A DNA stretch of 64,000 nucleotides from Lachnospiraceae bacterium (GTDB lineage: Bacteria > Bacillota > Clostridia > Lachnospirales > Lachnospiraceae), in NCBI GenBank assembly GCA_017612555.1, contig JAGAFR010000034.1:62001-126000 (forward strand), written 5' to 3'. The stretch's first letter is position 1. Every line of letters begins with the position of its first letter. Of this stretch, positions 1 to 64,000 are shown piece by piece. The notes below the pieces were generated by a model. It was not told the DNA's origin, ran no database searches, and saw nothing but the letters and a program-made list of their open reading frames with translations. Both the position numbers and the translations under genes were made by a program.

Positions 1-1457
1 TTTCTTACAGTAACAATACAAAAAGACAATTATCCGTTCTCGTGCTGGAGTCCTTTGTGGATCGGCCATATTCTTTTTTTGTGGAAAATGGCAGTGGAGC
101 AATACTCAGAGGCGTAAATAATGATGTTATGGGAGTTTATCATGTACTCTCAAACTTGTTTAAGATTGCAGCGGAAGGTTTTGTTGTTGTAGCTGTTGCG
201 ATATATCTTTGTTTGGTTGATCCGATGCTTGCGGTAGGAATTGTCGTTGTGAGTCTTGCGTGTATGCTGGCAATTATCTTTGGTATCAAGAGGATACTTA
301 CAAAATTGTCTCACCTATACAGGGCAGCGGCGGCAGAACTGAATAAACAGATCGTTCAGATAAGCGGCGGTATTAAGGATATAACTGTATTCAATAAGAA
401 ACGTTTTTTTATAGATAATTATGATAGGGCATATGAGAGTGCCAATATCGCTGATACAAAGAGTACTTTTTTTGGACTGCTGCCGGAGAGGATTATTGAA
501 GCCAGTTGTGTATCCGGAATAATTCTGATAGTTTTGATAAGAATACATACTGGAGTGGATGCGGCAGAGTTTGTTCCCAAAATGGCTGTATTTGCTATGG
601 GTGCATTCAGACTTCTTCCATCTATCTCTAGGCTGACGGGGTACGTCTCTATGCTGATTTATTCGAGACCCATGCTGGAAGCAACGTATGAGAACTATAT
701 TTCGGCAAGAGATTATATAAGTGACGAGCAGGAGATTGCTAATACAGATTTAGACAAAGATGGGCGGCTGTTTGAGTCGGAACTCTGTATTCGGGGTATA
801 GAATGGAAATACCCCAAGGGGGATTCCAAAATTCTAGATAACTTGAGTATTGTTATAAAAAAAGGGGAAGCAGTTGGGATTATTGGTGAATCGGGTACAG
901 GTAAATCGACACTTGCCGATATTCTGCTTAGGCTATACAAGCCTCAGGCGGGCGGGATATATATGGATGGTATAGATATTTCAACAATACCGAATACATG
1001 GTCAAGAGTTGTATCATATGTTCCTCAAAATGTTTTTCTAATGGATGATACTATCAGAGGAAATGTAATGTTTGGAACGGAAGAAGCAGATGATGAGAGA
1101 GTATGGGAAACTCTAAAAAGAGCTTCTTTGGATGAATTTGTCAAAGGACTTCCGGAAGGCCTCGACACTATTGTTGGAGAACGTGGAGTAAAGTTCTCGG
1201 GCGGGCAAAGACAGAGAATCGCCATTGCAAGAGCATTATTTATTAATCCTCAGATTCTCATACTTGATGAAGCAACATCTGCCTTGGACAATGAAACAGA
1301 AGAGGCGGTAATGGAAGCAATCGATTCTCTGGTTGGCTCGGTTACGCTGATAATAATCGCGCATAGAGTTACAACACTTAGAAATTGTGATAAGATTTAT
1401 GAGATCACGAATGGAAGAGCTGTTGAAAGAGATAAAAAAGAAGTCATAAAAGAGTGA
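1..1457 (+). CDS. ABC exporter, fused permease and ATPase (5' end cut by window)
   Basis: The reading frame is open to the left edge, so the first part of the membrane domain lies outside the window; the GTG at 42 is not a credible start. The visible part has four or so hydrophobic helices, then a full nucleotide-binding domain: Walker A (GESGTGKSTL, near 885), signature (FSGGQRQRIA, near 1195), Walker B with catalytic Glu (ILILDEATSALD, near 1255) and the H-loop (IAHR, near 1360). The arrangement is that of half-size type IV exporters such as MsbA or the lipid-linked oligosaccharide flippase PglK. It precedes three diacetamido-sugar genes, so a flippase for a lipid-linked glycan is a reasonable guess. 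A peptide or drug exporter cannot be excluded. Confidence 0.85.
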   Translation, partial: SYSNNTKRQLSVLVLESFVDRPYSFFVENGSGAILRGVNNDVMGVYHVLSNLFKIAAEGFVVVAVAIYLCLVDPMLAVGIVVVSLACMLAIIFGIKRILTKLSHLYRAAAAELNKQIVQISGGIKDITVFNKKRFFIDNYDRAYESANIADTKSTFFGLLPERIIEASCVSGIILIVLIRIHTGVDAAEFVPKMAVFAMGAFRLLPSISRLTGYVSMLIYSRPMLEATYENYISARDYISDEQEIANTDLDKDGRLFESELCIRGIEWKYPKGDSKILDNLSIVIKKGEAVGIIGESGTGKSTLADILLRLYKPQAGGIYMDGIDISTIPNTWSRVVSYVPQNVFLMDDTIRGNVMFGTEEADDERVWETLKRASLDEFVKGLPEGLDTIVGERGVKFSGGQRQRIAIARALFINPQILILDEATSALDNETEEAVMEAIDSLVGSVTLIIIAHRVTTLRNCDKIYEITNGRAVERDKKEVIKE

Positions 1458-1483
1458 ATTAATGGTGTTGTGGAGATAAACTC

Positions 1484-2560
1484 ATGAAATATGCATTGAT
1501 AGGATGTGGCAGAATATCTGCGAATCACGTTGTGGCGGCGAAGAATAATGGATTGGATATCGTAGGGATCTGCGATATAGTCCACGATAATATGATCGAT
1601 AAGGTTAAGAAATTTGGTCTTACAGATGAGACAAGGCTGTATGAAGATTATCGAGCCATGATTGACGAGTTACGACCGGAACTTGTGGCAGTTGCAACAG
1701 AAAGCGGAAAACATGCAGAAATAGCACTTTATTGTATTAATGCAGGGTGCAATGTGATAATCGAGAAACCGATCGCATTATCTATTTCAGATGCTGACAG
1801 GATAATTGAGGCGGCGGAAAAGAATGAGGTCAAAGTCTGCGCGTGTCATCAAAACAGGTTTAATAAATCTATCGCTAAGATTCATGAAGCTGTTGAAATG
1901 GGTAGGTTTGGCAGAATGTTGTATGGTACGGCCAATATAAGATGGGCCAGAGATCATGAGTATTATGACCGAGCAGCATGGCGAGGGACATGGGAGCAGG
2001 ATGGTGGAGCGTTAATGAATCAATGTATTCATGACATAGATCTCCTCAGATGGCTCATGGGAGATGAAGTAACTGAAGTGGTCGGAATGACCGACAGACT
2101 GAAACATGACTATATTGAGGCGGAAGACCTTGGAATTGCGCTTGTCAGATTTGCAAGCGGTGCTTATGGTATTATCGAGGGTACAACCGATATTTATCCT
2201 AAAAATCTCGAAGAAACACTGTATCTGTTTGGTGAAAAGGGAACAGTTAAGGCCGGCGGTGAAGCTGTCAATATAATAGAAGAATGGAGATTCTCGGATT
2301 ACCTTGACGAGCCTGAGACCGTCAAAAAAGAATGCAGTGAGATACCGCCCAATGTTTATGGATTTGGCCACTCAAAGTTATATAAAGATGTTATTGACGC
2401 AATCGTTACGGACAGGGATCCGCTTGTAGATGCAAAGGCCGGTAAGAGGGCGATGGAGCTGGTTTTAGCAATATACCAGTCAGCAGCAACAGGCAAGGCA
2501 GTGAAATTTCCTGTTAGGGATTGTGCAACACTGGATTTTAAAGGGAGATTTACGGATTGA
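1484..2560 (+). CDS. Gfo/Idh/MocA NAD-dependent sugar dehydrogenase, WbpB/WlbA-like
   Basis: 358 residues. The N-terminal Rossmann fold begins with ALIGCGRISANHV and carries the family EKP motif (IIEKPIALS, residues about 91-99); the C-terminal half is the alpha/beta substrate domain with the motif HDIDLLRWLMG. In WbpB/WlbA the enzyme oxidises carbon 3 of UDP-N-acetylglucosaminuronate to give the 3-keto sugar. That role is supported by context: the next two genes are the acetyltransferase and the aminotransferase of the same three-step pathway, joined by start/stop overlaps. ATG at 1484 follows a GGAG ribosome site. The exact sugar substrate is inferred from the trio, not from this protein alone. 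Confidence 0.85.
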   Translation: MKYALIGCGRISANHVVAAKNNGLDIVGICDIVHDNMIDKVKKFGLTDETRLYEDYRAMIDELRPELVAVATESGKHAEIALYCINAGCNVIIEKPIALSISDADRIIEAAEKNEVKVCACHQNRFNKSIAKIHEAVEMGRFGRMLYGTANIRWARDHEYYDRAAWRGTWEQDGGALMNQCIHDIDLLRWLMGDEVTEVVGMTDRLKHDYIEAEDLGIALVRFASGAYGIIEGTTDIYPKNLEETLYLFGEKGTVKAGGEAVNIIEEWRFSDYLDEPETVKKECSEIPPNVYGFGHSKLYKDVIDAIVTDRDPLVDAKAGKRAMELVLAIYQSAATGKAVKFPVRDCATLDFKGRFTD

Positions 2561-3120
2561 GCGACTATTATGCGCATGAGACAAGTATTATAGATCCTAA
2601 GGCAATGATCGGGGACGGTACTCAGATATGGCAGTTCTGCAACATAATGCATGATTCTGTTATAGGTAAGAACTGCAGGGTAGGACAGGGAGTATTTATA
2701 GAGAATGGCGTGAAGGTTGGAAATGGGGTTAAGATAAAGAACAATGTTTCGCTTTATAATGGTGTGATATGTGAGGATGACGTCTTTCTCGGACCTAACT
2801 GTGTGTTTACGAACGTCCTGAATCCAAGAAGTTTTATCGAAAAAAAGGATGAGTTTAAAATTACACTTATAAAAAAAGGAGCCACTATAGGGGCAAATGC
2901 CACAATACTATGCGGGAATACTATTGGGCGATATGCCCTTGTGGGTGCAGGTGCTGTTGTGACTGTTAATGTTCCGGATCACGCATTGGTTATAGGTAAT
3001 CCCGGAAGGGTCAAGGGGTATGTTTGCAGATGCGGTGAAACATTGGACGATCATATGAAGTGCAGCAGATGTAGTAAACAATACCTGGTTAAGGATGGAA
3101 TTGTAACAGAGGAAAAGTGA
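2557..3120 (+). CDS. Left-handed beta-helix N-acetyltransferase, WbpD/WlbB-like
   Basis: 187 residues of hexapeptide repeats (for example IGKNCRVGQGVFIENGV and IGANATILCGNTIG), the fold of acetyl-CoA-dependent sugar N-acetyltransferases. The C-terminus carries a small Cys cluster (CRCGETLDDHMKCSRC), probably a zinc ribbon, as seen in many WbpD-like proteins. The reading frame starts at a TTG that overlaps the previous stop (TTGA), so translation is probably coupled. The expected reaction is acetylation of the 3-amino group of UDP-2-acetamido-3-amino-glucuronate, the last step of this branch. Confidence 0.85.
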   Translation: MSDYYAHETSIIDPKAMIGDGTQIWQFCNIMHDSVIGKNCRVGQGVFIENGVKVGNGVKIKNNVSLYNGVICEDDVFLGPNCVFTNVLNPRSFIEKKDEFKITLIKKGATIGANATILCGNTIGRYALVGAGAVVTVNVPDHALVIGNPGRVKGYVCRCGETLDDHMKCSRCSKQYLVKDGIVTEEK

Positions 3121-4232
3121 TGGAATATATTAATCTTAATGCTCAATACAAACGATTGAAGCCACAGATCGATGCCAATATTCAAAGAGTTCTTGACAAC
3201 TCTTCTTTTATTTTAGGAGATTTTGTCGGAGAATTTGAAGAAAAACTCGCAAAATATGTTGGGGTAAAGCATGTGATATCGTGCTCGGATGGAACATCAG
3301 CGCTTCAACTGATATATATGGCATATAATATTGGGCGGGGAGATGCAGTATTCTGTCCGGCCATGACATTTATAGCATCTATCGAACCGGCGTGCATGCT
3401 TGGAGCCACACCTGTATTTTGCGATATAGATGAACATTATAATATATGTGTCGAAAGTCTGGAGCGTCAGATTAAACGAGTATTATCTGAGGGCAAGTAT
3501 ACTCCCAAAGCGATCGTGTCTGTTGATTTTCTTGGTAGTCCCGCAAACTATGACAGACTTGAGAAAATCGCGGGTAAATACGGACTACTTTTGATAGAGG
3601 ATGCGGCTCAGTCTATGGGTGCGAGCTATCATGGAAAAAAATGCGGTTCTTTTGGAGATATAGCTGCTACTTCATTCTTTCCTTCAAAACCATTAGGATG
3701 TTATGGCGATGGAGGTGCGGTATTTACAAATGATGATGACATGTATCGGTTACTGCTGTCACTAAGGGTACATGGTAAGGGAAAAACTAAGTATGACAAC
3801 ATTCATATAGGTCTCAATTCAAGACTTGATTCTATTCAGGCGGCAGTTCTTATACCTAAGCTTGCGGTTTTGGAAGAAGAGATAGAGAAAAGACAGATGA
3901 TCGCAAAAAAATATGATGAGGCATTTGGAGAGAGATTTATTGTTCCGCGGATAGAGGAAGATTCGGTATGTTCATATGCACAGTACGTACTGTGCTGCAG
4001 AGACGAGGATGAAAGGGGGGAACTTCAGCAAAGACTAAAATCGGCGGATATTCCAACATTAAGGTATTATCCCAATCCGTTGCATTTATTACCTGTATTT
4101 GAGGGAATAAATACATACGGTGAGAATCTGGAGAGAGCAGAAAGATACGCAAAATGCTCATTTGGTATACCCTTCTCCCCATATTTGGAAAAAGATGAGA
4201 TTGAACGTGTCATTGGAACCATTATTCTATGA
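3120..4232 (+). CDS. PLP-dependent sugar aminotransferase (DegT/DnrJ/EryC1), WbpE/WlbC-like
   Basis: About 370 residues. Fold type I aminotransferase with the PLP phosphate-binding region (SCSDGTSALQL), the Asp of IEDAAQSMGA that contacts the pyridine nitrogen, and the Schiff-base lysine in SFFPSKPLG (about residue 187). It would transfer an amino group from glutamate to the 3-keto sugar made by the dehydrogenase upstream. The ATG at 3120 overlaps the preceding stop as TGATG; a GTG one codon earlier (3117) is an alternative. The order dehydrogenase, acetyltransferase, aminotransferase supports the assignment to UDP-diacetamido-uronate synthesis. Confidence 0.88.
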   Translation: MEYINLNAQYKRLKPQIDANIQRVLDNSSFILGDFVGEFEEKLAKYVGVKHVISCSDGTSALQLIYMAYNIGRGDAVFCPAMTFIASIEPACMLGATPVFCDIDEHYNICVESLERQIKRVLSEGKYTPKAIVSVDFLGSPANYDRLEKIAGKYGLLLIEDAAQSMGASYHGKKCGSFGDIAATSFFPSKPLGCYGDGGAVFTNDDDMYRLLLSLRVHGKGKTKYDNIHIGLNSRLDSIQAAVLIPKLAVLEEEIEKRQMIAKKYDEAFGERFIVPRIEEDSVCSYAQYVLCCRDEDERGELQQRLKSADIPTLRYYPNPLHLLPVFEGINTYGENLERAERYAKCSFGIPFSPYLEKDEIERVIGTIIL

Positions 4233-4393
4233 AAGAAAAGAATTATATTAAAAGATTTGTAGGGGGATTAAGAATCCTTAGAGAAATGACATACTTTGAT
4301 TATAAAGTTGATGTTGAGTTTGATTATGTTACGCAAATTGAACGAACCGGGAGGGACAAGTTCCCTATGTTGGTTCAGCATATAAGTCTCTAG
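4229..4393 (+). CDS. Small 54-residue frame, possible remnant of a truncated gene
   Basis: The ATG overlaps the stop of the aminotransferase as ATGA, the same coupling used between the other genes of this operon. The frame encodes a basic peptide beginning MKEKNYIKRFVGG and ends at TAG 4391. No family is recognised. Its coupling suggests it once was, or still is, translated with the operon; its short length and abrupt end just before an unrelated-looking glycosyltransferase suggest the 5' stump of a longer gene lost by recombination. It may equally be a chance frame. Confidence 0.35.
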   Translation: MKEKNYIKRFVGGLRILREMTYFDYKVDVEFDYVTQIERTGRDKFPMLVQHISL

Positions 4394-4404
4394 TTTATAA
4401 AAGT

Positions 4405-5160
4405 ATGGAAAACACTGTTTTAGGTGTAAATTTGAAAATATCTGTAGTTACGGTCTGTTACAACGAAAAGAATACGATCAGAGAAACCGTTGAGTCTGTT
4501 CTCGCACAGAAATATGATGATTATGAATACATTATCATGGATGGCGCGTCGACAGACGGAACTTTGGATATCATAAAAGAATATGCGGATAATCCAAAAA
4601 TGAAGTATATGTCGGAGCCGGATACAGGTCTGTTTAATGCGATGAACAAATCCCTTACACTTGTTTCCGGACAGTACGTTATCTTCATGAACAGCGGTGA
4701 TCTTTTCCTTGATGAAAATGTATTGGCTGATGTGGCACCTTATCTTCGGGAAGATATAGTTTACGGCGATGTATTGAGGCGCACAAAAGAAGGCAGCTAT
4801 ATCCAAAAATACAAAGGAACGCATTGGGAAAGGATCAGAATGATGCTATGCGGTCTTGCGTTCTGCCATCAAACACAGTTCACCAAAACTGAAGTGATGA
4901 AACGTTACGGCTTCAGAGAGGATCATAAGATAACCGCTGATTTTGATTTTGTTGTTCGAGCTCTGTCCGATAAGCGTTCTTTTAAACATGTTGACCGCGT
5001 TATATGCTCTTTTGATCATGATGGCGGTATCAGTGCCGATAAGAGTAATTATCTTCAAATGGTCAGGGAGGACGATTCGAGTATCAGGGAGTGCTTTCCG
5101 CTGCTATACTATGTTACGATCATACCCAAGAGGCTTTTCAGACTTTGGTTTAGAAGATAA
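4405..5160 (+). CDS. Family 2 glycosyltransferase
   Basis: 251 residues with a GT-A fold: nucleotide-binding start ISVVTVCYNEKNTIRETVES, the first Asp motif DGASTDGT, and an acceptor-side block FMNSGDLF that stands where the DXD-like motif is expected. It resembles WcaA-type transferases from polysaccharide loci. Donor and acceptor cannot be told. No convincing ribosome binding site precedes ATG 4405; TTG at 4432, directly before the conserved ISVVTV strand, is an alternative start. It sits three bases upstream of a GT8 gene on the same strand. Confidence 0.85.
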   Translation: MENTVLGVNLKISVVTVCYNEKNTIRETVESVLAQKYDDYEYIIMDGASTDGTLDIIKEYADNPKMKYMSEPDTGLFNAMNKSLTLVSGQYVIFMNSGDLFLDENVLADVAPYLREDIVYGDVLRRTKEGSYIQKYKGTHWERIRMMLCGLAFCHQTQFTKTEVMKRYGFREDHKITADFDFVVRALSDKRSFKHVDRVICSFDHDGGISADKSNYLQMVREDDSSIRECFPLLYYVTIIPKRLFRLWFRR

Positions 5161-5163
5161 CAA

Positions 5164-6180
5164 ATGGATGAGATAAACGTTATATACCAGTTTAATGAAA
5201 AATACGTACCTTATGCCGGTGTATCCATCACGTCATTGCTCATAAACAATGAGGATGCATCGGCTATTAATATTTATGTGCTCGGAGAGGGACTTTCAGA
5301 CGCATCGAAGGATATTCTGTCAAAGTCTGTTTCGAAATATGGAAGAAACATTGCTTTCCCGGATACGAAGAATCTTTTGGAGCGATTTCGGGAAATGGGA
5401 ATGATCCCATACAGAGGCGCTTATTCCGTGTATCTGAGGATGTTCTTTTCGGAATTCATGGGCAGTGATGTAAAAAGAGTGTTATATCTTGATGCAGACA
5501 CGATCGTTGGCGGGGATCTGCTTCCGCTCATGAATTATGATCTTGAAGGTAAGAGTATCGGAATGGTGCTTGAATCCATCACGGATGATTATAAGATCAT
5601 GATCGGAATGGGCAGGGATTCAGAGTACTACAATTCAGGCGTAATACTTTTTGATGCTGATAAATGGCGCGAGAACGATTATTGCGGGAAGATTGTAAAC
5701 CATATCAGGAACGTGCGGAGCAGTTACATAGGGGATCAGGACTTTTTGAACATCGTATGCGCCGGGGATATCTGTCGGCTTCCCGTTATATATAACTATC
5801 AGCCGTTGCATGAAAGATACACGCCGGGCCAGTATTTCTCCTGTTTCGGACAGCCTCCGTACTACAGTAGAGCGGAGATAGAAAAGGCAGCCGGTAATGC
5901 CGTAGTATATCATTGCTACAGGTGGCTGGGTGATTTTCCGTGGAACAAAGGAAACCTTCATCCGTTTGATGATATTTTTGATAAATATCTGGAAGACTCA
6001 CTTTGGAAGGGTTATGTTAAGACTCAGTCAGACGTCGGATTTGCGGTAAGAATGGAAAAAGTGCTGTATCGTATCCTGCCGAGGATTCTGTTTATCCGGA
6101 TATTCAGAAAGGCTCATGAACTGTTTCTCCGAAAGGCCGAAAAAGATGCAAGGAACAGGAAATCAAACAAGAACTCATAA
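5164..6180 (+). CDS. Family 8 glycosyltransferase (LgtC-like)
   Basis: 338 residues. Typical GT8 features: the N-terminal strand INVIYQFNEKYVPYAGVSI, the metal-binding DXD motif in RVLYLDADTIVGG (about residues 108-111), the downstream YYNSGVILFDADKW block and a late H-x-x-x-x-K-like segment (WNKGNLHPFDD). GT8 enzymes of this size are retaining galactosyl- or glucosyltransferases acting on surface glycans. The C-terminal 50 residues are basic and hydrophobic, compatible with membrane association. It follows the GT2 gene by 3 bases and is probably the last gene of this glycan operon. Confidence 0.88.
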   Translation: MDEINVIYQFNEKYVPYAGVSITSLLINNEDASAINIYVLGEGLSDASKDILSKSVSKYGRNIAFPDTKNLLERFREMGMIPYRGAYSVYLRMFFSEFMGSDVKRVLYLDADTIVGGDLLPLMNYDLEGKSIGMVLESITDDYKIMIGMGRDSEYYNSGVILFDADKWRENDYCGKIVNHIRNVRSSYIGDQDFLNIVCAGDICRLPVIYNYQPLHERYTPGQYFSCFGQPPYYSRAEIEKAAGNAVVYHCYRWLGDFPWNKGNLHPFDDIFDKYLEDSLWKGYVKTQSDVGFAVRMEKVLYRILPRILFIRIFRKAHELFLRKAEKDARNRKSNKNS

Positions 6181-6252
6181 TAACAACCAAACCCGCAAAT
6201 ATTGCGGGAGAAACAACTTGAAATACCGCAAAATATGTGGTTTAATATAGGC

Positions 6253-6819
6253 ATGGGTAAGGAATATGTTATACAAAAGCATATAACCGGAGCCGATATC
6301 AAACGGCTGCGCAAACTTCTAAAAATGACGCAGAAAGAGTTTGCTGCATTTACAGGGAGTGCGGTGAGAACGGTTGAAAACTGGGAGTCAAAAGGGGATA
6401 AGATCACAGGACCCGTTGTGACGCTTGCTGAAATACTTCTTCGTAAGCCCGAATTGGCGCAAAAACTTGAACTTCCGGCAAATGATTTTAAGCTTCGCCT
6501 GTGGTATATGTATGAAAATATCGTTTGCACTGTAATAGATGTGGATGAGACGAGCAGGAGGGTGAGGGCGTTAAATTATGTCGATAATCCCATGTACAGA
6601 GCCTTTGGTGTAAACACGGAGCCGGATTACGGGGATTATGAGGAGTTTCTTGAGTCAAGGTGTTTTCCGCGGGATCGTGATAAGCTTAAATTAGAGCTGA
6701 AGCGGCTCGATATCCCTTTCTATGATCCTGTCATGATAATAGAGAAAACACAGGGGAGAATGGCGGAAGATGATTTCTGGATAAGGATCGAGAGGCAGGG
6801 GAATGATCGAACTCTTTGA
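6253..6819 (+). CDS. XRE-like helix-turn-helix regulator with extra C-terminal domain, partner of the HipA-like kinase
   Basis: About 189 residues from ATG 6253; in-frame TTG 6202 and ATG 6235 are weaker alternatives. Residues about 12-60 form a lambda-repressor-type helix-turn-helix (LRKLLKMTQKEFAAFTGS followed by TVENWESKG). The remaining 110 residues are a distinct alpha/beta domain with a conserved-looking block (LESRCFPRDRDKLKLELK) and a C-terminal EKTQGRMAEDDFWIRIER. The stop overlaps the kinase start by 17 bases, so the two are translated together. By analogy with HipB it should bind its own promoter and restrain the kinase, but the extra domain is not in HipB and its role is unknown. 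Confidence 0.7.
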   Translation: MGKEYVIQKHITGADIKRLRKLLKMTQKEFAAFTGSAVRTVENWESKGDKITGPVVTLAEILLRKPELAQKLELPANDFKLRLWYMYENIVCTVIDVDETSRRVRALNYVDNPMYRAFGVNTEPDYGDYEEFLESRCFPRDRDKLKLELKRLDIPFYDPVMIIEKTQGRMAEDDFWIRIERQGNDRTL

Positions 6820-7612
6820 TGAGAATATAAGAACAAATGACAGACGCTCATCCAAGGGCAACCAGATGAAATTCGAGAGGGACGGCATCTGGTACAAAGC
6901 TGATTATCTGGGATATGAGGGACTTGCCGAGTATACTGTTTCAAAGCTGCTTGCTTTTTCTGCTCTTGAAGAGGACGAATTTGTTGACTATGAGATCGAG
7001 CAGATAGAATATAACGGACAGGTGTTCAGGGGATGCAGGAGTCGTGATTTTACCGAAGGGTGGCAGTTGATAACGCTGGAGCGTCTGTTCAAACAGATGT
7101 ATGGCCACGGACTGAACAGCGTGATATATTCGGTTGAAGACCATACAGAACGTCTGAAGGTGCTGACGCAGCAGGTTGAAAGAGCTACGGGCATCAGGGA
7201 TTTTGGCGGATATATGAGCAAGATACTCGCGGTCGACGCTCTGTTTCTCAATGAAGACAGGCATACACATAATCTGGCGGTGATGATGAATGATAAAGGT
7301 GATTTCAAACCTGCACCAATATTTGATAATGCGGCATGTCTCCTGTCTGATATCACGCTTGAGTATCCAATGGACGGAGAGTTGTATTTTCTTATAGATA
7401 AGGTTAAGCCCAAAACGTTTTGCAATGATTTTACGGAACAGCTTGACATCGCTGAGCAGTTGTACGGACGCAGGATATGCTTTAACTTCGTATATGACGA
7501 TGTGAAGGCTGTAGTGGACAGAGCAGATATTTATGACAATATGCAAAGGAAACGGGTCATCAACACCGTTATGGAAATGCGCCGAAGGTATTCGTATATG
7601 TTTGGGGATTAG
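6803..7612 (+). CDS. HipA-like serine/threonine protein kinase
   Basis: 269 residues, about the size of minimal HipA-type kinases such as CtkA or HipT and much shorter than HipA (440). A glycine/serine-containing nucleotide loop (SSKGNQMKFE) precedes YKADYLGYEGLAE, with probable ATP-binding Lys and Glu. The catalytic block LNEDRHTHNLAV (about residues 151-162) has the Asp and Asn of the HipA loop, followed by PAPIFDNAACLL with the metal-binding Asp. The N-subdomain 1 of HipA is absent. It overlaps the helix-turn-helix gene, giving a toxin-antitoxin-like pair. Substrate and toxicity are unknown. Confidence 0.75.
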   Translation: MIELFDENIRTNDRRSSKGNQMKFERDGIWYKADYLGYEGLAEYTVSKLLAFSALEEDEFVDYEIEQIEYNGQVFRGCRSRDFTEGWQLITLERLFKQMYGHGLNSVIYSVEDHTERLKVLTQQVERATGIRDFGGYMSKILAVDALFLNEDRHTHNLAVMMNDKGDFKPAPIFDNAACLLSDITLEYPMDGELYFLIDKVKPKTFCNDFTEQLDIAEQLYGRRICFNFVYDDVKAVVDRADIYDNMQRKRVINTVMEMRRRYSYMFGD

Positions 7613-7637
7613 AGATCTTGATACGGAATGGACTACG

Positions 7638-7666
7638 TTGAGAAAAGCGACGGATTTTGGTAAAAT
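7638..7666 (+). promoter_or_regulatory. Sigma-A-type promoter for rubrerythrin
   Basis: TTGAGA at 7638-7643, 17-base spacer, TAAAAT at 7661-7666, about 54 bases upstream of the rubrerythrin start, which has its own strong site AGGAGG near 7707. No clear PerR-type operator was identified. Confidence 0.65.
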
Positions 7667-7719
7667 GAACATCAGACTTCATTGTGTTCAATTATGTTGA
7701 TTTATAGGAGGATAGTACT

Positions 7720-8280
7720 ATGTCAGACAAATGGAGATGCAGGGCACAGGATCTGAAAGGAACCAAGACAGAGAAGAACCTTATGGAGGCGTTTGCCGGC
7801 GAGAGTCAGGCGCGTAATAAATATACATATTTTGCTTCAAAAGCAAAGAAAGAAGGGTATGTTCAGATATCAAATATCTTTGCCGAGACAGCAGAGAATG
7901 AGAAGGAACATGCCAAGATATGGTACAAGATACTTGAGGGTATAGGAAGTACCGTTGACTGCCTAAAGGCGGCTGCCGACGGTGAAGCACATGAGTGGAA
8001 AGAGATGTATCCTTCATTTGCAAAGACTGCAAGGGAAGAGGGATTTGATGAGATAGCGGAACTCTTTGAAGGAGTTGCTGCTATAGAGAAGGAACACGAG
8101 GAGAGATACCGTAAGCTCCTTAAGAATATTGAGGATAAGCTGGTATTCTCCAAGGACGGAGACGCTGTGTGGCAGTGCGCTAACTGCGGACATATCGTAG
8201 TCGGGAAAGAGGCTCCCGAAGTGTGTCCGGTATGTAATCATCCCCGGGCATATTTCCAGGTTAAAGCAGAGAATTATTAA
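7720..8280 (+). CDS. rbr: Rubrerythrin
   Basis: 186 residues. The N-terminal ferritin-like four-helix domain carries the diiron ligands ([26 protein letters not shown], and later [14 protein letters not shown]), and a C-terminal rubredoxin domain has two Cys pairs (CANCGH and CPVCNH). Rubrerythrin reduces hydrogen peroxide to water in anaerobes using electrons from rubredoxin. The length is standard. It is followed 43 bases later by a flavoprotein-rubredoxin gene that could be its electron donor. Start ATG follows a GGAGG site. Confidence 0.96.
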
Positions 8281-8323
8281 TCGCAATACGCTAAGAGGTG
8301 TTCAAAGAAAGAGAGGGTTACGC

Positions 8324-8932
8324 ATGGATCCAAAGGTAATGCAGAAGCTCAGTTATGGTCTGTTTGTTCTTACGGCTAAGGACGGTGACAAGGATAACGG
8401 ATGTATCATCAATACGGCAATACAGGTAACAAGCGAGCCGAACAGGATCACTATTGCGGTTAATAAAGGCAACTTCACTCATGATATGGTAAAAAAGACA
8501 GGAGTCTTCAACGTGTCGATACTCAGCGAAGCTGCCAAGTTTGATACGTTTAAGCATTTCGGTTTTCAGAGCGGAAGAGATGTCGATAAGGCAGTCGGCA
8601 TCACATATAAAAGATCCGCTAATGATGTGATATACCTTGATTCCGCTGAGGTTAATGCCTATATCTCCGCCAAGGTAATACAGAGCATAGATCTCGGTAC
8701 ACATACACTGTTCATCGCAGATGTTACCGATGGAGAGGTTCTGAATCCGGAGGCATCGGCTACGTACGCATACTATTTCGCACACATTAAGCCTGCCCCT
8801 GCAGCAAAGCAGGAATCCAAGAAAGGCTGGATATGTACGATATGCGGATATATATACGAGGGTGAAGAGTTGCCGGCAGACTTTATCTGCCCGGTATGTA
8901 AACACCCTGCGTCAGACTTCAAAAAGTTATGA
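8324..8932 (+). CDS. High-molecular-weight rubredoxin (flavin reductase-like domain plus rubredoxin)
   Basis: 202 residues. Residues 1 to about 160 are an FMN-binding flavin-reductase-like split barrel (begins MQKLSYGLFVLTAK, with the ITIAVNKGNFTHDM block). Residues about 165-202 are a rubredoxin iron site (CTICGYIYEGEEL and CPVCKHPASDF). This is the architecture of Hrb of acetogens, which passes electrons from NAD(P)H-linked donors to oxygen- or peroxide-reducing partners. Its position directly after rubrerythrin supports a shared oxidative-stress role in the cytoplasm. Confidence 0.92.
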   Translation: MDPKVMQKLSYGLFVLTAKDGDKDNGCIINTAIQVTSEPNRITIAVNKGNFTHDMVKKTGVFNVSILSEAAKFDTFKHFGFQSGRDVDKAVGITYKRSANDVIYLDSAEVNAYISAKVIQSIDLGTHTLFIADVTDGEVLNPEASATYAYYFAHIKPAPAAKQESKKGWICTICGYIYEGEELPADFICPVCKHPASDFKKL

Positions 8933-8972
8933 TATTCGATAAATCAAAATATATAAGAGAGTAGGATTAAAC

Positions 8973-10064
8973 ATGAGTAAAAAAGCACTTATCACAGGCG
9001 TTACCGGACAGGACGGCTCATATCTTGCGGAGTTTCTGCTTGATAAAGGATATGAAGTCTATGGCATGATCAGACGCTCTTCCGTGGATTTTCGTGAGAG
9101 GATCGCACACCTTGAAGGCAAACCGCATTTTCATCTTCGCTACGGTGATCTCAGTGATTCCATGAGTATAGTTGCGGTAGTGGGTTCGGTGAGACCGGAT
9201 GAGATATACAATCTGGCGGCACAGTCGCATGTTCAGGTAAGCTTTGATTCGCCGGAGTTTACCGCTGATATAGATGCAACAGGTGTACTTCGTGTTCTTG
9301 AAGCAGTCAGGAATTGCGGACTTGCGGATACATGCAGGATATACCAGGCGTCCACATCGGAACTGTACGGTAAGGTCGAGGAAGTTCCGCAGAATGAGGA
9401 GACTCCTTTCCATCCTTACAGCCCCTACGCTGTAGCCAAGCAGTACGGATACTGGATCGTGAAGGAGTACAGGGAAGCATACAACATGTACTGTTGCAGC
9501 GGTATCCTGTTCAATCATGAATCGGAGCGGCGTGGCGAAACGTTTGTTACACGTAAGATCACGCTTGCGGCAGCCAGGATAGCTCAGGGCAAGCAGGACA
9601 AGCTGTATCTCGGAAATCTGTCATCACTTCGCGACTGGGGTTATGCCAAGGATTACGTTGAGTGTATGTGGCTGATCCTTCAGCAGGATAAGCCGGATGA
9701 TTTTGTCATAGCTTCGGGCGTGCAGCATTCCGTTAGAGATTTCTGTAAACTGGCATTTCATTATGTCGGTATAGAGCTTGAGTTTACCGGTGAAGGAATG
9801 GATGAGAAGGGTGTAGACAAGGCCACGGGAAGAGTACTTGTTGAGGTGTCGCCTGACTTCTACCGTCCGACCGATGTTGTCAATCTGTTCGGGGATCCTT
9901 CCAAGGCAAAGAGAGTTCTCGGATGGAATCCGCAGTCCACAACATTCGAAGAACTGGTTAAGATAATGGTCGATCATGATATGGAAAAGGTTGCCGTTGA
10001 GCGCGCCGGAGAGCATATCCGCATGAACCTTGAGGAATACCTGGAAAAGGGTGTGGTAAAATGA
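8973..10064 (+). CDS. gmd: GDP-mannose 4,6-dehydratase
   Basis: 363 residues, the usual length. Extended short-chain dehydrogenase fold: NADP-binding [13 protein letters not shown] near the N-terminus, the catalytic Tyr/Lys pair in [12 protein letters not shown] (about residue 150), and the Gmd-specific block [18 protein letters not shown]. It converts GDP-D-mannose to GDP-4-keto-6-deoxymannose. The next gene, overlapping it, is GDP-fucose synthase; the GDP-mannose source (manC) lies 5.7 kb downstream. Confidence 0.97.
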
Positions 10065-11005
10065 TGGAAAAACAAGAAAAGATCTACGTTGCCGGACATC
10101 GCGGCATGGTTGGTTCCGCTATTGTACGGCAACTGGAAAAGCAGGGTTACAACAATATAATAACAAGAACACATAAGGAGCTTGATCTGTGCGATCAGGC
10201 GGCTGTCAGGGCTTTTTTTGAGAAAGAAAAGCCCGATTATGTTTTTCTGGCGGCAGCCAAGGTCGGCGGGATCGCCGCCAATAATGAAGCTTTGGCTGAT
10301 TTTATGTACGAGAACATGGTTCTTGAGATGAACGTTATCCATTCGGCATGGCAGAACGGCTGTAAGAAGCTGGAATTTCTTGGAAGTTCATGCATTTATC
10401 CCAGGATGGCTCCGCAGCCCATGAAGGAGTCGTGTCTCCTTACGAGTGAACTGGAGAAGACCAATGAAGCTTATGCGCTTGCAAAGATATCCGGTCTTAA
10501 GTACTGCGAGTTCCTTAACAGACAGTATGGGACCGACTATATCAGTGTTATGCCGACCAACCTGTACGGACCGAATGATAATTATCATCCGAGACATTCC
10601 CATGTGCTCCCGGCACTTATAAGAAGGTTTCATGAGGCAAAGGAGCAGGGACTTACGGAAGTCACATGCTGGGGTGACGGATCTCCGCTGCGTGAGTTCA
10701 TGTATGTTGATGATCTGGCAGACCTGTGTGTGTTCCTCATGAACAATTACAGCGGAAACGAGACGGTTAATGCGGGAACAGGCAAAGAGATCACGATCAA
10801 GGCTCTTACCGAGCTTGTTGCCAAGGTAATCGGATATACGGGAGAGATCAAGTGGGATCCTTCCATGCCGAACGGAACACCGAGAAAGCTTCTTGATGTA
10901 TCCAAGGCAGCCTCACTCGGATGGACATACAAGACCGAACTGGAGGATGGAATAAGGCTTAGTTACGAGGATTTCCTCAATAATCCCATGAGGGCTGAAC
11001 GCTGA
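10061..11005 (+). CDS. fcl: GDP-L-fucose synthase
   Basis: 314 residues. Starts at the overlapping ATGATG with gmd; the second ATG (10064) is equally possible. Rossmann motif [12 protein letters not shown], catalytic region with the conserved Ser-Cys ([16 protein letters not shown]) and the Tyr/Lys pair in [13 protein letters not shown], plus the [13 protein letters not shown] block characteristic of WcaG. It epimerises C3 and C5 and reduces C4 of GDP-4-keto-6-deoxymannose to yield GDP-L-fucose. A fucosyltransferase of family GT10 is encoded at 51590. Confidence 0.96.
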
Positions 11006-11053
11006 ATACTTTATGATAATAGTAACAGCGGACTAAAGAATTAGGAGGGTGTT

Positions 11054-12298
11054 TTGGTTTTACTGTATATTGATCCCGGAACCGGGAGCATGCTGTTTTC
11101 CGTACTATTGGGCATATTCATGGCAGTTTTCTTCGCCTTGCGTAAAGTATGGATCAGGGTTAAAGCATTGTTTCTGGGAGGAAAAGCTGAGAAGATATCG
11201 AAAGATAAAATTCCTGTTGTGATATTTACCGACAGTAAGAGATACTGGACTATTTTTCACCCTATATGTGATGAACTTGAAAGAAGAGGGATCAGAACGG
11301 AGTATTGGACGGAATCCGAAGACGATCCTGCATTTGATTTTCAGTATGATCATATAACAGCCCGGTATATCGGAAATCTTAATAAAGCGATAACAAAATT
11401 GAATATCATGAACGCATACATCTGCCTTTCAACAACGCCCGGACTTGAAGTATATCAATGGAAAAGGTCAAAGTATACGGATGAATATATACATATATGG
11501 CATTCTGCCAGCAGCGGACTGTTATACAGGATGTTTGGTACCGACTGGTATGATGTTTTGATGCTTCCGGGTGATTTTATCGAAGAAAATCTGAGAAAAC
11601 TCGAAAAAATGCGCCATATGCCGCCTAAGTTAATGCTTAAGACGGGCCTTCCTTATTTTGATGTTATGGATCAGGAGGTCAGATCCAGGACATTTGAGAG
11701 AGCGGATGTAACCACGGTTCTTGTTGCACCTACATGGGGTGTGAACAGCCTGTTTAATCAACTGGGTGATGAGTTGATAGACAGGCTTATTGAGACGGGA
11801 TATAACATTATCATCCGTCCTCATCCGCAATCATATACAGCGGAGGCTGATCTAATCGACAGATTAAAGAAAAAATATCCGGAGAACGAGAATCTTCACT
11901 GGAATTCCGATAATGATAATTTGAATGTCCTTGGCAGTTCGGATATCATGATATCGGACCATTCCGCAGTTGTATATGACTACACGATAATATTTGATAA
12001 ACCGGTAATATACTCACTTGTTGAATTTAACAAAGATCCGTATGATGCATGGTGGATCGAAGAAGATCCCAAGATAGTGACGATACTTCCGGAAATGGCA
12101 GTGGAGATCAAACAGAAAGACCTGCCAAATCTCAAAAGTATTATTGATAGTGCGCTTACAGACACGGAGAAAGCAAAAGGCAGGGCATATGCAAGAGAAC
12201 ACTTCTGGTATAATCATGGACAGGGCGCAGAGAAGTGTGTTGATTATATTGAGAACAGGATCAATGAATTGATCGAAAGTCAGGAAAAGGTTGTCTGA
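11054..12298 (+). CDS. TagF/TagB-like CDP-glycerol glycerophosphotransferase family protein
   Basis: 414 residues. TTG start at 11054 is fixed by AGGAGG at 11043-11048. The N-terminus is one membrane helix after the segment LLYIDPGTGSMLFSVLLG. The rest matches the GT-B-like CDP-glycerol phosphotransferase fold: YIHIWHSASSGLLYR in the middle, VAPTWGV, NIIIRPHPQS (about residue 255) and SDIMISDHSAVVYDY (about residue 297), where the His and Ser residues are conserved. Enzymes of this family polymerise or attach glycerol-, ribitol- or sugar-phosphates. The substrate is unknown; a nucleotidyltransferase gene follows almost immediately and may make the activated donor. Confidence 0.8.
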   Translation: MVLLYIDPGTGSMLFSVLLGIFMAVFFALRKVWIRVKALFLGGKAEKISKDKIPVVIFTDSKRYWTIFHPICDELERRGIRTEYWTESEDDPAFDFQYDHITARYIGNLNKAITKLNIMNAYICLSTTPGLEVYQWKRSKYTDEYIHIWHSASSGLLYRMFGTDWYDVLMLPGDFIEENLRKLEKMRHMPPKLMLKTGLPYFDVMDQEVRSRTFERADVTTVLVAPTWGVNSLFNQLGDELIDRLIETGYNIIIRPHPQSYTAEADLIDRLKKKYPENENLHWNSDNDNLNVLGSSDIMISDHSAVVYDYTIIFDKPVIYSLVEFNKDPYDAWWIEEDPKIVTILPEMAVEIKQKDLPNLKSIIDSALTDTEKAKGRAYAREHFWYNHGQGAEKCVDYIENRINELIESQEKVV

Positions 12299-12311
12299 TA
12301 AGGAGGATGAG

Positions 12312-13052
12312 ATGCAGGCGATAATTCTCGCTGCCGGTATGGGAAAACGGCTTAAAGAGTACACACAGGATAATACAAAGTGTATGGTCAAAGTAAACGG
12401 CGTGACCATGATTGAGAGACTTCTCAGACAGTTGGACGACAGACGTCTTGACAGGATCATTATAGTAGTCGGTTATGAAGGCCGGAAATTGGAAGACTAT
12501 GTAAGAACACTCGGGATTGCAACCGATGTGGAGTTTGTTAACAACCCGATATACGATAAGACAAATAATATTTATTCACTGGCACTTGCTAAGGATTTTT
12601 TGCTGGAGGATGATACGGTCCTATTTGAATCGGATCTGATCTTTGAGGACAGGATAATATCAGCTGTATTTGAAGACAGCAGAGATACATTGGCGGTTGT
12701 TGCCAAATATGAGCCATGGATGGATGGCACATGCGTTATGTTCAGGGATGACGGAATGATCACACGTTTTATCCCCAAGAAGGACTATGACAGGTCTGAG
12801 ATTGACAAGTATTACAAAACCGTGAACGTATATAAACTCGGTAAAGAGTTTTCGCGCAGGTATTATGTTCCTTTTATGGACGCATATCGGCATGCGCTCG
12901 GTGAGAATGAGTATTATGAGCAGGTTTTTCGTATCATAACAATGCTTGATGAACCGCTGATGGGTGCGTTATGTCTCAAAGATGAAAAGTGGTATGAGAT
13001 CGATAACGCTGAGGATCTTGCGAATGCATCAAGAATATTTGAAGGAATATAG
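12312..13052 (+). CDS. LicC-like nucleotidyltransferase (NTP-transferase fold)
   Basis: About 246 residues from ATG 12312, chosen because AGGAGG lies at 12301-12306; an upstream in-frame ATG at 12291 lacks such a site. N-terminal signature LAAGMGKRLKEYTQDNTKCM with the Lys of the pyrophosphorylase motif, then VVGYEGRKLEDYV and the metal-binding FESDLIFED region (about residue 100). It resembles LicC and related CTP:phosphocholine or CTP:phospho-polyol cytidylyltransferases. Between a TagF-like transferase and a phosphatase-fold membrane enzyme, activation of a phospho-alcohol is the best inference. The nucleotide and substrate cannot be read from sequence. Confidence 0.75.
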   Translation: MQAIILAAGMGKRLKEYTQDNTKCMVKVNGVTMIERLLRQLDDRRLDRIIIVVGYEGRKLEDYVRTLGIATDVEFVNNPIYDKTNNIYSLALAKDFLLEDDTVLFESDLIFEDRIISAVFEDSRDTLAVVAKYEPWMDGTCVMFRDDGMITRFIPKKDYDRSEIDKYYKTVNVYKLGKEFSRRYYVPFMDAYRHALGENEYYEQVFRIITMLDEPLMGALCLKDEKWYEIDNAEDLANASRIFEGI

Positions 13053-13060
13053 GTTTATTT

Positions 13061-15769
13061 ATGGGAAGTTATTTATACGCATTGATCATATATCCTCTTG
13101 AGATGTTCATAGAGACGGTGTTCTCCATATCTATGGAGATGGTGCCGAGTGCAGGATATGCCATCATATTTGTCAGCCTGGCAGTCCAGCTTTTGGTACT
13201 TCCGCTGTATAAACGTGCGGATGAGCTGCAGCAGGAGGAGAGGGACCGTCAGAAGGAGATGGCCCCTGCGGTTAAGCATATCAAGAAGACATTCAAGGGC
13301 GATGAGCGAGTGATGATGCTCTCTATGTATTATCGGTTTGAGAATTATCACTCATATCACCAACTCAAGGGAATCCTTCCCCTTCTTCTTCAGATACCTT
13401 TCTTTATGGCTGCATACAATTTCCTTTCAGAGTGCTCGGCGCTTGACGGAGCATCATTTTATTTTCTGAGGGATATGGGTAAACCCGATGGAATGATCAC
13501 TGTTGCAGGTATAGCAATTAATGTTATGCCTATTTTGATGACTCTTATAAATATCATTTCAGGAGCTATATATACAAGAGGATTGGGATTAAAGGATAAG
13601 CTCCAGTTATACATAACTGCAGGCATATTTCTCGTTATTCTTTATGATTCTCCGTCGGGACTGGTCTTTTATTGGACGCTGAATAATCTGTTTTCACTTG
13701 CCAAGAATATATTCATGAAGATCGTGAAACGCCCTCGCCCCATAATAGGCGTTTTGTCGCTTCTTTTTGTCTGTGCATACTGCTTTAAGTGCTATACATA
13801 CGGAAGATGGTCGGAGCCCGAGGGAAGGATCACGATGATCCTGATCTTTGCTATCGGAACTCTCCCATTATTGGGACTGTTGCTCGACAAGGTTCGTAAG
13901 AACAGGGATGAAGAGGGCGTAACCGCTGAGGAGAAATCGGTATTCCTCCTGTCGTCGATCGTTACGGCGCTGACAGTCGGGGCACTGATCCCTATCGTCA
14001 CGATCGCATCCTCACCTGCTGAGTTTGTCGTAAGAGGCTACTATGTTAATCCTGTGGTCCATGCAATATATCCGATCATTGTGGCAACAGGGATATTCGT
14101 GTTGTGGGGTAATATACTACGTGCCTTTAATTCATCAAGATCGCAAAAGGTAATGTGTTTTGCCATGTTTGGAATATCCGCATGTGTTCTTGTGAATTCG
14201 CAGTTTTTCAGAAAAAACCTGAATAACATGTCTGTCCACATGCAGTATAACAGGTTACTGGATATCACAACGCAGCAAAAGCTGGTTAATGCGGCTGTGC
14301 TGATGGGGGTTCTGCTTGTCTGTTACGGCATATATAAATACAACAAAAGAACAGTTGGGGGATTATGTATTTCTCTCATGGCGGTTGTTGTGTTCATGAC
14401 CGGATATAATGTAGTGAAGATTCAGAGGGCCGTTAACAATACGGCGCATATTAAGGATAATGAATACTATACACAAAGCGATGCTCATTTTACACTTGAC
14501 AAAAGAGGCGATAACGTCGTTGTGATCATGCTGGACCGTGCTCTGGGACAGTATGTTCCGTACATATTCAATGAACGACCTGAACTGGCTGATGTTTTTT
14601 CGGGCTTTACGTTTTATCCCAATACCATCACCTATGGACCACATACGTTGACAGGCGCACCTGCACTTATGGGTGGATACGAGTATACAACATATAACGT
14701 GAAAGACATGGTCGATGATGAGTATAAGGATTTCAGGTTAAGTAGTATAAATGTTATGCCGACGATCTTTTCGGAGAATGGATATAAATGCTCGGTGTTA
14801 GACCCGCCGATAAGTCCGGGAAACGAGGGATTGGAAGACTATTACAAGGGTATTTCCACGGATATAGATGCGTATTATGCTGATGGAGTGATGAGAACAG
14901 CTGAAGAGGCAAAGAGAGACTATGACTATTTTGCAGGAATCGCAAAAAAAACTTATATAAAACACAGTTTGTTCTTGGCAGCACCGCAGTTTATCCGCCT
15001 TTGGATCTATGATGATGGACAGTATCACTTGCAAACGAAAGTAGATGAAAGATTAACATTAAGAGGCCACGTAAGTGAATTGGATAAACTCAGTGAAATG
15101 ACGTCAGTGACGGATAAGGGAACCGGGACATATACATTTATCTGCAATCTGACGCCGCATTGTATTAATGCCGATCTTCAGATGCCGGACTACACACTGG
15201 AGGATACAGTGGATAATTCACCATATCTTGATGAATGGAGAAACACACTTGATAGTACTCCGGGAAACAGGAAGATAAATATGTATACGGACTGGGCAAT
15301 ACAGTCTTATGAAGTGAACATGACCTGTTATCTTCGCATTGCGGAATGGATAAAGTATCTGAAAGATAATGATCTGTATGACAATACCCGCATCATTCTC
15401 GTATCGGATCACGGTTTCTATTATTTCGCATTTGATGATATGATGTTTGATAAGGGGGATGGCGTGATAGATCTTGAGAGAATGACCCCTCTTCTGATGG
15501 TAAAGGATTTTGGCGACGGACAGTTTTCCACATCTGATGAGTTCATGACAAATGCGGATGTTCCGACGATCGCAATGAATGGGCTGATAGAAGACCCGGT
15601 TAATCCGAACACAGGCAAGCAAATATCGGATGCTCAGAAGCATGAACGTGAGCAGTATGTTTTTGACGATGATGACTGGTTATCGGTTCATGATGATATC
15701 TATGATCTGAATAACTGGAAGGTAGAAGAAATAGAATTTAAAAACAAGGAACTTATGATGAGCGATTGA
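13061..15769 (+). CDS. Fusion of a YidC/Oxa1-like membrane domain with an alkaline-phosphatase-fold (LtaS/sulfatase-like) domain
   Basis: 902 residues. Residues 1 to about 225 look like YidC/Oxa1: a helix with SLAVQLLVLPLYKR, a charged hairpin (KEMAPAVKHIKKTFKGDE), then LKGILPLLLQIPFFMAAYN. Residues about 225-455 add roughly seven hydrophobic helices. From about 485 an extracytoplasmic alkaline-phosphatase-superfamily domain begins: metal Asp in VVVIMLDRALG (about 491), the likely Thr nucleophile in PHTLTGAPALMGG (about 528-531), NLTPHC (about 698) and the second metal site ILVSDHGFYYF (about 782). That domain transfers phosphoglycerol or phosphoethanolamine in LtaS-type enzymes. Both parts are in one uninterrupted frame. 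It follows the LicC-like gene by 8 bases. The YidC part may insert proteins or may be recruited for lipid substrate handling. Confidence 0.82.
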   Translation: MGSYLYALIIYPLEMFIETVFSISMEMVPSAGYAIIFVSLAVQLLVLPLYKRADELQQEERDRQKEMAPAVKHIKKTFKGDERVMMLSMYYRFENYHSYHQLKGILPLLLQIPFFMAAYNFLSECSALDGASFYFLRDMGKPDGMITVAGIAINVMPILMTLINIISGAIYTRGLGLKDKLQLYITAGIFLVILYDSPSGLVFYWTLNNLFSLAKNIFMKIVKRPRPIIGVLSLLFVCAYCFKCYTYGRWSEPEGRITMILIFAIGTLPLLGLLLDKVRKNRDEEGVTAEEKSVFLLSSIVTALTVGALIPIVTIASSPAEFVVRGYYVNPVVHAIYPIIVATGIFVLWGNILRAFNSSRSQKVMCFAMFGISACVLVNSQFFRKNLNNMSVHMQYNRLLDITTQQKLVNAAVLMGVLLVCYGIYKYNKRTVGGLCISLMAVVVFMTGYNVVKIQRAVNNTAHIKDNEYYTQSDAHFTLDKRGDNVVVIMLDRALGQYVPYIFNERPELADVFSGFTFYPNTITYGPHTLTGAPALMGGYEYTTYNVKDMVDDEYKDFRLSSINVMPTIFSENGYKCSVLDPPISPGNEGLEDYYKGISTDIDAYYADGVMRTAEEAKRDYDYFAGIAKKTYIKHSLFLAAPQFIRLWIYDDGQYHLQTKVDERLTLRGHVSELDKLSEMTSVTDKGTGTYTFICNLTPHCINADLQMPDYTLEDTVDNSPYLDEWRNTLDSTPGNRKINMYTDWAIQSYEVNMTCYLRIAEWIKYLKDNDLYDNTRIILVSDHGFYYFAFDDMMFDKGDGVIDLERMTPLLMVKDFGDGQFSTSDEFMTNADVPTIAMNGLIEDPVNPNTGKQISDAQKHEREQYVFDDDDWLSVHDDIYDLNNWKVEEIEFKNKELMMSD

Positions 15770-15816
15770 TCATTCATCGCGGAAGAACCAAATAACTATC
15801 AGGAGAATAAAACAAA

Positions 15817-17169
15817 GTGAACATTATTCTGTTATCCGGCGGCTCGGGCAAGCGCCTGTGGCCGCTTTCCAATGACATAAGATCCAAACAGTTCATCAAG
15901 ATATTCAAAAAGGATGACGGGACATACGAATCTATGGTTCAGCGGATGTACCGTCAGATCAAGGCTGTGGATCCGACGGCAACCGTGACTATCGCAACGA
16001 GCAGGACACAGGTTTCTGCAATCAATAATCAGCTTGGCGAGGATGTGGGCATATCGATAGAACCGTGCAGGAGAGATACCTTCCCTGCGATAGCACTTGC
16101 AACAGCGTATCTTGCGGATGTGATGCATGTTCCGACTGACGAGGCGGTTGTGGTCTGCCCTGTCGACCCGTACGTTGAGGATGATTACTTCGCGGCCCTG
16201 AAGACACTGTGCGATCGTGCTGCCGCGGGATCCGCAAACCTCGTTCTGATGGGAATGGAACCGACATATCCCAGTGAAAAGTACGGTTACATTATGACAC
16301 GTATTTGCGAAGCAGATGCGTGTCAAGGCGACGCCGACAAAGTCGGTGTTGGGACTGCGACTTTTTCATCTGTTAAGGAATTTAAAGAGAAACCTGACCT
16401 TGAAACCGCTAAGAAATACCTTGAGCAGGGAGCACTCTGGAACGGGGGTGTGTTCGCATATAAGCTCTCTTATGTGCTCGACAAGGCAAAAGAGATCATA
16501 GGTTTTTGTGATTATAAGAGTTTGTTTGATAAGTATGATACGCTGACGAAGATATCTTTTGACTATGCTGTTGTTGAAAAGGAAGACAATATTGAGGTCA
16601 TGAGGTTTTCCGGGCAGTGGAAGGATCTCGGAACATGGAATACGCTTTCTGAGGCCATGGAGGAGCCGTCCATAGGTGAAGCCATTCTTAACGATAAGTG
16701 TGAAGACGTTCATGTGATAAATGAACTGAACGTTCCGATACTCGCCATGGGAATAAAGAACGCCGTAATATGTGCATCCGCCCAGGGAATACTTGTATCG
16801 GACAAGGAGCAGTCAAGTTATATCAAGCCATTTGTTGATAAGATCGATCAACAGATCATGTTCTCGGAAAAGAGCTGGGGAAGCTACCGGGTAATAGAGG
16901 TTGAAGAAGGTAGTATGACGGTTATGGTCACGCTGAATCCCGGACATGGGATGCATTATCACTCCCATAAACTCAGGGATGAGGTTTGGACAGTCATATC
17001 CGGCAACGGAACAGCAACGATCGATGATGTTGAGACTAAGATAAAAGTCGGAGACGTTCTTACGATGAAGGCAGGACAGAAGCATAAGGTTGTTGCCGAT
17101 ACCGAGCTGAAGCTGATCGAAGTACAGATCGGAGACGAGATAAGCGTACAGGATAAGGAGAAACATTAG
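15817..17169 (+). CDS. manC: Mannose-1-phosphate guanylyltransferase with C-terminal cupin
   Basis: 450 residues; GTG start after an AGGAG site. N-terminal pyrophosphorylase motif LSGGSGKRLWPLSNDIRSKQF, the VVCPVDPYVEDDYF metal region, KEFKEKPD and WNGGVF substrate motifs. Residues about 345-450 form a cupin (GMHYHSHKLRDEVWTVISG), as in bifunctional mannose-6-phosphate isomerase/guanylyltransferases. It supplies GDP-mannose for gmd/fcl. Between YGYIMT and KEFKEKPD there is an unusually long loop of about 20 extra residues (16305-16365) with a small palindrome. Confidence 0.93.
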   Translation: MNIILLSGGSGKRLWPLSNDIRSKQFIKIFKKDDGTYESMVQRMYRQIKAVDPTATVTIATSRTQVSAINNQLGEDVGISIEPCRRDTFPAIALATAYLADVMHVPTDEAVVVCPVDPYVEDDYFAALKTLCDRAAAGSANLVLMGMEPTYPSEKYGYIMTRICEADACQGDADKVGVGTATFSSVKEFKEKPDLETAKKYLEQGALWNGGVFAYKLSYVLDKAKEIIGFCDYKSLFDKYDTLTKISFDYAVVEKEDNIEVMRFSGQWKDLGTWNTLSEAMEEPSIGEAILNDKCEDVHVINELNVPILAMGIKNAVICASAQGILVSDKEQSSYIKPFVDKIDQQIMFSEKSWGSYRVIEVEEGSMTVMVTLNPGHGMHYHSHKLRDEVWTVISGNGTATIDDVETKIKVGDVLTMKAGQKHKVVADTELKLIEVQIGDEISVQDKEKH

Positions 17170-17943
17170 ATGAAAGTAGTTATCTTAGCCGGCGGATACG
17201 GAACAAGGATAAGCGAAGAGAGTCATCTTCGCCCGAAGCCGATGATCGAGATCGGCGAGAAGCCTATATTGTGGCATATCATGAAGGGATACAGCGCAAG
17301 AGGGTATAATGATTTTATCATCTGCTGCGGGTACAAACAGCACATGATAAAGGACTGGTTTGCGGATTATTATCTCTACAACTGTGATGTAACCTTTGAT
17401 TTTACGCAGGAAAATCATATGACCGTGCATAATAACGAGTCTGAGCCGTGGCGGGTTACTCTTGTGGATACCGGTATCGATACGATGACAGGCGGCAGGA
17501 TAAAGCGTGTGCAGAAATATGTCGGGGATGAGACTTTCATGCTGACATACGGTGATGCGGTTTCGGATATAGATCCCAATGAACTGCTTAAATATCACAA
17601 GAGTCACGGAAAGCTTGCAACGGTAACAGCGATCGCAGTCGATCAGCGATTTGGCGTGCTGGAGATGAACAGGGATAATGAGATAACATCTTTCCGTGAG
17701 AAGCAATCGGTTGACAATTCACGTATCAGCGGTGGGTTTATGGTGCTGGATGCGAAAGTATTTGATTATATCGAGGGTGATGAGACCGTGTTTGAAAAGG
17801 GTCCGATGATGAAACTGGCAGCGGAGGGAAATCTTATGGGATACTGCTATGACGGGTTCTGGCAGTGCATGGATACAAAGCGTGAGAAGGACCGCCTCGA
17901 AGAGATGTGGGATTCCGGAAAGGCACCGTGGAAATGCTGGTAA
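17170..17943 (+). CDS. rfbF: Glucose-1-phosphate cytidylyltransferase
   Basis: 257 residues, the family length. Signature LAGGYGTRISEESHLRPKPM at the N-terminus distinguishes it from thymidylyl- and uridylyltransferases; IICCGYKQHMIKDWF and the metal-binding TYGDAVSDID follow, and the C-terminal WQCMDTKREKDRLEEMW is typical of RfbF/DdhA. It makes CDP-glucose, the entry to CDP-3,6-dideoxyhexoses. Starts one base after the manC stop. The partner CDP-glucose 4,6-dehydratase is not found in the window. Confidence 0.95.
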   Translation: MKVVILAGGYGTRISEESHLRPKPMIEIGEKPILWHIMKGYSARGYNDFIICCGYKQHMIKDWFADYYLYNCDVTFDFTQENHMTVHNNESEPWRVTLVDTGIDTMTGGRIKRVQKYVGDETFMLTYGDAVSDIDPNELLKYHKSHGKLATVTAIAVDQRFGVLEMNRDNEITSFREKQSVDNSRISGGFMVLDAKVFDYIEGDETVFEKGPMMKLAAEGNLMGYCYDGFWQCMDTKREKDRLEEMWDSGKAPWKCW

Positions 17944-18857
17944 ATCCACCTGCCGTTATGGATATTCATGCGGATGACTATGCCCTTACGGTCAACACAT
18001 CGAGCCAAATACTCGATCTCATGCGGGAAGGGGTTCTTGACAGTATCAGTATCATTCCCAACTCAGACTGCTACGAGACCTGTATCAGTATGTTAAAAGA
18101 GGCGATCCCCAGCCTTCCGTTTCTTCCGGTTATGTCAGTACACCTCAATCTTGTGGAAGGATACAGCCTTTCCGGTCAGGAAGGCTCTTTGATCACAAGC
18201 TCATGGAAGAGTCTGTTTTTGGACTCGTTCAGGATCATTCATCGAAAAGATATCATAGAAAAGCTCGTAAATGAGATCAGCAGGCAGATAAAGATATGCG
18301 ACGGATCCATCAGGGAGTGTATTAAGATCGCAGGGGACAATGGAATTCCCTGTTCTCAAAAGAAAGTCAGGATCGACAGTCACCGGAATTCTCACGTGAT
18401 ACCTATAGTATGGACTGCTCTTATGGAATGCATCGACAGGGACGGGATTGATGTCGAGTATATCCGCAGTCCCGGAGAACCACTCGGACCGTTCATATCC
18501 ATGCGCCCGTTTTGGAAAAGTTACAGGTTTGTTAATCTGATAAAGAACAGGATCCTCCGGGTACTGTCCTCAAAATGCAACAGATATGATATAAAAGCAG
18601 GGCATCAACCTATGTATCTGTGGGGAATCATAATGAGCGGAAGGATGGACGTAAAGAGGATAAGAAGGCTGTTTCCTCATTTTAGGAATAAAGCGGCAGA
18701 GGATGGTCGAAGACTCGAGATCCTGTTTCATCCGGGACGAATGAAAGAAAGTGAGATGTGGCCGGGGATACCGGAATCATCGGCATATGATTTTTACTTA
18801 AGCGTTAACAGAGACCTTGAAAAAGAAGGCGCCAGAAGAACAAAGGATATGAAGTGA
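17934..18857 (+). CDS. ChbG/HpnK (YdjC-like) family carbohydrate deacetylase
   Basis: About 307 residues from ATG 17934, which overlaps the rfbF stop by 10 bases. The metal-binding Asp-Asp motif of the family appears as DIHADDYALT, followed by MSVHLNLVEGYSL and RIDSHRNSHVIP, which carry the His ligands; GHQPMYLWG and LFHPGRMKE occur late. ChbG enzymes remove N-acetyl groups from chitooligosaccharides and HpnK acts on N-acetylglucosaminyl hopanoids. Its place between rfbF and rfbH suggests deacetylation of a glycan or lipid-linked sugar from this locus, but substrate is unknown. Confidence 0.8.
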   Translation: MLVNPPAVMDIHADDYALTVNTSSQILDLMREGVLDSISIIPNSDCYETCISMLKEAIPSLPFLPVMSVHLNLVEGYSLSGQEGSLITSSWKSLFLDSFRIIHRKDIIEKLVNEISRQIKICDGSIRECIKIAGDNGIPCSQKKVRIDSHRNSHVIPIVWTALMECIDRDGIDVEYIRSPGEPLGPFISMRPFWKSYRFVNLIKNRILRVLSSKCNRYDIKAGHQPMYLWGIIMSGRMDVKRIRRLFPHFRNKAAEDGRRLEILFHPGRMKESEMWPGIPESSAYDFYLSVNRDLEKEGARRTKDMK

Positions 18858-20221
18858 TGTTTGAGAATATGACGGAAGAAGAAGCAAGAAAACAGATACT
18901 TGAAAGTGTCGATGAATACTGCAGAACCTATCATAACAAAAGGAAACCTTTTGAACCGGGGGACAGGATCACTTATGCTTCGCGCGTATATGACAGTGAT
19001 GAGATGACAAATCTTGTTGATTCGGCGCTTGAGTTCTGGCTTACTTCGGGCAGATATACGGATGAATTTGAAAGGTCATTTGCGGATTATCTCGGAATAC
19101 GTTTCTGCAGTCTGGTCAATTCAGGTTCCAGTGCGAATCTGATCGCATTTATGACGCTTACTTCACCTCTTCTTGGCGATGTAAACGGAAAAGACCGCCG
19201 TGTACGTCCGGGTGATGAGGTCATTACAGTCGCAGCGGGTTTTCCCACCACAGTGGCTCCGATCATTCAATATGGTGCGGTGCCTGTATTTGTGGATGTA
19301 ACCATACCTGAGTACAATATAGATACGTCAAAGCTTGAAGATGCGCTGTCAGATAAGACCAAGGCCGTCATGATAGCACATACGCTTGGTAATCCCTTTG
19401 ATCTTCGGGCTGTCAGGGCATTTTGCGACAACCACGGTCTGTGGCTTATAGAAGATAACTGTGATGCACTGGGAAGCCGGTATGAGATGGAAGACGGATG
19501 GCATTTTACCGGAACGATCGGTGATATCGGGACATCAAGTTTCTATCCTCCGCATCATATGACTATGGGCGAAGGCGGGGCTGTCTATACGGATAACCCG
19601 TTGCTTAATAAGATCATCAGGAGTCTGCGAGACTGGGGGAGGGACTGCGTGTGTCCTTCGGGTAAGGACAATCTGTGCGGTCACCGCTTTGACGGAAAGT
19701 ACGGCGAGCTTCCCGTCGGTTATGATCACAAGTACGTATATTCGCATTTCGGTTACAACCTCAAGGCGACTGATATGCAGGCTGCCATAGGATGTGCACA
19801 GCTTAAGAAATTCCCGGGATTTGTGGAGAGGAGAAAAGAGAACTTCGCACATTTGACCGGCGGTCTTAAAAGCGCCGCGAAGGATATCGAAGATAAACTG
19901 ATCCTTCCTGTTGCAAGCGATCACTCGGATCCAAGCTGGTTCGGATTCATGATGACATGCCGTGAAGACGTGGACCGTAAGAGCGTCGTCCTGAAGACAG
20001 AGGCGGCCGGCGTTCAGACAAGAGCCCTCTTTGCGGGAAACCTTACGAAGCATCCCTGCTTTGATGAAATGCGTGGAAACGGGAAGGGATTCCGTATAGT
20101 GGGAGATCTTGCCAATACGGATCTTATCATGGAAAGATCCTTCTGGGTCGGCGTGTATCCGGGTATGACCAAAGAGATGCTCGATCATATCTGTATGGCG
20201 ATCGTTGAGGCCGTAAAGTAG
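18857..20221 (+). CDS. rfbH: CDP-4-dehydro-6-deoxyglucose 3-dehydratase (E1-like)
   Basis: About 454 residues; ATG 18857 overlaps the previous stop as TGATG. Aminotransferase fold, but the PLP-binding Lys is replaced by His in PPHHMTMGEGG (about residues 231-234), the hallmark of this PMP-dependent dehydratase. The cluster CVCPSGKDNLCG (about residues 264-274) supplies cysteines for the [2Fe-2S] centre. It removes the 3-hydroxyl of CDP-4-keto-6-deoxyglucose with a reductase partner, leading to 3,6-dideoxyhexoses such as abequose or paratose. No flavin/iron-sulfur reductase (E3, RfbI) gene is seen nearby. Confidence 0.94.
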   Translation: MFENMTEEEARKQILESVDEYCRTYHNKRKPFEPGDRITYASRVYDSDEMTNLVDSALEFWLTSGRYTDEFERSFADYLGIRFCSLVNSGSSANLIAFMTLTSPLLGDVNGKDRRVRPGDEVITVAAGFPTTVAPIIQYGAVPVFVDVTIPEYNIDTSKLEDALSDKTKAVMIAHTLGNPFDLRAVRAFCDNHGLWLIEDNCDALGSRYEMEDGWHFTGTIGDIGTSSFYPPHHMTMGEGGAVYTDNPLLNKIIRSLRDWGRDCVCPSGKDNLCGHRFDGKYGELPVGYDHKYVYSHFGYNLKATDMQAAIGCAQLKKFPGFVERRKENFAHLTGGLKSAAKDIEDKLILPVASDHSDPSWFGFMMTCREDVDRKSVVLKTEAAGVQTRALFAGNLTKHPCFDEMRGNGKGFRIVGDLANTDLIMERSFWVGVYPGMTKEMLDHICMAIVEAVK

Positions 20222-20232
20222 GGTTCGCCGTT

Positions 20233-21015
20233 ATGAAAATAGGATCAGACAAAGACAATTCACAATCCGAAGGACTGGCAGATCTTATAAAAGAGAGTTC
20301 CGAAAAGGATAAACGCGACCTTTCCGGTAAACAGAAGGCCGAGTTCATATGGGATTACTATAAATGGTGGATCATCGGAGGTATTGCGGCGATCATCGTC
20401 GGTTTTATCTTCATCAGGGATTACCGCGAGAACTCCAAGCCCACATATCTGTACGTGGAAATGCTGAACACGTATCTTGGTATCGATTCGGCCGCAAGTA
20501 ACAGCATGTTCAATGATTTTGCAGAGGAAGCGGGTATCGATCTTTCAAAGGAGCATCTAACCATAGGAGTAGAGACAACGCTTTCGGAGGATAGCTTTGA
20601 TACGACTATGATGGCGTATCAGCAGCGACTGATCGCAAACTATTCGGCCGGTGAGCTTGATGTGGTGATAGGGCCGAAGAACATCATGGAAGGACCCGCC
20701 AATTGCGGGGCTTATGCGAGATTTGACGAGATAGTTCCGCCGGATCTTATGGATGAGCTTCTTGACCGGGAATATGAGCTTTATTATTTTGATCCGGGTG
20801 CAGATGAGATAGAGGACTATGAAGGCGAGGATCTGACACCGTACTGTGCCGGGATATATCTTGATAATTGCGCGTATCTGAACAATATCGGCGAGCAGGG
20901 AGCTTATCCGGTTGCCGAAAGTGAAAATGAGCGGGTTGTGTTCACTGTCGCCGCAAATTCAAATCGAACGGATCATGCGATAGAGTTCCTTCGTTTTCTT
21001 ACGCTTAACAGGTAG
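20233..21015 (+). CDS. Membrane-anchored protein with extracytoplasmic domain, unknown function
   Basis: 260 residues. About 50 charged cytoplasmic residues (KDNSQSEGLADLIKESS) precede a single membrane helix (WWIIGGIAAIIVGFIFI, about residues 50-68). The outer domain of about 190 residues is acidic, with two closely placed Cys (TPYCAGIYLDNCAY) and a C-terminal RTDHAIEFLRFL. The layout is common among Clostridia hypothetical proteins, but no family is recognised with confidence. It is co-directional between rfbH and a sugar-nucleotide reductase. Confidence 0.75.
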   Translation: MKIGSDKDNSQSEGLADLIKESSEKDKRDLSGKQKAEFIWDYYKWWIIGGIAAIIVGFIFIRDYRENSKPTYLYVEMLNTYLGIDSAASNSMFNDFAEEAGIDLSKEHLTIGVETTLSEDSFDTTMMAYQQRLIANYSAGELDVVIGPKNIMEGPANCGAYARFDEIVPPDLMDELLDREYELYYFDPGADEIEDYEGEDLTPYCAGIYLDNCAYLNNIGEQGAYPVAESENERVVFTVAANSNRTDHAIEFLRFLTLNR

Positions 21016-21020
21016 CATAT

Positions 21021-21947
21021 ATGAAGAGAGTAGTGATAACCGGCGCTACCGGAACGATCGGTATGGCGTTGATGAATAAATGCATAGAACGGGGTATTGA
21101 AGTGACAGCACTGGTCAATCCCGAGAGCCGGCGTCTTACAAGGATACCGGAAAGCCCCCTTGTCAAAGTCATAAAATGCGGGCTTGATGATCTTGCATCG
21201 GCAGATGCGACCTTGCTTGATGTAAAGCCGGACATGGATGCCATGTTCCATCTTGCCTGGGGAGGCACTTTTGGGGATGCAAGGAATGATAAAGACCTGC
21301 AGGAGCGGAACGCAGCTTATGCATCGGATGCGGTAGGACTTGCTCACAGGCTTGGGTGCAAAGTGTTTATCGGAGCAGGTTCACAGGCTGAATATGGGAG
21401 AGTACCGGGTAAGCTGTCTGCAGATACTCCGTGTGATCCCGAAAATGAATACGGCAGAGCAAAGCTCAAGACATCGGAAGAAACACGCAAACTGTGCCTG
21501 GAACTTGGCATAAGACATATCTGGCCCAGGATCCTGAGTATATACGGACCATATGACGGTGAGAGGACAATGGTCATGTCCCTTATAAGACAACTGCTTC
21601 ATGGCGACAGACCGGCGCTTACAAAAGGTGAGCAAATGTGGGATTATCTGTATTCTGAAGATGCCGCTGCTGCGATGATGATGCTTGCCGAAAAGGGAGT
21701 TGACGGCAAGGTATATCCGATAGGTTCGGGAAATGCCAGGCCGCTCAGAGAATACATAGAGATCATAAGGGATGAGATAGATCCGAAATTGCCGCTTGGA
21801 TTCGGAGAAGTAGAGTATTCGCCGAAACAGGTGATGCATCTGTGTGCCGATATCAGTGAGCTTAAAGAAGATACGGGATTTGAACCGGCTGTCAGCTTCG
21901 AGGAAGGCGCAAGACGAACGATAGAATACGTCAGGGCCTGTCTTTGA
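21021..21947 (+). CDS. NAD-dependent epimerase/dehydratase, probable CDP-dideoxyhexose reductase (RfbJ-like)
   Basis: 308 residues. Extended SDR fold: ITGATGTIGMALM at the N-terminus, GAGSQAEYGR, the catalytic Tyr/Lys in NEYGRAKLKTSEE (about residues 143-155), and a C-terminal substrate domain. Located at the end of the rfbF/rfbH block, it most probably reduces or epimerises the CDP-4-keto-3,6-dideoxy sugar, as abequose or paratose synthases do. Sugar identity is inference from context. Its last 17 bases overlap the convergent gene on the other strand. Confidence 0.8.
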   Translation: MKRVVITGATGTIGMALMNKCIERGIEVTALVNPESRRLTRIPESPLVKVIKCGLDDLASADATLLDVKPDMDAMFHLAWGGTFGDARNDKDLQERNAAYASDAVGLAHRLGCKVFIGAGSQAEYGRVPGKLSADTPCDPENEYGRAKLKTSEETRKLCLELGIRHIWPRILSIYGPYDGERTMVMSLIRQLLHGDRPALTKGEQMWDYLYSEDAAAAMMMLAEKGVDGKVYPIGSGNARPLREYIEIIRDEIDPKLPLGFGEVEYSPKQVMHLCADISELKEDTGFEPAVSFEEGARRTIEYVRACL

Positions 21948-23004
21948 GTCGTTCTCCGAATATAAACCTTTTCTGAAGGCGATAGCTTATCACGAACAGC
22001 AGGGTATCTACGATGATCTTGGCGATCTGTACCGGGATGACGGCACTTACCAGGCTGACAAGAGCCGCAGAACACGCCATCTGTACGATGCACAGGCCAT
22101 AGTACATAAAGAGAGTTTCCGGACCCCGGCCGCTTTTAAATACAAGTTTTTTATTGATCGTGTAGTTGAAAAGTGAAGAAATGACGCGGGCTGCGGCGGT
22201 GGATATCCATATCGCGCGGCTTTCCGTAAAAGAGCCGGACAGCATATGGAACATTCCGCAAAATACCCCGTAATCAACAACAAACGATGAAAGTGATGAC
22301 AGCGCATATCTTATGAATGTTCCGAAGATGACACGGTATATCTTGATCGAGTCCTTGATCGGATTAAAGTGCGTTTCGCTGTTATTATTGATGTATATAG
22401 TCTGAATGCTCACTTCTTTTATATCGATCCCGGAATGTATGGCATCAATGAGCTGAACGGTCTCATATTCAAATCTGTCCCCGCTAAGCGTGGAAAAACG
22501 TTCCACGAGTGATGAGGGTATGCCGCGAAGACCTGTCTGGGTATCGTGGATATCTCCGCCTATAAAGAGCTTTAGAGCGATCCGTGTGCATCTGTTTCCG
22601 AACAGGCTCTTCGGAGGAACTCCTCCGCCGTAAAAGTCCCTTGCCCCAAGTATGAGAGAGTTGGGATTTCCTTCCATGCATGCTGCGACTTTGTTGACAT
22701 CCTCCACGGTGTGCTGACCGTCGGAGTCTACGGTTATGATGCCGCTGATCCTGTCTTTATCACATTCATCAAGGAAATAGCGCATAGCATCCTTAAGAGC
22801 ACGCCCCTTGCCGAGATTGACATGGTGCCGCAGTATGCGGCAACCTTCTTTTGCCTCTATTGCATCAAAAATAAACCGGCAGTCGGTGCGGCTTCCGTCA
22901 TCAACCACCAGTATATCTTCATATCCGTGTGACAGTAATGTGTCTACATACCCTATAAGTCCGCTGTCCGGATTGAGAGCGGGGATCACGATCAGAACTT
23001 TCAT
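21931..23004 (-). CDS. Two-domain GT2 glycosyltransferase with C-terminal GtrA membrane domain
   Basis: 357 residues. Residues 1-225 are a DPM1-like GT2 domain (VLIVIPALNPDSGL, VVDDGSRTDCR, TVDSDGQHTVED with the metal-binding Asp residues, and DTQTGLRGIPSSL). Residues about 235-355 contain four hydrophobic helices of the GtrA type (RYALSSLSSFVVDYGVF, NYTINKKLVFK). Such fusions make or flip polyprenyl-phosphate sugars. It converges on the epimerase with a 17-base overlap. A promoter at 23012-23040 places the mRNA start at or next to its ATG, with no room for a ribosome binding site. Confidence 0.9.
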   Translation of the reverse strand: MKVLIVIPALNPDSGLIGYVDTLLSHGYEDILVVDDGSRTDCRFIFDAIEAKEGCRILRHHVNLGKGRALKDAMRYFLDECDKDRISGIITVDSDGQHTVEDVNKVAACMEGNPNSLILGARDFYGGGVPPKSLFGNRCTRIALKLFIGGDIHDTQTGLRGIPSSLVERFSTLSGDRFEYETVQLIDAIHSGIDIKEVSIQTIYINNNSETHFNPIKDSIKIYRVIFGTFIRYALSSLSSFVVDYGVFCGMFHMLSGSFTESRAIWISTAAARVISSLFNYTINKKLVFKSGRGPETLFMYYGLCIVQMACSAALVSLVSAVIPVQIAKIIVDTLLFVISYRLQKRFIFGERLKDRP

Positions 23005-23011
23005 GATTAGA

Positions 23012-23040
23012 TTTATACCCCAATTCTATGATATAATCAA
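23012..23040 (-). promoter_or_regulatory. Promoter for the GT2-GtrA gene, probably leaderless
   Basis: On the minus strand TTGATT (plus positions 23035-23040), 17-base spacer, TATAAA (23012-23017), then exactly seven bases to ATG. Transcription would start at about the first base of the start codon. Confidence 0.6.
23032..23037 (+). promoter_or_regulatory. Extended -10 element of a divergent promoter, probably leaderless
   Basis: TGATATAAT gives an extended -10 with TATAAT at 23032-23037, seven bases before ATG 23045. No good -35 is seen, which extended -10 promoters tolerate. It overlaps the minus-strand promoter, so the two may compete. Confidence 0.5.
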
Positions 23041-23044
23041 TAGC

Positions 23045-25012
23045 ATGTTTGCGGTATTGCTCATTTTGATCGCGGCTGTTGCAATGGCCGTGATCTTCAA
23101 CAGAAAACTGCATGAAACGCTGGCACCGTCCCTGTTCCTGGTGACGCTTACGGTGTATGTGTTCGGTCTTGTTATGTCGCTGAATGCAGCGGTGTGGATT
23201 TGCACGGGAGCAGTTTTACTCTTTGTTCTATCAGGTATCGGTCGAGCTACTAATCATTTACGCAAAAGGCGCTTGCGCTCGTTTCCGCGCGTCACGTTAC
23301 TAGACTCGTGGAAAACCTCGTCAAGTAACAACGCGCTCCAAGTCTTTTGCTGTAAACGATTATTAGCTCTCCCTTCGCTATTAGTCTTTTTAGCAATCTG
23401 TATCTTATTCTGCGTGCTGCTCTCGAACCGCATGGTGTTCTATTATGATGATCTCAGCTACTGGGGCCTCTACACCAGGAACATCTTCTGCATCAACAAA
23501 CTCCCGCATCTGTTCGAGAACTGCTCGGTCGATTACAAGGATTACACTCCGATCATTCAGATATTCCAGTATATAGCCATGTTCGGACGCAGGACATTTT
23601 CCGAACCGACCATGTTCAGGGCGAACGTCTGCCTGATCTATATCCTGCTCCTTCCCATGCTTTCCGGGATCGAAGATGGGGATCGTCCGCTGCCTGTAAG
23701 GATCATTGCGGGCGTGCTGTATGTGATCTTTCCGCATATTCTGACGTCCCAGTTCTATTACAGGCTTGGAGTCGATCTGTTCCTTGCACTTACATTCGGG
23801 TATTCTTTGCTGTATATTTTTGATCCGCATTTCTTGGTTTCGCATGATCCGGATGACGACAATAACGGACCGTTTGGAAACGAGGTGTTCAGGATCATAG
23901 TTTTGGCACTTACCCTTGCATTTCTGGCTCTTATCAAGTCAAGCGGCATAGTTTTGTGCATATTTGCGCTCATCATGTTCTTTGTAAGGCAGATCATTAC
24001 AGATAAGAAGGCGGCTGCACTTCTTAAAACGGCGGTCCTTGCGCTCTTTTCTTTCGGGTCGTATTTAAGCTGGCAGTTATTCCTTCGCTATTCGTGGAAT
24101 AACGGATATCTGTCAAACCGTGTTAAGGATGGTATAAAAGGCGGAGGGTTGAAGTTTCCGGAGTATACCTGGGAGGTGATATGTAATTACATCACACATT
24201 TCTTTACATATCCTCTTACCAGAAACACTGTCGGTGCCACGGCTTTTCTCATAACGTTATTTGTTATTGCGGTATACGTGTTATGCCCGAAAACAAAGGA
24301 TAGGACTGTTTTGTTCATATCGTCTCTGGTGGGGCTTTTGCTGTTCGCAACAGCGCACTTATCCATGTATCTCTTTGTGTTTGATGAGTGGGAAGCCCAC
24401 GGACTGTTGGAGTACGACAGGTATATAACCCAGTATCTGGGGGGAGTGTTCATGGTAAGCTGCTGTCTGTTGCTTAAAGAGGCTTACGGCGGATCCGGGG
24501 ATGAAGGCGGAGTATCGAAAAGGATCAGAATGCTCCTGTATGTCTCAACGGCCGTCTTTGTCATTCTTCTTCCTTACAAGGACATGAAATACCTTCTTCC
24601 TTCAGGATATGAATCCATGACGGATGAGTATGTGAAGATGTCGGAGGATGCGCAGGATGAATGGAACAGATCCGGTATACCGGCGCTTGGGCTGGTTCAT
24701 GACGGAACTGCGCGGATCAGTGTGGTGACGAATGCATGGGATGAGACGACACAGTTTATGGAGTATAATGCCGTTCCTCAGCCCATAGATATGTTCATAA
24801 ACGTTCCTGCGATAGAACCTGGAGATATCAATTCATTCATAGAAAATCACATGGAGGCGTATGTATACGTGTCCGAAAACGCAGCGGATGCATATAAGGG
24901 AGACTGGAATGAAACGGCTGAACTGACCGAAAGCGGGGAAAGTCTTGCTCCGGGCGGATTGTACCGGGTTAAGAGGTTAAATGATGACAAAACTCTTGTT
25001 CCGATAGAGTGA
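23045..25012 (+). CDS. Large polytopic membrane protein, possible GT-C-type glycosyltransferase, with an in-frame inserted repeat
   Basis: About 655 residues from ATG 23045; the frame is open further upstream (to 22808), but that part is antisense to the GT2-GtrA gene and lies before the promoter. About a dozen hydrophobic helices, an acidic first loop (YYDDLSYWGLYTRN) as in GT-C enzymes, then a C-terminal outer domain of about 140 residues. Residues about 67-109 are encoded by a 126-bp palindromic element and are basic and unlike the rest of the protein. Function is not established; acceptor-sugar transfer from polyprenyl donors is a guess based on fold and neighbours. Confidence 0.75.
   Translation: MFAVLLILIAAVAMAVIFNRKLHETLAPSLFLVTLTVYVFGLVMSLNAAVWICTGAVLLFVLSGIGRATNHLRKRRLRSFPRVTLLDSWKTSSSNNALQVFCCKRLLALPSLLVFLAICILFCVLLSNRMVFYYDDLSYWGLYTRNIFCINKLPHLFENCSVDYKDYTPIIQIFQYIAMFGRRTFSEPTMFRANVCLIYILLLPMLSGIEDGDRPLPVRIIAGVLYVIFPHILTSQFYYRLGVDLFLALTFGYSLLYIFDPHFLVSHDPDDDNNGPFGNEVFRIIVLALTLAFLALIKSSGIVLCIFALIMFFVRQIITDKKAAALLKTAVLALFSFGSYLSWQLFLRYSWNNGYLSNRVKDGIKGGGLKFPEYTWEVICNYITHFFTYPLTRNTVGATAFLITLFVIAVYVLCPKTKDRTVLFISSLVGLLLFATAHLSMYLFVFDEWEAHGLLEYDRYITQYLGGVFMVSCCLLLKEAYGGSGDEGGVSKRIRMLLYVSTAVFVILLPYKDMKYLLPSGYESMTDEYVKMSEDAQDEWNRSGIPALGLVHDGTARISVVTNAWDETTQFMEYNAVPQPIDMFINVPAIEPGDINSFIENHMEAYVYVSENAADAYKGDWNETAELTESGESLAPGGLYRVKRLNDDKTLVPIE
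23244..23369 (+). repeat. 126-bp imperfect palindromic element inserted in frame in a coding region
   Basis: The ends are inverted copies: GAGCTACTAATCATTTAC at 23244-23261 matches, with two mismatches, the reverse complement of the right end (GAGCTAATAATCGTTTAC), followed on both arms by GCAAAAG. Inside are further pairs: GCGCG with GCGC, GTTACT with AGTAAC, and GACTCGTGG with CCTCGTC around an AAAA loop. The whole element can fold into one long hairpin. Its length, 126, is a multiple of three and the host frame reads through it without a stop. No transposase is present. Confidence 0.75.
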
Positions 25013-25032
25013 AACATTGGAAAATATTCCTA

Positions 25033-25061
25033 TTGATAAAGTCCCGAGAGGGTATTAGTAT
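25033..25061 (+). promoter_or_regulatory. Promoter upstream of the small membrane protein and guaB
   Basis: TTGATA at 25033-25038, 17-base spacer, TAGTAT at 25056-25061; the first gene starts at 25093 after a GGAG site. Confidence 0.6.
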
Positions 25062-25092
25062 TATTTAAATAACATTTATTGGAGAAACGGCG

Positions 25093-27062
<1,970 letters not shown>

Positions 27063-27077
27063 TAACAGGCAGGCAAT

Positions 27078-27830
27078 ATGTTTGGTTATATCCTAAATGA
27101 TTTTAAGAGGGCAATACGGTCCAAGGGAGCGAAGATATATTTCTTCGGCACTGTAGGGCTGATATTGCTGGCAAATATCGCTGTAATATGCTTCAGGGCA
27201 ATTTACGGAAGCAATGAAGGAACGTTTGCATATAACGTATTTGAATATGCATCATGGTGTTTCCTTATCCCGTATTACAGTTGTATCATCCTGGCTGTAA
27301 CGGCTATTGGCAGAGAGAATATACGCCCCCGGAAGGAAGGATTAAAACCGTGGCAGATATACGTTTCAAAACTTATTGAGACGGTAATGCTTGCGGCTGT
27401 ATTTCTTGTTATCGCGTTTGTTCTTCTCTATGTTGTAACGTGGATCTTCCACATGAACGAAGGGATCATCAAATGGCCGATCGTATGGCTGTTCCTGAAA
27501 AAGGCATTTCTGTCTCTGCCGCTCTGGTTTGCCGGTATCTCTTTTGCGATAATGTTTTTGTTCATCTTTAAAGAAAGATGGATGGCATATATGGGATTTG
27601 CAACGATCACCGTGATCATTCCGCAGCTTATAAGGATCTTTTCACTGGATTCATTCAAACTAGGATTTTTCAGGGCGATCAGAAGATATACGATCACACA
27701 GAGTTTTGGACTGGTGCCGTATCCGTCTTATCCCGAGAGGAGTGTTCCTCTCATAGTTGCGATAGGTATAGTGTACGGCGTTGCGGCGATGGTCATCGGG
27801 ATCATCGTATATAACAAAAAGGCAGAGTAG
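27078..27830 (+). CDS. ABC-2-type permease-like membrane protein without a neighbouring ATPase
   Basis: 250 residues with six predicted membrane helices, starting MFGYILNDFKRAIRSKG, the usual cytoplasmic entry of ABC-2 permeases, and an internal charged segment IGRENIRPRKEG. The companion ATPase normally lies beside such genes, but guaB is upstream and a GtrII-like gene downstream. It could use an ATPase encoded elsewhere or be a bacteriocin-immunity or other ABC-2-fold protein. Confidence 0.6.
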   Translation: MFGYILNDFKRAIRSKGAKIYFFGTVGLILLANIAVICFRAIYGSNEGTFAYNVFEYASWCFLIPYYSCIILAVTAIGRENIRPRKEGLKPWQIYVSKLIETVMLAAVFLVIAFVLLYVVTWIFHMNEGIIKWPIVWLFLKKAFLSLPLWFAGISFAIMFLFIFKERWMAYMGFATITVIIPQLIRIFSLDSFKLGFFRAIRRYTITQSFGLVPYPSYPERSVPLIVAIGIVYGVAAMVIGIIVYNKKAE

Positions 27831-27831
27831 T

Positions 27832-29364
27832 ATGGATCTTCATATCAAGGATAAACGGATAAGCCTGATCACGCTGTGCTGTATAGGGTGGGGGATACTT
27901 GCCCATGGTATGGCGATCTTCAATAAGTATTCATATCATGATGATGTTCCCTGGTTTAACGGCGTCGGTGAGACATACGGGTTGGGAAGGTGGTTTCTCG
28001 GATTTTCGGGAAAAATGATAGAGTGGCTGTTTGACAGTCATAATTACAGTATGCCCGTTTTTAACGGAATATTGACCATCGCGTCGATCGGCACAATGGT
28101 TTACATAATATGCAAACGGCTGAAGATAACGTCCAATGTCCTGATAATATCACTATGCGGCGTTATGATCTGCTTCCCGTCAGTCATTAACATCTTCGGT
28201 TTTGTGTTTACGGCCGGATATTACTACATCAGCGCACTTTTATCTGTTGTGGGTGCCTATTTGTTCTACAAATTCAAGAGTGTATCGTCGATCATCATAT
28301 GCGCATTTCTTATGGCCTTATCTACCGGGATATACCAGTCAAATATCGCCATATCTCTGATCGTTATGCTCATATTCATGCTTGACGAAGTTGCCGGTTC
28401 GGACATGGATTGGAAACAGTACATGATCCTTACGGGCAAGAATGCGATCGTTTGCATATGCTTTATGGCGGAGTACTTTGTGCTTAATCGAGTGTTCCTG
28501 ACTTTGAATCATCAGGAAATGTACGATTACAAAGGAGTGAATTCTTTTGGAGCAACGGATATCAAGGGATACCTGCTTCGTATCGTTACCGCGTATAAGA
28601 GATTTATCAAGCCTGTCGATTACATAAACTATAATAATGCGTCAGCTAATATGTTTCCGCTGAATATAAGATATCTTCACATGATCCTTGTCTTTCTTGT
28701 CGTGATCCTGATCGCTTTCTGGCTAACGGATTTTCCCAAGATGACAAAAAAAGCGCAGATCGGACTTCTTGTTGTCATCAGTCCGTTGTTTGCCTATTTC
28801 ATATATGTCATGGTAGCCGAAGAAGACGCACATGGGGGGATGGCCTACGGGGAAGCCTTCATGTTCGTGCTGGCGGTATACGTGATCGAGAGGATAAGAG
28901 AAAAGAACAGGTATACACGGATCATCAGCAAAGTATGTGTGGCGCTTATTCTGGCCATAGGGATAATGATGGCCAGGTATGCCAATGTTTGCTACCTGAA
29001 GGCGGAGATCATGCAAAATGAGGCGATCAACTACTATAACAGGCTGATCGTCAGGATCCAGTCTACAGAAGGGTATTCGGAAGATACCCCGGTTGTGTAT
29101 GTAAGCGGAAGGTCCAAGAACGATGATGACCTTCAGGGAGCAAAGATCTTTGATGCCATATATCTTCCGCCGTATCAGGGAAACTCGATAATCAATGATT
29201 TTTCGTGGGAAGAAACGATGAACATGTGGTGCGGTTTTGCTCGGGTTGAAGGAAGCATGAGCGATATAGAGGATAAGAGCGTTGTGGAAAAGATGCCGCC
29301 GTACCCTGCCGAAGGTTCGGTAAAAATGGTGAATGGTGTGCTTGTGGTTAAGTTCGCAGAGTAA
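27832..29364 (+). CDS. GtrII-like membrane glucosyltransferase family protein
   Basis: About 510 residues from ATG 27832, two bases after the previous stop; an upstream in-frame start at 27781 would lie within the permease gene. About eleven membrane helices. The first outer loop YSYHDDVPWFNGVGETYGLGRW has the acidic pair expected of GtrII (O-antigen glucosyl) transferases, and AFLMALSTGIYQSN is a typical mid-helix block. The last 120 residues are an outer domain. GtrII enzymes transfer a sugar from undecaprenyl phosphate to a surface polysaccharide. Confidence 0.75.
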   Translation: MDLHIKDKRISLITLCCIGWGILAHGMAIFNKYSYHDDVPWFNGVGETYGLGRWFLGFSGKMIEWLFDSHNYSMPVFNGILTIASIGTMVYIICKRLKITSNVLIISLCGVMICFPSVINIFGFVFTAGYYYISALLSVVGAYLFYKFKSVSSIIICAFLMALSTGIYQSNIAISLIVMLIFMLDEVAGSDMDWKQYMILTGKNAIVCICFMAEYFVLNRVFLTLNHQEMYDYKGVNSFGATDIKGYLLRIVTAYKRFIKPVDYINYNNASANMFPLNIRYLHMILVFLVVILIAFWLTDFPKMTKKAQIGLLVVISPLFAYFIYVMVAEEDAHGGMAYGEAFMFVLAVYVIERIREKNRYTRIISKVCVALILAIGIMMARYANVCYLKAEIMQNEAINYYNRLIVRIQSTEGYSEDTPVVYVSGRSKNDDDLQGAKIFDAIYLPPYQGNSIINDFSWEETMNMWCGFARVEGSMSDIEDKSVVEKMPPYPAEGSVKMVNGVLVVKFAE

Positions 29365-29372
29365 ATAATCAG

Positions 29373-29401
29373 TTGATAATACGCGATTTTTAGGGTATCA
29401 T
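29373..29401 (+). promoter_or_regulatory. Promoter for the GGDEF/EAL gene, probably leaderless
   Basis: TTGATA at 29373-29378, 17-base spacer, TATCAT at 29396-29401, then seven bases (TTAACAT) to ATG 29409. There is no space for a Shine-Dalgarno site. Confidence 0.65.
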
Positions 29402-29408
29402 TTAACAT

Positions 29409-32036
29409 ATGGGTTTTATGATCGATACAAGTGAACTACAGGGATTACAGGATGTTTATGCGCAGGTTGCGAACCTGTTTATTTTTTGTGTGGATGAAAC
29501 AGGAAAGCGCGTTACCGAGATGTCCGGGAACCCTGAGGAGATAGGGCGCGTTGTATCCCTTCTTGACGAAATGCAGATCAGAGCCGCGATCAACAGGGTT
29601 CTGTTCGATTCCGTCGAAGAGCAGGTCATAGAGAACACTGAATACCCCAATCTGAAGATCGCAACGGTCGGGGTCAGGGTCGGAGGAGTTCCTTCTTTTG
29701 CGTGGTTTATAGCCGGCGTAATGCCTGATGAAGGCGGAGAGAATGACATAACCAACTTCGAATGTACGATCCCTTTGTACAAGTTCAATTCATCGGTCGA
29801 TCTTATTCGCGAGGTTTCCAAGAGGATCTACGGCGAGTCGTATGTGGCTGCTGAGGCGGTTGCCGATGCGAAGCGTGCAATGTCGGGCGCCGAAGAGATG
29901 CAAAAGGCCCTGAAGCGTTCCGAAGCCATGACCGGTGTCGTATCACAGCTCGGAAGCGATGAATCGTTCGAAGTCATCGCAAACAGGGTTCTTGACTATA
30001 CCGGGAAATATTCGGAAATATCACATGCGTATGTTCTTCGCCCCAAAAGGGACGGGAACGGCATCGAGATCATCGGCAGTTATACATCTCCGGGTGAGTC
30101 ACCTCTTGATCCCGTCATAGACATTATGTCCCAGTCTTTTCTGTCTCAGATAGGCGATCAGACCAAGATAATATCATATCGCACAAGGATCGAAGAGAAG
30201 AACCGGGATTGGCTTGATTCCATCGGGATATCGGCTGCAGTTGCCATCCCCATTGCCATAAACGGCAAGACAGCCATGTATGCGTTCTATCTGGATAACA
30301 AGATAGGCAAAGAATGGGGCATGGATGAAGTCAAGTTCTTCGGAGATGCGACGAAAGTCATTCAGTCAAGTGCAACAAACCGCATCCAGCGTAATTCCAT
30401 TACAAGTTCATATAAATCACTGGAGACGATACTGGACAACGTCGGATCCGTTATATACGTGCGCGATATCAGCAGTTCGAGCATCGTATATGTCAACAGG
30501 ATGTGTAAGAATACATTTGAGCAGGAGATAATGAGCGGATCCATCGTAGGACTGTTCGAAGAAGGCTCCCGATACAATACCGCATCAAGCTATCGTGAGG
30601 TCAATTACAAAGAGAAGAACCGCTGGTATGACGTCACATCGACCAACATGACATGGGTTGACGGACGAAAGGTAGTGCTCTATGCCATTATCGATGTTAC
30701 CGAGAAGAAGCAGTATCAGAAGAAGATAGAGCAGCAGGCGAACAATGATTTCCTTACGGGGCTTTACAACCGTATGTGCTGCGAAAGAGACCTTCTGCGT
30801 ATAGTTGACGAGGCTAAGGAGTGCGGCGGCAAGGGTGCTGTCATATACCTTGACCTTGATGATTTCAAGCATATAAATGACGGACTGGGGCATCAGTACG
30901 GTGATGTGCTCCTTAAAGCCATTTCAAACAGCCTGTCGCGCATAAACGGTGTTGAGAATACATGTTACCGTATGGGCGGCGATGAGTTCGTAATCCTCGT
31001 TCCGCATACAAGCTATGACAGGTTTGAGGAGATCATGGAGAATATCAGGGTGGTGTTCAATAAGCCGTGGTTCCTTAAGGGTGCGGATTATTACTGTACA
31101 TCGAGTATCGGTATCGTTACGTTCCCCGATGAGGGGGAGACGGTGCAGGATCTGATCCGTAAGGCCGATATCGCGATGTATACGGCCAAAAAATCAGGTA
31201 AGAACAAGATGGCACACTACACGGATGCATCCGATGACGAGGCATATAAGAGGCTCGACATGGAGAAGAGCATGCGTGCCGCAACAGCTGCCGATTACGA
31301 TCAGTTCGAAGTATACTATCAGCCTATCGTTGATATCACAAAGCCCGGCAATCCGTGTACCGGTGCAGAGGCTCTCATCAGATGGAACTCGGCGGAGCTG
31401 GGATTTATCTCCCCGGGAGATTTCATACCTCTTGCGGAATACCTCGGCCTTATCAATCCCATTGGACTGCATGTCTTAAGGCGTGCATGTGAAGCCGTCA
31501 AGTACTGGAATGAGAACGGACATCCTTATTACAAAGTCAACGTTAACCTGTCGGTCGTTCAGCTCATGCAGAACGATATCGTTGAGTGTATAGAAAAGAC
31601 CATCAATGAGGTGGGTGTCAACCCGAGGAACCTTACGCTTGAGGTTACCGAGTCACTTGCCATCAATGATATGGAACGTATGAAGAAGATCCTCGGCAAC
31701 ATTAAGAAGCTGGGCATCAGGATCGCGCTTGATGATTTCGGAACGGGTTATTCATCGCTTAACCATATACGTGAGATACCGCTTGATGTTATCAAGGTGG
31801 ACCAGACATTTGTTACTGACCTTGCCACAGATACATATGCACAGTCGTTCGTCAGGATGATCGGTGAACTTGCCGAGGCCCTCGGTGTCCGGGTCTGTGT
31901 CGAGGGTATTGAGACCGCGGAGCAGTTTAAGGCTCTCGAGAATATGAACGTGCGCATGGTGCAGGGGTTCTATTTTGATAAGCCGATGCCGAGAAGTGAA
32001 TTTGAAGCGAAGTATCTGAAAACGGGAGAAGGATAA
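29409..32036 (+). CDS. Dual GGDEF/EAL cyclic-di-GMP enzyme with N-terminal sensory domains
   Basis: 875 residues, no membrane helices. Order: an N-terminal ligand-type domain (1-150, possibly PocR-like), a GAF-like region (about 175-325), a PAS-like segment (about 335-430), GGDEF (about 445-610; intact GGDEF at about 522) and EAL (about 620-870; AEALIRW at about 652, NVNLSV, EVTES, DDFGTGYSSL, IKVDQTFV, EGIET). All catalytic residues of both domains are present. The inhibitory RxxD site five residues before GGDEF is absent (GVEN there). It may make and degrade cyclic di-GMP in response to a cytoplasmic signal. Confidence 0.93.
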   Translation: MGFMIDTSELQGLQDVYAQVANLFIFCVDETGKRVTEMSGNPEEIGRVVSLLDEMQIRAAINRVLFDSVEEQVIENTEYPNLKIATVGVRVGGVPSFAWFIAGVMPDEGGENDITNFECTIPLYKFNSSVDLIREVSKRIYGESYVAAEAVADAKRAMSGAEEMQKALKRSEAMTGVVSQLGSDESFEVIANRVLDYTGKYSEISHAYVLRPKRDGNGIEIIGSYTSPGESPLDPVIDIMSQSFLSQIGDQTKIISYRTRIEEKNRDWLDSIGISAAVAIPIAINGKTAMYAFYLDNKIGKEWGMDEVKFFGDATKVIQSSATNRIQRNSITSSYKSLETILDNVGSVIYVRDISSSSIVYVNRMCKNTFEQEIMSGSIVGLFEEGSRYNTASSYREVNYKEKNRWYDVTSTNMTWVDGRKVVLYAIIDVTEKKQYQKKIEQQANNDFLTGLYNRMCCERDLLRIVDEAKECGGKGAVIYLDLDDFKHINDGLGHQYGDVLLKAISNSLSRINGVENTCYRMGGDEFVILVPHTSYDRFEEIMENIRVVFNKPWFLKGADYYCTSSIGIVTFPDEGETVQDLIRKADIAMYTAKKSGKNKMAHYTDASDDEAYKRLDMEKSMRAATAADYDQFEVYYQPIVDITKPGNPCTGAEALIRWNSAELGFISPGDFIPLAEYLGLINPIGLHVLRRACEAVKYWNENGHPYYKVNVNLSVVQLMQNDIVECIEKTINEVGVNPRNLTLEVTESLAINDMERMKKILGNIKKLGIRIALDDFGTGYSSLNHIREIPLDVIKVDQTFVTDLATDTYAQSFVRMIGELAEALGVRVCVEGIETAEQFKALENMNVRMVQGFYFDKPMPRSEFEAKYLKTGEG

Positions 32037-33868
32037 TGCGTTTACGCAAGCTGTTCATAGTCTTGAATATTATCCTAATCTCAATGATCGGACTGATACG
32101 AACATCTTTTATCTGTGATGCGGTCACTTTTTCGATAGTCCCGATCGCGCTCTGTGCGGTCATTCTTTTATTCTGCAAGGACTACAGCTGCTTTCCCGAT
32201 AAAAAGAATATTAAATACGATATAGTGTTTGCCGTACTGTTTATTCTGATGCTTTCACTTGAAGAGATACTGAAGGCGATGCGTTCCATGGACGGTGAGC
32301 TGTTTAACACCGTATTTAAGCTGATCTATTTCCCTGTTCTGATCTATTCCCTTATGATAGATATCGACTATGCCCTTTTCGCTTCACGTACCGTTTCGAC
32401 GGGTGAAGATGGACCTGCGTCAGGCTCCGGAAAGTTTCTGGGGATCTATTATCCCGTATGGATGTATATCGCTGTTTCTTTTGTGTTCCTGATAGCATAT
32501 TATCCCGGAGTCATGCATACCGATTTTGAGAAAGAATGGATGTGGGGATATGAAACAAAATGGAGCGATTGGCATACGGTCGGATATCTGATGTTCATCA
32601 AGTTATGTACGATCTTTACCGACAGACCGTTCATGATAACGATCGCTTCTTCGCTTATGTATTACCTGACGGCCAATTATACCGTCGGGGTACTGAGAAA
32701 GCATTTTCCTTCACGTCAATACATAGGATGGATATACATGTGTCTGTATATGTGTTTCGGATTTTACAGCTGCATGTATATCGGCGAGGTGCAGAAAAAT
32801 AACCTGAGCACTCCGATGCTGCTTGCGTTTGCGGTATCGTTGCTGGATCATGCACTTAGCCGCGAGCATGACAGAAGGCAGTACATCAATATGGCGATCT
32901 TTGCTTTTTTTGCTTCGCTGTTTCGACATTCGCTCTGGGAGATAGTTCTTATCACCATTGTGTTTACCGCTGTCGGAGCGGCACTTTGCAAAGAAAAGAC
33001 CGGAGAAGAGAAGAAGAAAGACATAAAGGGACTTGCTTTTATCTTTGCGACAACGGTTGCATCTTTTCTCATCTTTACGGAAGGGATAGGGTTTGGGCTG
33101 CTTAAGGCCGAACGTAATCCGGCGTATATAAAATACACGATCCCCATGAATCTTGCAGCCTCCATGGCATACAGAAGTCAGGAGACGGGACTTGTGATCG
33201 ATGATGAGATAAAACAGATGATGGAACAGATCATACCGATGGAAAAGTGGGCGGAATACTATTGCCCCTATGATGCTGATGTTATAGACAGGCCATGGCA
33301 TGAGATCGGTGACAATGTACTAAAGCTCAATGACCCCAAGATCGCATCGGATATCATAAGAGTGAACTGGTATTATCTGACCCATTATCCAAGGCAGTTT
33401 GTATTATCGTTTTTTGATATAAATTCCATTGTTTGGGAAATAGCAAAGGCACCCGGGCTGGAGATGTACAGCCCTCACTCCGCGCCTGAGCACTACGATA
33501 TACATCATATGAGGAAGGGAGAGTTTTACAACTTTTCGGAAAGCCTGAAGATGTTTTTGGGAAGTTTCGGTATCGGACGGACAGTTGTTTACAGAGGCGG
33601 ACTGTATCTGTATCTGATGATACTGACAGCATTCATACTTCTTAGGAAGCATCAATTCCGGGTGTTAACATCGATGCTCCCGATACTGTTGTATGCGCTC
33701 GCGCTTATGATCTCCATTCCGCAGGAGGGTTCTCAGTATATAATGCCTTTTCCGCTATTTGCAGCGTTGTTCGGAGTTGTTTCATTTATGATCAGGGAGA
33801 ACGATCAGGTTCTCAAGAAGATACGGAGGGAAAAACATGCAGAAACTGAATCTGTTCAAGGAACTTGA
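32036..33868 (+). CDS. Polytopic membrane protein (DUF6020-like), possible surface glycan enzyme
   Basis: 610 residues; ATG overlaps the preceding stop as TAATG. About thirteen membrane helices, with a conserved-looking outer loop YYPGVMHTDFEKEWMWGYE and WSDWHTVGYLMFIKLC, and a long outer segment at residues about 370-510. It resembles the membrane family DUF6020 (recalled, tentative), which is built like GT-C glycosyltransferases. The function is unknown. Its 3' end overlaps the IMP cyclohydrolase gene by 32 bases. Confidence 0.7.
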   Translation: MRLRKLFIVLNIILISMIGLIRTSFICDAVTFSIVPIALCAVILLFCKDYSCFPDKKNIKYDIVFAVLFILMLSLEEILKAMRSMDGELFNTVFKLIYFPVLIYSLMIDIDYALFASRTVSTGEDGPASGSGKFLGIYYPVWMYIAVSFVFLIAYYPGVMHTDFEKEWMWGYETKWSDWHTVGYLMFIKLCTIFTDRPFMITIASSLMYYLTANYTVGVLRKHFPSRQYIGWIYMCLYMCFGFYSCMYIGEVQKNNLSTPMLLAFAVSLLDHALSREHDRRQYINMAIFAFFASLFRHSLWEIVLITIVFTAVGAALCKEKTGEEKKKDIKGLAFIFATTVASFLIFTEGIGFGLLKAERNPAYIKYTIPMNLAASMAYRSQETGLVIDDEIKQMMEQIIPMEKWAEYYCPYDADVIDRPWHEIGDNVLKLNDPKIASDIIRVNWYYLTHYPRQFVLSFFDINSIVWEIAKAPGLEMYSPHSAPEHYDIHHMRKGEFYNFSESLKMFLGSFGIGRTVVYRGGLYLYLMILTAFILLRKHQFRVLTSMLPILLYALALMISIPQEGSQYIMPFPLFAALFGVVSFMIRENDQVLKKIRREKHAETESVQGT

Positions 33869-34550
33869 TGCCAATTCATATCCCGGAAGAGGAATAGTCA
33901 TAGGCAGATCTGCTGACGGAAAGTATGCTGTGACGGCGTATTTCATCATGGGAAGAAGTACCAATTCAAGAAACCGAGTGTTTGTTGAAGACGGTGACGG
34001 TATACGTACAAAAGCGTTTGACGAGAGCAAGCTTGAGGATCCGTCACTTATCATATATGCGCCTGTCAGGGTACTTGGAAATACGACGATCGTGACAAAC
34101 GGCGATCAGACCGACACGATATATGACGGGTTAAAAGCAGGCAAGTCATTTGAAGAATCGTTAAGAAGCCGCGAATTTGAACCTGATGCACCAAACTATA
34201 CGCCACGTATCTCGGGTATCATGGACATAGTGAGCGGCAAATATACATATGCACTATCGATATTAAAGAGCGACAACGGAAACCCTGAAGAGTGTAACCG
34301 TTTTACCTTCGCGTATGATAATCCTCTCGCAGGTGAAGGTCATTTTATCCATACTTACATGAAAGACGGCAATCCTCTGCCTTCGTTTGAAGGGGAGCCT
34401 AAGTTTGTATCGATAGAAGGCGATATCGAGACATTTACAACAAAGATATGGAACAGCCTCAACCTTGACAACAAAGTATCTCTGTTCGTGCGTTTCATTG
34501 ATATTGCCACCGGAGAGTCAAAAACCAGGATAGTAAACAAGAACGTTTAG
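33837..34550 (+). CDS. IMP cyclohydrolase, PurO-like
   Basis: 237 residues. It begins LDANSYPGRGIVIGRSADGK and carries AVTAYFIMGRSTNSRNRVF and later NYTPRISGIMD, motifs of the archaeal-type IMP cyclohydrolase PurO, which is unrelated to the N-terminal half of PurH. It closes the ring of FAICAR to give IMP, the final step of de novo purine synthesis. The next gene is a stand-alone AICAR formyltransferase, the preceding step, which strongly supports the call. The start overlaps the membrane-protein gene by 32 bases. Confidence 0.85.
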   Translation: MQKLNLFKELDANSYPGRGIVIGRSADGKYAVTAYFIMGRSTNSRNRVFVEDGDGIRTKAFDESKLEDPSLIIYAPVRVLGNTTIVTNGDQTDTIYDGLKAGKSFEESLRSREFEPDAPNYTPRISGIMDIVSGKYTYALSILKSDNGNPEECNRFTFAYDNPLAGEGHFIHTYMKDGNPLPSFEGEPKFVSIEGDIETFTTKIWNSLNLDNKVSLFVRFIDIATGESKTRIVNKNV

Positions 34551-34560
34551 GAGAATGATC

Positions 34561-35739
34561 ATGAAAGAACTTGAACTCAAATACGGATGCAACCCGAACC
34601 AGAAGCCTTCCAGGATCTACCGCGCAGACGGCGGAGATCTTCCGATAACCGTCCTTAACGGTCGTCCGGGCTATATCAATCTTCTTGATGCGCTGAACGG
34701 ATGGCAGCTTGTTTCGGAACTGAAGGCTGCAACCGGTTTACCTGCCGCAACTTCATTCAAGCATGTGTCTCCGGCCGGAGCAGCGATAGGAAGGCCGCTT
34801 TCAGACACGATGAAAAAGATATATTTTGTTGATGATCTGGGCGATCTTTCGCCGCTTGCCTGCGCATATGCAAGGGCCAGGGGTGCGGACAGGATGTCGT
34901 CGTTCGGTGATTTTGTCGCACTTTCGGACGTGTGTGATCTGTCAACAGCCATGATCCTCAAAAGGGAGGTGTCGGACGGTGTGATCGCTCCCGGATACGA
35001 TCCGGATGCACTAGAGGTATTATCTGCCAAGAAAAAAGGAAACTATGCGGTCATCCGGATAGACAAGGATTATAAACCGGCGCCTGTCGAGCACAAGGAA
35101 GTATTTGGGATCACTTTTGAGCAGGGAAGAAACGATATTGAGATAAATGACTCGCTCCTTACCAATATCGTGACAAAAAACAAAGACCTTCCCGAAGAGG
35201 CAAAGCATGATCTGCTCATATCTCTCATAACTCTCAAGTATACACAGTCCAACTCGGTCTGCTATGCCAAGGACGGACAGGCGATCGGTATAGGTGCCGG
35301 ACAACAGTCAAGAGTTCATTGTGTACGCCTTGCGGGACAGAAGGCGGATAACTGGTTCCTTCGTCAGAGCCCGAAGGTACTTGAACTTGATTTTGCCGAA
35401 GGTATCGGAAGAGCAGACAGGGACAATGCCATAGATAATTACATCGGTGACACCTACATGGATGTTCTGGGAGATAACGTGTGGCAGAAGTATTTCAAGA
35501 CCAGACCGGATGTATATTCCGCTGAGGAAAAGAGAAAATGGCTTGATAAGATGAACGGTGTATCACTCGGCTCCGATGCGTTCTTCCCGTTCCGTGATAA
35601 TATCGACCGCGGAGCAAAGAGCGGTGTGAAATATATAGTACAGCCGGGTGGATCCGTTCGCGATGATCTTGTCATCGAAGCCTGTGATGAATACAAAATG
35701 GTAATGGTCTGCAACGGTGTGAGGCTTTTCCATCATTAA
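34561..35739 (+). CDS. AICAR formyltransferase, stand-alone (C-terminal half of PurH)
   Basis: About 392 residues from ATG 34561, preferred over ATG 34555 because AGGAG at 34549-34553 is seven bases upstream. The active-site block TSFKHVSPAGAAIG (Lys-His pair) and GADRMSSFGDFVALSD are present, with SNSVCYAKDGQAIGIGAGQQ and SDAFFPFRDNID late. The length equals the transformylase domain of bifunctional PurH; the cyclohydrolase domain is missing and replaced by the separate PurO-like gene upstream. It uses 10-formyl-tetrahydrofolate to formylate AICAR. Confidence 0.93.
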   Translation: MKELELKYGCNPNQKPSRIYRADGGDLPITVLNGRPGYINLLDALNGWQLVSELKAATGLPAATSFKHVSPAGAAIGRPLSDTMKKIYFVDDLGDLSPLACAYARARGADRMSSFGDFVALSDVCDLSTAMILKREVSDGVIAPGYDPDALEVLSAKKKGNYAVIRIDKDYKPAPVEHKEVFGITFEQGRNDIEINDSLLTNIVTKNKDLPEEAKHDLLISLITLKYTQSNSVCYAKDGQAIGIGAGQQSRVHCVRLAGQKADNWFLRQSPKVLELDFAEGIGRADRDNAIDNYIGDTYMDVLGDNVWQKYFKTRPDVYSAEEKRKWLDKMNGVSLGSDAFFPFRDNIDRGAKSGVKYIVQPGGSVRDDLVIEACDEYKMVMVCNGVRLFHH

Positions 35740-35748
35740 GTACATCTG

Positions 35749-37686
35749 ATGAAGAAGATCGGTTTATTCTGTAAAAAATATGCTTATATGATCGCAGTCG
35801 CGGTATTTGCTGCGATCATTTGCTGTAGTGGGATCATAATATTCTGTCGTTCTGTGGGAAGTGCCAGGATAAATGAAGTGTGTACGTCAAACGTCAGCTG
35901 CTGTGAGGACGCTGACGGCAATTATCCCGATTGGATAGAACTGTACAATCCGACAGACATGGATATGGATCTGTCAGGATTTACGCTGAATAAGTCGGCG
36001 GATACAAACAAAGAAAAGTATGTGATCCCGGATGGGACTGTACTGGGGCCGGGGTCTTTTTTTCTGTTGGATCCGGGTTTTACGATGTCATCAAAAGGAT
36101 GCAGCGTGAACCTTCTCAACAGAAAAAAACAGTATGTCGATCACGTGTATATCCCGGCGCTGGAGTATGACACTACATACTCAAGATCGGAGGACGGATC
36201 CGGGAAATGGGAAATAATGACACCGACTCCGGGGTATTCCAACAGTGATGCGGAACCTGTCGATCCGGTAATTGAAGGAAGCGTTATCGCTTCGAAAGAT
36301 ACGGGGTTTTATGAGGATGAGATAGATATTGATCTTGTTTCTTCGAATTGGGGGAGAAAGATTCTTTATACAACGGACGGCGCTGATCCGAGAAAGAGCG
36401 GAATTGAATACAACGGTCCGATCCATGTGGAAGATAAGTCGGATGATATCGACAGATGTACGGTGGTAAGAGCGGTCGCTGTGGATCTACTCGGGAGATA
36501 TACAAGAGAGAACAGGTATGTATATTTTGTTGGATTCGATAAAAAGACCGCATATGACAATATGACGGTCCTGTCGGTTGCTGCCGATCCGGATGATCTG
36601 TTCTCGTATGAGAACGGTATAATGGTACCCGGCATCGATTATGACATGTACGTGGCAGCCGGAGAACCTGAGGAATATGACACAAGCAAGGCAAACTTTA
36701 CGAGAAGAGGGCGTACGTCGGAAAGAGAAATAAGATTTGATGTGTTTGATGAAGGCCACAAACTCATTCTGGATACAAATGCAGGTATAAGGATCAAAGG
36801 GCTTTCATCCAGATGGGATGATCAGAAAAGCTTCAGTGTTTTCTTCAGACAGGCATACGGTGGAAGATCAAAAGCCTCCTTTACGACAGATGACGTGGAT
36901 TTTTCCCTGCATTCGCTTGCGATCGATAAATGCGGTCAGGATACGGCGACTAAGATGGTGGATGCCATTATGGGGTACTGCATGCAATACAGCGGCTGTG
37001 CCGTCGCCAAAAGAGTTCCCTGTTGTCTTTTCATAAATGGTGATTATGCCGGCTTTTACTGGCTTACGGAAAGATTCGACCGGACGTTTTTTGCGGACAG
37101 ATACGGAGTTGATGCAGAAGATGTCGAGGTCATTGACAAGGAAGATTTTACGAGCGGGGATGAATGGGGAATTGACAACTTCGACAGGGAAAGCCTTTTG
37201 GAGTATTATGCATCAAATGTAATAGTCGCTCATGACGGTGACTGGCCGGATTTCAATGTCAGATTCTGGCGTACGGGATCGGACGAAGGTACGGAATATG
37301 GTAATGCCAAAATGCGTCCGATCATTTTTGACATGAACTCAAGATCCATGAAGAGTCCCGGTTATGATCCGATCGAATACATGCTTGAGAACTTTTATCC
37401 TTTTCAAAAGCTGACGGGAGAGGATGATGGTTTCAGGCAGGATCTGGTAGAGAAGATAGATGAGATGAGCTCAAATGAGTTCGAACGGCAAAAGGTACTT
37501 GAGCTTATCGATGATCTTCAGGACCGTATGGAGGAGCAGATGATCCTTGACAGGATGAGGTATTCGGACTGTTCAGCCGAGGAAGCCCGGGAGTCATTTG
37601 ACAAGAGCGTGGATGTGATCCGAAAGTTCTTCATGGAGAGATGGGATCACCTGGATGATATCAAGGAAAAATACCTGAATGGCTAA
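35749..37686 (+). CDS. CotH kinase-family protein with lamin-tail-like domain, copy 1
   Basis: 645 residues. One N-terminal membrane helix (about 12-32) anchors the protein outside. Then a lamin-tail-like domain (about 40-165; RINEVCTSN, YPDWIELYNPTD, LSGFTLN), a chitobiase-C-terminal-like module (about 180-265; KILYTTDGADPRKSG), and a CotH fold (about 280-640; GIRIKGLSS, CCLFINGDYAGFYWLTERFD, IVAHDGDWPDFNVRFW, IIFDMNSRS). CotH of spore coats phosphorylates Ser with ATP. Here the second metal motif reads FDMN instead of the usual FDLD. The next two genes form a conserved-looking trio with it (VTC, DUF4956). Confidence 0.85.
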   Translation: MKKIGLFCKKYAYMIAVAVFAAIICCSGIIIFCRSVGSARINEVCTSNVSCCEDADGNYPDWIELYNPTDMDMDLSGFTLNKSADTNKEKYVIPDGTVLGPGSFFLLDPGFTMSSKGCSVNLLNRKKQYVDHVYIPALEYDTTYSRSEDGSGKWEIMTPTPGYSNSDAEPVDPVIEGSVIASKDTGFYEDEIDIDLVSSNWGRKILYTTDGADPRKSGIEYNGPIHVEDKSDDIDRCTVVRAVAVDLLGRYTRENRYVYFVGFDKKTAYDNMTVLSVAADPDDLFSYENGIMVPGIDYDMYVAAGEPEEYDTSKANFTRRGRTSEREIRFDVFDEGHKLILDTNAGIRIKGLSSRWDDQKSFSVFFRQAYGGRSKASFTTDDVDFSLHSLAIDKCGQDTATKMVDAIMGYCMQYSGCAVAKRVPCCLFINGDYAGFYWLTERFDRTFFADRYGVDAEDVEVIDKEDFTSGDEWGIDNFDRESLLEYYASNVIVAHDGDWPDFNVRFWRTGSDEGTEYGNAKMRPIIFDMNSRSMKSPGYDPIEYMLENFYPFQKLTGEDDGFRQDLVEKIDEMSSNEFERQKVLELIDDLQDRMEEQMILDRMRYSDCSAEEARESFDKSVDVIRKFFMERWDHLDDIKEKYLNG

Positions 37687-38374
37687 AGAGATAACATACC
37701 GTCACGAACTGAAGTATCTGATGAACAAACGGGATGCGGACTGCTGCCTGCCGATCCTTCGGCAGTTTACGAAGAACGATGTTCATGCCCCGCAGGGGGA
37801 GTATTTTGTCAGAAGCCTGTATTTCGATGATGAGTACAGATCGGCGTATGAGGATAAACTGAGCGGTGTTGCTTCACGGCGCAAATACCGCATCCGTATA
37901 TATGATATGGATGACGGATTCATAAGCCTTGAAAAGAAGATAAAAGAAGGATCGTATATAAGAAAAGAATCAGCGGTCATTTCAAGAACCGAGTATGATA
38001 TGATAATAAACGGCGAGACCGGATTCCTTCTGGAAAGAGACGAGAAGGTCGCAAAGGAATTCGCGATAGAGTGCCGCATGAACCGCCTGAAGCCTGAAGT
38101 GATCGTGGATTACATGCGTAAACCGCTTGTATGTGAATACGGAGGAGTCAGGATCACATTTGATATGAACATAAAGGCGGTATTTGACAGTCTTGACATA
38201 TTTGAGACAGACAGTGCCGCGTATAATGTGCTGGAACAGGATCTTCTTATCATGGAAGTGAAATACAACGAGTATCTGCCGGATGTTTTTCATGCGATCT
38301 TACCGGATACATCGTGCCAGATAGCTGCGTCCAAGTATGTGATGTGTGAGGATGTTTTAAGCTCGTTCAGATAG
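37679..38374 (+). CDS. VTC-domain protein (polyphosphate-polymerase-like), copy 1
   Basis: 231 residues; overlaps cotH by 8 bases. VTC tunnel-fold motifs in order: YRHELKYLMN, FVRSLYFDDEYRSAYEDK, RRKYRIRIYDM, SLEKKIKEGSYIRKES, PEVIVDYMRKPLVCEYGG, VRITFDMNI and LIMEVKYNEYLPDVF. In yeast Vtc4 these basic and acidic strands polymerise phosphate from ATP. Bacterial stand-alone VTC proteins are common next to CotH and DUF4956 genes; their product has not been established to my knowledge. No membrane segment. Confidence 0.88.
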   Translation: MAKEITYRHELKYLMNKRDADCCLPILRQFTKNDVHAPQGEYFVRSLYFDDEYRSAYEDKLSGVASRRKYRIRIYDMDDGFISLEKKIKEGSYIRKESAVISRTEYDMIINGETGFLLERDEKVAKEFAIECRMNRLKPEVIVDYMRKPLVCEYGGVRITFDMNIKAVFDSLDIFETDSAAYNVLEQDLLIMEVKYNEYLPDVFHAILPDTSCQIAASKYVMCEDVLSSFR

Positions 38375-38414
38375 GATCCGGGATCATAAGACCGGAGACC
38401 GGAAAGGGACAAAA

Positions 38415-39095
38415 ATGAGTGTAAAAGATGTAATCAGGAAATCGGTTTTGGAATCTGCTGTGTATGATCAGTCGATCTCACTGAGCACGTTTATGACTAT
38501 AGTCATAGACATGATAGTGGCATTGATCATCGGATATATGATCTACAGGATATACAAACGATTCTTTGCGGGAGTTGTTTACAGCAGGTATTTTGCGTTT
38601 ACTCTTATCGGAATGACCGTATTGACATGTATGGTCACACTTGCCATAAGTACAAATATCGTTATCTCCCTCGGTATGGTGGGCGCACTTTCCATTGTAA
38701 GATATCGTACGGCCATAAAGGAGCCGCTTGATATAATGTATCTGTTCTGGGCTATAACCGAAGGGATCACGGTGGGTGCAAGCATGTATATACTTGCGGC
38801 TGTCGGAATGCTCATCATGCTTGTATTGGTGATCTGCATGAGCAGGTCCAAGGAAACAAGCGGTGCTTATGTCATGGTCGTTCATTTTGCGACAGGATCG
38901 GTAAAGGAGTCTGTCCTTGATAAGCTCAGTCCGTATGTTCACACGGTAAAGAGCTGTATCATTAAAGATGATAAAACGGAAATGACCGTTCAGATAGATA
39001 TGAAAAAGGACGACGGTATTGCTGAGGAAATAAGGGCGATCGAAGGGGTAAATGATGTTGCTGTGATAAGATACAACGGAGATTATCATGGGTAG
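38415..39095 (+). CDS. DUF4956 membrane protein, copy 1
   Basis: 226 residues. Four membrane helices in the first 150 residues, including the family block NIVISLGMVGALSIVRYRTA followed by KEPLDIMYLFWAITEGI; the C-terminal 75 residues are a small cytoplasmic domain resembling a ferredoxin-like sensor fold. DUF4956 genes typically accompany VTC-domain genes, as here. A role in membrane passage or regulation of the VTC product is plausible but unproven. It overlaps the next gene by 8 bases. Confidence 0.88.
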   Translation: MSVKDVIRKSVLESAVYDQSISLSTFMTIVIDMIVALIIGYMIYRIYKRFFAGVVYSRYFAFTLIGMTVLTCMVTLAISTNIVISLGMVGALSIVRYRTAIKEPLDIMYLFWAITEGITVGASMYILAAVGMLIMLVLVICMSRSKETSGAYVMVVHFATGSVKESVLDKLSPYVHTVKSCIIKDDKTEMTVQIDMKKDDGIAEEIRAIEGVNDVAVIRYNGDYHG

Positions 39096-40827
39096 GATCG
39101 ATCTGTCTGAGAAAAAGTGGAAAGCCATTGCTCTTTTGATGATCATCATCGCCATATCATGGCCGGTGTTATTCATGGATCTTGCGAAGGGGCATGATCT
39201 TTTATTCCACTTGCAAAGAATAGAAGGAATACTTCAGGATGTGTCACTGACCAGCCTTCCTGTCCGAATGCAGTCCGGATGGCTTAGAGGATACGGATAT
39301 CCCGTGTCGATACTTTACGGAGATATCTTTCTCTACATAGGAGCATTCTTCAGAGGACTCGGTTTTCCGGTGATCACTGCATTCAGGCTGTTCATGGTAT
39401 GCGTCAACACCATGACGGTACTGATATCATATTATTCGTTTAAGACCTTTAATAAAGGGTGGGTACCGGTCGTATCCACAATGGTATATACCACGGCTTC
39501 GTACCGTCTTGTTGATGTCTATGTCAGGTCTGCCATAGGGGAGACGCTTGCGATCGCATTTTTCCCGGCAATAGCGGCATGTATCCATTTGATCATCACG
39601 GAAGAGGACAGTCTTAAAAGGTGGAAATATTCAATAGTATTGGCATTTGCGTTTGTGTCTGTCATTTGTTCACATACACTTACGACCAGTATGCTGCTTG
39701 TGGTACTTGTTCTGTTCTGTCCCATAAGCCTGGTGCTGTTCGTTAAAAAGAAGGAGAGATTATCCAGACTGGCGAATATAGCAGTTTCGGGGATACTCAC
39801 GCTTCTGCTCGCAATGTTTTTCATTCTTCCGTTTCTTGATTTTTTCTTTAATGCGGACATAGCTTTTGCTCTCAAAGGAAAAAACAATATCCAGGGACAG
39901 GGAATACCTTTTGCGGATTATTTTGATTTTGTCTGCAATCCGTTTAATAACAGCAACGGACGGATACAGAGGACACCCGGCCCGGCGCTCATGACAGCTC
40001 TTATAGCTGCTGTAGCATACGTTGTTATCTGCCTGCTTAAAAAGGTGTATTTTGCAAATCATCGCAGGATAGTTTTTGAACTGACCGCTTCAATGATCCT
40101 GCTCATAATGTCTTCCGCTGCTTTTCCGTGGAACTTTATAGAAGACAATGTTCCCTTTTTCGGAGGGATACTTACTGCGATCGAGTTTCCCATGCGTTAC
40201 CTTGCGTTTGCGATAGTGTTCATGTCATTGCTTGCCGGGGATCTGATAAACGGGATCATGACAAAGACGGCCTCCGGGGCCTCGGAAAGATCAAAGACCG
40301 TTATCGCAGGAAGTCTGGGGTGTATCGCCTGCCTTATATGTGTGTTTAATTGTGTTCAGATATGCGTGCACAGCCGTACATATGAAAAAAGGGCCGATTA
40401 TATGACCACGGAGGATCTGGGAGAGTGGAGGTATTACGCTATGGACTTCCAACTTGAACACTCTACCGTTGACGATCTGCCGACAGGATTTGTTACGGAA
40501 GGGCTTCTGAGCATGGAGATAGTGTCAAGAGACAGCAATGACTTTTTGATCGCATGCGTGACCGGACCCGAATACGGATGGATACAGTTTCCTGTTTTTG
40601 ATTATTTGTATTATCATGCAGAGGATGCGGTTGATCCTTCGCAAAAGTTTGAGATACATGAAGGAGAGAACCGAACGGTCGGTGTTCTGCTGCCGGCTGA
40701 TTATTCGGGCATTCTGCATGTATTCTGGAGGGAGCCGATATCATGGAGGATCTCCGAATGCGTATCGGTACTTACAGGGATCGGAAGCCTGATCTTTCTG
40801 TTTTTCAAGCGCAAGAAAACCACTTGA
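39088..40827 (+). CDS. Polytopic membrane protein (PTPS-related/YfhO-like)
   Basis: 579 residues; ATG after a GGAG site within the previous gene. About twelve membrane helices. The first loop MDLAKGHDLLFHLQRIEGI with an acidic residue and RMQSGWLRGYGYPVSILYGD resembles the membrane family annotated as 6-pyruvoyl-tetrahydropterin-synthase-related, and more distantly YfhO; both are GT-C-like. A C-terminal outer beta domain (about 430-540) ends in one last helix. It probably belongs to the same transcript as the CotH-VTC-DUF4956 trio. Function unknown. Confidence 0.72.
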   Translation: MGRIDLSEKKWKAIALLMIIIAISWPVLFMDLAKGHDLLFHLQRIEGILQDVSLTSLPVRMQSGWLRGYGYPVSILYGDIFLYIGAFFRGLGFPVITAFRLFMVCVNTMTVLISYYSFKTFNKGWVPVVSTMVYTTASYRLVDVYVRSAIGETLAIAFFPAIAACIHLIITEEDSLKRWKYSIVLAFAFVSVICSHTLTTSMLLVVLVLFCPISLVLFVKKKERLSRLANIAVSGILTLLLAMFFILPFLDFFFNADIAFALKGKNNIQGQGIPFADYFDFVCNPFNNSNGRIQRTPGPALMTALIAAVAYVVICLLKKVYFANHRRIVFELTASMILLIMSSAAFPWNFIEDNVPFFGGILTAIEFPMRYLAFAIVFMSLLAGDLINGIMTKTASGASERSKTVIAGSLGCIACLICVFNCVQICVHSRTYEKRADYMTTEDLGEWRYYAMDFQLEHSTVDDLPTGFVTEGLLSMEIVSRDSNDFLIACVTGPEYGWIQFPVFDYLYYHAEDAVDPSQKFEIHEGENRTVGVLLPADYSGILHVFWREPISWRISECVSVLTGIGSLIFLFFKRKKTT

Positions 40828-40852
40828 CAAAAACCGTCTGTATCTATATAAT
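40824..40852 (+). promoter_or_regulatory. Consensus promoter for the tRNA-Val/tRNA-Met pair
   Basis: Perfect TTGACA at 40824-40829, 17-base spacer, perfect TATAAT at 40847-40852, 25 bases before the first tRNA. The -35 overlaps the stop region of the upstream gene. Confidence 0.9.
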
Positions 40853-40877
40853 TTCAAATGTTCTGCTATGGAACAAA

Positions 40878-40950
40878 GGGATCTTAGCTCAGCTGGGAGA
40901 GCATCTGCCTTACAAGCAGAGGGTCATAGGTTCGAGCCCTATAGGTCCCA
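40878..40950 (+). tRNA. tRNA-Val (anticodon TAC)
   Basis: 73 bases. Acceptor GGGATCT pairs with AGGTCCC; anticodon stem TCTGC/GCAGA with loop CTTACAA; T arm with TTCGAGC. No 3' CCA is encoded. Confidence 0.96.
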
Positions 40951-40953
40951 TAT

Positions 40954-41027
40954 GGCGAGGTGGCTCAACTGGCTAGAGCGTCCGGTTCATACCCGGGAGG
41001 TTAAGAGTTCAAGTCTCTTCCTCGCTA
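40954..41027 (+). tRNA. tRNA-Met (anticodon CAT, elongator type)
   Basis: 74 bases. Acceptor GGCGAGG pairs with CCTCGCT (terminal G-U pair as in Bacillus tRNA-Met); anticodon loop GTTCATACC; T loop TTCAAGT. It lies three bases after tRNA-Val and shares its promoter and terminator. No CCA encoded. Confidence 0.94.
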
Positions 41028-41037
41028 TTTGAGTAAA

Positions 41038-41067
41038 ACCTCGCAAAGATACTTTGCGGGGTTTTTG
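41038..41067 (+). terminator. Intrinsic terminator of the tRNA operon
   Basis: An 11-base stem (ACCTCGCAAAG with CTTTGCGGGGT, one G-U pair, 3-base loop) is followed by TTTTTGTT. Confidence 0.92.
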
Positions 41068-41105
41068 TTATTTATAACAGGAATGATCCTGTTACGGAGG
41101 ATCGG

Positions 41106-42689
41106 ATGGAGAAAAGCAGATCAAAGTTAATCATAATACTCATCGTGGCCATTGCAGGGCTGTTCCTGGCTACAAGGCTGTACAGGCTTGATGTTGTTCC
41201 TTTCGGGCCCCATATAATGCATATTGATGAGCTTGGTGCGGCATATGACTCATTTTGTATTTCCGAGTACGGAGTGGATCAATTCCGTTACCATATGCCG
41301 GTATATTTTATGTGCTTTGGAGAGGGCCAAAATGCATTGTACACGTATTTGGCCGTGTTCACCTTCAAGCTTCTCGGTATATCGATATTCAGCTTCAGGC
41401 TTCCTGCGGTCATATGCGCCGCCGGAGCGTTCATTGCGCTTTTCTTTCTGCTCCGCGACATGCTGGATGAATGGTATGCAGCCGTAGGACTGGCTCTTAT
41501 GACCGTCATGCCGGTGTTCATGATGAGTGAGCATTGGGGATTGGAATGCTATCTGATGATCAGTTTTGTCATTATATCCATGGCTTTCCAGATAAGAGCC
41601 GTTATCACAAACAGCTCCGTTCACTATTTCTTTACAGGACTGTTCTGGGGTATCACTTTGTATACGTATGCCATGTCTTACATCATGGTCCCGTCTTTTC
41701 TTCTGCTGTCATTCATAGTGCTTCTGGCCTACAGGAAACTGAGCCTGAAAAATGCGATCATAGCAGGTATCCCGCTTATGATCCTGGGAGTGCCTTTGTT
41801 TGTGCAGCAATTGGTTATGATGGGGATCATCGAGCCTTTTTCATTTATGGGATGGGTTGATTTCTGGAGATCTTCACATTACAGAGGTGATGAGATCTCT
41901 GTAGCCAACGTACTGGAAAATCTGACCAAATCATTTAAGTATATTTATGTGGCAGACAGGTCGGGGTATGATGCAAATCCCAGATGGGGAACGATGTACT
42001 ATGTGTCTGTCCCGTTCATCATTATCGGAATGATCTCATCGGGATACCGCGTTATAAAGGACATTAAGGCACGGGTACTTAATCCGTGGCTGTTTAACTG
42101 GCTGTATTTCCTATCTTCCAGATTGTTCCTGCTGTTTGTTAAATATCCCAATATAAACAGGGTCAACGGAATATATCCTGCATATCTGTTGTTTACCGTA
42201 TACGGGATAAAGACTGTGGCGGATAAGATAAAAAAGAAGGCAGTATATTTTGCAATAGTGGCTGCTGCCTATGCGATCTGTTTTGTTACGTTTTCAAAGT
42301 ATTTTTATTCGTATGACGGATTGATAAATGACGCGTTCGGTGAAGGCGACAGCCTGGCTTGTGATCTTGAGGCCGGAGAGGCGGCGGCACTTGCCAAGCA
42401 GATAGCAAACGGAAAGCCTGTAGTCGCGCTGGTGAATGAAGGCTGGCAAACGGCTCTTTCGATAGCTCTGTATACACAGACATCTCCGTACGAATTTTTC
42501 AGGGATAACGATCCCCATGACAGGTATTTCAACGGAGTGGAATGGTATATGCCTGACGGACTGGATCTGTCGGGGGATACCGTTTACCTGATAGATAACA
42601 ATTTAAGACACATAACATCATATCTGACTACAGAGGAGGGATTCTCTGTCGATATCACATATCCGGACTATACGATCGTTGCCAAGTAG
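41106..42689 (+). CDS. GT39/PMT-like membrane glycosyltransferase
   Basis: 527 residues with GGAGG before ATG. About eleven membrane helices. The first outer loop contains IMHIDELGAAYDSF, where the Asp-Glu pair matches the catalytic acidic loop of GT-C enzymes (ArnT/PMT type), then GEGQNALYTYLAVFTFKLLG and FSFRLPAVICA. The C-terminal 110 residues are extracytoplasmic. Such enzymes transfer a sugar from a polyprenyl-phosphate donor to protein or glycan. It ends 7 bases from the convergent DUF4956 gene. Confidence 0.8.
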   Translation: MEKSRSKLIIILIVAIAGLFLATRLYRLDVVPFGPHIMHIDELGAAYDSFCISEYGVDQFRYHMPVYFMCFGEGQNALYTYLAVFTFKLLGISIFSFRLPAVICAAGAFIALFFLLRDMLDEWYAAVGLALMTVMPVFMMSEHWGLECYLMISFVIISMAFQIRAVITNSSVHYFFTGLFWGITLYTYAMSYIMVPSFLLLSFIVLLAYRKLSLKNAIIAGIPLMILGVPLFVQQLVMMGIIEPFSFMGWVDFWRSSHYRGDEISVANVLENLTKSFKYIYVADRSGYDANPRWGTMYYVSVPFIIIGMISSGYRVIKDIKARVLNPWLFNWLYFLSSRLFLLFVKYPNINRVNGIYPAYLLFTVYGIKTVADKIKKKAVYFAIVAAAYAICFVTFSKYFYSYDGLINDAFGEGDSLACDLEAGEAAALAKQIANGKPVVALVNEGWQTALSIALYTQTSPYEFFRDNDPHDRYFNGVEWYMPDGLDLSGDTVYLIDNNLRHITSYLTTEEGFSVDITYPDYTIVAK

Positions 42690-42696
42690 GATACCG

Positions 42697-43368
42697 TCAG
42701 ATCCTTGTTTCCCTGTCATAATTCATTATGGCGTATTTTCTGATCCCACTGTCAGAGGAAAGCAGATCGTCCAGCTTTTTTTCGTCTCCGGGTTTATACT
42801 CAAGTATCAGCTCAACATTGTCGCTTGATACAGTCTTGTTCTTTAGTCTTGAAAACCTGGTGACCGATCTGACACCATCTATGATCCGGCCGGCGGATTC
42901 TACGGAATCACAGTTGATGACCAACAGCCCCAGACAGACAGGTGCGGCCATTTTTCCCGTGATGAACAGACCGAGTGTTACTACGATACACAGCGCGATC
43001 GAGAGAAGATACAGTCCTGCTCCGCAGATGATCCCGATGCTGATCGCCCAAAACAGGAAGAAAAGATCAAGGGAACTCTTAATGGCGGTACGGTATCTTA
43101 CGATCGACAGTGCGCCGACCATTCCGAGAGATATTACAAGGTTTGATTGTACCGCAAGCACGATCGCAGCGGTAACAACAGCCATAAGAACCAGAGTCCT
43201 GTTAAAATCCTTTGAATAGAATTCGTTATTGACTGCCATACGGTATACCATAAACACATATATCCCCAGAAGCAGCGAAACCGCCAGAACGATCGCTATA
43301 CGATACGGGGTTATATCAGCCAAGAAACTGTTCAGCACCGAAGTTTTAATCATGTCCTTAAATGTCAT
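42697..43368 (-). CDS. DUF4956 membrane protein, copy 2
   Basis: 223 residues. Same plan as the copy at 38415: four membrane helices with the shared block NLVISLGMVGALSIVRYRTA and a C-terminal soluble domain of about 75 residues. Sequence outside the core differs widely (for example KSSLDLFFLFWAISIGII), so the copies are old paralogues, not a recent duplication. Its start overlaps the VTC gene by 11 bases on the minus strand. Confidence 0.88.
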   Translation of the reverse strand: MTFKDMIKTSVLNSFLADITPYRIAIVLAVSLLLGIYVFMVYRMAVNNEFYSKDFNRTLVLMAVVTAAIVLAVQSNLVISLGMVGALSIVRYRTAIKSSLDLFFLFWAISIGIICGAGLYLLSIALCIVVTLGLFITGKMAAPVCLGLLVINCDSVESAGRIIDGVRSVTRFSRLKNKTVSSDNVELILEYKPGDEKKLDDLLSSDSGIRKYAIMNYDRETRI

Positions 43369-44056
43369 ATCCGTCTTCCTTCCTTCCGTTTCCTTCTATC
43401 AAACTTCTTGAATACGCATATTTTGAAAAAGAAATTCTGCCCGGAGATTCCGCATCAAGAACCCTTCTTATGAATCCCGGCAGGATGTTGTCATATTTGA
43501 CCTCGAGAACGTGCTTTCCCGGTGGCATGACAGGATACAGCAGGGCATGGGGATCAAGCAGTTCATCGGTCCGCGCTGTGCAGCATATATCTCTGTCAAA
43601 GGTTATCCTTATATTACCAAGCGGATATGTAAATGCTGTTCGACGATAATCGATCACTACAACGGGATGAAGACCTTCGGACAGCTGCATGGCATGCATT
43701 TCTTCCGTCACCCTGCCATCGCCTTCGGGGATGTTTCCGCCGGATAACAGCACCTCAACATACTCTTTTGTGACGGCGGATGAGTATTTTTGCTTGAGAG
43801 CGCCCTCAGTATCTTTGCGCTCCGCGCGAAAAAAAGCATCATCCATGTTATAGAACCTTATACGGTACTTGCGTCTTTTGTCAACCCCGCTTAAACATTC
43901 GTTATAGAATCTGTCATCAAAGGTATCAAAGTAAAGACTTCGTATCCGGTAATCGGTTCCCGTTTGATTGACATCCGACTCCATTATAGCCGACAGCCGC
44001 TTTTCAAGGAGCAGAAGCTGCCTCTCGGAATATATGTATTTTTCTTCGTGGCGCAT
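43358..44056 (-). CDS. VTC-domain protein (polyphosphate-polymerase-like), copy 2
   Basis: 232 residues. VTC motifs MRHEEKYIYSERQL, YRIRSLYFDTFDDRFYNECL, RRKYRIRFYNMDD, HPVVVIDYRRTAFTYPLG, IRITFDRDI and HVLEVKYDNILPGF. Compared with copy 1, the central basic strand reads FRAERKDTEGALKQKYS, so most charged positions are kept but the LEKK signature is altered. It lies 6 bases after the CotH gene in the same minus-strand operon. Confidence 0.86.
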   Translation of the reverse strand: MRHEEKYIYSERQLLLLEKRLSAIMESDVNQTGTDYRIRSLYFDTFDDRFYNECLSGVDKRRKYRIRFYNMDDAFFRAERKDTEGALKQKYSSAVTKEYVEVLLSGGNIPEGDGRVTEEMHAMQLSEGLHPVVVIDYRRTAFTYPLGNIRITFDRDICCTARTDELLDPHALLYPVMPPGKHVLEVKYDNILPGFIRRVLDAESPGRISFSKYAYSRSLIEGNGRKEDGYDI

Positions 44057-44062
44057 TCTCTG

Positions 44063-46189
44063 TCAGTCTCCCATAAACTTTGTCATATAGTCATGTATAT
44101 ATCCGCCTCTTGCTTTAAAGAAGTCACGGATCCTGTCAACGTTTTTGTGATAGTCTTCGCTGTCAAAGTCCGGATCATGAAATCTTCTGACGGATGAGAC
44201 CATCGGAACCGTGTAAGTATCTTCCATCTCGTCTATCAGCGGTTCGATCCTTTCGTAGGAGAAGTCATTTGCCAGAAGGTATTCAAATCTGTCTCTGAAC
44301 GCTTTGCGAAAACGGCTGTTTTTTACAAGATTTGAGAATACCGGGTCGGTATCGGGGTTGATGCCCATATAGCTTCCGCTTGTAAATGAATCAACGTTTG
44401 CTTCGGCGTTTGGCAGGTATCCGTCGGTATTATCAAGATCAAACAGAAGGTATCTCCATCTGCCGTCCTGATAGGTCGAATACCCCGACACACGTGATCT
44501 CCACATGGCGAGATTACAGTAATATGCATCGTCGTTCGCAAAGAAGATCTCGGCACAATAATAATCGATCAGACTGTCTATATCCACTGAACCGCAAAAC
44601 CTGTCATAACTGCCGTCGTCTCCGAGATCGTTTTCATTTACAAGTTCGGAAAACTTTGAGTATTGAGACAGATCGTAATCGCGTTCGGATAATGCTTTGG
44701 CATCGGGATCGATCTTTATTATATTGATATTGTCGGCGGGGACGCGGCTTCTGTTCTCCACAAAACTCGCATCAAGCCTTTCCTGGAGGTTATAACACCC
44801 CCAGTATTCTCCGTCAAGGTATAACTGGCAGCATACGGAACTCTGCGGGAATACATTAAGATCCTTTGAAATACGTCCGTTAAGCGCATCCCTGAAGTTT
44901 GTATCATACATATCGGATGAGCTTCCGGTTCTCAGCATAAGAGTATCGCCGGCACCTTCAAACAGTCCGGCAAAAACCCGTTGTCCGGATTCTTTCGGGA
45001 AAAGGTTAAAGCCTTTTTGAAGGTCTGACCGGGATGACTGCCCGTGGATGCCCACAGTGTCATCCTCGTCGAAAAGCAGGTTTCCGGCGGGGTCAAACAG
45101 TGACAGATGAGCTTCTCTTTTCCATCCCTTACCGTGCATGTTGTAGTTTGTGGGAGCATAATACGGATCCCCGTCTGATGCCAGGGCTTTTTCCCGGTTT
45201 TTGTCCCACGTGCTCCCGGCAACGTAAATACCGTTTTCGTAGGAGAACAGATTCCCGGGATCCGTAACAAGAGAAAGTGTATAACAGTGACTGCATTCCT
45301 TGCGGATACTGCTTCCGACAAAGAATACAGCCACGCTTTCGCGGGAATACCGTCCGTTCCTGTCGTTCCTGCAAACGGATCTTAATACGGTAGCCTTGCT
45401 GACGGGATCTGTTGGAATGTGATCATCAAAAACAGCCGAAACTCCGGTGATATTTGAATAAACGTTTGGTTGTTTGCTTCTGTCGTCGATGTTTATCGGC
45501 CCTTCGTACAAAAGCCCCGACGAGTAGGGATCGGATCCGTCGGTCGTGTAATAGACACTTAACCCGTGCCCGTCCATAGACAGATCAAAAGCATCCGGAT
45601 AGAAGCCCGATGATCTTGATAATACCGGTGGAGCGATCTGTTCGGAAATAACAGGAGGATCATTTGACAGTATGCTTGGATCCGATATATGTCCCCTGTC
45701 TTTTGAACTCTGCCTGCAAAGAGACTTGTTGTCCTTCATCGAAGGGAGTCTTACCGAATCGATGACTGTGCCGGAGGCTTCGCTTAAATAAAGCATCTCA
45801 TGATCCCTGATCGCGAATCCCGTATACAGTGCTTCATCATCCGTATACGGCTCTCCGAACATCACGAATTCGGTTTTGGGAGCTGCCCACAAAAACAGAT
45901 CATCTCCGGGCTCCAGAGTGATATACGGAAATATGAATTTATCCAACTGGTTTCCATCGTCAGACAGGCGGTAATCTCCCAAACAGACAGGTGAGGATGA
46001 AGAATTGGTGATTATGATGTAATCGTTGAAGAATCCTACGGAATCATGGATCAAGTCAACATTATGAGGGCAGATCTCTGATATATATATACCCGGTTTG
46101 CCGGCGGTTGCAAAAGCCTTTGTTATCACGAGCGCTGCCGCTATGAGGATGACCATTGCGGCCAGTACCGGTCTGTAGAATCTTTCCAT
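44063..46189 (-). CDS. CotH kinase-family protein with lamin-tail-like domain, copy 2
   Basis: About 708 residues from ATG 46189, eleven bases after GGAG; a frame start at 46198 (GTG) lies too close to it. One N-terminal membrane helix, a lamin-tail-like domain (about 30-150; IYISEICPHNVDLI, YIIITNSSSSPVCLGDY), a chitobiase-C-terminal-like module (about 210-290; SVYYTTDGSDPYSSG) and a CotH fold (HLSLFDPAGNLLFDEDDTVGI, CCQLYLDGEYWGCYNLQERLD, FFANDDAYYCNLAMW, YLLFDLDNTDG). Both metal Asp residues of FDLD are kept, unlike copy 1. Surface-exposed kinase or transferase is the likely role. Confidence 0.87.
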   Translation of the reverse strand: MERFYRPVLAAMVILIAAALVITKAFATAGKPGIYISEICPHNVDLIHDSVGFFNDYIIITNSSSSPVCLGDYRLSDDGNQLDKFIFPYITLEPGDDLFLWAAPKTEFVMFGEPYTDDEALYTGFAIRDHEMLYLSEASGTVIDSVRLPSMKDNKSLCRQSSKDRGHISDPSILSNDPPVISEQIAPPVLSRSSGFYPDAFDLSMDGHGLSVYYTTDGSDPYSSGLLYEGPINIDDRSKQPNVYSNITGVSAVFDDHIPTDPVSKATVLRSVCRNDRNGRYSRESVAVFFVGSSIRKECSHCYTLSLVTDPGNLFSYENGIYVAGSTWDKNREKALASDGDPYYAPTNYNMHGKGWKREAHLSLFDPAGNLLFDEDDTVGIHGQSSRSDLQKGFNLFPKESGQRVFAGLFEGAGDTLMLRTGSSSDMYDTNFRDALNGRISKDLNVFPQSSVCCQLYLDGEYWGCYNLQERLDASFVENRSRVPADNINIIKIDPDAKALSERDYDLSQYSKFSELVNENDLGDDGSYDRFCGSVDIDSLIDYYCAEIFFANDDAYYCNLAMWRSRVSGYSTYQDGRWRYLLFDLDNTDGYLPNAEANVDSFTSGSYMGINPDTDPVFSNLVKNSRFRKAFRDRFEYLLANDFSYERIEPLIDEMEDTYTVPMVSSVRRFHDPDFDSEDYHKNVDRIRDFFKARGGYIHDYMTKFMGD

Positions 46190-46214
46190 GTTATACACTG
46201 CTCCGTTTCACATC

Positions 46215-46243
46215 ATTATATATGTACTTTCTTACTGTTTCAA
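46215..46243 (-). promoter_or_regulatory. Promoter of the minus-strand CotH-VTC-DUF4956 operon
   Basis: On the minus strand TTGAAA (46238-46243), 17-base spacer, TATAAT (46215-46220), then a short leader with GGAG before ATG 46189. Confidence 0.75.
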
Positions 46244-46245
46244 GG

Positions 46246-46251
46246 TATAAT
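46246..46251 (+). promoter_or_regulatory. -10 element of the cysE operon, probably leaderless
   Basis: TATAAT at 46246-46251 is seven bases before ATG 46259. No convincing -35 is seen (TGTACT at 17 bases). It lies directly beside the minus-strand promoter. Confidence 0.5.
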
Positions 46252-46258
46252 TCATCTT

Positions 46259-46930
46259 ATGGGTTTGATCGGAAGATTAAAAAATGAGATATCGGTTGTA
46301 AAGGAACGGGACCCGGCCATACACTCATCCATGGAGGTGCTGTTGTACCCTTCTTTTAAGGTTATGATAAGCTACCGCCTGGCTCATAAACTGTATAAGA
46401 AAAAGCACTATTTTCTTGCGCGGTTTGTATCGCAGCGTGCGGCCAGAAAGACGGGGATCGAGATCCATCCCGGAGCAGTGATCGGTGAGGGATTCTTTAT
46501 CGATCACGGGAACGGTGTCGTTATCGGAGAAACGACCGAGATAGGTAACAATGTGACCCTCTATCAGGGAGTCACGCTTGGCGGTACCGGAAAGGAGAGC
46601 GGCAAACGTCATCCTACCGTGTGCGACAATGTAATGATATCGGCAGGTGCAAAAGTTCTCGGATCATTTACGATAGGTGAAGGCTCCAAGATAGGCGCGG
46701 GTTCGGTCGTTCTCGAGGAAGTGCCTCCGCGCTCAACCGTAGTCGGAGTTCCGGGACATGTAATAAAGAGAGAAGATGCTGCAGCTCCGTGGGAAACCCT
46801 CGATCAGACCGATCTTCCGGATCCGGTTTCGGAGGATATAGCGGTTCTTAAGAAAGAGAATACCGAGCTTACGACGAGGCTCCTCAAGCTTGAGGATAAA
46901 GTAAGGGAGCTGTCAAACAAAAAGCAGTAA
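46259..46930 (+). CDS. cysE: Serine O-acetyltransferase
   Basis: 223 residues. N-terminal helical part with DPAIHSSMEVLLYPSFK, then a left-handed beta-helix with the catalytic His-Asp region (FIDHGNGVVIGETTEIG) and the acetyl-CoA block LYQGVTLGGTGKESGKRHP. The last 30 residues are a coiled coil (ENTELTTRLLKLEDKV). It acetylates serine for cysteine synthesis. In Bacillus subtilis cysE precedes cysS, and here cysS follows three genes later in the same operon. No ribosome binding site precedes the ATG. Confidence 0.93.
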   Translation: MGLIGRLKNEISVVKERDPAIHSSMEVLLYPSFKVMISYRLAHKLYKKKHYFLARFVSQRAARKTGIEIHPGAVIGEGFFIDHGNGVVIGETTEIGNNVTLYQGVTLGGTGKESGKRHPTVCDNVMISAGAKVLGSFTIGEGSKIGAGSVVLEEVPPRSTVVGVPGHVIKREDAAAPWETLDQTDLPDPVSEDIAVLKKENTELTTRLLKLEDKVRELSNKKQ

Positions 46931-46950
46931 GTTCGATCAGAGGATCATAT

Positions 46951-47694
46951 ATGTTTGATGCAAAAAGAACAGCAGACGAGTGTGTCAGATGGATAAGGGA
47001 TTTTTTCGAGGAGAACGGCAAAGACTGTAATGCCGTCCTTGGGATATCCGGAGGGAAGGATTCGTCGGTTGCTGCAGCCCTTTGCGCTCGGGCGCTTGGG
47101 AAAGACCGCGTTATCGGAGTGATGATGCCTGACGGTGAGCAGGCTGATATAGATATGGCTCAGCTTCTGTGCAGTCATCTTGGGATCAGGAATTATACTG
47201 TCAATATAAAGGCAGCAACGGATGGACTGAAGTCGGCCATTCCTTTTGAACTGTCGGAGCAAAGCAGGACCAATCTTGCTCCGAGAGTAAGGATGGCAGT
47301 TGTCTATGCCGTATCCCAGAGTATGAACGGAAGAGTGGTCAATACGTGCAACCTGTCCGAAGACTGGGTCGGCTACGCGACGAGGTACGGAGACGGGGCA
47401 GGTGATTTTTCTCCGCTGTCACACCTGACGGTTCAGGAGGTCAAGGCTGTGGGAAGGCAGCTGGGGCTTCCGGATGTTCTTGTAGACAAGACACCGATAG
47501 ACGGACTGTGCGGCAAGACGGATGAAGATAATCTGGGGTTTACATATGCGGTCCTCGACAGATATATCAGGACCGGCCTGATCGACGATCCGGCAATAAA
47601 AGAGGTTATAGACAAAAAACACAGGAACAACGTGTTCAAGTTAAAGCTCATGCCATATTATGATCCCTGTATCGATATTAAGGCGGATGAATGA
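46951..47694 (+). CDS. nadE: NAD synthase, ammonia-dependent
   Basis: 247 residues. PP-loop ATPase motif [15 protein letters not shown], then [11 protein letters not shown], the NaAD-binding segment [20 protein letters not shown] and the C-terminal [18 protein letters not shown]. No glutaminase domain, so it uses ammonia. It amidates nicotinate adenine dinucleotide to NAD. It overlaps ispF by 4 bases (ATGA), indicating coupled translation. Confidence 0.94.
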
Positions 47695-48320
47695 TCATGC
47701 GAGTAGGAACGGGTTATGACGTGCATCGCCTGGGGCGGGACAGAGACCTTATCCTGGGTGGTGTCAGAATTCCATATGAGTTCGGCCTTATAGGGCATTC
47801 CGATGCGGATGTGCTGGTTCATGCGATAATGGATGCGCTCCTTGGGGCTGCGGCACTCGGAGATATAGGTAAACACTTCCCCGATACGGATGAAAAGTAT
47901 AAAGGCATTTCATCACTTAAGCTCCTTTCGCATGTGGGAGATCTTCTTGCGGAGCGTCACTGGATCATTGAGAATATAGATGCGACCATAATAGCCCAGA
48001 AGCCCAAGATGCGACCGTACATAGAAGAGATGATAAAAAACATCGCGCAGATTCTCGGGATCGAGACTTCGCAGGTCAATGTAAAGGCTACAACGGAGGA
48101 GGGGCTGAGCTTTACCGGAAGATGTGAAGGTATTAGTTCTCAGGCTGTATGTCTTCTGTCAAGCGTTGATGAACTTGACAGTACGGTGATCGCGACAGAT
48201 GTACTGCCGAATTCGGGAAGGTCCTGTTCCTCATGTCCGGGATGTGGGGCATTTCCGGTAAAGGAACCTTCGGGCAGTAAAGATAAAAAGAAAACGAAAA
48301 AGAAAAAGAAGAAAAAATGA
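47691..48320 (+). CDS. ispF: 2-C-methyl-D-erythritol 2,4-cyclodiphosphate synthase with unusual C-terminal tail
   Basis: 209 residues, against about 160 for the family. Catalytic core: [10 protein letters not shown] with the zinc Asp and His, [30 protein letters not shown] and [12 protein letters not shown]. From about residue 161 an extra tail follows, with a Cys-rich segment (CSSCPGCG) and a final run of lysines (14 of the last 16 residues are Lys). The core makes the cyclic intermediate of the MEP isoprenoid pathway. The tail does not match any IspF fusion I know and has no stop between core and tail. ATG 47697 is an alternative start. Confidence 0.93.
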
Positions 48321-48334
48321 TCGTGAGGTAGATG

Positions 48335-49756
48335 ATGAAGCTATATAATTCCCTTACAAAAAGGGTAGAAGAATTTGTACCCAATGAAGAAGGAAAGGTC
48401 AAGATGTACACTTGCGGTCCTACAGTGTACCATTTTGCTCATATCGGGAACCTGCGGAGTTACCTGATGGAGGATGTGCTTGAAAAGCTTTTGAGGTATT
48501 CGGGATATGATGTCACCCGGGTCATGAACATAACCGATGTAGGACACCTGTCCTCCGATGCCGATACGGGCGAAGACAAGATGCTTAAGGGCGCAAAGCG
48601 TGAACATAAGACCGTAATGGAGATAGCAAAGTACTACACCGATGCGTTCTTTGCGGATTGTGCAAAACTTAACATCAAGACTCCTGATGTCGTGGAGCCT
48701 GCAACGAACTGTATCCCTGAATTCATACATATGATCGAGGTGCTGCTTGAGAAGGGATACGCATATAAAGCCGGAGAAAACGTATACTTTGACACATCAA
48801 AGCTTGACAACTACTATGTGTTCGGAAATCAGAACGAAGAAGAACTAATGGTGGGAGTAAGGGACGATGTGACCGAGGATGAGAACAAACGCAACAAGAA
48901 TGATTTTGTCCTCTGGTTCACCAAATCGAAGTTTGAAGATCAGGCTCTTAAATGGGACAGTCCGTGGGGTGTCGGATATCCGGGATGGCATATAGAATGC
49001 TCCTGCATCAGCATGAAGCATCTTGGTGAATACATGGACATTCACTGCGGCGGCGTAGACAATATGTTTCCGCACCATACGAACGAGATAGCGCAGTCTG
49101 AATCATATATCGGCCACAAGTGGTGTAATTACTGGTTCCACGTTCATCACTTAAATGATGAGACCGGTAAGATGAGCAAGTCAAAAGGTGAGTTTCTTAC
49201 GGTTTCACTGCTTGAGCAGAAAGGGTACGACCCGATCGTGTATCGTCTCTTTGCGCTCCAGAGTCACTACCGCAAGCCGCTTGTGTTCTCGTATGAGGCG
49301 CTTGATCAGTCTGTACAGACGTACAAGAAGTTAAAGAACAGGATATCATCCATAGAGGACGGAGGCGATGTTGACGCATCTGCCGTAAAGGACTGGCACG
49401 ATAAGTTCGCGGAAGTCGTAGGTAATGATGTTAATACCGCCATGGGTCTTACGCTTGTATATGATGTGTTAAAAGCCGACCTGAGCGGTGCGACAAAACG
49501 CGCTGTAATAGCTGATTTTGATCAGGTGCTCGGTTTAAGACTCCTTGATCCTGTTACGGCGGATGAGCATCTTACGGATGCATCGGCTGATACGGATCCG
49601 GAACTTGCGGCACATGTGGAAGCAAAAATAGCGGAGCGCGCTGCAGCCAAAAAGGAGAAGAACTTTGCGCTTGCGGATGAGATAAGAGCACAGCTTTTGG
49701 AAGAAGGGATCGTGCTCACCGATACAAGGGAAGGAACCAAGTGGGAGAAGAAATGA
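48335..49756 (+). CDS. cysS: Cysteinyl-tRNA synthetase
   Basis: About 473 residues; ATG 48335 (or 48332) after GAGGTAG. Class I signatures: HIGH as FAHIGNLRSY, zinc-binding Cys in MYTCGPTVY and IECSCISMKHLGEYMDIHCGG, and KMSKS as GKMSKSKGEF. C-terminal helical bundle complete. It charges tRNA-Cys. It ends in an ATGA overlap with mrnC, the order found in many Firmicutes. Confidence 0.97.
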   Translation: MKLYNSLTKRVEEFVPNEEGKVKMYTCGPTVYHFAHIGNLRSYLMEDVLEKLLRYSGYDVTRVMNITDVGHLSSDADTGEDKMLKGAKREHKTVMEIAKYYTDAFFADCAKLNIKTPDVVEPATNCIPEFIHMIEVLLEKGYAYKAGENVYFDTSKLDNYYVFGNQNEEELMVGVRDDVTEDENKRNKNDFVLWFTKSKFEDQALKWDSPWGVGYPGWHIECSCISMKHLGEYMDIHCGGVDNMFPHHTNEIAQSESYIGHKWCNYWFHVHHLNDETGKMSKSKGEFLTVSLLEQKGYDPIVYRLFALQSHYRKPLVFSYEALDQSVQTYKKLKNRISSIEDGGDVDASAVKDWHDKFAEVVGNDVNTAMGLTLVYDVLKADLSGATKRAVIADFDQVLGLRLLDPVTADEHLTDASADTDPELAAHVEAKIAERAAAKKEKNFALADEIRAQLLEEGIVLTDTREGTKWEKK

Positions 49757-50181
49757 AAACTGACCTTCTTGATGCGATAAAAGGAAGGTTTGGGCATGAA
49801 GGAGCGGATCCCGGTCAGTATTCTCCCCTGACGCTTGCGTTCATCGGAGACAGTATATACGGAGCCATTGTAAAGACGGCAGTTGTTCTTGAAGGAAATT
49901 GTCCGGCCAATACGCTCGATCGCAAAGCGGTAAGATACATTAAGGCAGTCAGCCAGGCAAAGGGGGCTGACTATCTTATTGATAACGGGTTTTTATCGGA
50001 TGAAGAGATGTCGATATACAGACGCGGGAGAAATACGAAGTCACCTACAGTGGCAAAGAATGCTCCTGTCGGAGATTATCGTAAGGCAACAGGACTCGAA
50101 GCACTTATAGGGTATCTGTATCTGAAAGGTGATATGGGAAGGGTTATGGATATCATCGAGAAGGTCATGAGTGTAGTGTGA
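49753..50181 (+). CDS. mrnC: Mini-ribonuclease III
   Basis: About 142 residues from ATG 49753, which overlaps the cysS stop and follows GGGAGAAG. A lone RNase III catalytic domain without a dsRNA-binding domain: LTLAFIGDSIYGAIV with the catalytic Asp, RRGRNTKSPTVAKNA, and YRKATGLEALIGYLYL with the Glu-Ala metal region. Mini-III matures the 3' and 5' ends of 23S rRNA. Position after cysS matches Bacillus (formerly yazC). Confidence 0.93.
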   Translation: MKTDLLDAIKGRFGHEGADPGQYSPLTLAFIGDSIYGAIVKTAVVLEGNCPANTLDRKAVRYIKAVSQAKGADYLIDNGFLSDEEMSIYRRGRNTKSPTVAKNAPVGDYRKATGLEALIGYLYLKGDMGRVMDIIEKVMSVV

Positions 50182-50204
50182 TTTGTCATTCGGAGATCAG
50201 GACA

Positions 50205-50966
50205 ATGGGATACGAAGAGTTCACAATAGAAGGGCGTAATGCCGTCATAGAAGCACTTCGGTCGGGCAAACCGGTGGACAGGCTTTTCATACTCGATGGC
50301 AGCAATGACGGCCCGATATCCACGATAAAGCGTGAGGCAAGAAAGAATGATGTCCAGATCAAGTTCGTTGATAAGGACAGACTTGATAATATGAGCCGTA
50401 CCGGGCATCATCAGGGCGTCATCGCGAAGTGTGCCGCATATGAGTATGCCGAGGTTGACGATATACTGGCAAAAGCAAAGGAGAAGGGTGAGGATCCGTT
50501 TATCATCCTGCTTGACAATATCGAAGATCCGCATAACCTTGGGGCGATAATCAGAACAGCCAATCTTGCGGGAGCGCACGGAGTGATCATACCGAAGAAC
50601 AGAGCGGTCGGGCTGACCGCTACCGTCGCAAGGACAAGCGCCGGAGCTCTCAATTACACTCCGGTTGCAAAGGTCACTAATCTTGGAAGGACTATAGATG
50701 AACTGAAGGAGCAGGGGATATGGTTTGCCTGCGCGGATATGGACGGACAGCCTATGTATGATCAAAACCTGACCGGTCCCATAGGACTTGTTATCGGGAA
50801 CGAAGGTGAGGGAGTGAGCCGTCTTGTCAGGGAAAAATGTGACTACGTATGTTCCATCCCGATGAAAGGTGATATAGATTCGCTCAATGCATCGGTCGCA
50901 GCAGGCGTTCTGATGTACGAAGTGGTTAGGCAGAGACAGATAGGAGGGGCCCGGTTCACGAAGTGA
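50205..50966 (+). CDS. rlmB: 23S rRNA (guanosine-2'-O)-methyltransferase RlmB
   Basis: About 253 residues from ATG 50205 (a GTG at 50178 extends the frame but has no better site). N-terminal L30e-like substrate-binding domain (FTIEGRNAVIEALRSG), then the SPOUT knot: LLDNIEDPHNLGAIIRTA, GLVIGNEGEGVSRLVR, IPMKGDIDSLNASVAAGVL. It methylates G2251. The family normally stops near MYEVVRQR; here nine residues (QIGGARFTK) follow and are encoded by a partial copy of a palindromic repeat also found at 52573 and 58219. Confidence 0.94.
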   Translation: MGYEEFTIEGRNAVIEALRSGKPVDRLFILDGSNDGPISTIKREARKNDVQIKFVDKDRLDNMSRTGHHQGVIAKCAAYEYAEVDDILAKAKEKGEDPFIILLDNIEDPHNLGAIIRTANLAGAHGVIIPKNRAVGLTATVARTSAGALNYTPVAKVTNLGRTIDELKEQGIWFACADMDGQPMYDQNLTGPIGLVIGNEGEGVSRLVREKCDYVCSIPMKGDIDSLNASVAAGVLMYEVVRQRQIGGARFTK

Positions 50967-50972
50967 ATTGGG
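50937..50972 (+). repeat. Partial copy (C) of the dispersed palindromic repeat, forming the end of rlmB
   Basis: CAGATAGGAGGGGCCC at 50937-50952 is identical over 16 bases to 58223-58238. It is followed by a hairpin (TTCAC-GAA-GTGAA flanked by CCC and GGG) at the place where copy B has CCCAC-GCA-GTGGG. The closing arm of the outer stem is missing; the sigH start follows instead. The rlmB stop codon lies within the hairpin. Confidence 0.55.
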
Positions 50973-50978
50973 AAGATC

Positions 50979-51593
50979 ATGAATTACGACAATATTCCCG
51001 AGGAAGAACTCATATCTTTCCTTCGAGACGGGGACGAAAAGATAATCGAATACATCATAGAGAAGTACAAAGACCTTGTGCGAAAGAAAGCGGGCAGCAT
51101 GTTCATTCTCGGTGCCGATAAGGAGGATCTTATTCAGGAGGGGATGATCGGATTGTACAACGCGGTCCGTGACTATGATGCAGGAAGAGATGCAAGCTTC
51201 TATACTTTTGCCGATCTGTGCATATCCCGGCAGATGTATAAGGCTGTGGAGGCCGGAAACCGCAAAAAGCATTCCCCGCTCAATTCATATGTATCGATCT
51301 ACGATGATGAGAATGATAAGGATGAACGGGGTGAAGGGACGAGTATTCTCGAGAAGATCCTGTCGGAGACGGGACGCAGTCCGGAAGAGATGTTCATAGA
51401 TAAAGAGCAGACAGAGGATCTTGAACAGAGGATATATGACAGTCTCAGCGATTTTGAACGCAAAGTACTCAACCTTCGCCTTACAGGCCTTGAATACACA
51501 GATATAGCGAGGATACTCGGAAGGGATGCAAAATCAACGGATAATGCTCTTTCGCGTATCAAAGGAAAAGTGAGAAAGATACTGGAAGAATGA
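50979..51593 (+). CDS. sigH: RNA polymerase sigma factor, SigH-like
   Basis: 204 residues. Region 2 (LIQEGMIGLYNAVRDYD and FYTFADLCISRQMYKAVE) binds core enzyme and -10 DNA; region 4 (LSDFERKVLNLRLTG and YTDIARILGRDAKSTDNALS) is the -35 helix-turn-helix. Length and position after mrnC and rlmB match SigH (sigma-30) of Bacillus and Clostridia, which drives early stationary and sporulation genes. yacP, which usually lies between rlmB and sigH, is absent. The stop overlaps the fucosyltransferase start by 4 bases. Confidence 0.9.
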   Translation: MNYDNIPEEELISFLRDGDEKIIEYIIEKYKDLVRKKAGSMFILGADKEDLIQEGMIGLYNAVRDYDAGRDASFYTFADLCISRQMYKAVEAGNRKKHSPLNSYVSIYDDENDKDERGEGTSILEKILSETGRSPEEMFIDKEQTEDLEQRIYDSLSDFERKVLNLRLTGLEYTDIARILGRDAKSTDNALSRIKGKVRKILEE

Positions 51594-52570
51594 AAAAGAT
51601 CAGGATAGCGTTTACAGATTTCTGGGATGTATTTGATCCGAATGAAAACTTCATAATGGAAGCCCTGCGGAAGAATTTCGAAGTTGAGATATCGGAAAAG
51701 GATCCGCAGTTCGTATTCTGCTCGATATTCGGAAGAAGACACCTGAAATACGACTGTGCCAAGATCTATTATACCGGAGAGAATATTGACCCTGATTTTA
51801 ATCTTGTGGATTATGCACTTGGTTTTCCCGAGATCGATTATTATGACAGGTATTTAAGGCTCCCGCATTATCTGCTCTACCCGAGGGCATGTGATCTTGC
51901 TCTCTCGAAACCATCGATGTCCGATGAAGAACTCCTGAACAGGAAATTCTGCAATTACGTGATCAGTAATGCGATGTCTTCTCCGGAGCGTGGCATTATG
52001 ATCGGTAAACTTGAAAAATACAAGGCCCTTGCTTCAGGAGGCAGATACCACAATAACGTGGGAGGCCCGGTGGCGGACAAGATAGATTTTTCAAGGGGCT
52101 ACAAGTTCTCGATCGCTTTTGAGAACAGCGGATCGCGGGGCTATACGACCGAGAAGATAATGGAAAGCTTTGCGTCTCAAACCGTTCCGATCTACTGGGG
52201 GAACCCGGATATCGCGAAGGAGTTCAATCCGGACAGTTTTATAAACTGCCATGATTTTGCAAGCTTTGATGAGGTTGTGGACTTTGTAAAGAATATAGAC
52301 TCTGATGATGCGGCATATCTTAAGATGGTCAAAGCTCCGATAGTCACTGAAGGCTCGCTTGCCCATAGATGTTTTGAGGATGATTATCTGTCCGGTTTTT
52401 TGTACAGGATATGCTCGCAGGATCCGGCAGAAGCCATTCGAAGGAACAGGGTATATATAGGGAAGCATTATGAAGATGAGGCAAAGCTTCACGAAAAGAT
52501 AGACAGGGTTCTGAGGCTTCCGAGAAGGGCTGTAAGGGGGATGAAAAACAGAATAAAACGAGTAGAGTAG
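51590..52570 (+). CDS. Alpha-fucosyltransferase, family GT10
   Basis: 326 residues. The family GT10 core is clear: AFENSGSRGYTTEKIMESFA with the conserved Phe-Glu-Asn, Tyr-x-Thr-Glu-Lys, then TVPIYWGNPDIAKEFNP and SFINCHDF. The N-terminal acceptor-side domain has IYYTGENIDPDFN, and RLPHYLLYPRACDLAL follows. Enzymes of this family add L-fucose alpha-1,3 or alpha-1,4 to N-acetylglucosamine or glucose, making Lewis-type structures. GDP-fucose would come from gmd/fcl at 8973. It is coupled by ATGA overlap to sigH, an odd partner. The C-terminal basic stretch could associate with the membrane. Confidence 0.9.
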   Translation: MKKIRIAFTDFWDVFDPNENFIMEALRKNFEVEISEKDPQFVFCSIFGRRHLKYDCAKIYYTGENIDPDFNLVDYALGFPEIDYYDRYLRLPHYLLYPRACDLALSKPSMSDEELLNRKFCNYVISNAMSSPERGIMIGKLEKYKALASGGRYHNNVGGPVADKIDFSRGYKFSIAFENSGSRGYTTEKIMESFASQTVPIYWGNPDIAKEFNPDSFINCHDFASFDEVVDFVKNIDSDDAAYLKMVKAPIVTEGSLAHRCFEDDYLSGFLYRICSQDPAEAIRRNRVYIGKHYEDEAKLHEKIDRVLRLPRRAVRGMKNRIKRVE

Positions 52571-52572
52571 GA

Positions 52573-52625
52573 GGCTCGCGGTGTAGACAGGGTCCCACCG
52601 CAATGCGGGTCCCCCTATCTACATA
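52573..52625. repeat. Palindromic repeat, copy A
   Basis: A stem formed by GTAGACAGGG and CCCTATCTAC encloses a second hairpin with CCGCA/TGCGG. The reverse complement matches copy B at 58219-58272, including the flank CACCGCGAGCC beyond the stem. It lies between the fucosyltransferase stop and the 3' end of the convergent tRNA-Thr, with no T-run. Confidence 0.7.
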
Positions 52626-52698
52626 TGCTGACGTCGGGAATCGGACCCGAGACCTCCGCACTACCAATGCGGTGCGCTACCTACTGTGCCACGTCAGC
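52626..52698 (-). tRNA. tRNA-Thr (anticodon GGT)
   Basis: 73 bases. Acceptor GCTGACG pairs with CGTCAGC; anticodon stem CCGCA/TGCGG with loop TTGGTAG; T loop with GGTCCGATTCC. No CCA encoded. Confidence 0.95.
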
Positions 52699-52711
52699 AA
52701 AACCGTAACAG

Positions 52712-52741
52712 ATTCTATCACAATGATTTCGATTTTGTCAA
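52712..52741 (-). promoter_or_regulatory. Promoter for tRNA-Thr
   Basis: On the minus strand perfect TTGACA (52736-52741), 18-base spacer, TAGAAT (52712-52717), 13 bases before the tRNA. Confidence 0.7.
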
Positions 52742-52766
52742 TACAGACAAGACTATCCATATAGCT

Positions 52767-54143
52767 ATGAAAAGATTCATAGGTGACAGACAATTCTATA
52801 AGAGCGTATTTGCCATTGCGCTTCCGATCATGATACAGAACGGCATATCCAATTTTGTGAATATGCTCGATAATCTGATGGTCGGAAGGATCGGAACGGA
52901 GCAGCTCTCAGGCGTCTCCATAGTAAATGATCTCATGTTCGTATACCAGTTGTGCCTGTTCGGCGCAATAAGCGGAGCGGGGATATTCACGGCCCAGTAT
53001 TTCGGCCAGGGCAATACCCACGGAGTGAGAGAAACATTTCGTATAAAAGTCATGATATGCGGTATCATCATGCTTCTGGGACTCAGCGTGTTTGCACTGA
53101 AGGACAGATCCATCATTTCCTATTACCTTCATGAGGGTTCGGAAACAGGAGATCTTGCGGCAACCCTTGAATACGGGCATACATATATGATGCTGATGCT
53201 GGCCGGACTCCTGCCGCAGGCTGCCGAATTTGTATACTCGTCAACTCTTCGTGAGACAGGAGAGACCGTTGTACCGATGAGGGCAAGCCTTGCCGCTGTT
53301 TTTATCAATCTGGTGCTCAATTACATTCTTATATACGGAAAATTCGGTTTTCCGGTTCTCGGAGTTGCCGGGGCAGCGATAGCAACAGCAATATCGCGTA
53401 TCGTACAGGCACTGATAGTTGTTATTTGGACACACAGACACAGGGATCTCAAACCCTATATCATTGGAGCATATGAGACGTTCCGCGTATCGGCAGGCTT
53501 GGTGCGCAAGATCTGTGTTACCGGACTTCCCCTTGTTCTCAATGAGTTCCTGTGGTCTTTCGGTATAGTCCTTCAGAAGCAGAGTTATTCCACAAGGGGA
53601 CTTGCCGTTGTCGCAGGTCTTAACATCAATTCAACATTCTTTAACGTATTTGCGATATGCTTTATCGCGTTCGGGGATGCTGTAGCGATCATGGTAGGAC
53701 ATCTTCTTGGCGCCGGTAAGATGAAGGAAGCCAAGGAAACGGGCCTTAAGATCAATGTTTTCGTTACCTGCTCATGTATTGTAGTAGGTAGTATACTGTA
53801 CATGGTAGCCGGTTTTCTTCCGGAATTATATAATACGACCGCTGAGGTTAAAGGCCTGGCAAGTGATTTTCTTCGCATTACAGGTCTGATGATGCCTTTG
53901 TTCGGATTGTGTCACAGCCTTTATTTTACGATCAGGGCTGGAGGAAAGACTTTTATCACTTTCCTGTTTGACAGTGCGTTCCTGATGACGATAGGAGTGC
54001 CTCTTGCGTATGTTCTGACAAGATTTACGAGCATGGATATAGTCAGTATATATGCGATATGTGAGGGAACCGCACTTATCAAGGTATTTATCGGATTTGC
54101 CATATCCTCAAGCGGTGTATGGATGCAGAATATAGTAGAGTGA
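52767..54143 (+). CDS. MATE-family efflux transporter
   Basis: About 458 residues from ATG 52767; an open frame extends to 52686 but that part covers the tRNA-Thr promoter. Twelve membrane helices in two similar halves, starting FYKSVFAIALPIMIQNGISN with the conserved Pro and VNMLDNLMVGRIGTEQLSGV, and the second-half repeat VRKICVTGLPLVLNEFLWS. It exports organic cations or drugs with sodium or protons. No ribosome site precedes the ATG; TATCCA ends seven bases before it, so it may be another leaderless gene. Confidence 0.92.
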   Translation: MKRFIGDRQFYKSVFAIALPIMIQNGISNFVNMLDNLMVGRIGTEQLSGVSIVNDLMFVYQLCLFGAISGAGIFTAQYFGQGNTHGVRETFRIKVMICGIIMLLGLSVFALKDRSIISYYLHEGSETGDLAATLEYGHTYMMLMLAGLLPQAAEFVYSSTLRETGETVVPMRASLAAVFINLVLNYILIYGKFGFPVLGVAGAAIATAISRIVQALIVVIWTHRHRDLKPYIIGAYETFRVSAGLVRKICVTGLPLVLNEFLWSFGIVLQKQSYSTRGLAVVAGLNINSTFFNVFAICFIAFGDAVAIMVGHLLGAGKMKEAKETGLKINVFVTCSCIVVGSILYMVAGFLPELYNTTAEVKGLASDFLRITGLMMPLFGLCHSLYFTIRAGGKTFITFLFDSAFLMTIGVPLAYVLTRFTSMDIVSIYAICEGTALIKVFIGFAISSSGVWMQNIVE

Positions 54144-54160
54144 TCTGATCGGAGGATCAT

Positions 54161-55879
54161 ATGTTAGTTACGCTTTTGAACTGGGTATACATTTTCTTTA
54201 CATCATATATCGTAGGTTTTTTTGCCCTTCCGAGAATCGCAAAGTTGATCATTAAGGGCTGCACACCGGTATTTAACTGGTGCGACAGGGTTGTTGCGGG
54301 ACTTGTGATCGCCACTGTTTATGCCCAGATATTCAGCCTGTTTTCGGGGGTCGGAATGGCAGCAAATGCAGCGCTTGTTGTATTCTGTATAGGGGCGTTA
54401 TATGTCGACAGAAGTAAGATCAAAGAGGAAGTATTCTCGCGCACCCGTGCCGGTTCCGCAGCAGTGTTGCAGAGAACCGTTCGCATATTACTTGTGATAC
54501 TGGGACTGGCATTGTTCGTCCTGAACCTTATGCATACCGCCGAAAGTTCGTTTCATTACGATACGGGGCTCTACCATGCCCAGTCCATTCATTGGCTGGA
54601 AGACTATGGAGTTATCAAAGGATTAGGGCTTCTTCACGTCCGATTTGCATATAACAGCGCATATTTTCCGCTTTGCGCTCTGTACAGCATGCGAGATGTG
54701 ATGGGAGGACAGTCGCTTCACAGCATGAGCGGGTTCATATCCATGATATTGTGTATGTACTCGGTTTACGGATGGATAAAGAAATGCGATATCTGCAGCG
54801 GCTTCATAAGGATCGCACCGATCTTTTACTTTCTCATATGTCTTTTGGAGATCACATCTCCGGAATCCGATTTTGTCACTATTTTTCTGTTCATATGGCT
54901 GATGATCCGACTGGTCGAAGTAAATAACTGCGAAAATGAAGATAACAGACTTGCGGGACTGTGTCTTTTGGCCATAAGTTCATTTTCACTCGTGGGATTC
55001 AAGCTGTCAGCGGCGGTCTTTGCTCTTGTGACTGTCTGGCCGCTTGTTATGCTGATCAGAAAGAAGCTGTGGAAAAGCATTATACTGTGCGGAGCTCTTG
55101 CTGCTCTCATGGTGCTTCCGTATGTGGTCCGCAATGTGATCATATGCGGATGGCCGGTCTATCCCGTAGCTCATTTCGATCTGTTTGATGTTCCGTGGAA
55201 ATTTGCAAAGGAAACACTTGAGAGCGACGCCAACGAAATAGGTGAATGGGCGCGGCTCGTTCATACGGGAGGATCCGGGGACGGCTCGACGATCGAATGG
55301 CTGAAGTATTGGTGGGATGAACAGTTCCTGGCAACGAGGCTGTTCGTATCTTCTTTCCTGCTGTCGCTTCCCGTCATGATCATTACCTTATTTACCCGAT
55401 CCAAATGGTTTGTTAAGTATTTGATGATGGTTATGCTTGCATCGGTCGCATTTTATATGATAAAAGCTCCGCTTATCAGATACGGGTACGGTCCCGTTCT
55501 CGTATTTCCGCTTATGGTCATGGGATATGTACTGGAATCATCGGTAAGATCAAAGAAAATCGTCGGCATCATCATATCTGCCGCTGTATCGATAGTGATA
55601 CTCTTGCCGTCATTATACAGCACAAAGGAACTTGTAAAATTTGATTATGAAGAGTCGTGTGGACGGTTTTCCTACACAGATCATCTGGTGAAGCAGGTTG
55701 ATTATCCGATTGCCGATGTCAGGGAAGTTGACTGGTACGGGCAAAGAGTATACCTTCCGAATGAAGGAGATCAGTGCTGGTATTATGCTTTCCCATCTTC
55801 ACCGTATCATGAATGCTTTGATTATAATATGCCGGTATCCGATGATCTGGCGGACGGCGTCAAAAGAATTGATCAGTGA
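54161..55879 (+). CDS. Large polytopic membrane protein, unknown, GT-C-like (LIC_10190-like)
   Basis: 572 residues after GGAGG. About thirteen membrane helices. First large outer loop: SSFHYDTGLYHAQSIHWLEDYG, with an acidic residue and His as in GT-C catalytic loops, then LGLLHVRFAYNSAYFPLCAL. A later outer segment has GSTIEWLKYWWDEQFLATRL. It resembles membrane proteins named LIC_10190-like (from memory, tentative). Convergent with the next gene with a 7-base overlap and no terminator. Confidence 0.65.
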   Translation: MLVTLLNWVYIFFTSYIVGFFALPRIAKLIIKGCTPVFNWCDRVVAGLVIATVYAQIFSLFSGVGMAANAALVVFCIGALYVDRSKIKEEVFSRTRAGSAAVLQRTVRILLVILGLALFVLNLMHTAESSFHYDTGLYHAQSIHWLEDYGVIKGLGLLHVRFAYNSAYFPLCALYSMRDVMGGQSLHSMSGFISMILCMYSVYGWIKKCDICSGFIRIAPIFYFLICLLEITSPESDFVTIFLFIWLMIRLVEVNNCENEDNRLAGLCLLAISSFSLVGFKLSAAVFALVTVWPLVMLIRKKLWKSIILCGALAALMVLPYVVRNVIICGWPVYPVAHFDLFDVPWKFAKETLESDANEIGEWARLVHTGGSGDGSTIEWLKYWWDEQFLATRLFVSSFLLSLPVMIITLFTRSKWFVKYLMMVMLASVAFYMIKAPLIRYGYGPVLVFPLMVMGYVLESSVRSKKIVGIIISAAVSIVILLPSLYSTKELVKFDYEESCGRFSYTDHLVKQVDYPIADVREVDWYGQRVYLPNEGDQCWYYAFPSSPYHECFDYNMPVSDDLADGVKRIDQ

Positions 55880-57894
55880 ACCGAAAAATGAACATCACAC
55901 AGCGTGATCTTTTCTCCGGAGTTTAATGTCACGGCGACATAACAGGGCTGCAGGCTGTCCACTGTAACCGTGGAATCCTGTCGGTCACTGCTTAGTTCTG
56001 ATGAGGCGATCACGGACATATCAGCGGGATTCAGTATCTGTAACTGACCGACAGTGCGCAAACTGCCGTTATCATAATCCTCATCCGACGTCTTAAATCC
56101 CATCTCATAATTTACCGTCACATCACACGGACAGTAGGGACCATCAAGCAAAGGACTTATCAGAACAAAGTTGTCATTACCTTCAGCCTCAAGATATCCG
56201 TACAGATCGATCTGTCCGGCGATCTGGTAGCCTTTTGTATGGCAGAAGTCGATGCTTTCGTTCATAATACCGTCATTCAGAGGAAATCCCGCGCTATCGT
56301 CAAACTTGTTGGATCCGGCAGTGAAAAGATGATAGTCTTTAACGTCACCGGCAGGTTGATATGAACTGAGCATGTATTCGGGAAGAACATCCTCGGGGCG
56401 ATTGTTCCATGTTACGGCAAGAAGATTATCATCATCATAGTAAGCTCTGTCAAGAGCACACATGTAATCCTCCCTAACACGAAGATCATAGGTGCCGTCA
56501 TCGAGAGTATCTACCGAAACGACTTTCAGGGGATGATCCAGGCTGCGGCTGATAAGGCCGGCATTATCGTCATTCAGAAAGTATACCGAATCTATGTCGT
56601 TGGCCCTCGCAAATGCGAGTACTTCCCGGATTCCCTGCAACTCATCGGCATTTGACTTAAAACTTACGAACGTGTTGATGTTTGCGACGGCAAATGCAAG
56701 TAATGAGATAACACATACGCCTAAACGAAGAACACCGCGTAAAAGCTCCCGCTTGATCTTCTCCATATAGATCAGCATTATCGGGAACGATATTATGAGC
56801 GGAACAAATCCGGGGAGCAGGTAACGCTCCGGAAACGCGTACTTACTGCGGGAACAGTCTGTAAGACCACAGACGATGCAATCCCAGATATATACAAGAG
56901 TGAGAAAACGCAGAATTCCGGCGTAAGGATCGTCCTTAAAGCAATGGCGGAGATTGAACACGAGCAATACTATAATGAGTATCGCAAATCCGAACATGAT
57001 GAGTGCCTTTATTCCTTCGACCGAAAAAACCTCAGGATCGCCGGGGTCCATGAACAGGCTTAAATGTCCCCAGAATACATGAACAAAATTCTCAAAGATG
57101 TCACGCGGAAGGACAAGGGAATACCCTGTAACCTCAGGTGATTTTCCCATGATCTTTCCGATCCCCATACCAACCCCATAAGCAAGAAGTGTAAGGCATG
57201 TTTGAATCACTTTGGAGCGTCTGATGTGTTTGATACCGTCGTTGGAAAGGATGACTTCAAGAGCGTAGCAAAGTATTATCGGAAGAAGTGCGATAAGCAT
57301 CGCGTAGGTTCCGCGTGAAAAAGCCGTGATCACTATAAGAAGAAGGAACACGGTCATGATCGTCCGGTATTTGACGGAATGAGTGTCTTCTTCTCGGTAC
57401 AGATACAGATCGATACACATAAGCCCAAGGAGCACGGGAATGTTGTAGAAACTGCACTCGTAGAACATCATTGACGTATACTCGAGCATCCCCATTCTGT
57501 ATGGGATCAGATACATCAGAACAACGATATATCTGTATACTTTAGGCACATCCATCTTCATCGTGATATCCATGATCACCATGATCGTAAGGATAGCAAA
57601 TATTATATTGGAGATACCGTAGGCAAGAAATACGTCTTTTGTAAGACCATACAGCGGCATGGCAAGAAGACATGAAGTATCGATGTTAAGAAACGTTTCT
57701 TCAACATAAAAGGGAAGAATATACCTGCCCCGTTCCCACATATTGATCGTGTGACTGTACAGCATCGACGCATCATGGTCTACCCAGCTTCTGCATTCAA
57801 ATATGTTCAGATAGACTATGAACAGAAACTGGAGTACAGTCAGTCCGAGTATTGCATATGTGATATAATTCTTTATCTTTTCCCGATCGTTCAT
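55873..57894 (-). CDS. Large polytopic membrane protein with C-terminal outer domain, possible glycosyltransferase
   Basis: 673 residues. About ten membrane helices in the first 420; first outer loop CRSWVDHDASMLYSHTINMW carries an acidic cluster. Two further blocks (YTSMMFYECSFYNIPVLLG and CGLTDCSRSKYAFPERYLLP) look family-specific. Residues about 430-673 form an outer domain rich in beta strands, ending like a carbohydrate-binding sandwich. No family is named with confidence. It has its own promoter and a GGAG site before ATG 57894. Confidence 0.7.
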   Translation of the reverse strand: MNDREKIKNYITYAILGLTVLQFLFIVYLNIFECRSWVDHDASMLYSHTINMWERGRYILPFYVEETFLNIDTSCLLAMPLYGLTKDVFLAYGISNIIFAILTIMVIMDITMKMDVPKVYRYIVVLMYLIPYRMGMLEYTSMMFYECSFYNIPVLLGLMCIDLYLYREEDTHSVKYRTIMTVFLLLIVITAFSRGTYAMLIALLPIILCYALEVILSNDGIKHIRRSKVIQTCLTLLAYGVGMGIGKIMGKSPEVTGYSLVLPRDIFENFVHVFWGHLSLFMDPGDPEVFSVEGIKALIMFGFAILIIVLLVFNLRHCFKDDPYAGILRFLTLVYIWDCIVCGLTDCSRSKYAFPERYLLPGFVPLIISFPIMLIYMEKIKRELLRGVLRLGVCVISLLAFAVANINTFVSFKSNADELQGIREVLAFARANDIDSVYFLNDDNAGLISRSLDHPLKVVSVDTLDDGTYDLRVREDYMCALDRAYYDDDNLLAVTWNNRPEDVLPEYMLSSYQPAGDVKDYHLFTAGSNKFDDSAGFPLNDGIMNESIDFCHTKGYQIAGQIDLYGYLEAEGNDNFVLISPLLDGPYCPCDVTVNYEMGFKTSDEDYDNGSLRTVGQLQILNPADMSVIASSELSSDRQDSTVTVDSLQPCYVAVTLNSGEKITLCDVHFSVH

Positions 57895-57924
57895 ATAATC
57901 TCCATGCTTAAATCAGTCCGCGTT

Positions 57925-57953
57925 ATTATATAACAATTTGCCAAGTGGTTCAA
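57925..57953 (-). promoter_or_regulatory. Promoter of the minus-strand membrane-protein gene
   Basis: On the minus strand TTGAAC (57948-57953), 17-base spacer, TATAAT (57925-57930); the ATG follows at 57894 after GGAG. Confidence 0.75.
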
Positions 57954-57957
57954 GGCG

Positions 57958-57986
57958 TTGACCGTTAAAAACTCCTGTGTTATCAT
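57958..57986 (+). promoter_or_regulatory. Promoter of the cobalamin operon leader
   Basis: TTGACC at 57958-57963, 17-base spacer, TATCAT at 57981-57986. Transcription would begin near 57993, just before the aptamer and about 600 bases before the first gene. Confidence 0.75.
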
Positions 57987-58004
57987 TCATAACTGAACAG
58001 AATA

Positions 58005-58220
58005 CTAAGGCAAACGGTGCCGGATCATCACAGCGTATGATGGATCCGGGTAAAAGGGAAACAGGTGCAAGACCTGTGCGAACTCGTCACTGTAAGCGGG
58101 AAGTGTGCCGCAAGCATCCTCGTAAGGAGGAAGCCACTGGTGTCTGAATGGCGTGTCTGTCAAGAGAACCGGGAAGGTATTGCGGTATATGATGATCCGC
58201 GAGCCAGGAAACCTGCCGTA
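58005..58220 (+). ncRNA. Cobalamin riboswitch aptamer
   Basis: The conserved core is present in order: GGGAAACAGGTG (near 58057), AACTCGTCACTGTAAGCGGG (near 58081), the B12 box-type AGCCACTGGTGTCTG (near 58131), ACCGGGAAGG (near 58168) and GCGAGCCAGGAAACCTGCC (near 58199). Long-range stems are visible: GGATCATC at 58022 with GATGATCC at 58191, and ACGG at 58015 with CCGT at 58216. It controls the downstream cobalt/cobalamin genes, presumably through the terminators at 58477 and 58513; unlike typical leaders, about 290 bases separate aptamer and terminator. Confidence 0.92.
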
Positions 58221-58272
58221 TGCAGATAGGAGGGGCCCACGCAGTGGGAAGTCCCTGTCTGCACCGCGAGCC
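58219..58272. repeat. Palindromic repeat, copy B, inside the riboswitch leader
   Basis: TGCAGATAGG pairs with CCTGTCTGCA, enclosing a small CCCAC-GCA-GTGGG hairpin, followed by CCGCGAGCC. It matches the reverse complement of copy A at 52573-52625 over nearly its whole length. Confidence 0.7.
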
Positions 58273-58436
58273 GCTCCGACGAAGTCGGAACTAAATCGGC
58301 GAGCGACATTATTATTTCAAGGTAGTAAGAGCCGCTCCGACGAAGTCGGAACTAAATCGGCGAGCGTCCTTACTATTTCAAGGTAGTAAGAGCCGCTCCG
58401 ACGAAGTCGGAACCAAATCGGCGAGCGTCCTTACGT
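58269..58436 (+). repeat. Tandem 61-bp hairpin repeat, 2.75 copies
   Basis: Copies start at 58269, 58330 and 58391 (period 61; the last is cut after about 46 bases). Each unit has an outer stem CGCTC/GAGCG, an inner hairpin CCGAC-GAA-GTCGG, and in copy 2 a third hairpin CTTACTA/TAGTAAG. Copies 1 and 2 differ by only a few bases (ACATTATT against TCCTTACT). There are no unique spacers and no reading frame. Confidence 0.9.
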
Positions 58437-58476
58437 AAAAGGATCACGAGTAATTGGTCTGATTACAGCAAGATCG

Positions 58477-58497
58477 GGAACAACGGTTCCTTTTATT
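58477..58497 (+). terminator. Weak hairpin with T-rich tail in the leader
   Basis: GGAAC and GTTCC form a 5-base stem with a 4-base loop, followed by TTTTATTT. It may be the riboswitch expression platform or an antiterminator part. Confidence 0.45.
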
Positions 58498-58512
58498 TGC
58501 GTACGATCAATG

Positions 58513-58543
58513 ACTCATTTTACATATGTAAGATGAGTTTTTG
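58513..58543 (+). terminator. Intrinsic terminator of the cobalamin leader
   Basis: ACTCATTTTACATA and TATGTAAGATGAGT pair along the whole length with one T-G wobble, followed by TTTTTG. It lies 50 bases before the first gene and would stop transcription when cobalamin is bound. Confidence 0.8.
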
Positions 58544-58593
58544 TATTTATGGCTTCGATATTTGAAGACCTGGAAAAGAAAGGATCTGGTATT

Positions 58594-60210
58594 ATGAAGA
58601 AAAGAATCTTAAGTATGATGTTTGCAACTGCAGTTGCTTCAGCCGCTCTTGCCGGATGTGCAACTGTTGATGTAAACGTAACCCCGGGTGGATCGGATGA
58701 TGCAGGGGAAACGGAGGTTGTCGAGGAGACCGCGGAAGAGGAAGACGATCAGGCAAAGGCTGATGCGGTTGCGGCTCTTATCGATGCCATCTACGTGCAG
58801 GAGTGGACCGATGAGACTGATGCACTCTGCCTGGCTGCAAAAAAAGCGTGGGATGAGCTTACCGATGCCCAGAAGGAACTTGTTGAGGGAGAGGAGGCAG
58901 ACCCTGATTATTTCGGAAGAGATACGGGAGATGCATCGGCTGATGATCCGCTCAACAGTGATGATATCGGCGAGAATGAGATACTTGTGGTCAGCTTCGG
59001 AACATCGTTCAATGATTCAAGGGCACAGGATATAAGCGGAATCGAAAAGGCTATCGCAGAGGCCAATCCCGATTGGTCCGTAAGGAGAGCTTTTACTGCG
59101 CAGATAATCATAAATCACGTCCAGGCACGTGACGGAGAAAAGATTGACAATATGGATCAGGCTCTTGAGAGAGCAGTCGCAAACGGCGTCAAGAACCTTG
59201 TCATACAGCCTACACACCTGATGCACGGTGCCGAATATGATGAACTGAAGGAGGCTGCGGATTCGTACGCCGACAGGTTTGAGAGCGTAGTAATTGCAGA
59301 GCCGCTTCTCGGTGAAGTCGGATCGGATGCGACTGTCATCAATGATGATAAAAAGGCGGTCGCTGAGGCGATAGTTGCTGAAGCGGTTGCGGATTCGGGA
59401 AAAGCTTCGCTTGAGGATGCGGATAAAGACGGTATCGCCTATGTATTCATGGGACACGGAACCGCTCATACGGCTAAGGTCAGCTACAGCCAGATGGCAA
59501 CGCAGATGAAAGAGCTCGGCTATAAGAACGTGTTCATCGGAACAGTTGAAGGAGAACCTGAGGAAACGGCATGTGAAAACGTTATCGAAGCTGTCAAGGC
59601 AGCAGGATATAAGAAAGTCATCCTTCGTCCGCTCATGGTCGTTGCGGGAGATCATGCCAACAACGACATGGCAGGAGATGATGATGACAGCTGGAAGAGC
59701 ATGTTCACTGCATCGGGAGCTTTTGATTCGGTCGACTGTCAGATTGCAGGCCTTGGAAGGATCAAGGCGATCCGGGATCTGTATGTGGCTCATACAGCCG
59801 ATGCGATCAAGGATGGCGCAAAGAGCGATAAGACTTCGTCATCTGCAGGTTCGGAACTTGCAGACGGAACTTATGATGCAAAGTTTACAACCGACAGCTC
59901 AATGTTTAAGGTTAATGAAACAAAAGACGGAAAGGGCGAGCTGACCGTAAAAGACGGCAAGAAGACAATACATATCACTCTTGTATCCAAGAACATCGTA
60001 AACCTGTTCCCGGGAACGGCAGAAGATGCGCAGAAGGATGGCGCTGTGCTTTTAGAGCCAACCGTTGACATCGTGGAGTATTCCGACGGAACAAGCGAGG
60101 AAGTCTATGGATTTGATGTTCCGGTTCCGTCCCTTGATGAAGAGTTCGATCTTGCTATTATAGGAACGAAGGGTAAGTGGTATGATCACAAGGTTAAGGT
60201 CACACCTTGA
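58594..60210 (+). CDS. CbiK-type cobaltochelatase as a lipoprotein with an extra C-terminal domain
   Basis: About 538 residues from ATG 58594, chosen for AAAGGA nine bases upstream; ATG 58549 lies at the terminator. A lipoprotein signal ends in ASAALAGC (Cys 22). An acidic linker to about residue 130 is followed by a CbiK domain (VVSFGTSFNDSRAQ, QPTHLMHGAEYDEL and VFMGHGTAHTAK with the metal-binding His residues, LRPLMVVAGDHANND). The last 115 residues are a beta-rich domain (LTVKDGKKTIHITLVS, FDVPVPSLDEEFDL). CbiK inserts cobalt into sirohydrochlorin, normally in the cytoplasm; here it is predicted on the outer face of the membrane. First gene after the cobalamin riboswitch. Confidence 0.88.
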   Translation: MKKRILSMMFATAVASAALAGCATVDVNVTPGGSDDAGETEVVEETAEEEDDQAKADAVAALIDAIYVQEWTDETDALCLAAKKAWDELTDAQKELVEGEEADPDYFGRDTGDASADDPLNSDDIGENEILVVSFGTSFNDSRAQDISGIEKAIAEANPDWSVRRAFTAQIIINHVQARDGEKIDNMDQALERAVANGVKNLVIQPTHLMHGAEYDELKEAADSYADRFESVVIAEPLLGEVGSDATVINDDKKAVAEAIVAEAVADSGKASLEDADKDGIAYVFMGHGTAHTAKVSYSQMATQMKELGYKNVFIGTVEGEPEETACENVIEAVKAAGYKKVILRPLMVVAGDHANNDMAGDDDDSWKSMFTASGAFDSVDCQIAGLGRIKAIRDLYVAHTADAIKDGAKSDKTSSSAGSELADGTYDAKFTTDSSMFKVNETKDGKGELTVKDGKKTIHITLVSKNIVNLFPGTAEDAQKDGAVLLEPTVDIVEYSDGTSEEVYGFDVPVPSLDEEFDLAIIGTKGKWYDHKVKVTP

Positions 60211-61714
60211 TCTGCTAAAACGGATCTGTTTATTATTTATCGTTTTAATATGTGAGATATCGGTAACCTCCTGCAACTCGCGGGAGGTTACTTCGGTTGT
60301 TGACAGGACCGAAATGGTTAACATAACATTTCGAGGAGGCTCCGGGAAGGCCCACGTTGAATCTCCGGTAAAAGTCGTTACCAATAACGGCACTACTTAT
60401 GTAACGCTTGTGTGGAGCAGCAAAAACTATGATTACATCATAGTTGACGGAAACAAATACTATAATGAAAACGAGGGAGGACCTTCGACATTTACAATAC
60501 CTGTGGCAAGCTTGGATGAGCCGCTTGACTTTATAGGCGATACGCTTGCCATGAGTCAGCCTCATGAGATCGAATATACGATCATCTGGAATAAGAGCCC
60601 GGAAGAAACGGATACAGAGACCGTGGATAATTCGGGCAGGGGATTCGGTATAAGGCCGGATGAGCCCCCCGCGATAACGGAGATCAATGGTATAAAGGAG
60701 ACAGGCAGGCTGGAACTTACGCATGCTACCGGGTTTGATATAAGACAGTTCGGGCAGTACAGGCTTATCAGTATATACGGAGTCGGGGATTACCTCCTTG
60801 TTCCGGAAGGTGAAAGTTCGCCGGCTGATGTTCCGAAAGGTGTGACTGTTATAAATATGCCGGTTGACCATACATACCTCGTTTCCACTTCTGCGATGGA
60901 CCTTGTTTCAAGTATAGGAGCGCTTGACAGTATAGCGTTCTGCAGCCTTTCGGAAGACAGATGGTATATAGATGCGGCAAAAGACCGTATGAAAAGCGGC
61001 AGGATGTTATATGCCGGAAAATACAGAATGCCCGATTATGAGCTTATCCTTTCAAAGGGCTGTGATCTTGCGATAGAGAATACGATGATATTTCACGATC
61101 CCGAGGTTAAGGAAAAACTTGAAGAGCTTGGTATTCCGGTAATTGTCGAGACATCAAGTTATGAAAGCGACCCGCTTGGACGACTTGAATGGATCAAACT
61201 GTACGGAACGCTGTTTGGAAAGGAAAAGGAGGCAGATGAACTCTACCACAGGGAGTCCTCAAGGATCGAGTCGGTGCCGGCAGGAACAAAACCCTGTACG
61301 GTGGCATTCTTTTCGGTTTCGGCTACCGGAATGATCAACGTAAGACGCCCCAATGACTACATAGCAAAGATGATAGGTCTTGCGGGATGCACATATACTC
61401 CTTCATCCGCGGGACTTGAGGACGAAGGCTCTGCCGGAACCTTTAACATGCAGGCCGAAGACTTCTATGCGCAGGCAAGAGAAGCTGATATACTGATATA
61501 TAACAGTACGATTGACGGGGAGATCTCATCGGTGGATGATCTTATAGGGAAGAATCCGATATTTGCCGATTTTAAAGCGGTAAAGGAAAACAGGGTATAC
61601 TGCCTTGAAAATGGTTTTTTCCAAAAAACGACCGGAATGGCTGATTTTATAAGTGATATTCGTACGATAGCCGAAGACGGCGATGAGTGCGTGTTTTTGA
61701 CAAAGTTGCGGTAG
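60182..61714 (+). CDS. Cobalamin/corrinoid ABC transporter binding lipoprotein (BtuF-like) with extra N-terminal domain
   Basis: 510 residues, well above the 300-350 of usual BtuF. Lipoprotein signal with lipobox VTSC (about residue 31). Residues about 45-135 form a beta-rich domain with FTIPVASLDEPLDFIGDTL, similar to the C-terminal domain of the CbiK lipoprotein. From about 165 a class III periplasmic-binding fold: LISIYGVGDYLLVPEG, ALDSIAFCSLSEDRWY, YELILSKGCDLAIENTM, YGTLFGKEKEADELY. It delivers substrate to the permease encoded next. The start overlaps the previous gene by 29 bases. Confidence 0.85.
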   Translation: MITRLRSHLDLLKRICLLFIVLICEISVTSCNSREVTSVVDRTEMVNITFRGGSGKAHVESPVKVVTNNGTTYVTLVWSSKNYDYIIVDGNKYYNENEGGPSTFTIPVASLDEPLDFIGDTLAMSQPHEIEYTIIWNKSPEETDTETVDNSGRGFGIRPDEPPAITEINGIKETGRLELTHATGFDIRQFGQYRLISIYGVGDYLLVPEGESSPADVPKGVTVINMPVDHTYLVSTSAMDLVSSIGALDSIAFCSLSEDRWYIDAAKDRMKSGRMLYAGKYRMPDYELILSKGCDLAIENTMIFHDPEVKEKLEELGIPVIVETSSYESDPLGRLEWIKLYGTLFGKEKEADELYHRESSRIESVPAGTKPCTVAFFSVSATGMINVRRPNDYIAKMIGLAGCTYTPSSAGLEDEGSAGTFNMQAEDFYAQAREADILIYNSTIDGEISSVDDLIGKNPIFADFKAVKENRVYCLENGFFQKTTGMADFISDIRTIAEDGDECVFLTKLR

Positions 61715-61718
61715 ATTT

Positions 61719-62717
61719 ATGAACAGAAGATGTGTACTCTCATTTGCTGCGGTGATACTGGCTCTTGCAGCGATGATATACATAAATATCATAACGGGAA
61801 CGGTCAGGATAACCGGTTCTGAAGTATTTGACATACTCTTTGGGAAAGTAACCGACTCAATGGAGACTGAAGTCCTTATGAACATAAGACTTCCCAGAAC
61901 TGTCGCGGCTGTTATCCTCGGAGGAGCTCTGGCACTGTCAGGTTATATGCTTCAGACTTTCTTTGATAATCCCATAGTGGGTCCCTTTGTACTCGGAATA
62001 TCTTCGGGAGCCAAGCTTACGGTGGCTATAGCGCTCATTTTTCTGATGTCCGGGGGGTATAAGGCGGGTTCACTGTTTCTTGTAGGTGCTGCTTTTGTCG
62101 GAGCGCTGTTGTCGATGGGTTTTGTGCTCCTTATATCGCTTAAAGTCAGAAGTGCAGGCATTCTAGTGGTCTGCGGTATCATGACCGGATACATATGTTC
62201 GGCCATAACAGATCTGGTCGTGACATTTGCTGATGACTCGAATATCGTAAATCTTCACAACTGGTCGATGGGAAGCCTGTCGGGGACAAGCGGTCATGAT
62301 GCGATCATGATGTCCGTAGTGACAGGAATTTGTTTAATAGCAGCCGTTATGCTTCAAAAACCTATAGGGGCGTACAGGCTTGGCGAGGCTTATGCAGCAG
62401 GCGGGGGGGTTAATGTCAGGTTCCTTCGCATCATGCTGATCTTGATCTCAAGCGGACTTGCAGCAACAGTTACTGCTTTTGCCGGCCCCATATCATTTGT
62501 AGGTATAGCGGTCCCGCATCTTATGAAGGGAATGACGGGAACGAGTGAACCCAAAGTCATGATACCGGGAAGTTTCCTGCTCGGAGCGCTTATAACGCTT
62601 GCGTGTGACTGCATAGCGCGAACTCTTTTTGCGCCGACAGAAGTATCGATCAGTTCGGTAACGGCTGTTATCCTTGTGCCGGTCGTTATTGCGGTCATGA
62701 TAAAACGGAAAAGATAG
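61719..62717 (+). CDS. FecCD-family ABC permease (BtuC-like)
   Basis: 332 residues and about ten helices. Family blocks: EVLMNIRLPRTVAAVILGGALALSG at residue 48 (written here in part), PFVLGISSGAKL, NLHNWSMGSLSG, and the coupling-loop region FVGIAVPHLMKGMTG (about residue 265). It sits between BtuF-like and BtuD-like genes under riboswitch control, so corrinoid import is favoured over siderophore import. Confidence 0.93.
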   Translation: MNRRCVLSFAAVILALAAMIYINIITGTVRITGSEVFDILFGKVTDSMETEVLMNIRLPRTVAAVILGGALALSGYMLQTFFDNPIVGPFVLGISSGAKLTVAIALIFLMSGGYKAGSLFLVGAAFVGALLSMGFVLLISLKVRSAGILVVCGIMTGYICSAITDLVVTFADDSNIVNLHNWSMGSLSGTSGHDAIMMSVVTGICLIAAVMLQKPIGAYRLGEAYAAGGGVNVRFLRIMLILISSGLAATVTAFAGPISFVGIAVPHLMKGMTGTSEPKVMIPGSFLLGALITLACDCIARTLFAPTEVSISSVTAVILVPVVIAVMIKRKR

Positions 62718-62735
62718 ATTTATCCGGAGGGCTAA

Positions 62736-63497
62736 GTGGACGGACTTTATACGACCGATCTGAATGTCGGGTATGATAAAGATATACTGGAGAATATAAC
62801 GGTAAGTGTGGAACCGGGAAAGACAGTAGTGCTTATCGGACCTAACGGGAGCGGTAAATCAACGCTACTGCGGACTGTGACAGGACTGTTGTCTGCACGT
62901 GGAGGAAGGATACTGATCGGGGAAACAGACAGGACGCAGATGTCTGTCAAGGAAACAGCGTCGAAGCTTTCAATGGTCATGACTGAGAGCATCCGGCCGG
63001 AACTTATGACATGCAGGCAGGTGATAGAAAGCGGAAGGTATCCTTATACCGGAATGTTTGGAAGACTGTCGCCTGATGATCGTGCAAAAGTAGATGAAGC
63101 CATTGCTTTTACGGAAACAGAGGACGTAGCCGACAAGCTTTTTACCAATATAAGTGACGGGCAGAGGCAAAGAGTCCTTCTGGCAAGATCGGTTTGCCAG
63201 GATCCGGATGTTCTGGTGCTTGATGAACCCACTTCATTTCTTGATATCAGATATAAGATAGATATACTGACAAAGATACGGAGTCTTTCAGCAGATAAAG
63301 GAGTTGCAGTACTGATGTCGATCCACGAGCCCGAGATCGCCATGAAACTGGCCGATGTAGTGGTAGCGGTGGGAGACGGGCAGGTTATGCGTATAGGCAC
63401 GCCGCGTGAAGTTTTTACCGAAGATTTCATAAGAAAGCTGTATAAGCTTGGAGATATGAGCACGGAAATGATAGGAAACAAGCCATGGTTCTCATGA
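62736..63497 (+). CDS. Cobalamin/iron-type ABC transporter ATPase (BtuD-like)
   Basis: 253 residues with GTG start after GGAGG. Walker [15 protein letters not shown] (about residue 36), Q-loop equivalent [10 protein letters not shown] (Gln replaced in this segment), signature [14 protein letters not shown] with ISDGQ in place of LSGGQ, Walker [13 protein letters not shown] and H-loop MSIHEPE. It energises the permease upstream. The changed signature is tolerated in several family members. Confidence 0.92.
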
Positions 63498-64000
63498 TAG
63501 TCGGGACAATGTCCAATGTGGGAAAGAGCCTTATCTCAGCCGGCCTTTGCAGGGTGTTTTCGCTGGACGGATACAGGGTTGCACCTTTTAAATCCCAGAA
63601 TATGTCGAATAACTCGTATGTTACGGCATCAGGCCTTGAAATGGGACGCGCACAGGTGGTCCAGGCAGAGTGCTGCGGTATTTTGCCCGATGTCTGCATG
63701 AATCCGATACTTCTTAAGCCGGTGACAAACAGCGGATCGCAGGTCGTTGTCATGGGAAAAAGCATCGGAAACATGAGCGCTTCCGAGTATTTTGACTATA
63801 AGACCAAGCTGATCCCGGTCATAAAGGAAGCTTTTGACAGGCTTAACAGGCAGTACGATATTGTCGTCATTGAAGGTGCGGGATCTCCTGCAGAGATCAA
63901 CCTGAAGGAGAACGATATCGTGAACATGGGTCTTGCCGAGATGACGGATGCACAGGTGCTCCTGGTCGGAGATATTGATAGGGGAGGAGTATTTGCACAG
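63485..64000 (+). CDS. cobQ: Cobyric acid synthase, N-terminal part (cut by window end)
   Basis: 172 codons are visible with no stop. ATG 63485 overlaps the ATPase gene by 13 bases; ATG 63494 is an alternative. The dethiobiotin-synthetase-like ATPase motif [18 protein letters not shown], then [45 protein letters not shown] and [18 protein letters not shown] are diagnostic of CobQ/CbiP. It amidates four side chains of adenosylcobyrinate diamide. Its presence suggests that de novo or salvage cobalamin genes continue downstream. Confidence 0.94.

Follow-up and report, generated by a model that had tools for sequence, protein, structure and literature searches.

Introduction

Transferases of the alkaline-phosphatase fold usually obtain the head groups that they transfer from lipids. 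LtaS has a threonine nucleophile and an acidic/histidine metal set, GacH has a many-helix membrane part, and the same fold is that of PptA and EptA, for which we know of neither a YidC nor a Glyphos partner. Translocators of Glc-P-Und lipids are described as still unidentified in an excerpt of PMC11754754, and reconstituted E. coli YidC was among the insertases with robust lipid scrambling in an excerpt of a preprint (PMC10491306).

The window analysed here, a stretch of 64,000 nucleotides from a Lachnospiraceae bacterium, carries a gene in which YidC is joined to a predicted external transferase. A first-pass annotation knew of no described enzyme with YidC as the membrane part of a phosphoglycerol- or phosphoethanolamine-transferase, and the literature search likewise returned no published description of the fusion. 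The comparative evidence points to a module that may link a cytosolic Glyphos step with an external transferase step.

Results and Discussion

Architecture of the Fusion Protein

The reading frame runs from ATG 13061 to the stop codon at 15767-15769 and comprises 902 codons with no internal stops. Its parts are as follows:

13061-15769, + strand: fusion of YidC, seven TM helices and an alkaline-phosphatase-fold ectodomain, 902 aa (continuous reading frame)
13085-13738, + strand: YidC/Oxa1 core, residues 9-226, five predicted TM helices (profile matches, hydropathy)
13742-13885, + strand: two extra predicted TM helices, residues 228-275 (hydropathy)
13949-14407, + strand: five predicted TM helices before the ectodomain, residues 297-449, LtaS-like arrangement (hydropathy)
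14468-15766, + strand: predicted extracellular catalytic domain, residues 470-902 (profile matches, alignment)

The hydropathy profile of 92 sequences gave the order five-helix YidC core, two helices, five helices and ectodomain, which resolves the "about seven more helices" of the first-pass annotation into two plus five. The first loop of the core (residues 50-103) is large and positively charged, and its last two helices formed a single hydropathy peak that was divided by eye. Hydropathy also flagged residues 5-23 (1.61), read as the probable YidC amphipathic helix and not as a crossing helix. The weak ectodomain peaks at residues 486-504, which contain the catalytic D492, and 632-650 were discounted as TM segments. 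The helix pair at residues 228-275 is gapped in the shorter relatives L036, L038 and L040. The ectodomain was placed outside because of the helix count and the loop charges, which follow the positive-inside pattern.

The five-helix unit preceding the ectodomain was also found in YidC-free proteins from L042, L044, L139 and L158 (twice), and L154 has a YidC-free protein with this unit and two further helices. The catalytic half is predicted to carry its own five-helix membrane part. Since this unit occurs in free proteins without YidC, YidC is an addition to the transferase rather than its membrane part, the role proposed for it from the single sequence.

Distribution of the Fusion

A single-protein query against genome contigs gave no match, and relatives were obtained with an alignment query, from which the best 80 of 571 were kept. 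Both peptide patterns lay within the YidC half. Ordinary YidCs may be among the 571, and the 77 loci retained over-represent close relatives and should not be taken as a census. Loci were counted from stop-to-stop frames and HMM matches; longest non-overlapping frames missed genes in high-GC loci. The YidC-ectodomain architecture was found in 114 genes at 86 loci, mainly of Clostridia and including named isolates (Butyrivibrio sp. MB2005 and INlla21 and Schwartzia succinivorans DSM 10502 are among the carriers), and it is conserved at 35-61% identity across 91 aligned relatives.

An assembly artefact joining two genes has only the location of the window in an incomplete assembly of 94 contigs in its favour. 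GC and GC3 are alike across the three parts of the gene, and an assembly error is excluded by the recurrence of the same architecture, at the above identity, in loci that include isolates; the probability that we leave to it is negligible. The first-pass view of one real 902-codon protein therefore stands.

The YidC Half

Residues 32-220 matched Pfam 60KD_IMP with 91.8 bits (cut-off 35) and residues 31-219 matched TIGR03592 (yidC_oxa1_cterm) with 99.9 bits (cut-off 84.3), in agreement with the YidC-like N-terminus recognized earlier. The 60KD_IMP profile was matched by 17 of 17 aligned members, and by these matches the five-helix Oxa1/YidC core is intact over its whole length.

The charged residue of the YidC groove is R72 in Bacillus halodurans YidC2. 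The corresponding position holds uncharged N, Q or S in 113 of 113 fusions, and among the 24 free-standing YidCs compared from the family, 15 lack a charge there too (30 canonical rows minus the fusion fragments L129-L132 and the extra copies L041 and L134). Loss of the groove arginine was therefore rejected as a sign of lost insertase function.

The YidC domains of the YidC-sulfatase fusions formed their own clade (support 100/100). Two independent captures of YidC were favoured by a 59-row tree. In a 49-row tree, however, the two long fusion branches met, a warning sign for such a reading, and the AU test did not reject one common origin (p = 0.312); two captures are not claimed. Plasmid records gave 26 matches, none over more than 80% of the query, and the annotated ones among the matches listed were ordinary yidC.

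It had been suggested that a separate yidC in the same genome would mark the fused copy as specialised. This holds for relatives: a separate YidC was present in 9 of 10 other genomes tested that carry a fusion of either kind (of 12 further carriers, all but G135 and G051 were covered). One of these nine has an in-frame TAG within the match, and the exception, G052, is 84% complete. No separate YidC was found in the window's own assembly. The usual yidC neighbours rpmH and rnpA are missing there too and 9 of 10 carriers have a separate copy, so this absence is no evidence that the fusion replaces a separate YidC, an idea that was rejected.

The Catalytic Ectodomain

Against the full-length chain the Pfam Sulfatase profile was marginal (24.4 bits, with a cut-off of 25), and against the C-terminal half alone it passed (27.3 bits); in the ectodomain alignment, 26 of the 29 sequences matched it. 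Alignments of 92 fusions and of 29 ectodomains, four of the latter from YidC-free proteins, show no variation at D492, T529, H700, D783, H784, K815 and D833. The scan and this D/T/DH set support the LtaS/sulfatase-type catalytic domain reported in the first pass. The following positions were located in the alignments:

14534-14536, + strand: D492, putative metal ligand, invariant
14645-14647, + strand: T529, putative nucleophile, invariant
15158-15160, + strand: H700, putative active-site histidine, invariant
15407-15412, + strand: D783-H784 of the SDHG motif, putative metal ligands, invariant

The roles of D492, T529, D783 and H784 are presumed by analogy with LtaS/EptA-type enzymes. The formylglycine sulfatase motif C/S-x-P-x-R is absent at the nucleophile, where T529 lies within HTLTGAPAL and Thr is invariant in the alignments. 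A search of the PDB with the ectodomain profile matched the LtaS chains 4uoo (E 4.8e-6) and 2w5q (2.3e-4), which were outscored by sulfatases and phosphonate monoester hydrolases. Assignment of the catalytic half as a putative LtaS/EptA-type alkaline-phosphatase-fold phosphotransferase is well supported.

Glyphos Partner and Donor Genes

The fusion gene lies among the following genes of the window:

8973-11005, + strand: upstream nucleotide-sugar genes, GDP-mannose 4,6-dehydratase family and an epimerase family member that we take to be of the GDP-fucose type (profile match)
11054-12298, + strand: TagB-like Glyphos_transf partner with an N-terminal YIDPGTGS hydrophobic segment (profile match)
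12291-13052, + strand: NTP_transf_3 nucleotidyltransferase, LicC/PntC type (profile match)
15817-17169, + strand: NTP_transferase with a mannose-6-P isomerase C-terminal domain (profile match)
17170-17943, + strand: NTP_transferase (profile match)
17907-18857, + strand: frame between the NTP_transferase and DegT genes (frame only)
18854-20221, + strand: DegT family aminotransferase (profile match)

The product of 11054-12298 matched Pfam PF04464 (Glyphos_transf) with 52.8 bits (cut-off 22.1). A full-length standalone Glyphos was confined to the genomes that carry the fusion and present in all of them, namely 7 of 150 sampled from the family (E < 1e-20) and 3 of 398 sampled from the phylum (>600 bits); both samples include the window's own genome. 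Among the loci with the same fusion, which the first-pass annotation had proposed to list with their neighbours, 71 of 86 had a Glyphos gene somewhere, and in 65 it lay no more than 400 nt away and shared the strand of the fusion. When more than 1.3 kb was available on both sides (64 loci), Glyphos was present in 55, within 400 nt and on the same strand in 49, and lacking in 9. An earlier frame caller, taking the longest non-overlapping frames, gave an adjacent Glyphos in 61 of 83 loci.

YidC is also fused to Glyphos itself, in five genomes (4 of the 150 family genomes and 1 of the 398 phylum genomes), and in three of these the YidC+Glyphos fusion adjoins a gene for a YidC-free sulfatase-fold transferase. 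Glyphos, YidC and the ectodomain are thus associated in two domain arrangements. The YIDP segment is present in 71 of 73 standalone Glyphos proteins and in one of the three cases in which YidC+Glyphos adjoins a YidC-free sulfatase-fold gene. Twenty loci hold 2-5 fusion genes, and since 16 of them show a single Glyphos in view, one shared donor with several acceptors would fit. L158 (G524) holds PEP mutase, cytidylyltransferase and Glyphos genes together with two of the sulfatase fold. The 12.5 kb seen include no YidC, and the enzyme pair can therefore occur without one alongside.

Donor-activation genes (choline, aminoethylphosphonate and other cytidylyltransferases) were found in 44 of the 86 loci: LicC type in 37, choline-kinase-like in 16 (11 of these matches reaching only 55-76 bits), PEP mutase in 9 and phosphonopyruvate decarboxylase in 8. 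Representatives of PEP mutase, phosphonopyruvate decarboxylase and 2-AEP transaminase passed curated cut-offs. None of the donor genes sought was seen in 42 loci and only a LicC type in 12, in part owing to short contigs. AEPT and TagD matches in L098 and L064 and a TagD match in L100 (phmmer, 45-61 bits) are weak and probably belong to other enzymes; L098 and L064 were not counted as phosphonate loci.

From the neighbour genes in other loci, phospho- or phosphono-aminoalcohols are favoured as donor groups over glycerol phosphate derived from phosphatidylglycerol. Of the phosphoglycerol- or phosphoethanolamine-transferase suggested initially, the LtaS/EptA type is retained and the phosphatidylglycerol-derived glycerol phosphate is less favoured. 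The window's own donor would be assigned from the type of its adjacent nucleotidyltransferase only, 58-64% identical to four nucleotidyltransferases fused to CobD-like PLP enzymes. The transferred group, X, is least certain for this genome, since it gave no PEP mutase match and its best CobD-like candidate, at 26%, is not a close one.

Proposed Pathway and Alternatives

A pathway may be drawn from these observations. The CTP:phospho-X cytidylyltransferase (12291-13052) would form CDP-X or CMP-X, X being probably a phospho- or phosphono-aminoalcohol, ethanolamine-like in the window and choline or aminoethylphosphonate in relatives. The membrane-attached Glyphos (11054-12298) would then transfer P-X at the cytosolic face to an acceptor that we infer to be a lipid, the head group might cross the membrane via the hydrophilic groove of the YidC module, and the ectodomain, with T529 and a metal on D492/D783/H784, would pass P-X from the lipid to what is presumably a polysaccharide. 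That the fusion is a surface P-X transferase is likely, and supply of its donor by Glyphos as a lipid stands at even chances. A translocator role for the YidC module, suggested by the module exchange and by the published lipid scrambling of E. coli YidC, falls a little short of that. Somewhat more tentatively, an Oxa1-family domain may have turned from protein insertion to the dedicated scrambling or flipping of a phosphate-linked donor, being attached either to the cytosolic enzyme that makes this donor or to the external one that spends it. The joint reading, in which an extracytoplasmic phosphotransferase decorates a surface glycan and its own YidC-type module moves the lipid-linked donor across the membrane, is offered as tentative in its entirety.

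The YidC groove could possibly serve as a lipid holder. In an LtaS/SccH-like alternative, the ectodomain would use glycerol phosphate of phosphatidylglycerol, YidC would only hold or orient a lipid or polysaccharide carrier, and Glyphos would act separately. The matches to LtaS chains, even if below those to sulfatases and phosphonate monoester hydrolases, the five helices ahead of the ectodomain and the use of phosphatidylglycerol as GroP source by S. mutans SccH (excerpt of PMC11754754) agree with it. We consider it somewhat unlikely; it leaves unexplained the co-occurrence of Glyphos, the presence of YidC on either enzyme and the choline and phosphonate genes.

The intact core would also suit a module that is still an insertase or chaperone, dedicated to the membrane enzyme that it is paired with, either Glyphos or the second half of its own chain; fusion to either one could ensure co-assembly. 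However, 9 of the 10 carriers tested keep a separate YidC and the free five-helix sulfatase-fold relatives do without any, which makes this unlikely. A LicD-like Glyphos, placing P-X straight onto a cytosolic lipid-linked repeat unit, would leave the fusion as a later external polymerase, a trimming hydrolase or a second decoration enzyme. LicD-like genes do occur in 4 of 86 loci, and LicD-like phosphotransferases lie in PntC gene neighbourhoods (excerpt of PMC6697681), but a shared donor is the better fit where as many as five fusions accompany the one Glyphos in view, and transferases of this fold usually take head groups from lipids (excerpt of PMC10434233); we regard it as very unlikely.

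If an Oxa1-family domain has indeed become a dedicated scramblase or flippase, the superfamily would have gained a function not described for it before, and the envelope decoration pathway would belong to a class of its own. The system could also explain choline-, ethanolamine- or phosphonate-type surface groups on many rumen and gut Clostridia. With YidC apparently fused in some loci to the enzyme acting before such a translocation step and in others to the one acting after it, a compact, testable case is at hand.

Comparison with Known Systems

LtaS and LtaP share with the fusion five predicted helices followed by an external alkaline-phosphatase-fold domain, in line with the profile match to LtaS chains. 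The fusion differs in its extra N-terminal YidC, the usual two further helices and the Glyphos and cytidylyltransferase partner genes, and the best listed stretch matching LtaS is limited to the region around the DHG motif. SccH/GacH of streptococci decorate a cell-wall polysaccharide with a lipid-derived phospho group, as proposed for the fusion; the text of PMC11754754 makes no mention of YidC. No chain named GacH was among the 59 PDB matches listed. PptA and EptA are external transferases of zwitterionic groups for which a phospholipid donor, phosphatidylcholine or phosphatidylethanolamine, has been proposed (excerpt of PMC10434233), unlike the Glyphos-made lipid proposed here.

The LicC/PntC-type cytidylyltransferase, choline-kinase-like, PEP mutase, decarboxylase and transaminase genes of the Lic-1 and PntC pathways also occur near the Glyphos-fusion pair. 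Those pathways use LicD as the usual transferase, whereas LicD is seen in only 4 of the 86 fusion loci; Glyphos and the YidC-ectodomain protein would replace it. With YidC/Oxa1 insertases the fusion shares the core domain over its length and differs by attachment to transferases. The proposed system would follow the logic of three-component transmembrane glycosylation (cytosolic GT, flippase and external GT-C; excerpt of PMC11754754), from lipid-linked donor through translocation to external transfer, but it would move P-X and not a sugar, with an external enzyme of the alkaline-phosphatase fold and a translocator of the YidC type.

Identity of the two halves of the fusion protein

The genes of the window considered here are:
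11054-12298, TagB-like Glyphos_transf gene (Glyphos)
12291-13052, nucleotidyltransferase gene
13061-15769, YidC-sulfatase fusion gene

The single uninterrupted 902-codon frame claimed by the first-pass annotation for 13061-15769 was confirmed, and the three parts of the gene are alike in GC and GC3. Two curated models recognise a YidC/Oxa1 core in the first 226 residues, where a YidC-like N-terminus had been noted, and the solved YidC chain 3wo7 matched the N-terminus with E values of 3e-11 (single sequence) and 7.9e-13 (17-sequence profile). The C-terminal 430 residues, for which an LtaS/sulfatase-type catalytic half had been claimed, are indeed a remote member of the sulfatase/alkaline-phosphatase fold. 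The Pfam Sulfatase model scored slightly below its cut-off with the whole protein and above it with the C-terminal half alone, and matched 26 of the 29 aligned ectodomain members. Among solved structures the ectodomain profile matched best the sulfatase 2qzu (9.9e-9), with LtaS at 4.8e-6, and also matched phosphonate monoester hydrolases. The putative nucleophile is a Thr, invariant in 92 fusions and kept in four YidC-free relatives of the 29-row alignment; the formylglycine motif is absent at this position of the fusion.

Membrane anatomy and topology

Helices were called from the hydropathy and charge profile across 92 sequences:
Residues 5-23, hydrophobic stretch, which we take to be the amphipathic helix of YidC
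Residues 31-49, 104-122 and 145-163, predicted YidC helices 1-3
Residues ~181-196 and 199-217, predicted YidC helices 4-5 (one merged peak, divided by our reading)
Residues 228-246 and 257-275, two predicted helices after the YidC core
Residues 297-315, 335-353, 364-382, 407-425 and 431-449, five predicted helices before the ectodomain

The last two groups (two helices in 228-275 and five in 297-449) correspond to the "about seven more helices" previously noted after YidC. Loops predicted inside carry 2.3 to 11.0 K/R each, the highest value belonging to the 54-residue first YidC loop, versus 0.8 to 2.0 for those predicted outside, with the exception of linker 450-485, in which 4.5 K/R are offset by 4.2 acidic residues. 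From the helix layout and this K/R pattern, the ectodomain is predicted to lie outside the cell. Relatives in loci L036, L038 and L040 lack the helix pair 228-275 and, since one pair is lost, their topology is unchanged.

The five-helix unit is also present in six complete YidC-free sulfatase-fold relatives (one each in L042, L044, L139 and L154, two in L158), the one in L154 having two further helices ahead of it. Because these relatives carry the unit, the catalytic half, as judged from sequence, looks like an LtaS-type unit complete in itself, with YidC as an addition. The earlier idea of YidC as the membrane part of the transferase changes accordingly, the catalytic half having predicted membrane helices of its own.

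Distribution of the fusion

Genes with both halves were found in 7 of 150 genomes of the window's family (the genome holding the window, G004 with three copies, G022, G036, G049, G052 and G109). In a contig scan with alignment, the best 80 of 571 relatives were kept, giving 77 loci, all with the fusion; as both scan patterns fall in the YidC half, a match among the 571 need not be a fusion. The kept loci are chiefly from MAGs of rumen and gut Clostridia. The fusion was also found in the isolates Schwartzia succinivorans DSM 10502, Butyrivibrio sp. INlla21 and MB2005, and Ruminococcaceae AB4001 and YRB3002, and in MAGs labelled Coriobacteriaceae, Eggerthellaceae and Treponema.

The 90 loci examined (the window, 12 regions from family genomes and the 77 contig loci) were chosen by similarity to the window protein, not at random, and several share one assembly. 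Listing them with their neighbours, as had been proposed at the outset, gave 114 fusion genes in 86 loci (one in 66, two in 14, three in 5, five in 1), with Glyphos as recurrent neighbour. The four loci without a fusion, L042-L045, had been chosen for weaker matches; L041 (YidC gene only) and L046 (YidC fragment only) were excluded from the count. The fusion architecture is real and widespread.

The fragment at L046:7447-7713 encodes 88 fusion-like YidC residues and is perhaps a decayed copy. At L102:3-1691, immediately upstream of a fusion, stands a sulfatase-fold gene in which no YidC core was detected; it begins at the contig edge, where a YidC part could be missing. In G109 the match to a separate YidC (G109:C21:43792-44625) contains one in-frame TAG, either real or a sequencing error.

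The Glyphos partner gene

Glyphos was found in 55 of the 64 loci with more than 1.3 kb of flank on both sides (not in 9), and in 49 of the 64 it lies less than 400 nt away on the same strand; in the window the nucleotidyltransferase stands between the two. Co-occurrence concerns linked genes and a sample including the window's own genome, so the following are not independent events: standalone Glyphos (E < 1e-20, query L043) occurred in exactly the seven fusion-bearing genomes of the 150, and among 398 genomes of the phylum full-length Glyphos (>600 bits) and full-length fusion were confined to G000, G395 and G467, both in each. Weaker Glyphos matches in the 398 were those of G546 (182 bits, a YidC+Glyphos fusion) and G524 (167 bits); two weak fusion-model matches, in G408 and G357, are short YidC frames.

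The 20 multi-fusion loci have one Glyphos in view in 16 cases, two in 2 and none in 2. In some of these loci the copies follow one another in direct tandem (L088 with five; L059, L103 and L113 with three each), and in others Glyphos or further genes part them. The five of L088 (287-15573) stand behind a single Glyphos gene. The N-terminal YIDPGTGS segment of Glyphos (window 11066-11089) shows no variation among 13 aligned partners and is a possible membrane or lipid-carrier binding hairpin.

Exchange of modules between the partners

The YidC core is joined to the Glyphos domain in G135, G022, G086, G051 and G546 (for example L043 7734-9632, 60KD_IMP 117.6 bits and Glyphos_transf 54.2 bits); G022 has both fusion kinds. 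A YidC-free sulfatase-fold gene directly adjoins YidC+Glyphos in three loci (L044, L139 and L154). In L140 (G051) the contig ends on the upstream side of the fusion, and in L043 (G135) no such gene was seen within 16 kb, G135 having one on another contig (L042). Two loci are informative:
L154, 4781-7066 and 7048-9189, adjacent genes, YidC on Glyphos and an N-terminal YIDP segment on the free sulfatase-fold transferase
L158 (genome G524), 1676-10724, PEP mutase-nucleotidyltransferase fusion, relatives of phosphonopyruvate decarboxylase and AEP transaminase, Glyphos, and two sulfatase-fold genes, without YidC alongside

The YIDP segment is a feature of standalone Glyphos proteins (71 of 73), and its position on the free transferase of L154 is why both N-terminal membrane modules appear to have been reciprocally exchanged there. 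Since YidC is found on either partner, and L158 has the pair without YidC alongside, the cytosolic Glyphos/external ectodomain pair is the constant core and YidC an attachable module. Each of the two kinds of fusion has its own fully supported clade of YidC domains. A 59-row tree places other YidCs between these clades (92/81); in a 49-row tree the long branches of the two kinds come together, with a warning, and the AU test does not reject a single origin (p 0.312).

Donor genes and the transferred group

Over the 86 fusion loci, a LicC-type nucleotidyltransferase (at least 80 bits) was found in 37, a choline-kinase-like gene in 16 (11 of these at 55-76 bits only), a LicB-like EamA gene in 10, PEP mutase in 9, phosphonopyruvate decarboxylase in 8, AEP transaminase in 6 (two weak), and, in 4 each, a CobD-like PLP enzyme fused to LicC, a TagD-like gene (three weak), BCCT and a LicD-like gene. 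No LicC-type, choline kinase, phosphonate, CobD or TagD gene is seen in 42 of the 86, for which short flanks are partly responsible. Representatives exceed the curated cut-offs of TIGR02320, TIGR03297 and TIGR03301 (phosphonate genes) and of Pfam Choline_kinase and BCCT. PEP mutase is present in 4 of 7 fusion genomes versus 11 of 143 others.

The window nucleotidyltransferase shares 58-64% identity with the four that are joined to CobD-like enzymes and 68% with one in L048 that stands alone, all others being below 39% save for a 29-residue piece in L044. Its resemblance to the CobD-fused enzymes suggests that in the window X, the group carried by CDP-X and handed on as P-X, is a phosphoethanolamine-like group; against a firm naming of X, PEP mutase gave no match in the window's own genome, where a close CobD-like partner was not found either. 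Since the genes around the window fusion produce nucleotide sugars, a surface polysaccharide is the probable acceptor.

At L068:16439-17338 and L067:3410-5179 an N-terminal winged-helix DNA-binding domain precedes a LicC-type nucleotidyltransferase, in L067 with a choline kinase domain after it as well; a self-regulated donor enzyme is possible. On the minus strand of the window, 21931-23004 encodes a glycosyltransferase-2-like protein whose hydrophobic C-terminal part is GtrA-like by eye.

Proposed mechanism and comparison with known transferases

External alkaline-phosphatase-fold transferases generally draw their group from lipid. CDP-X is cytosolic and would have to become an outer-leaflet lipid donor. 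The lipid step would fall most naturally to Glyphos and the membrane crossing to YidC, since YidC spans the membrane, is found on either partner and, in E. coli, scrambles lipids in proteoliposomes (PMC10491306); translocation itself we infer. One Glyphos with several fusions would fit one donor and several acceptor specificities. L158 shows that YidC adjacency is not obligatory for the Glyphos/ectodomain pair.

Among known systems, PG, PE and PC are discussed as donors for external transferases (PMC10434233), and the donor of SccH is PG (PMC11754754). Neither the YidC-sulfatase nor the YidC-Glyphos fusion is described in the titles and abstract beginnings of the open-access matches listed; YidC, sulfatase, Glyphos and CDP-glycerol do not occur in the main text of the PntC paper (PMC6697681), nor is the fusion described in the available parts of PMC8675477 and PMC8296556. 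The YidC-transferase architecture is apparently undescribed. The fusion is classed with the alkaline-phosphatase-fold surface transferases, as a new form, and would be categorically new if its YidC module proves to be a translocator.
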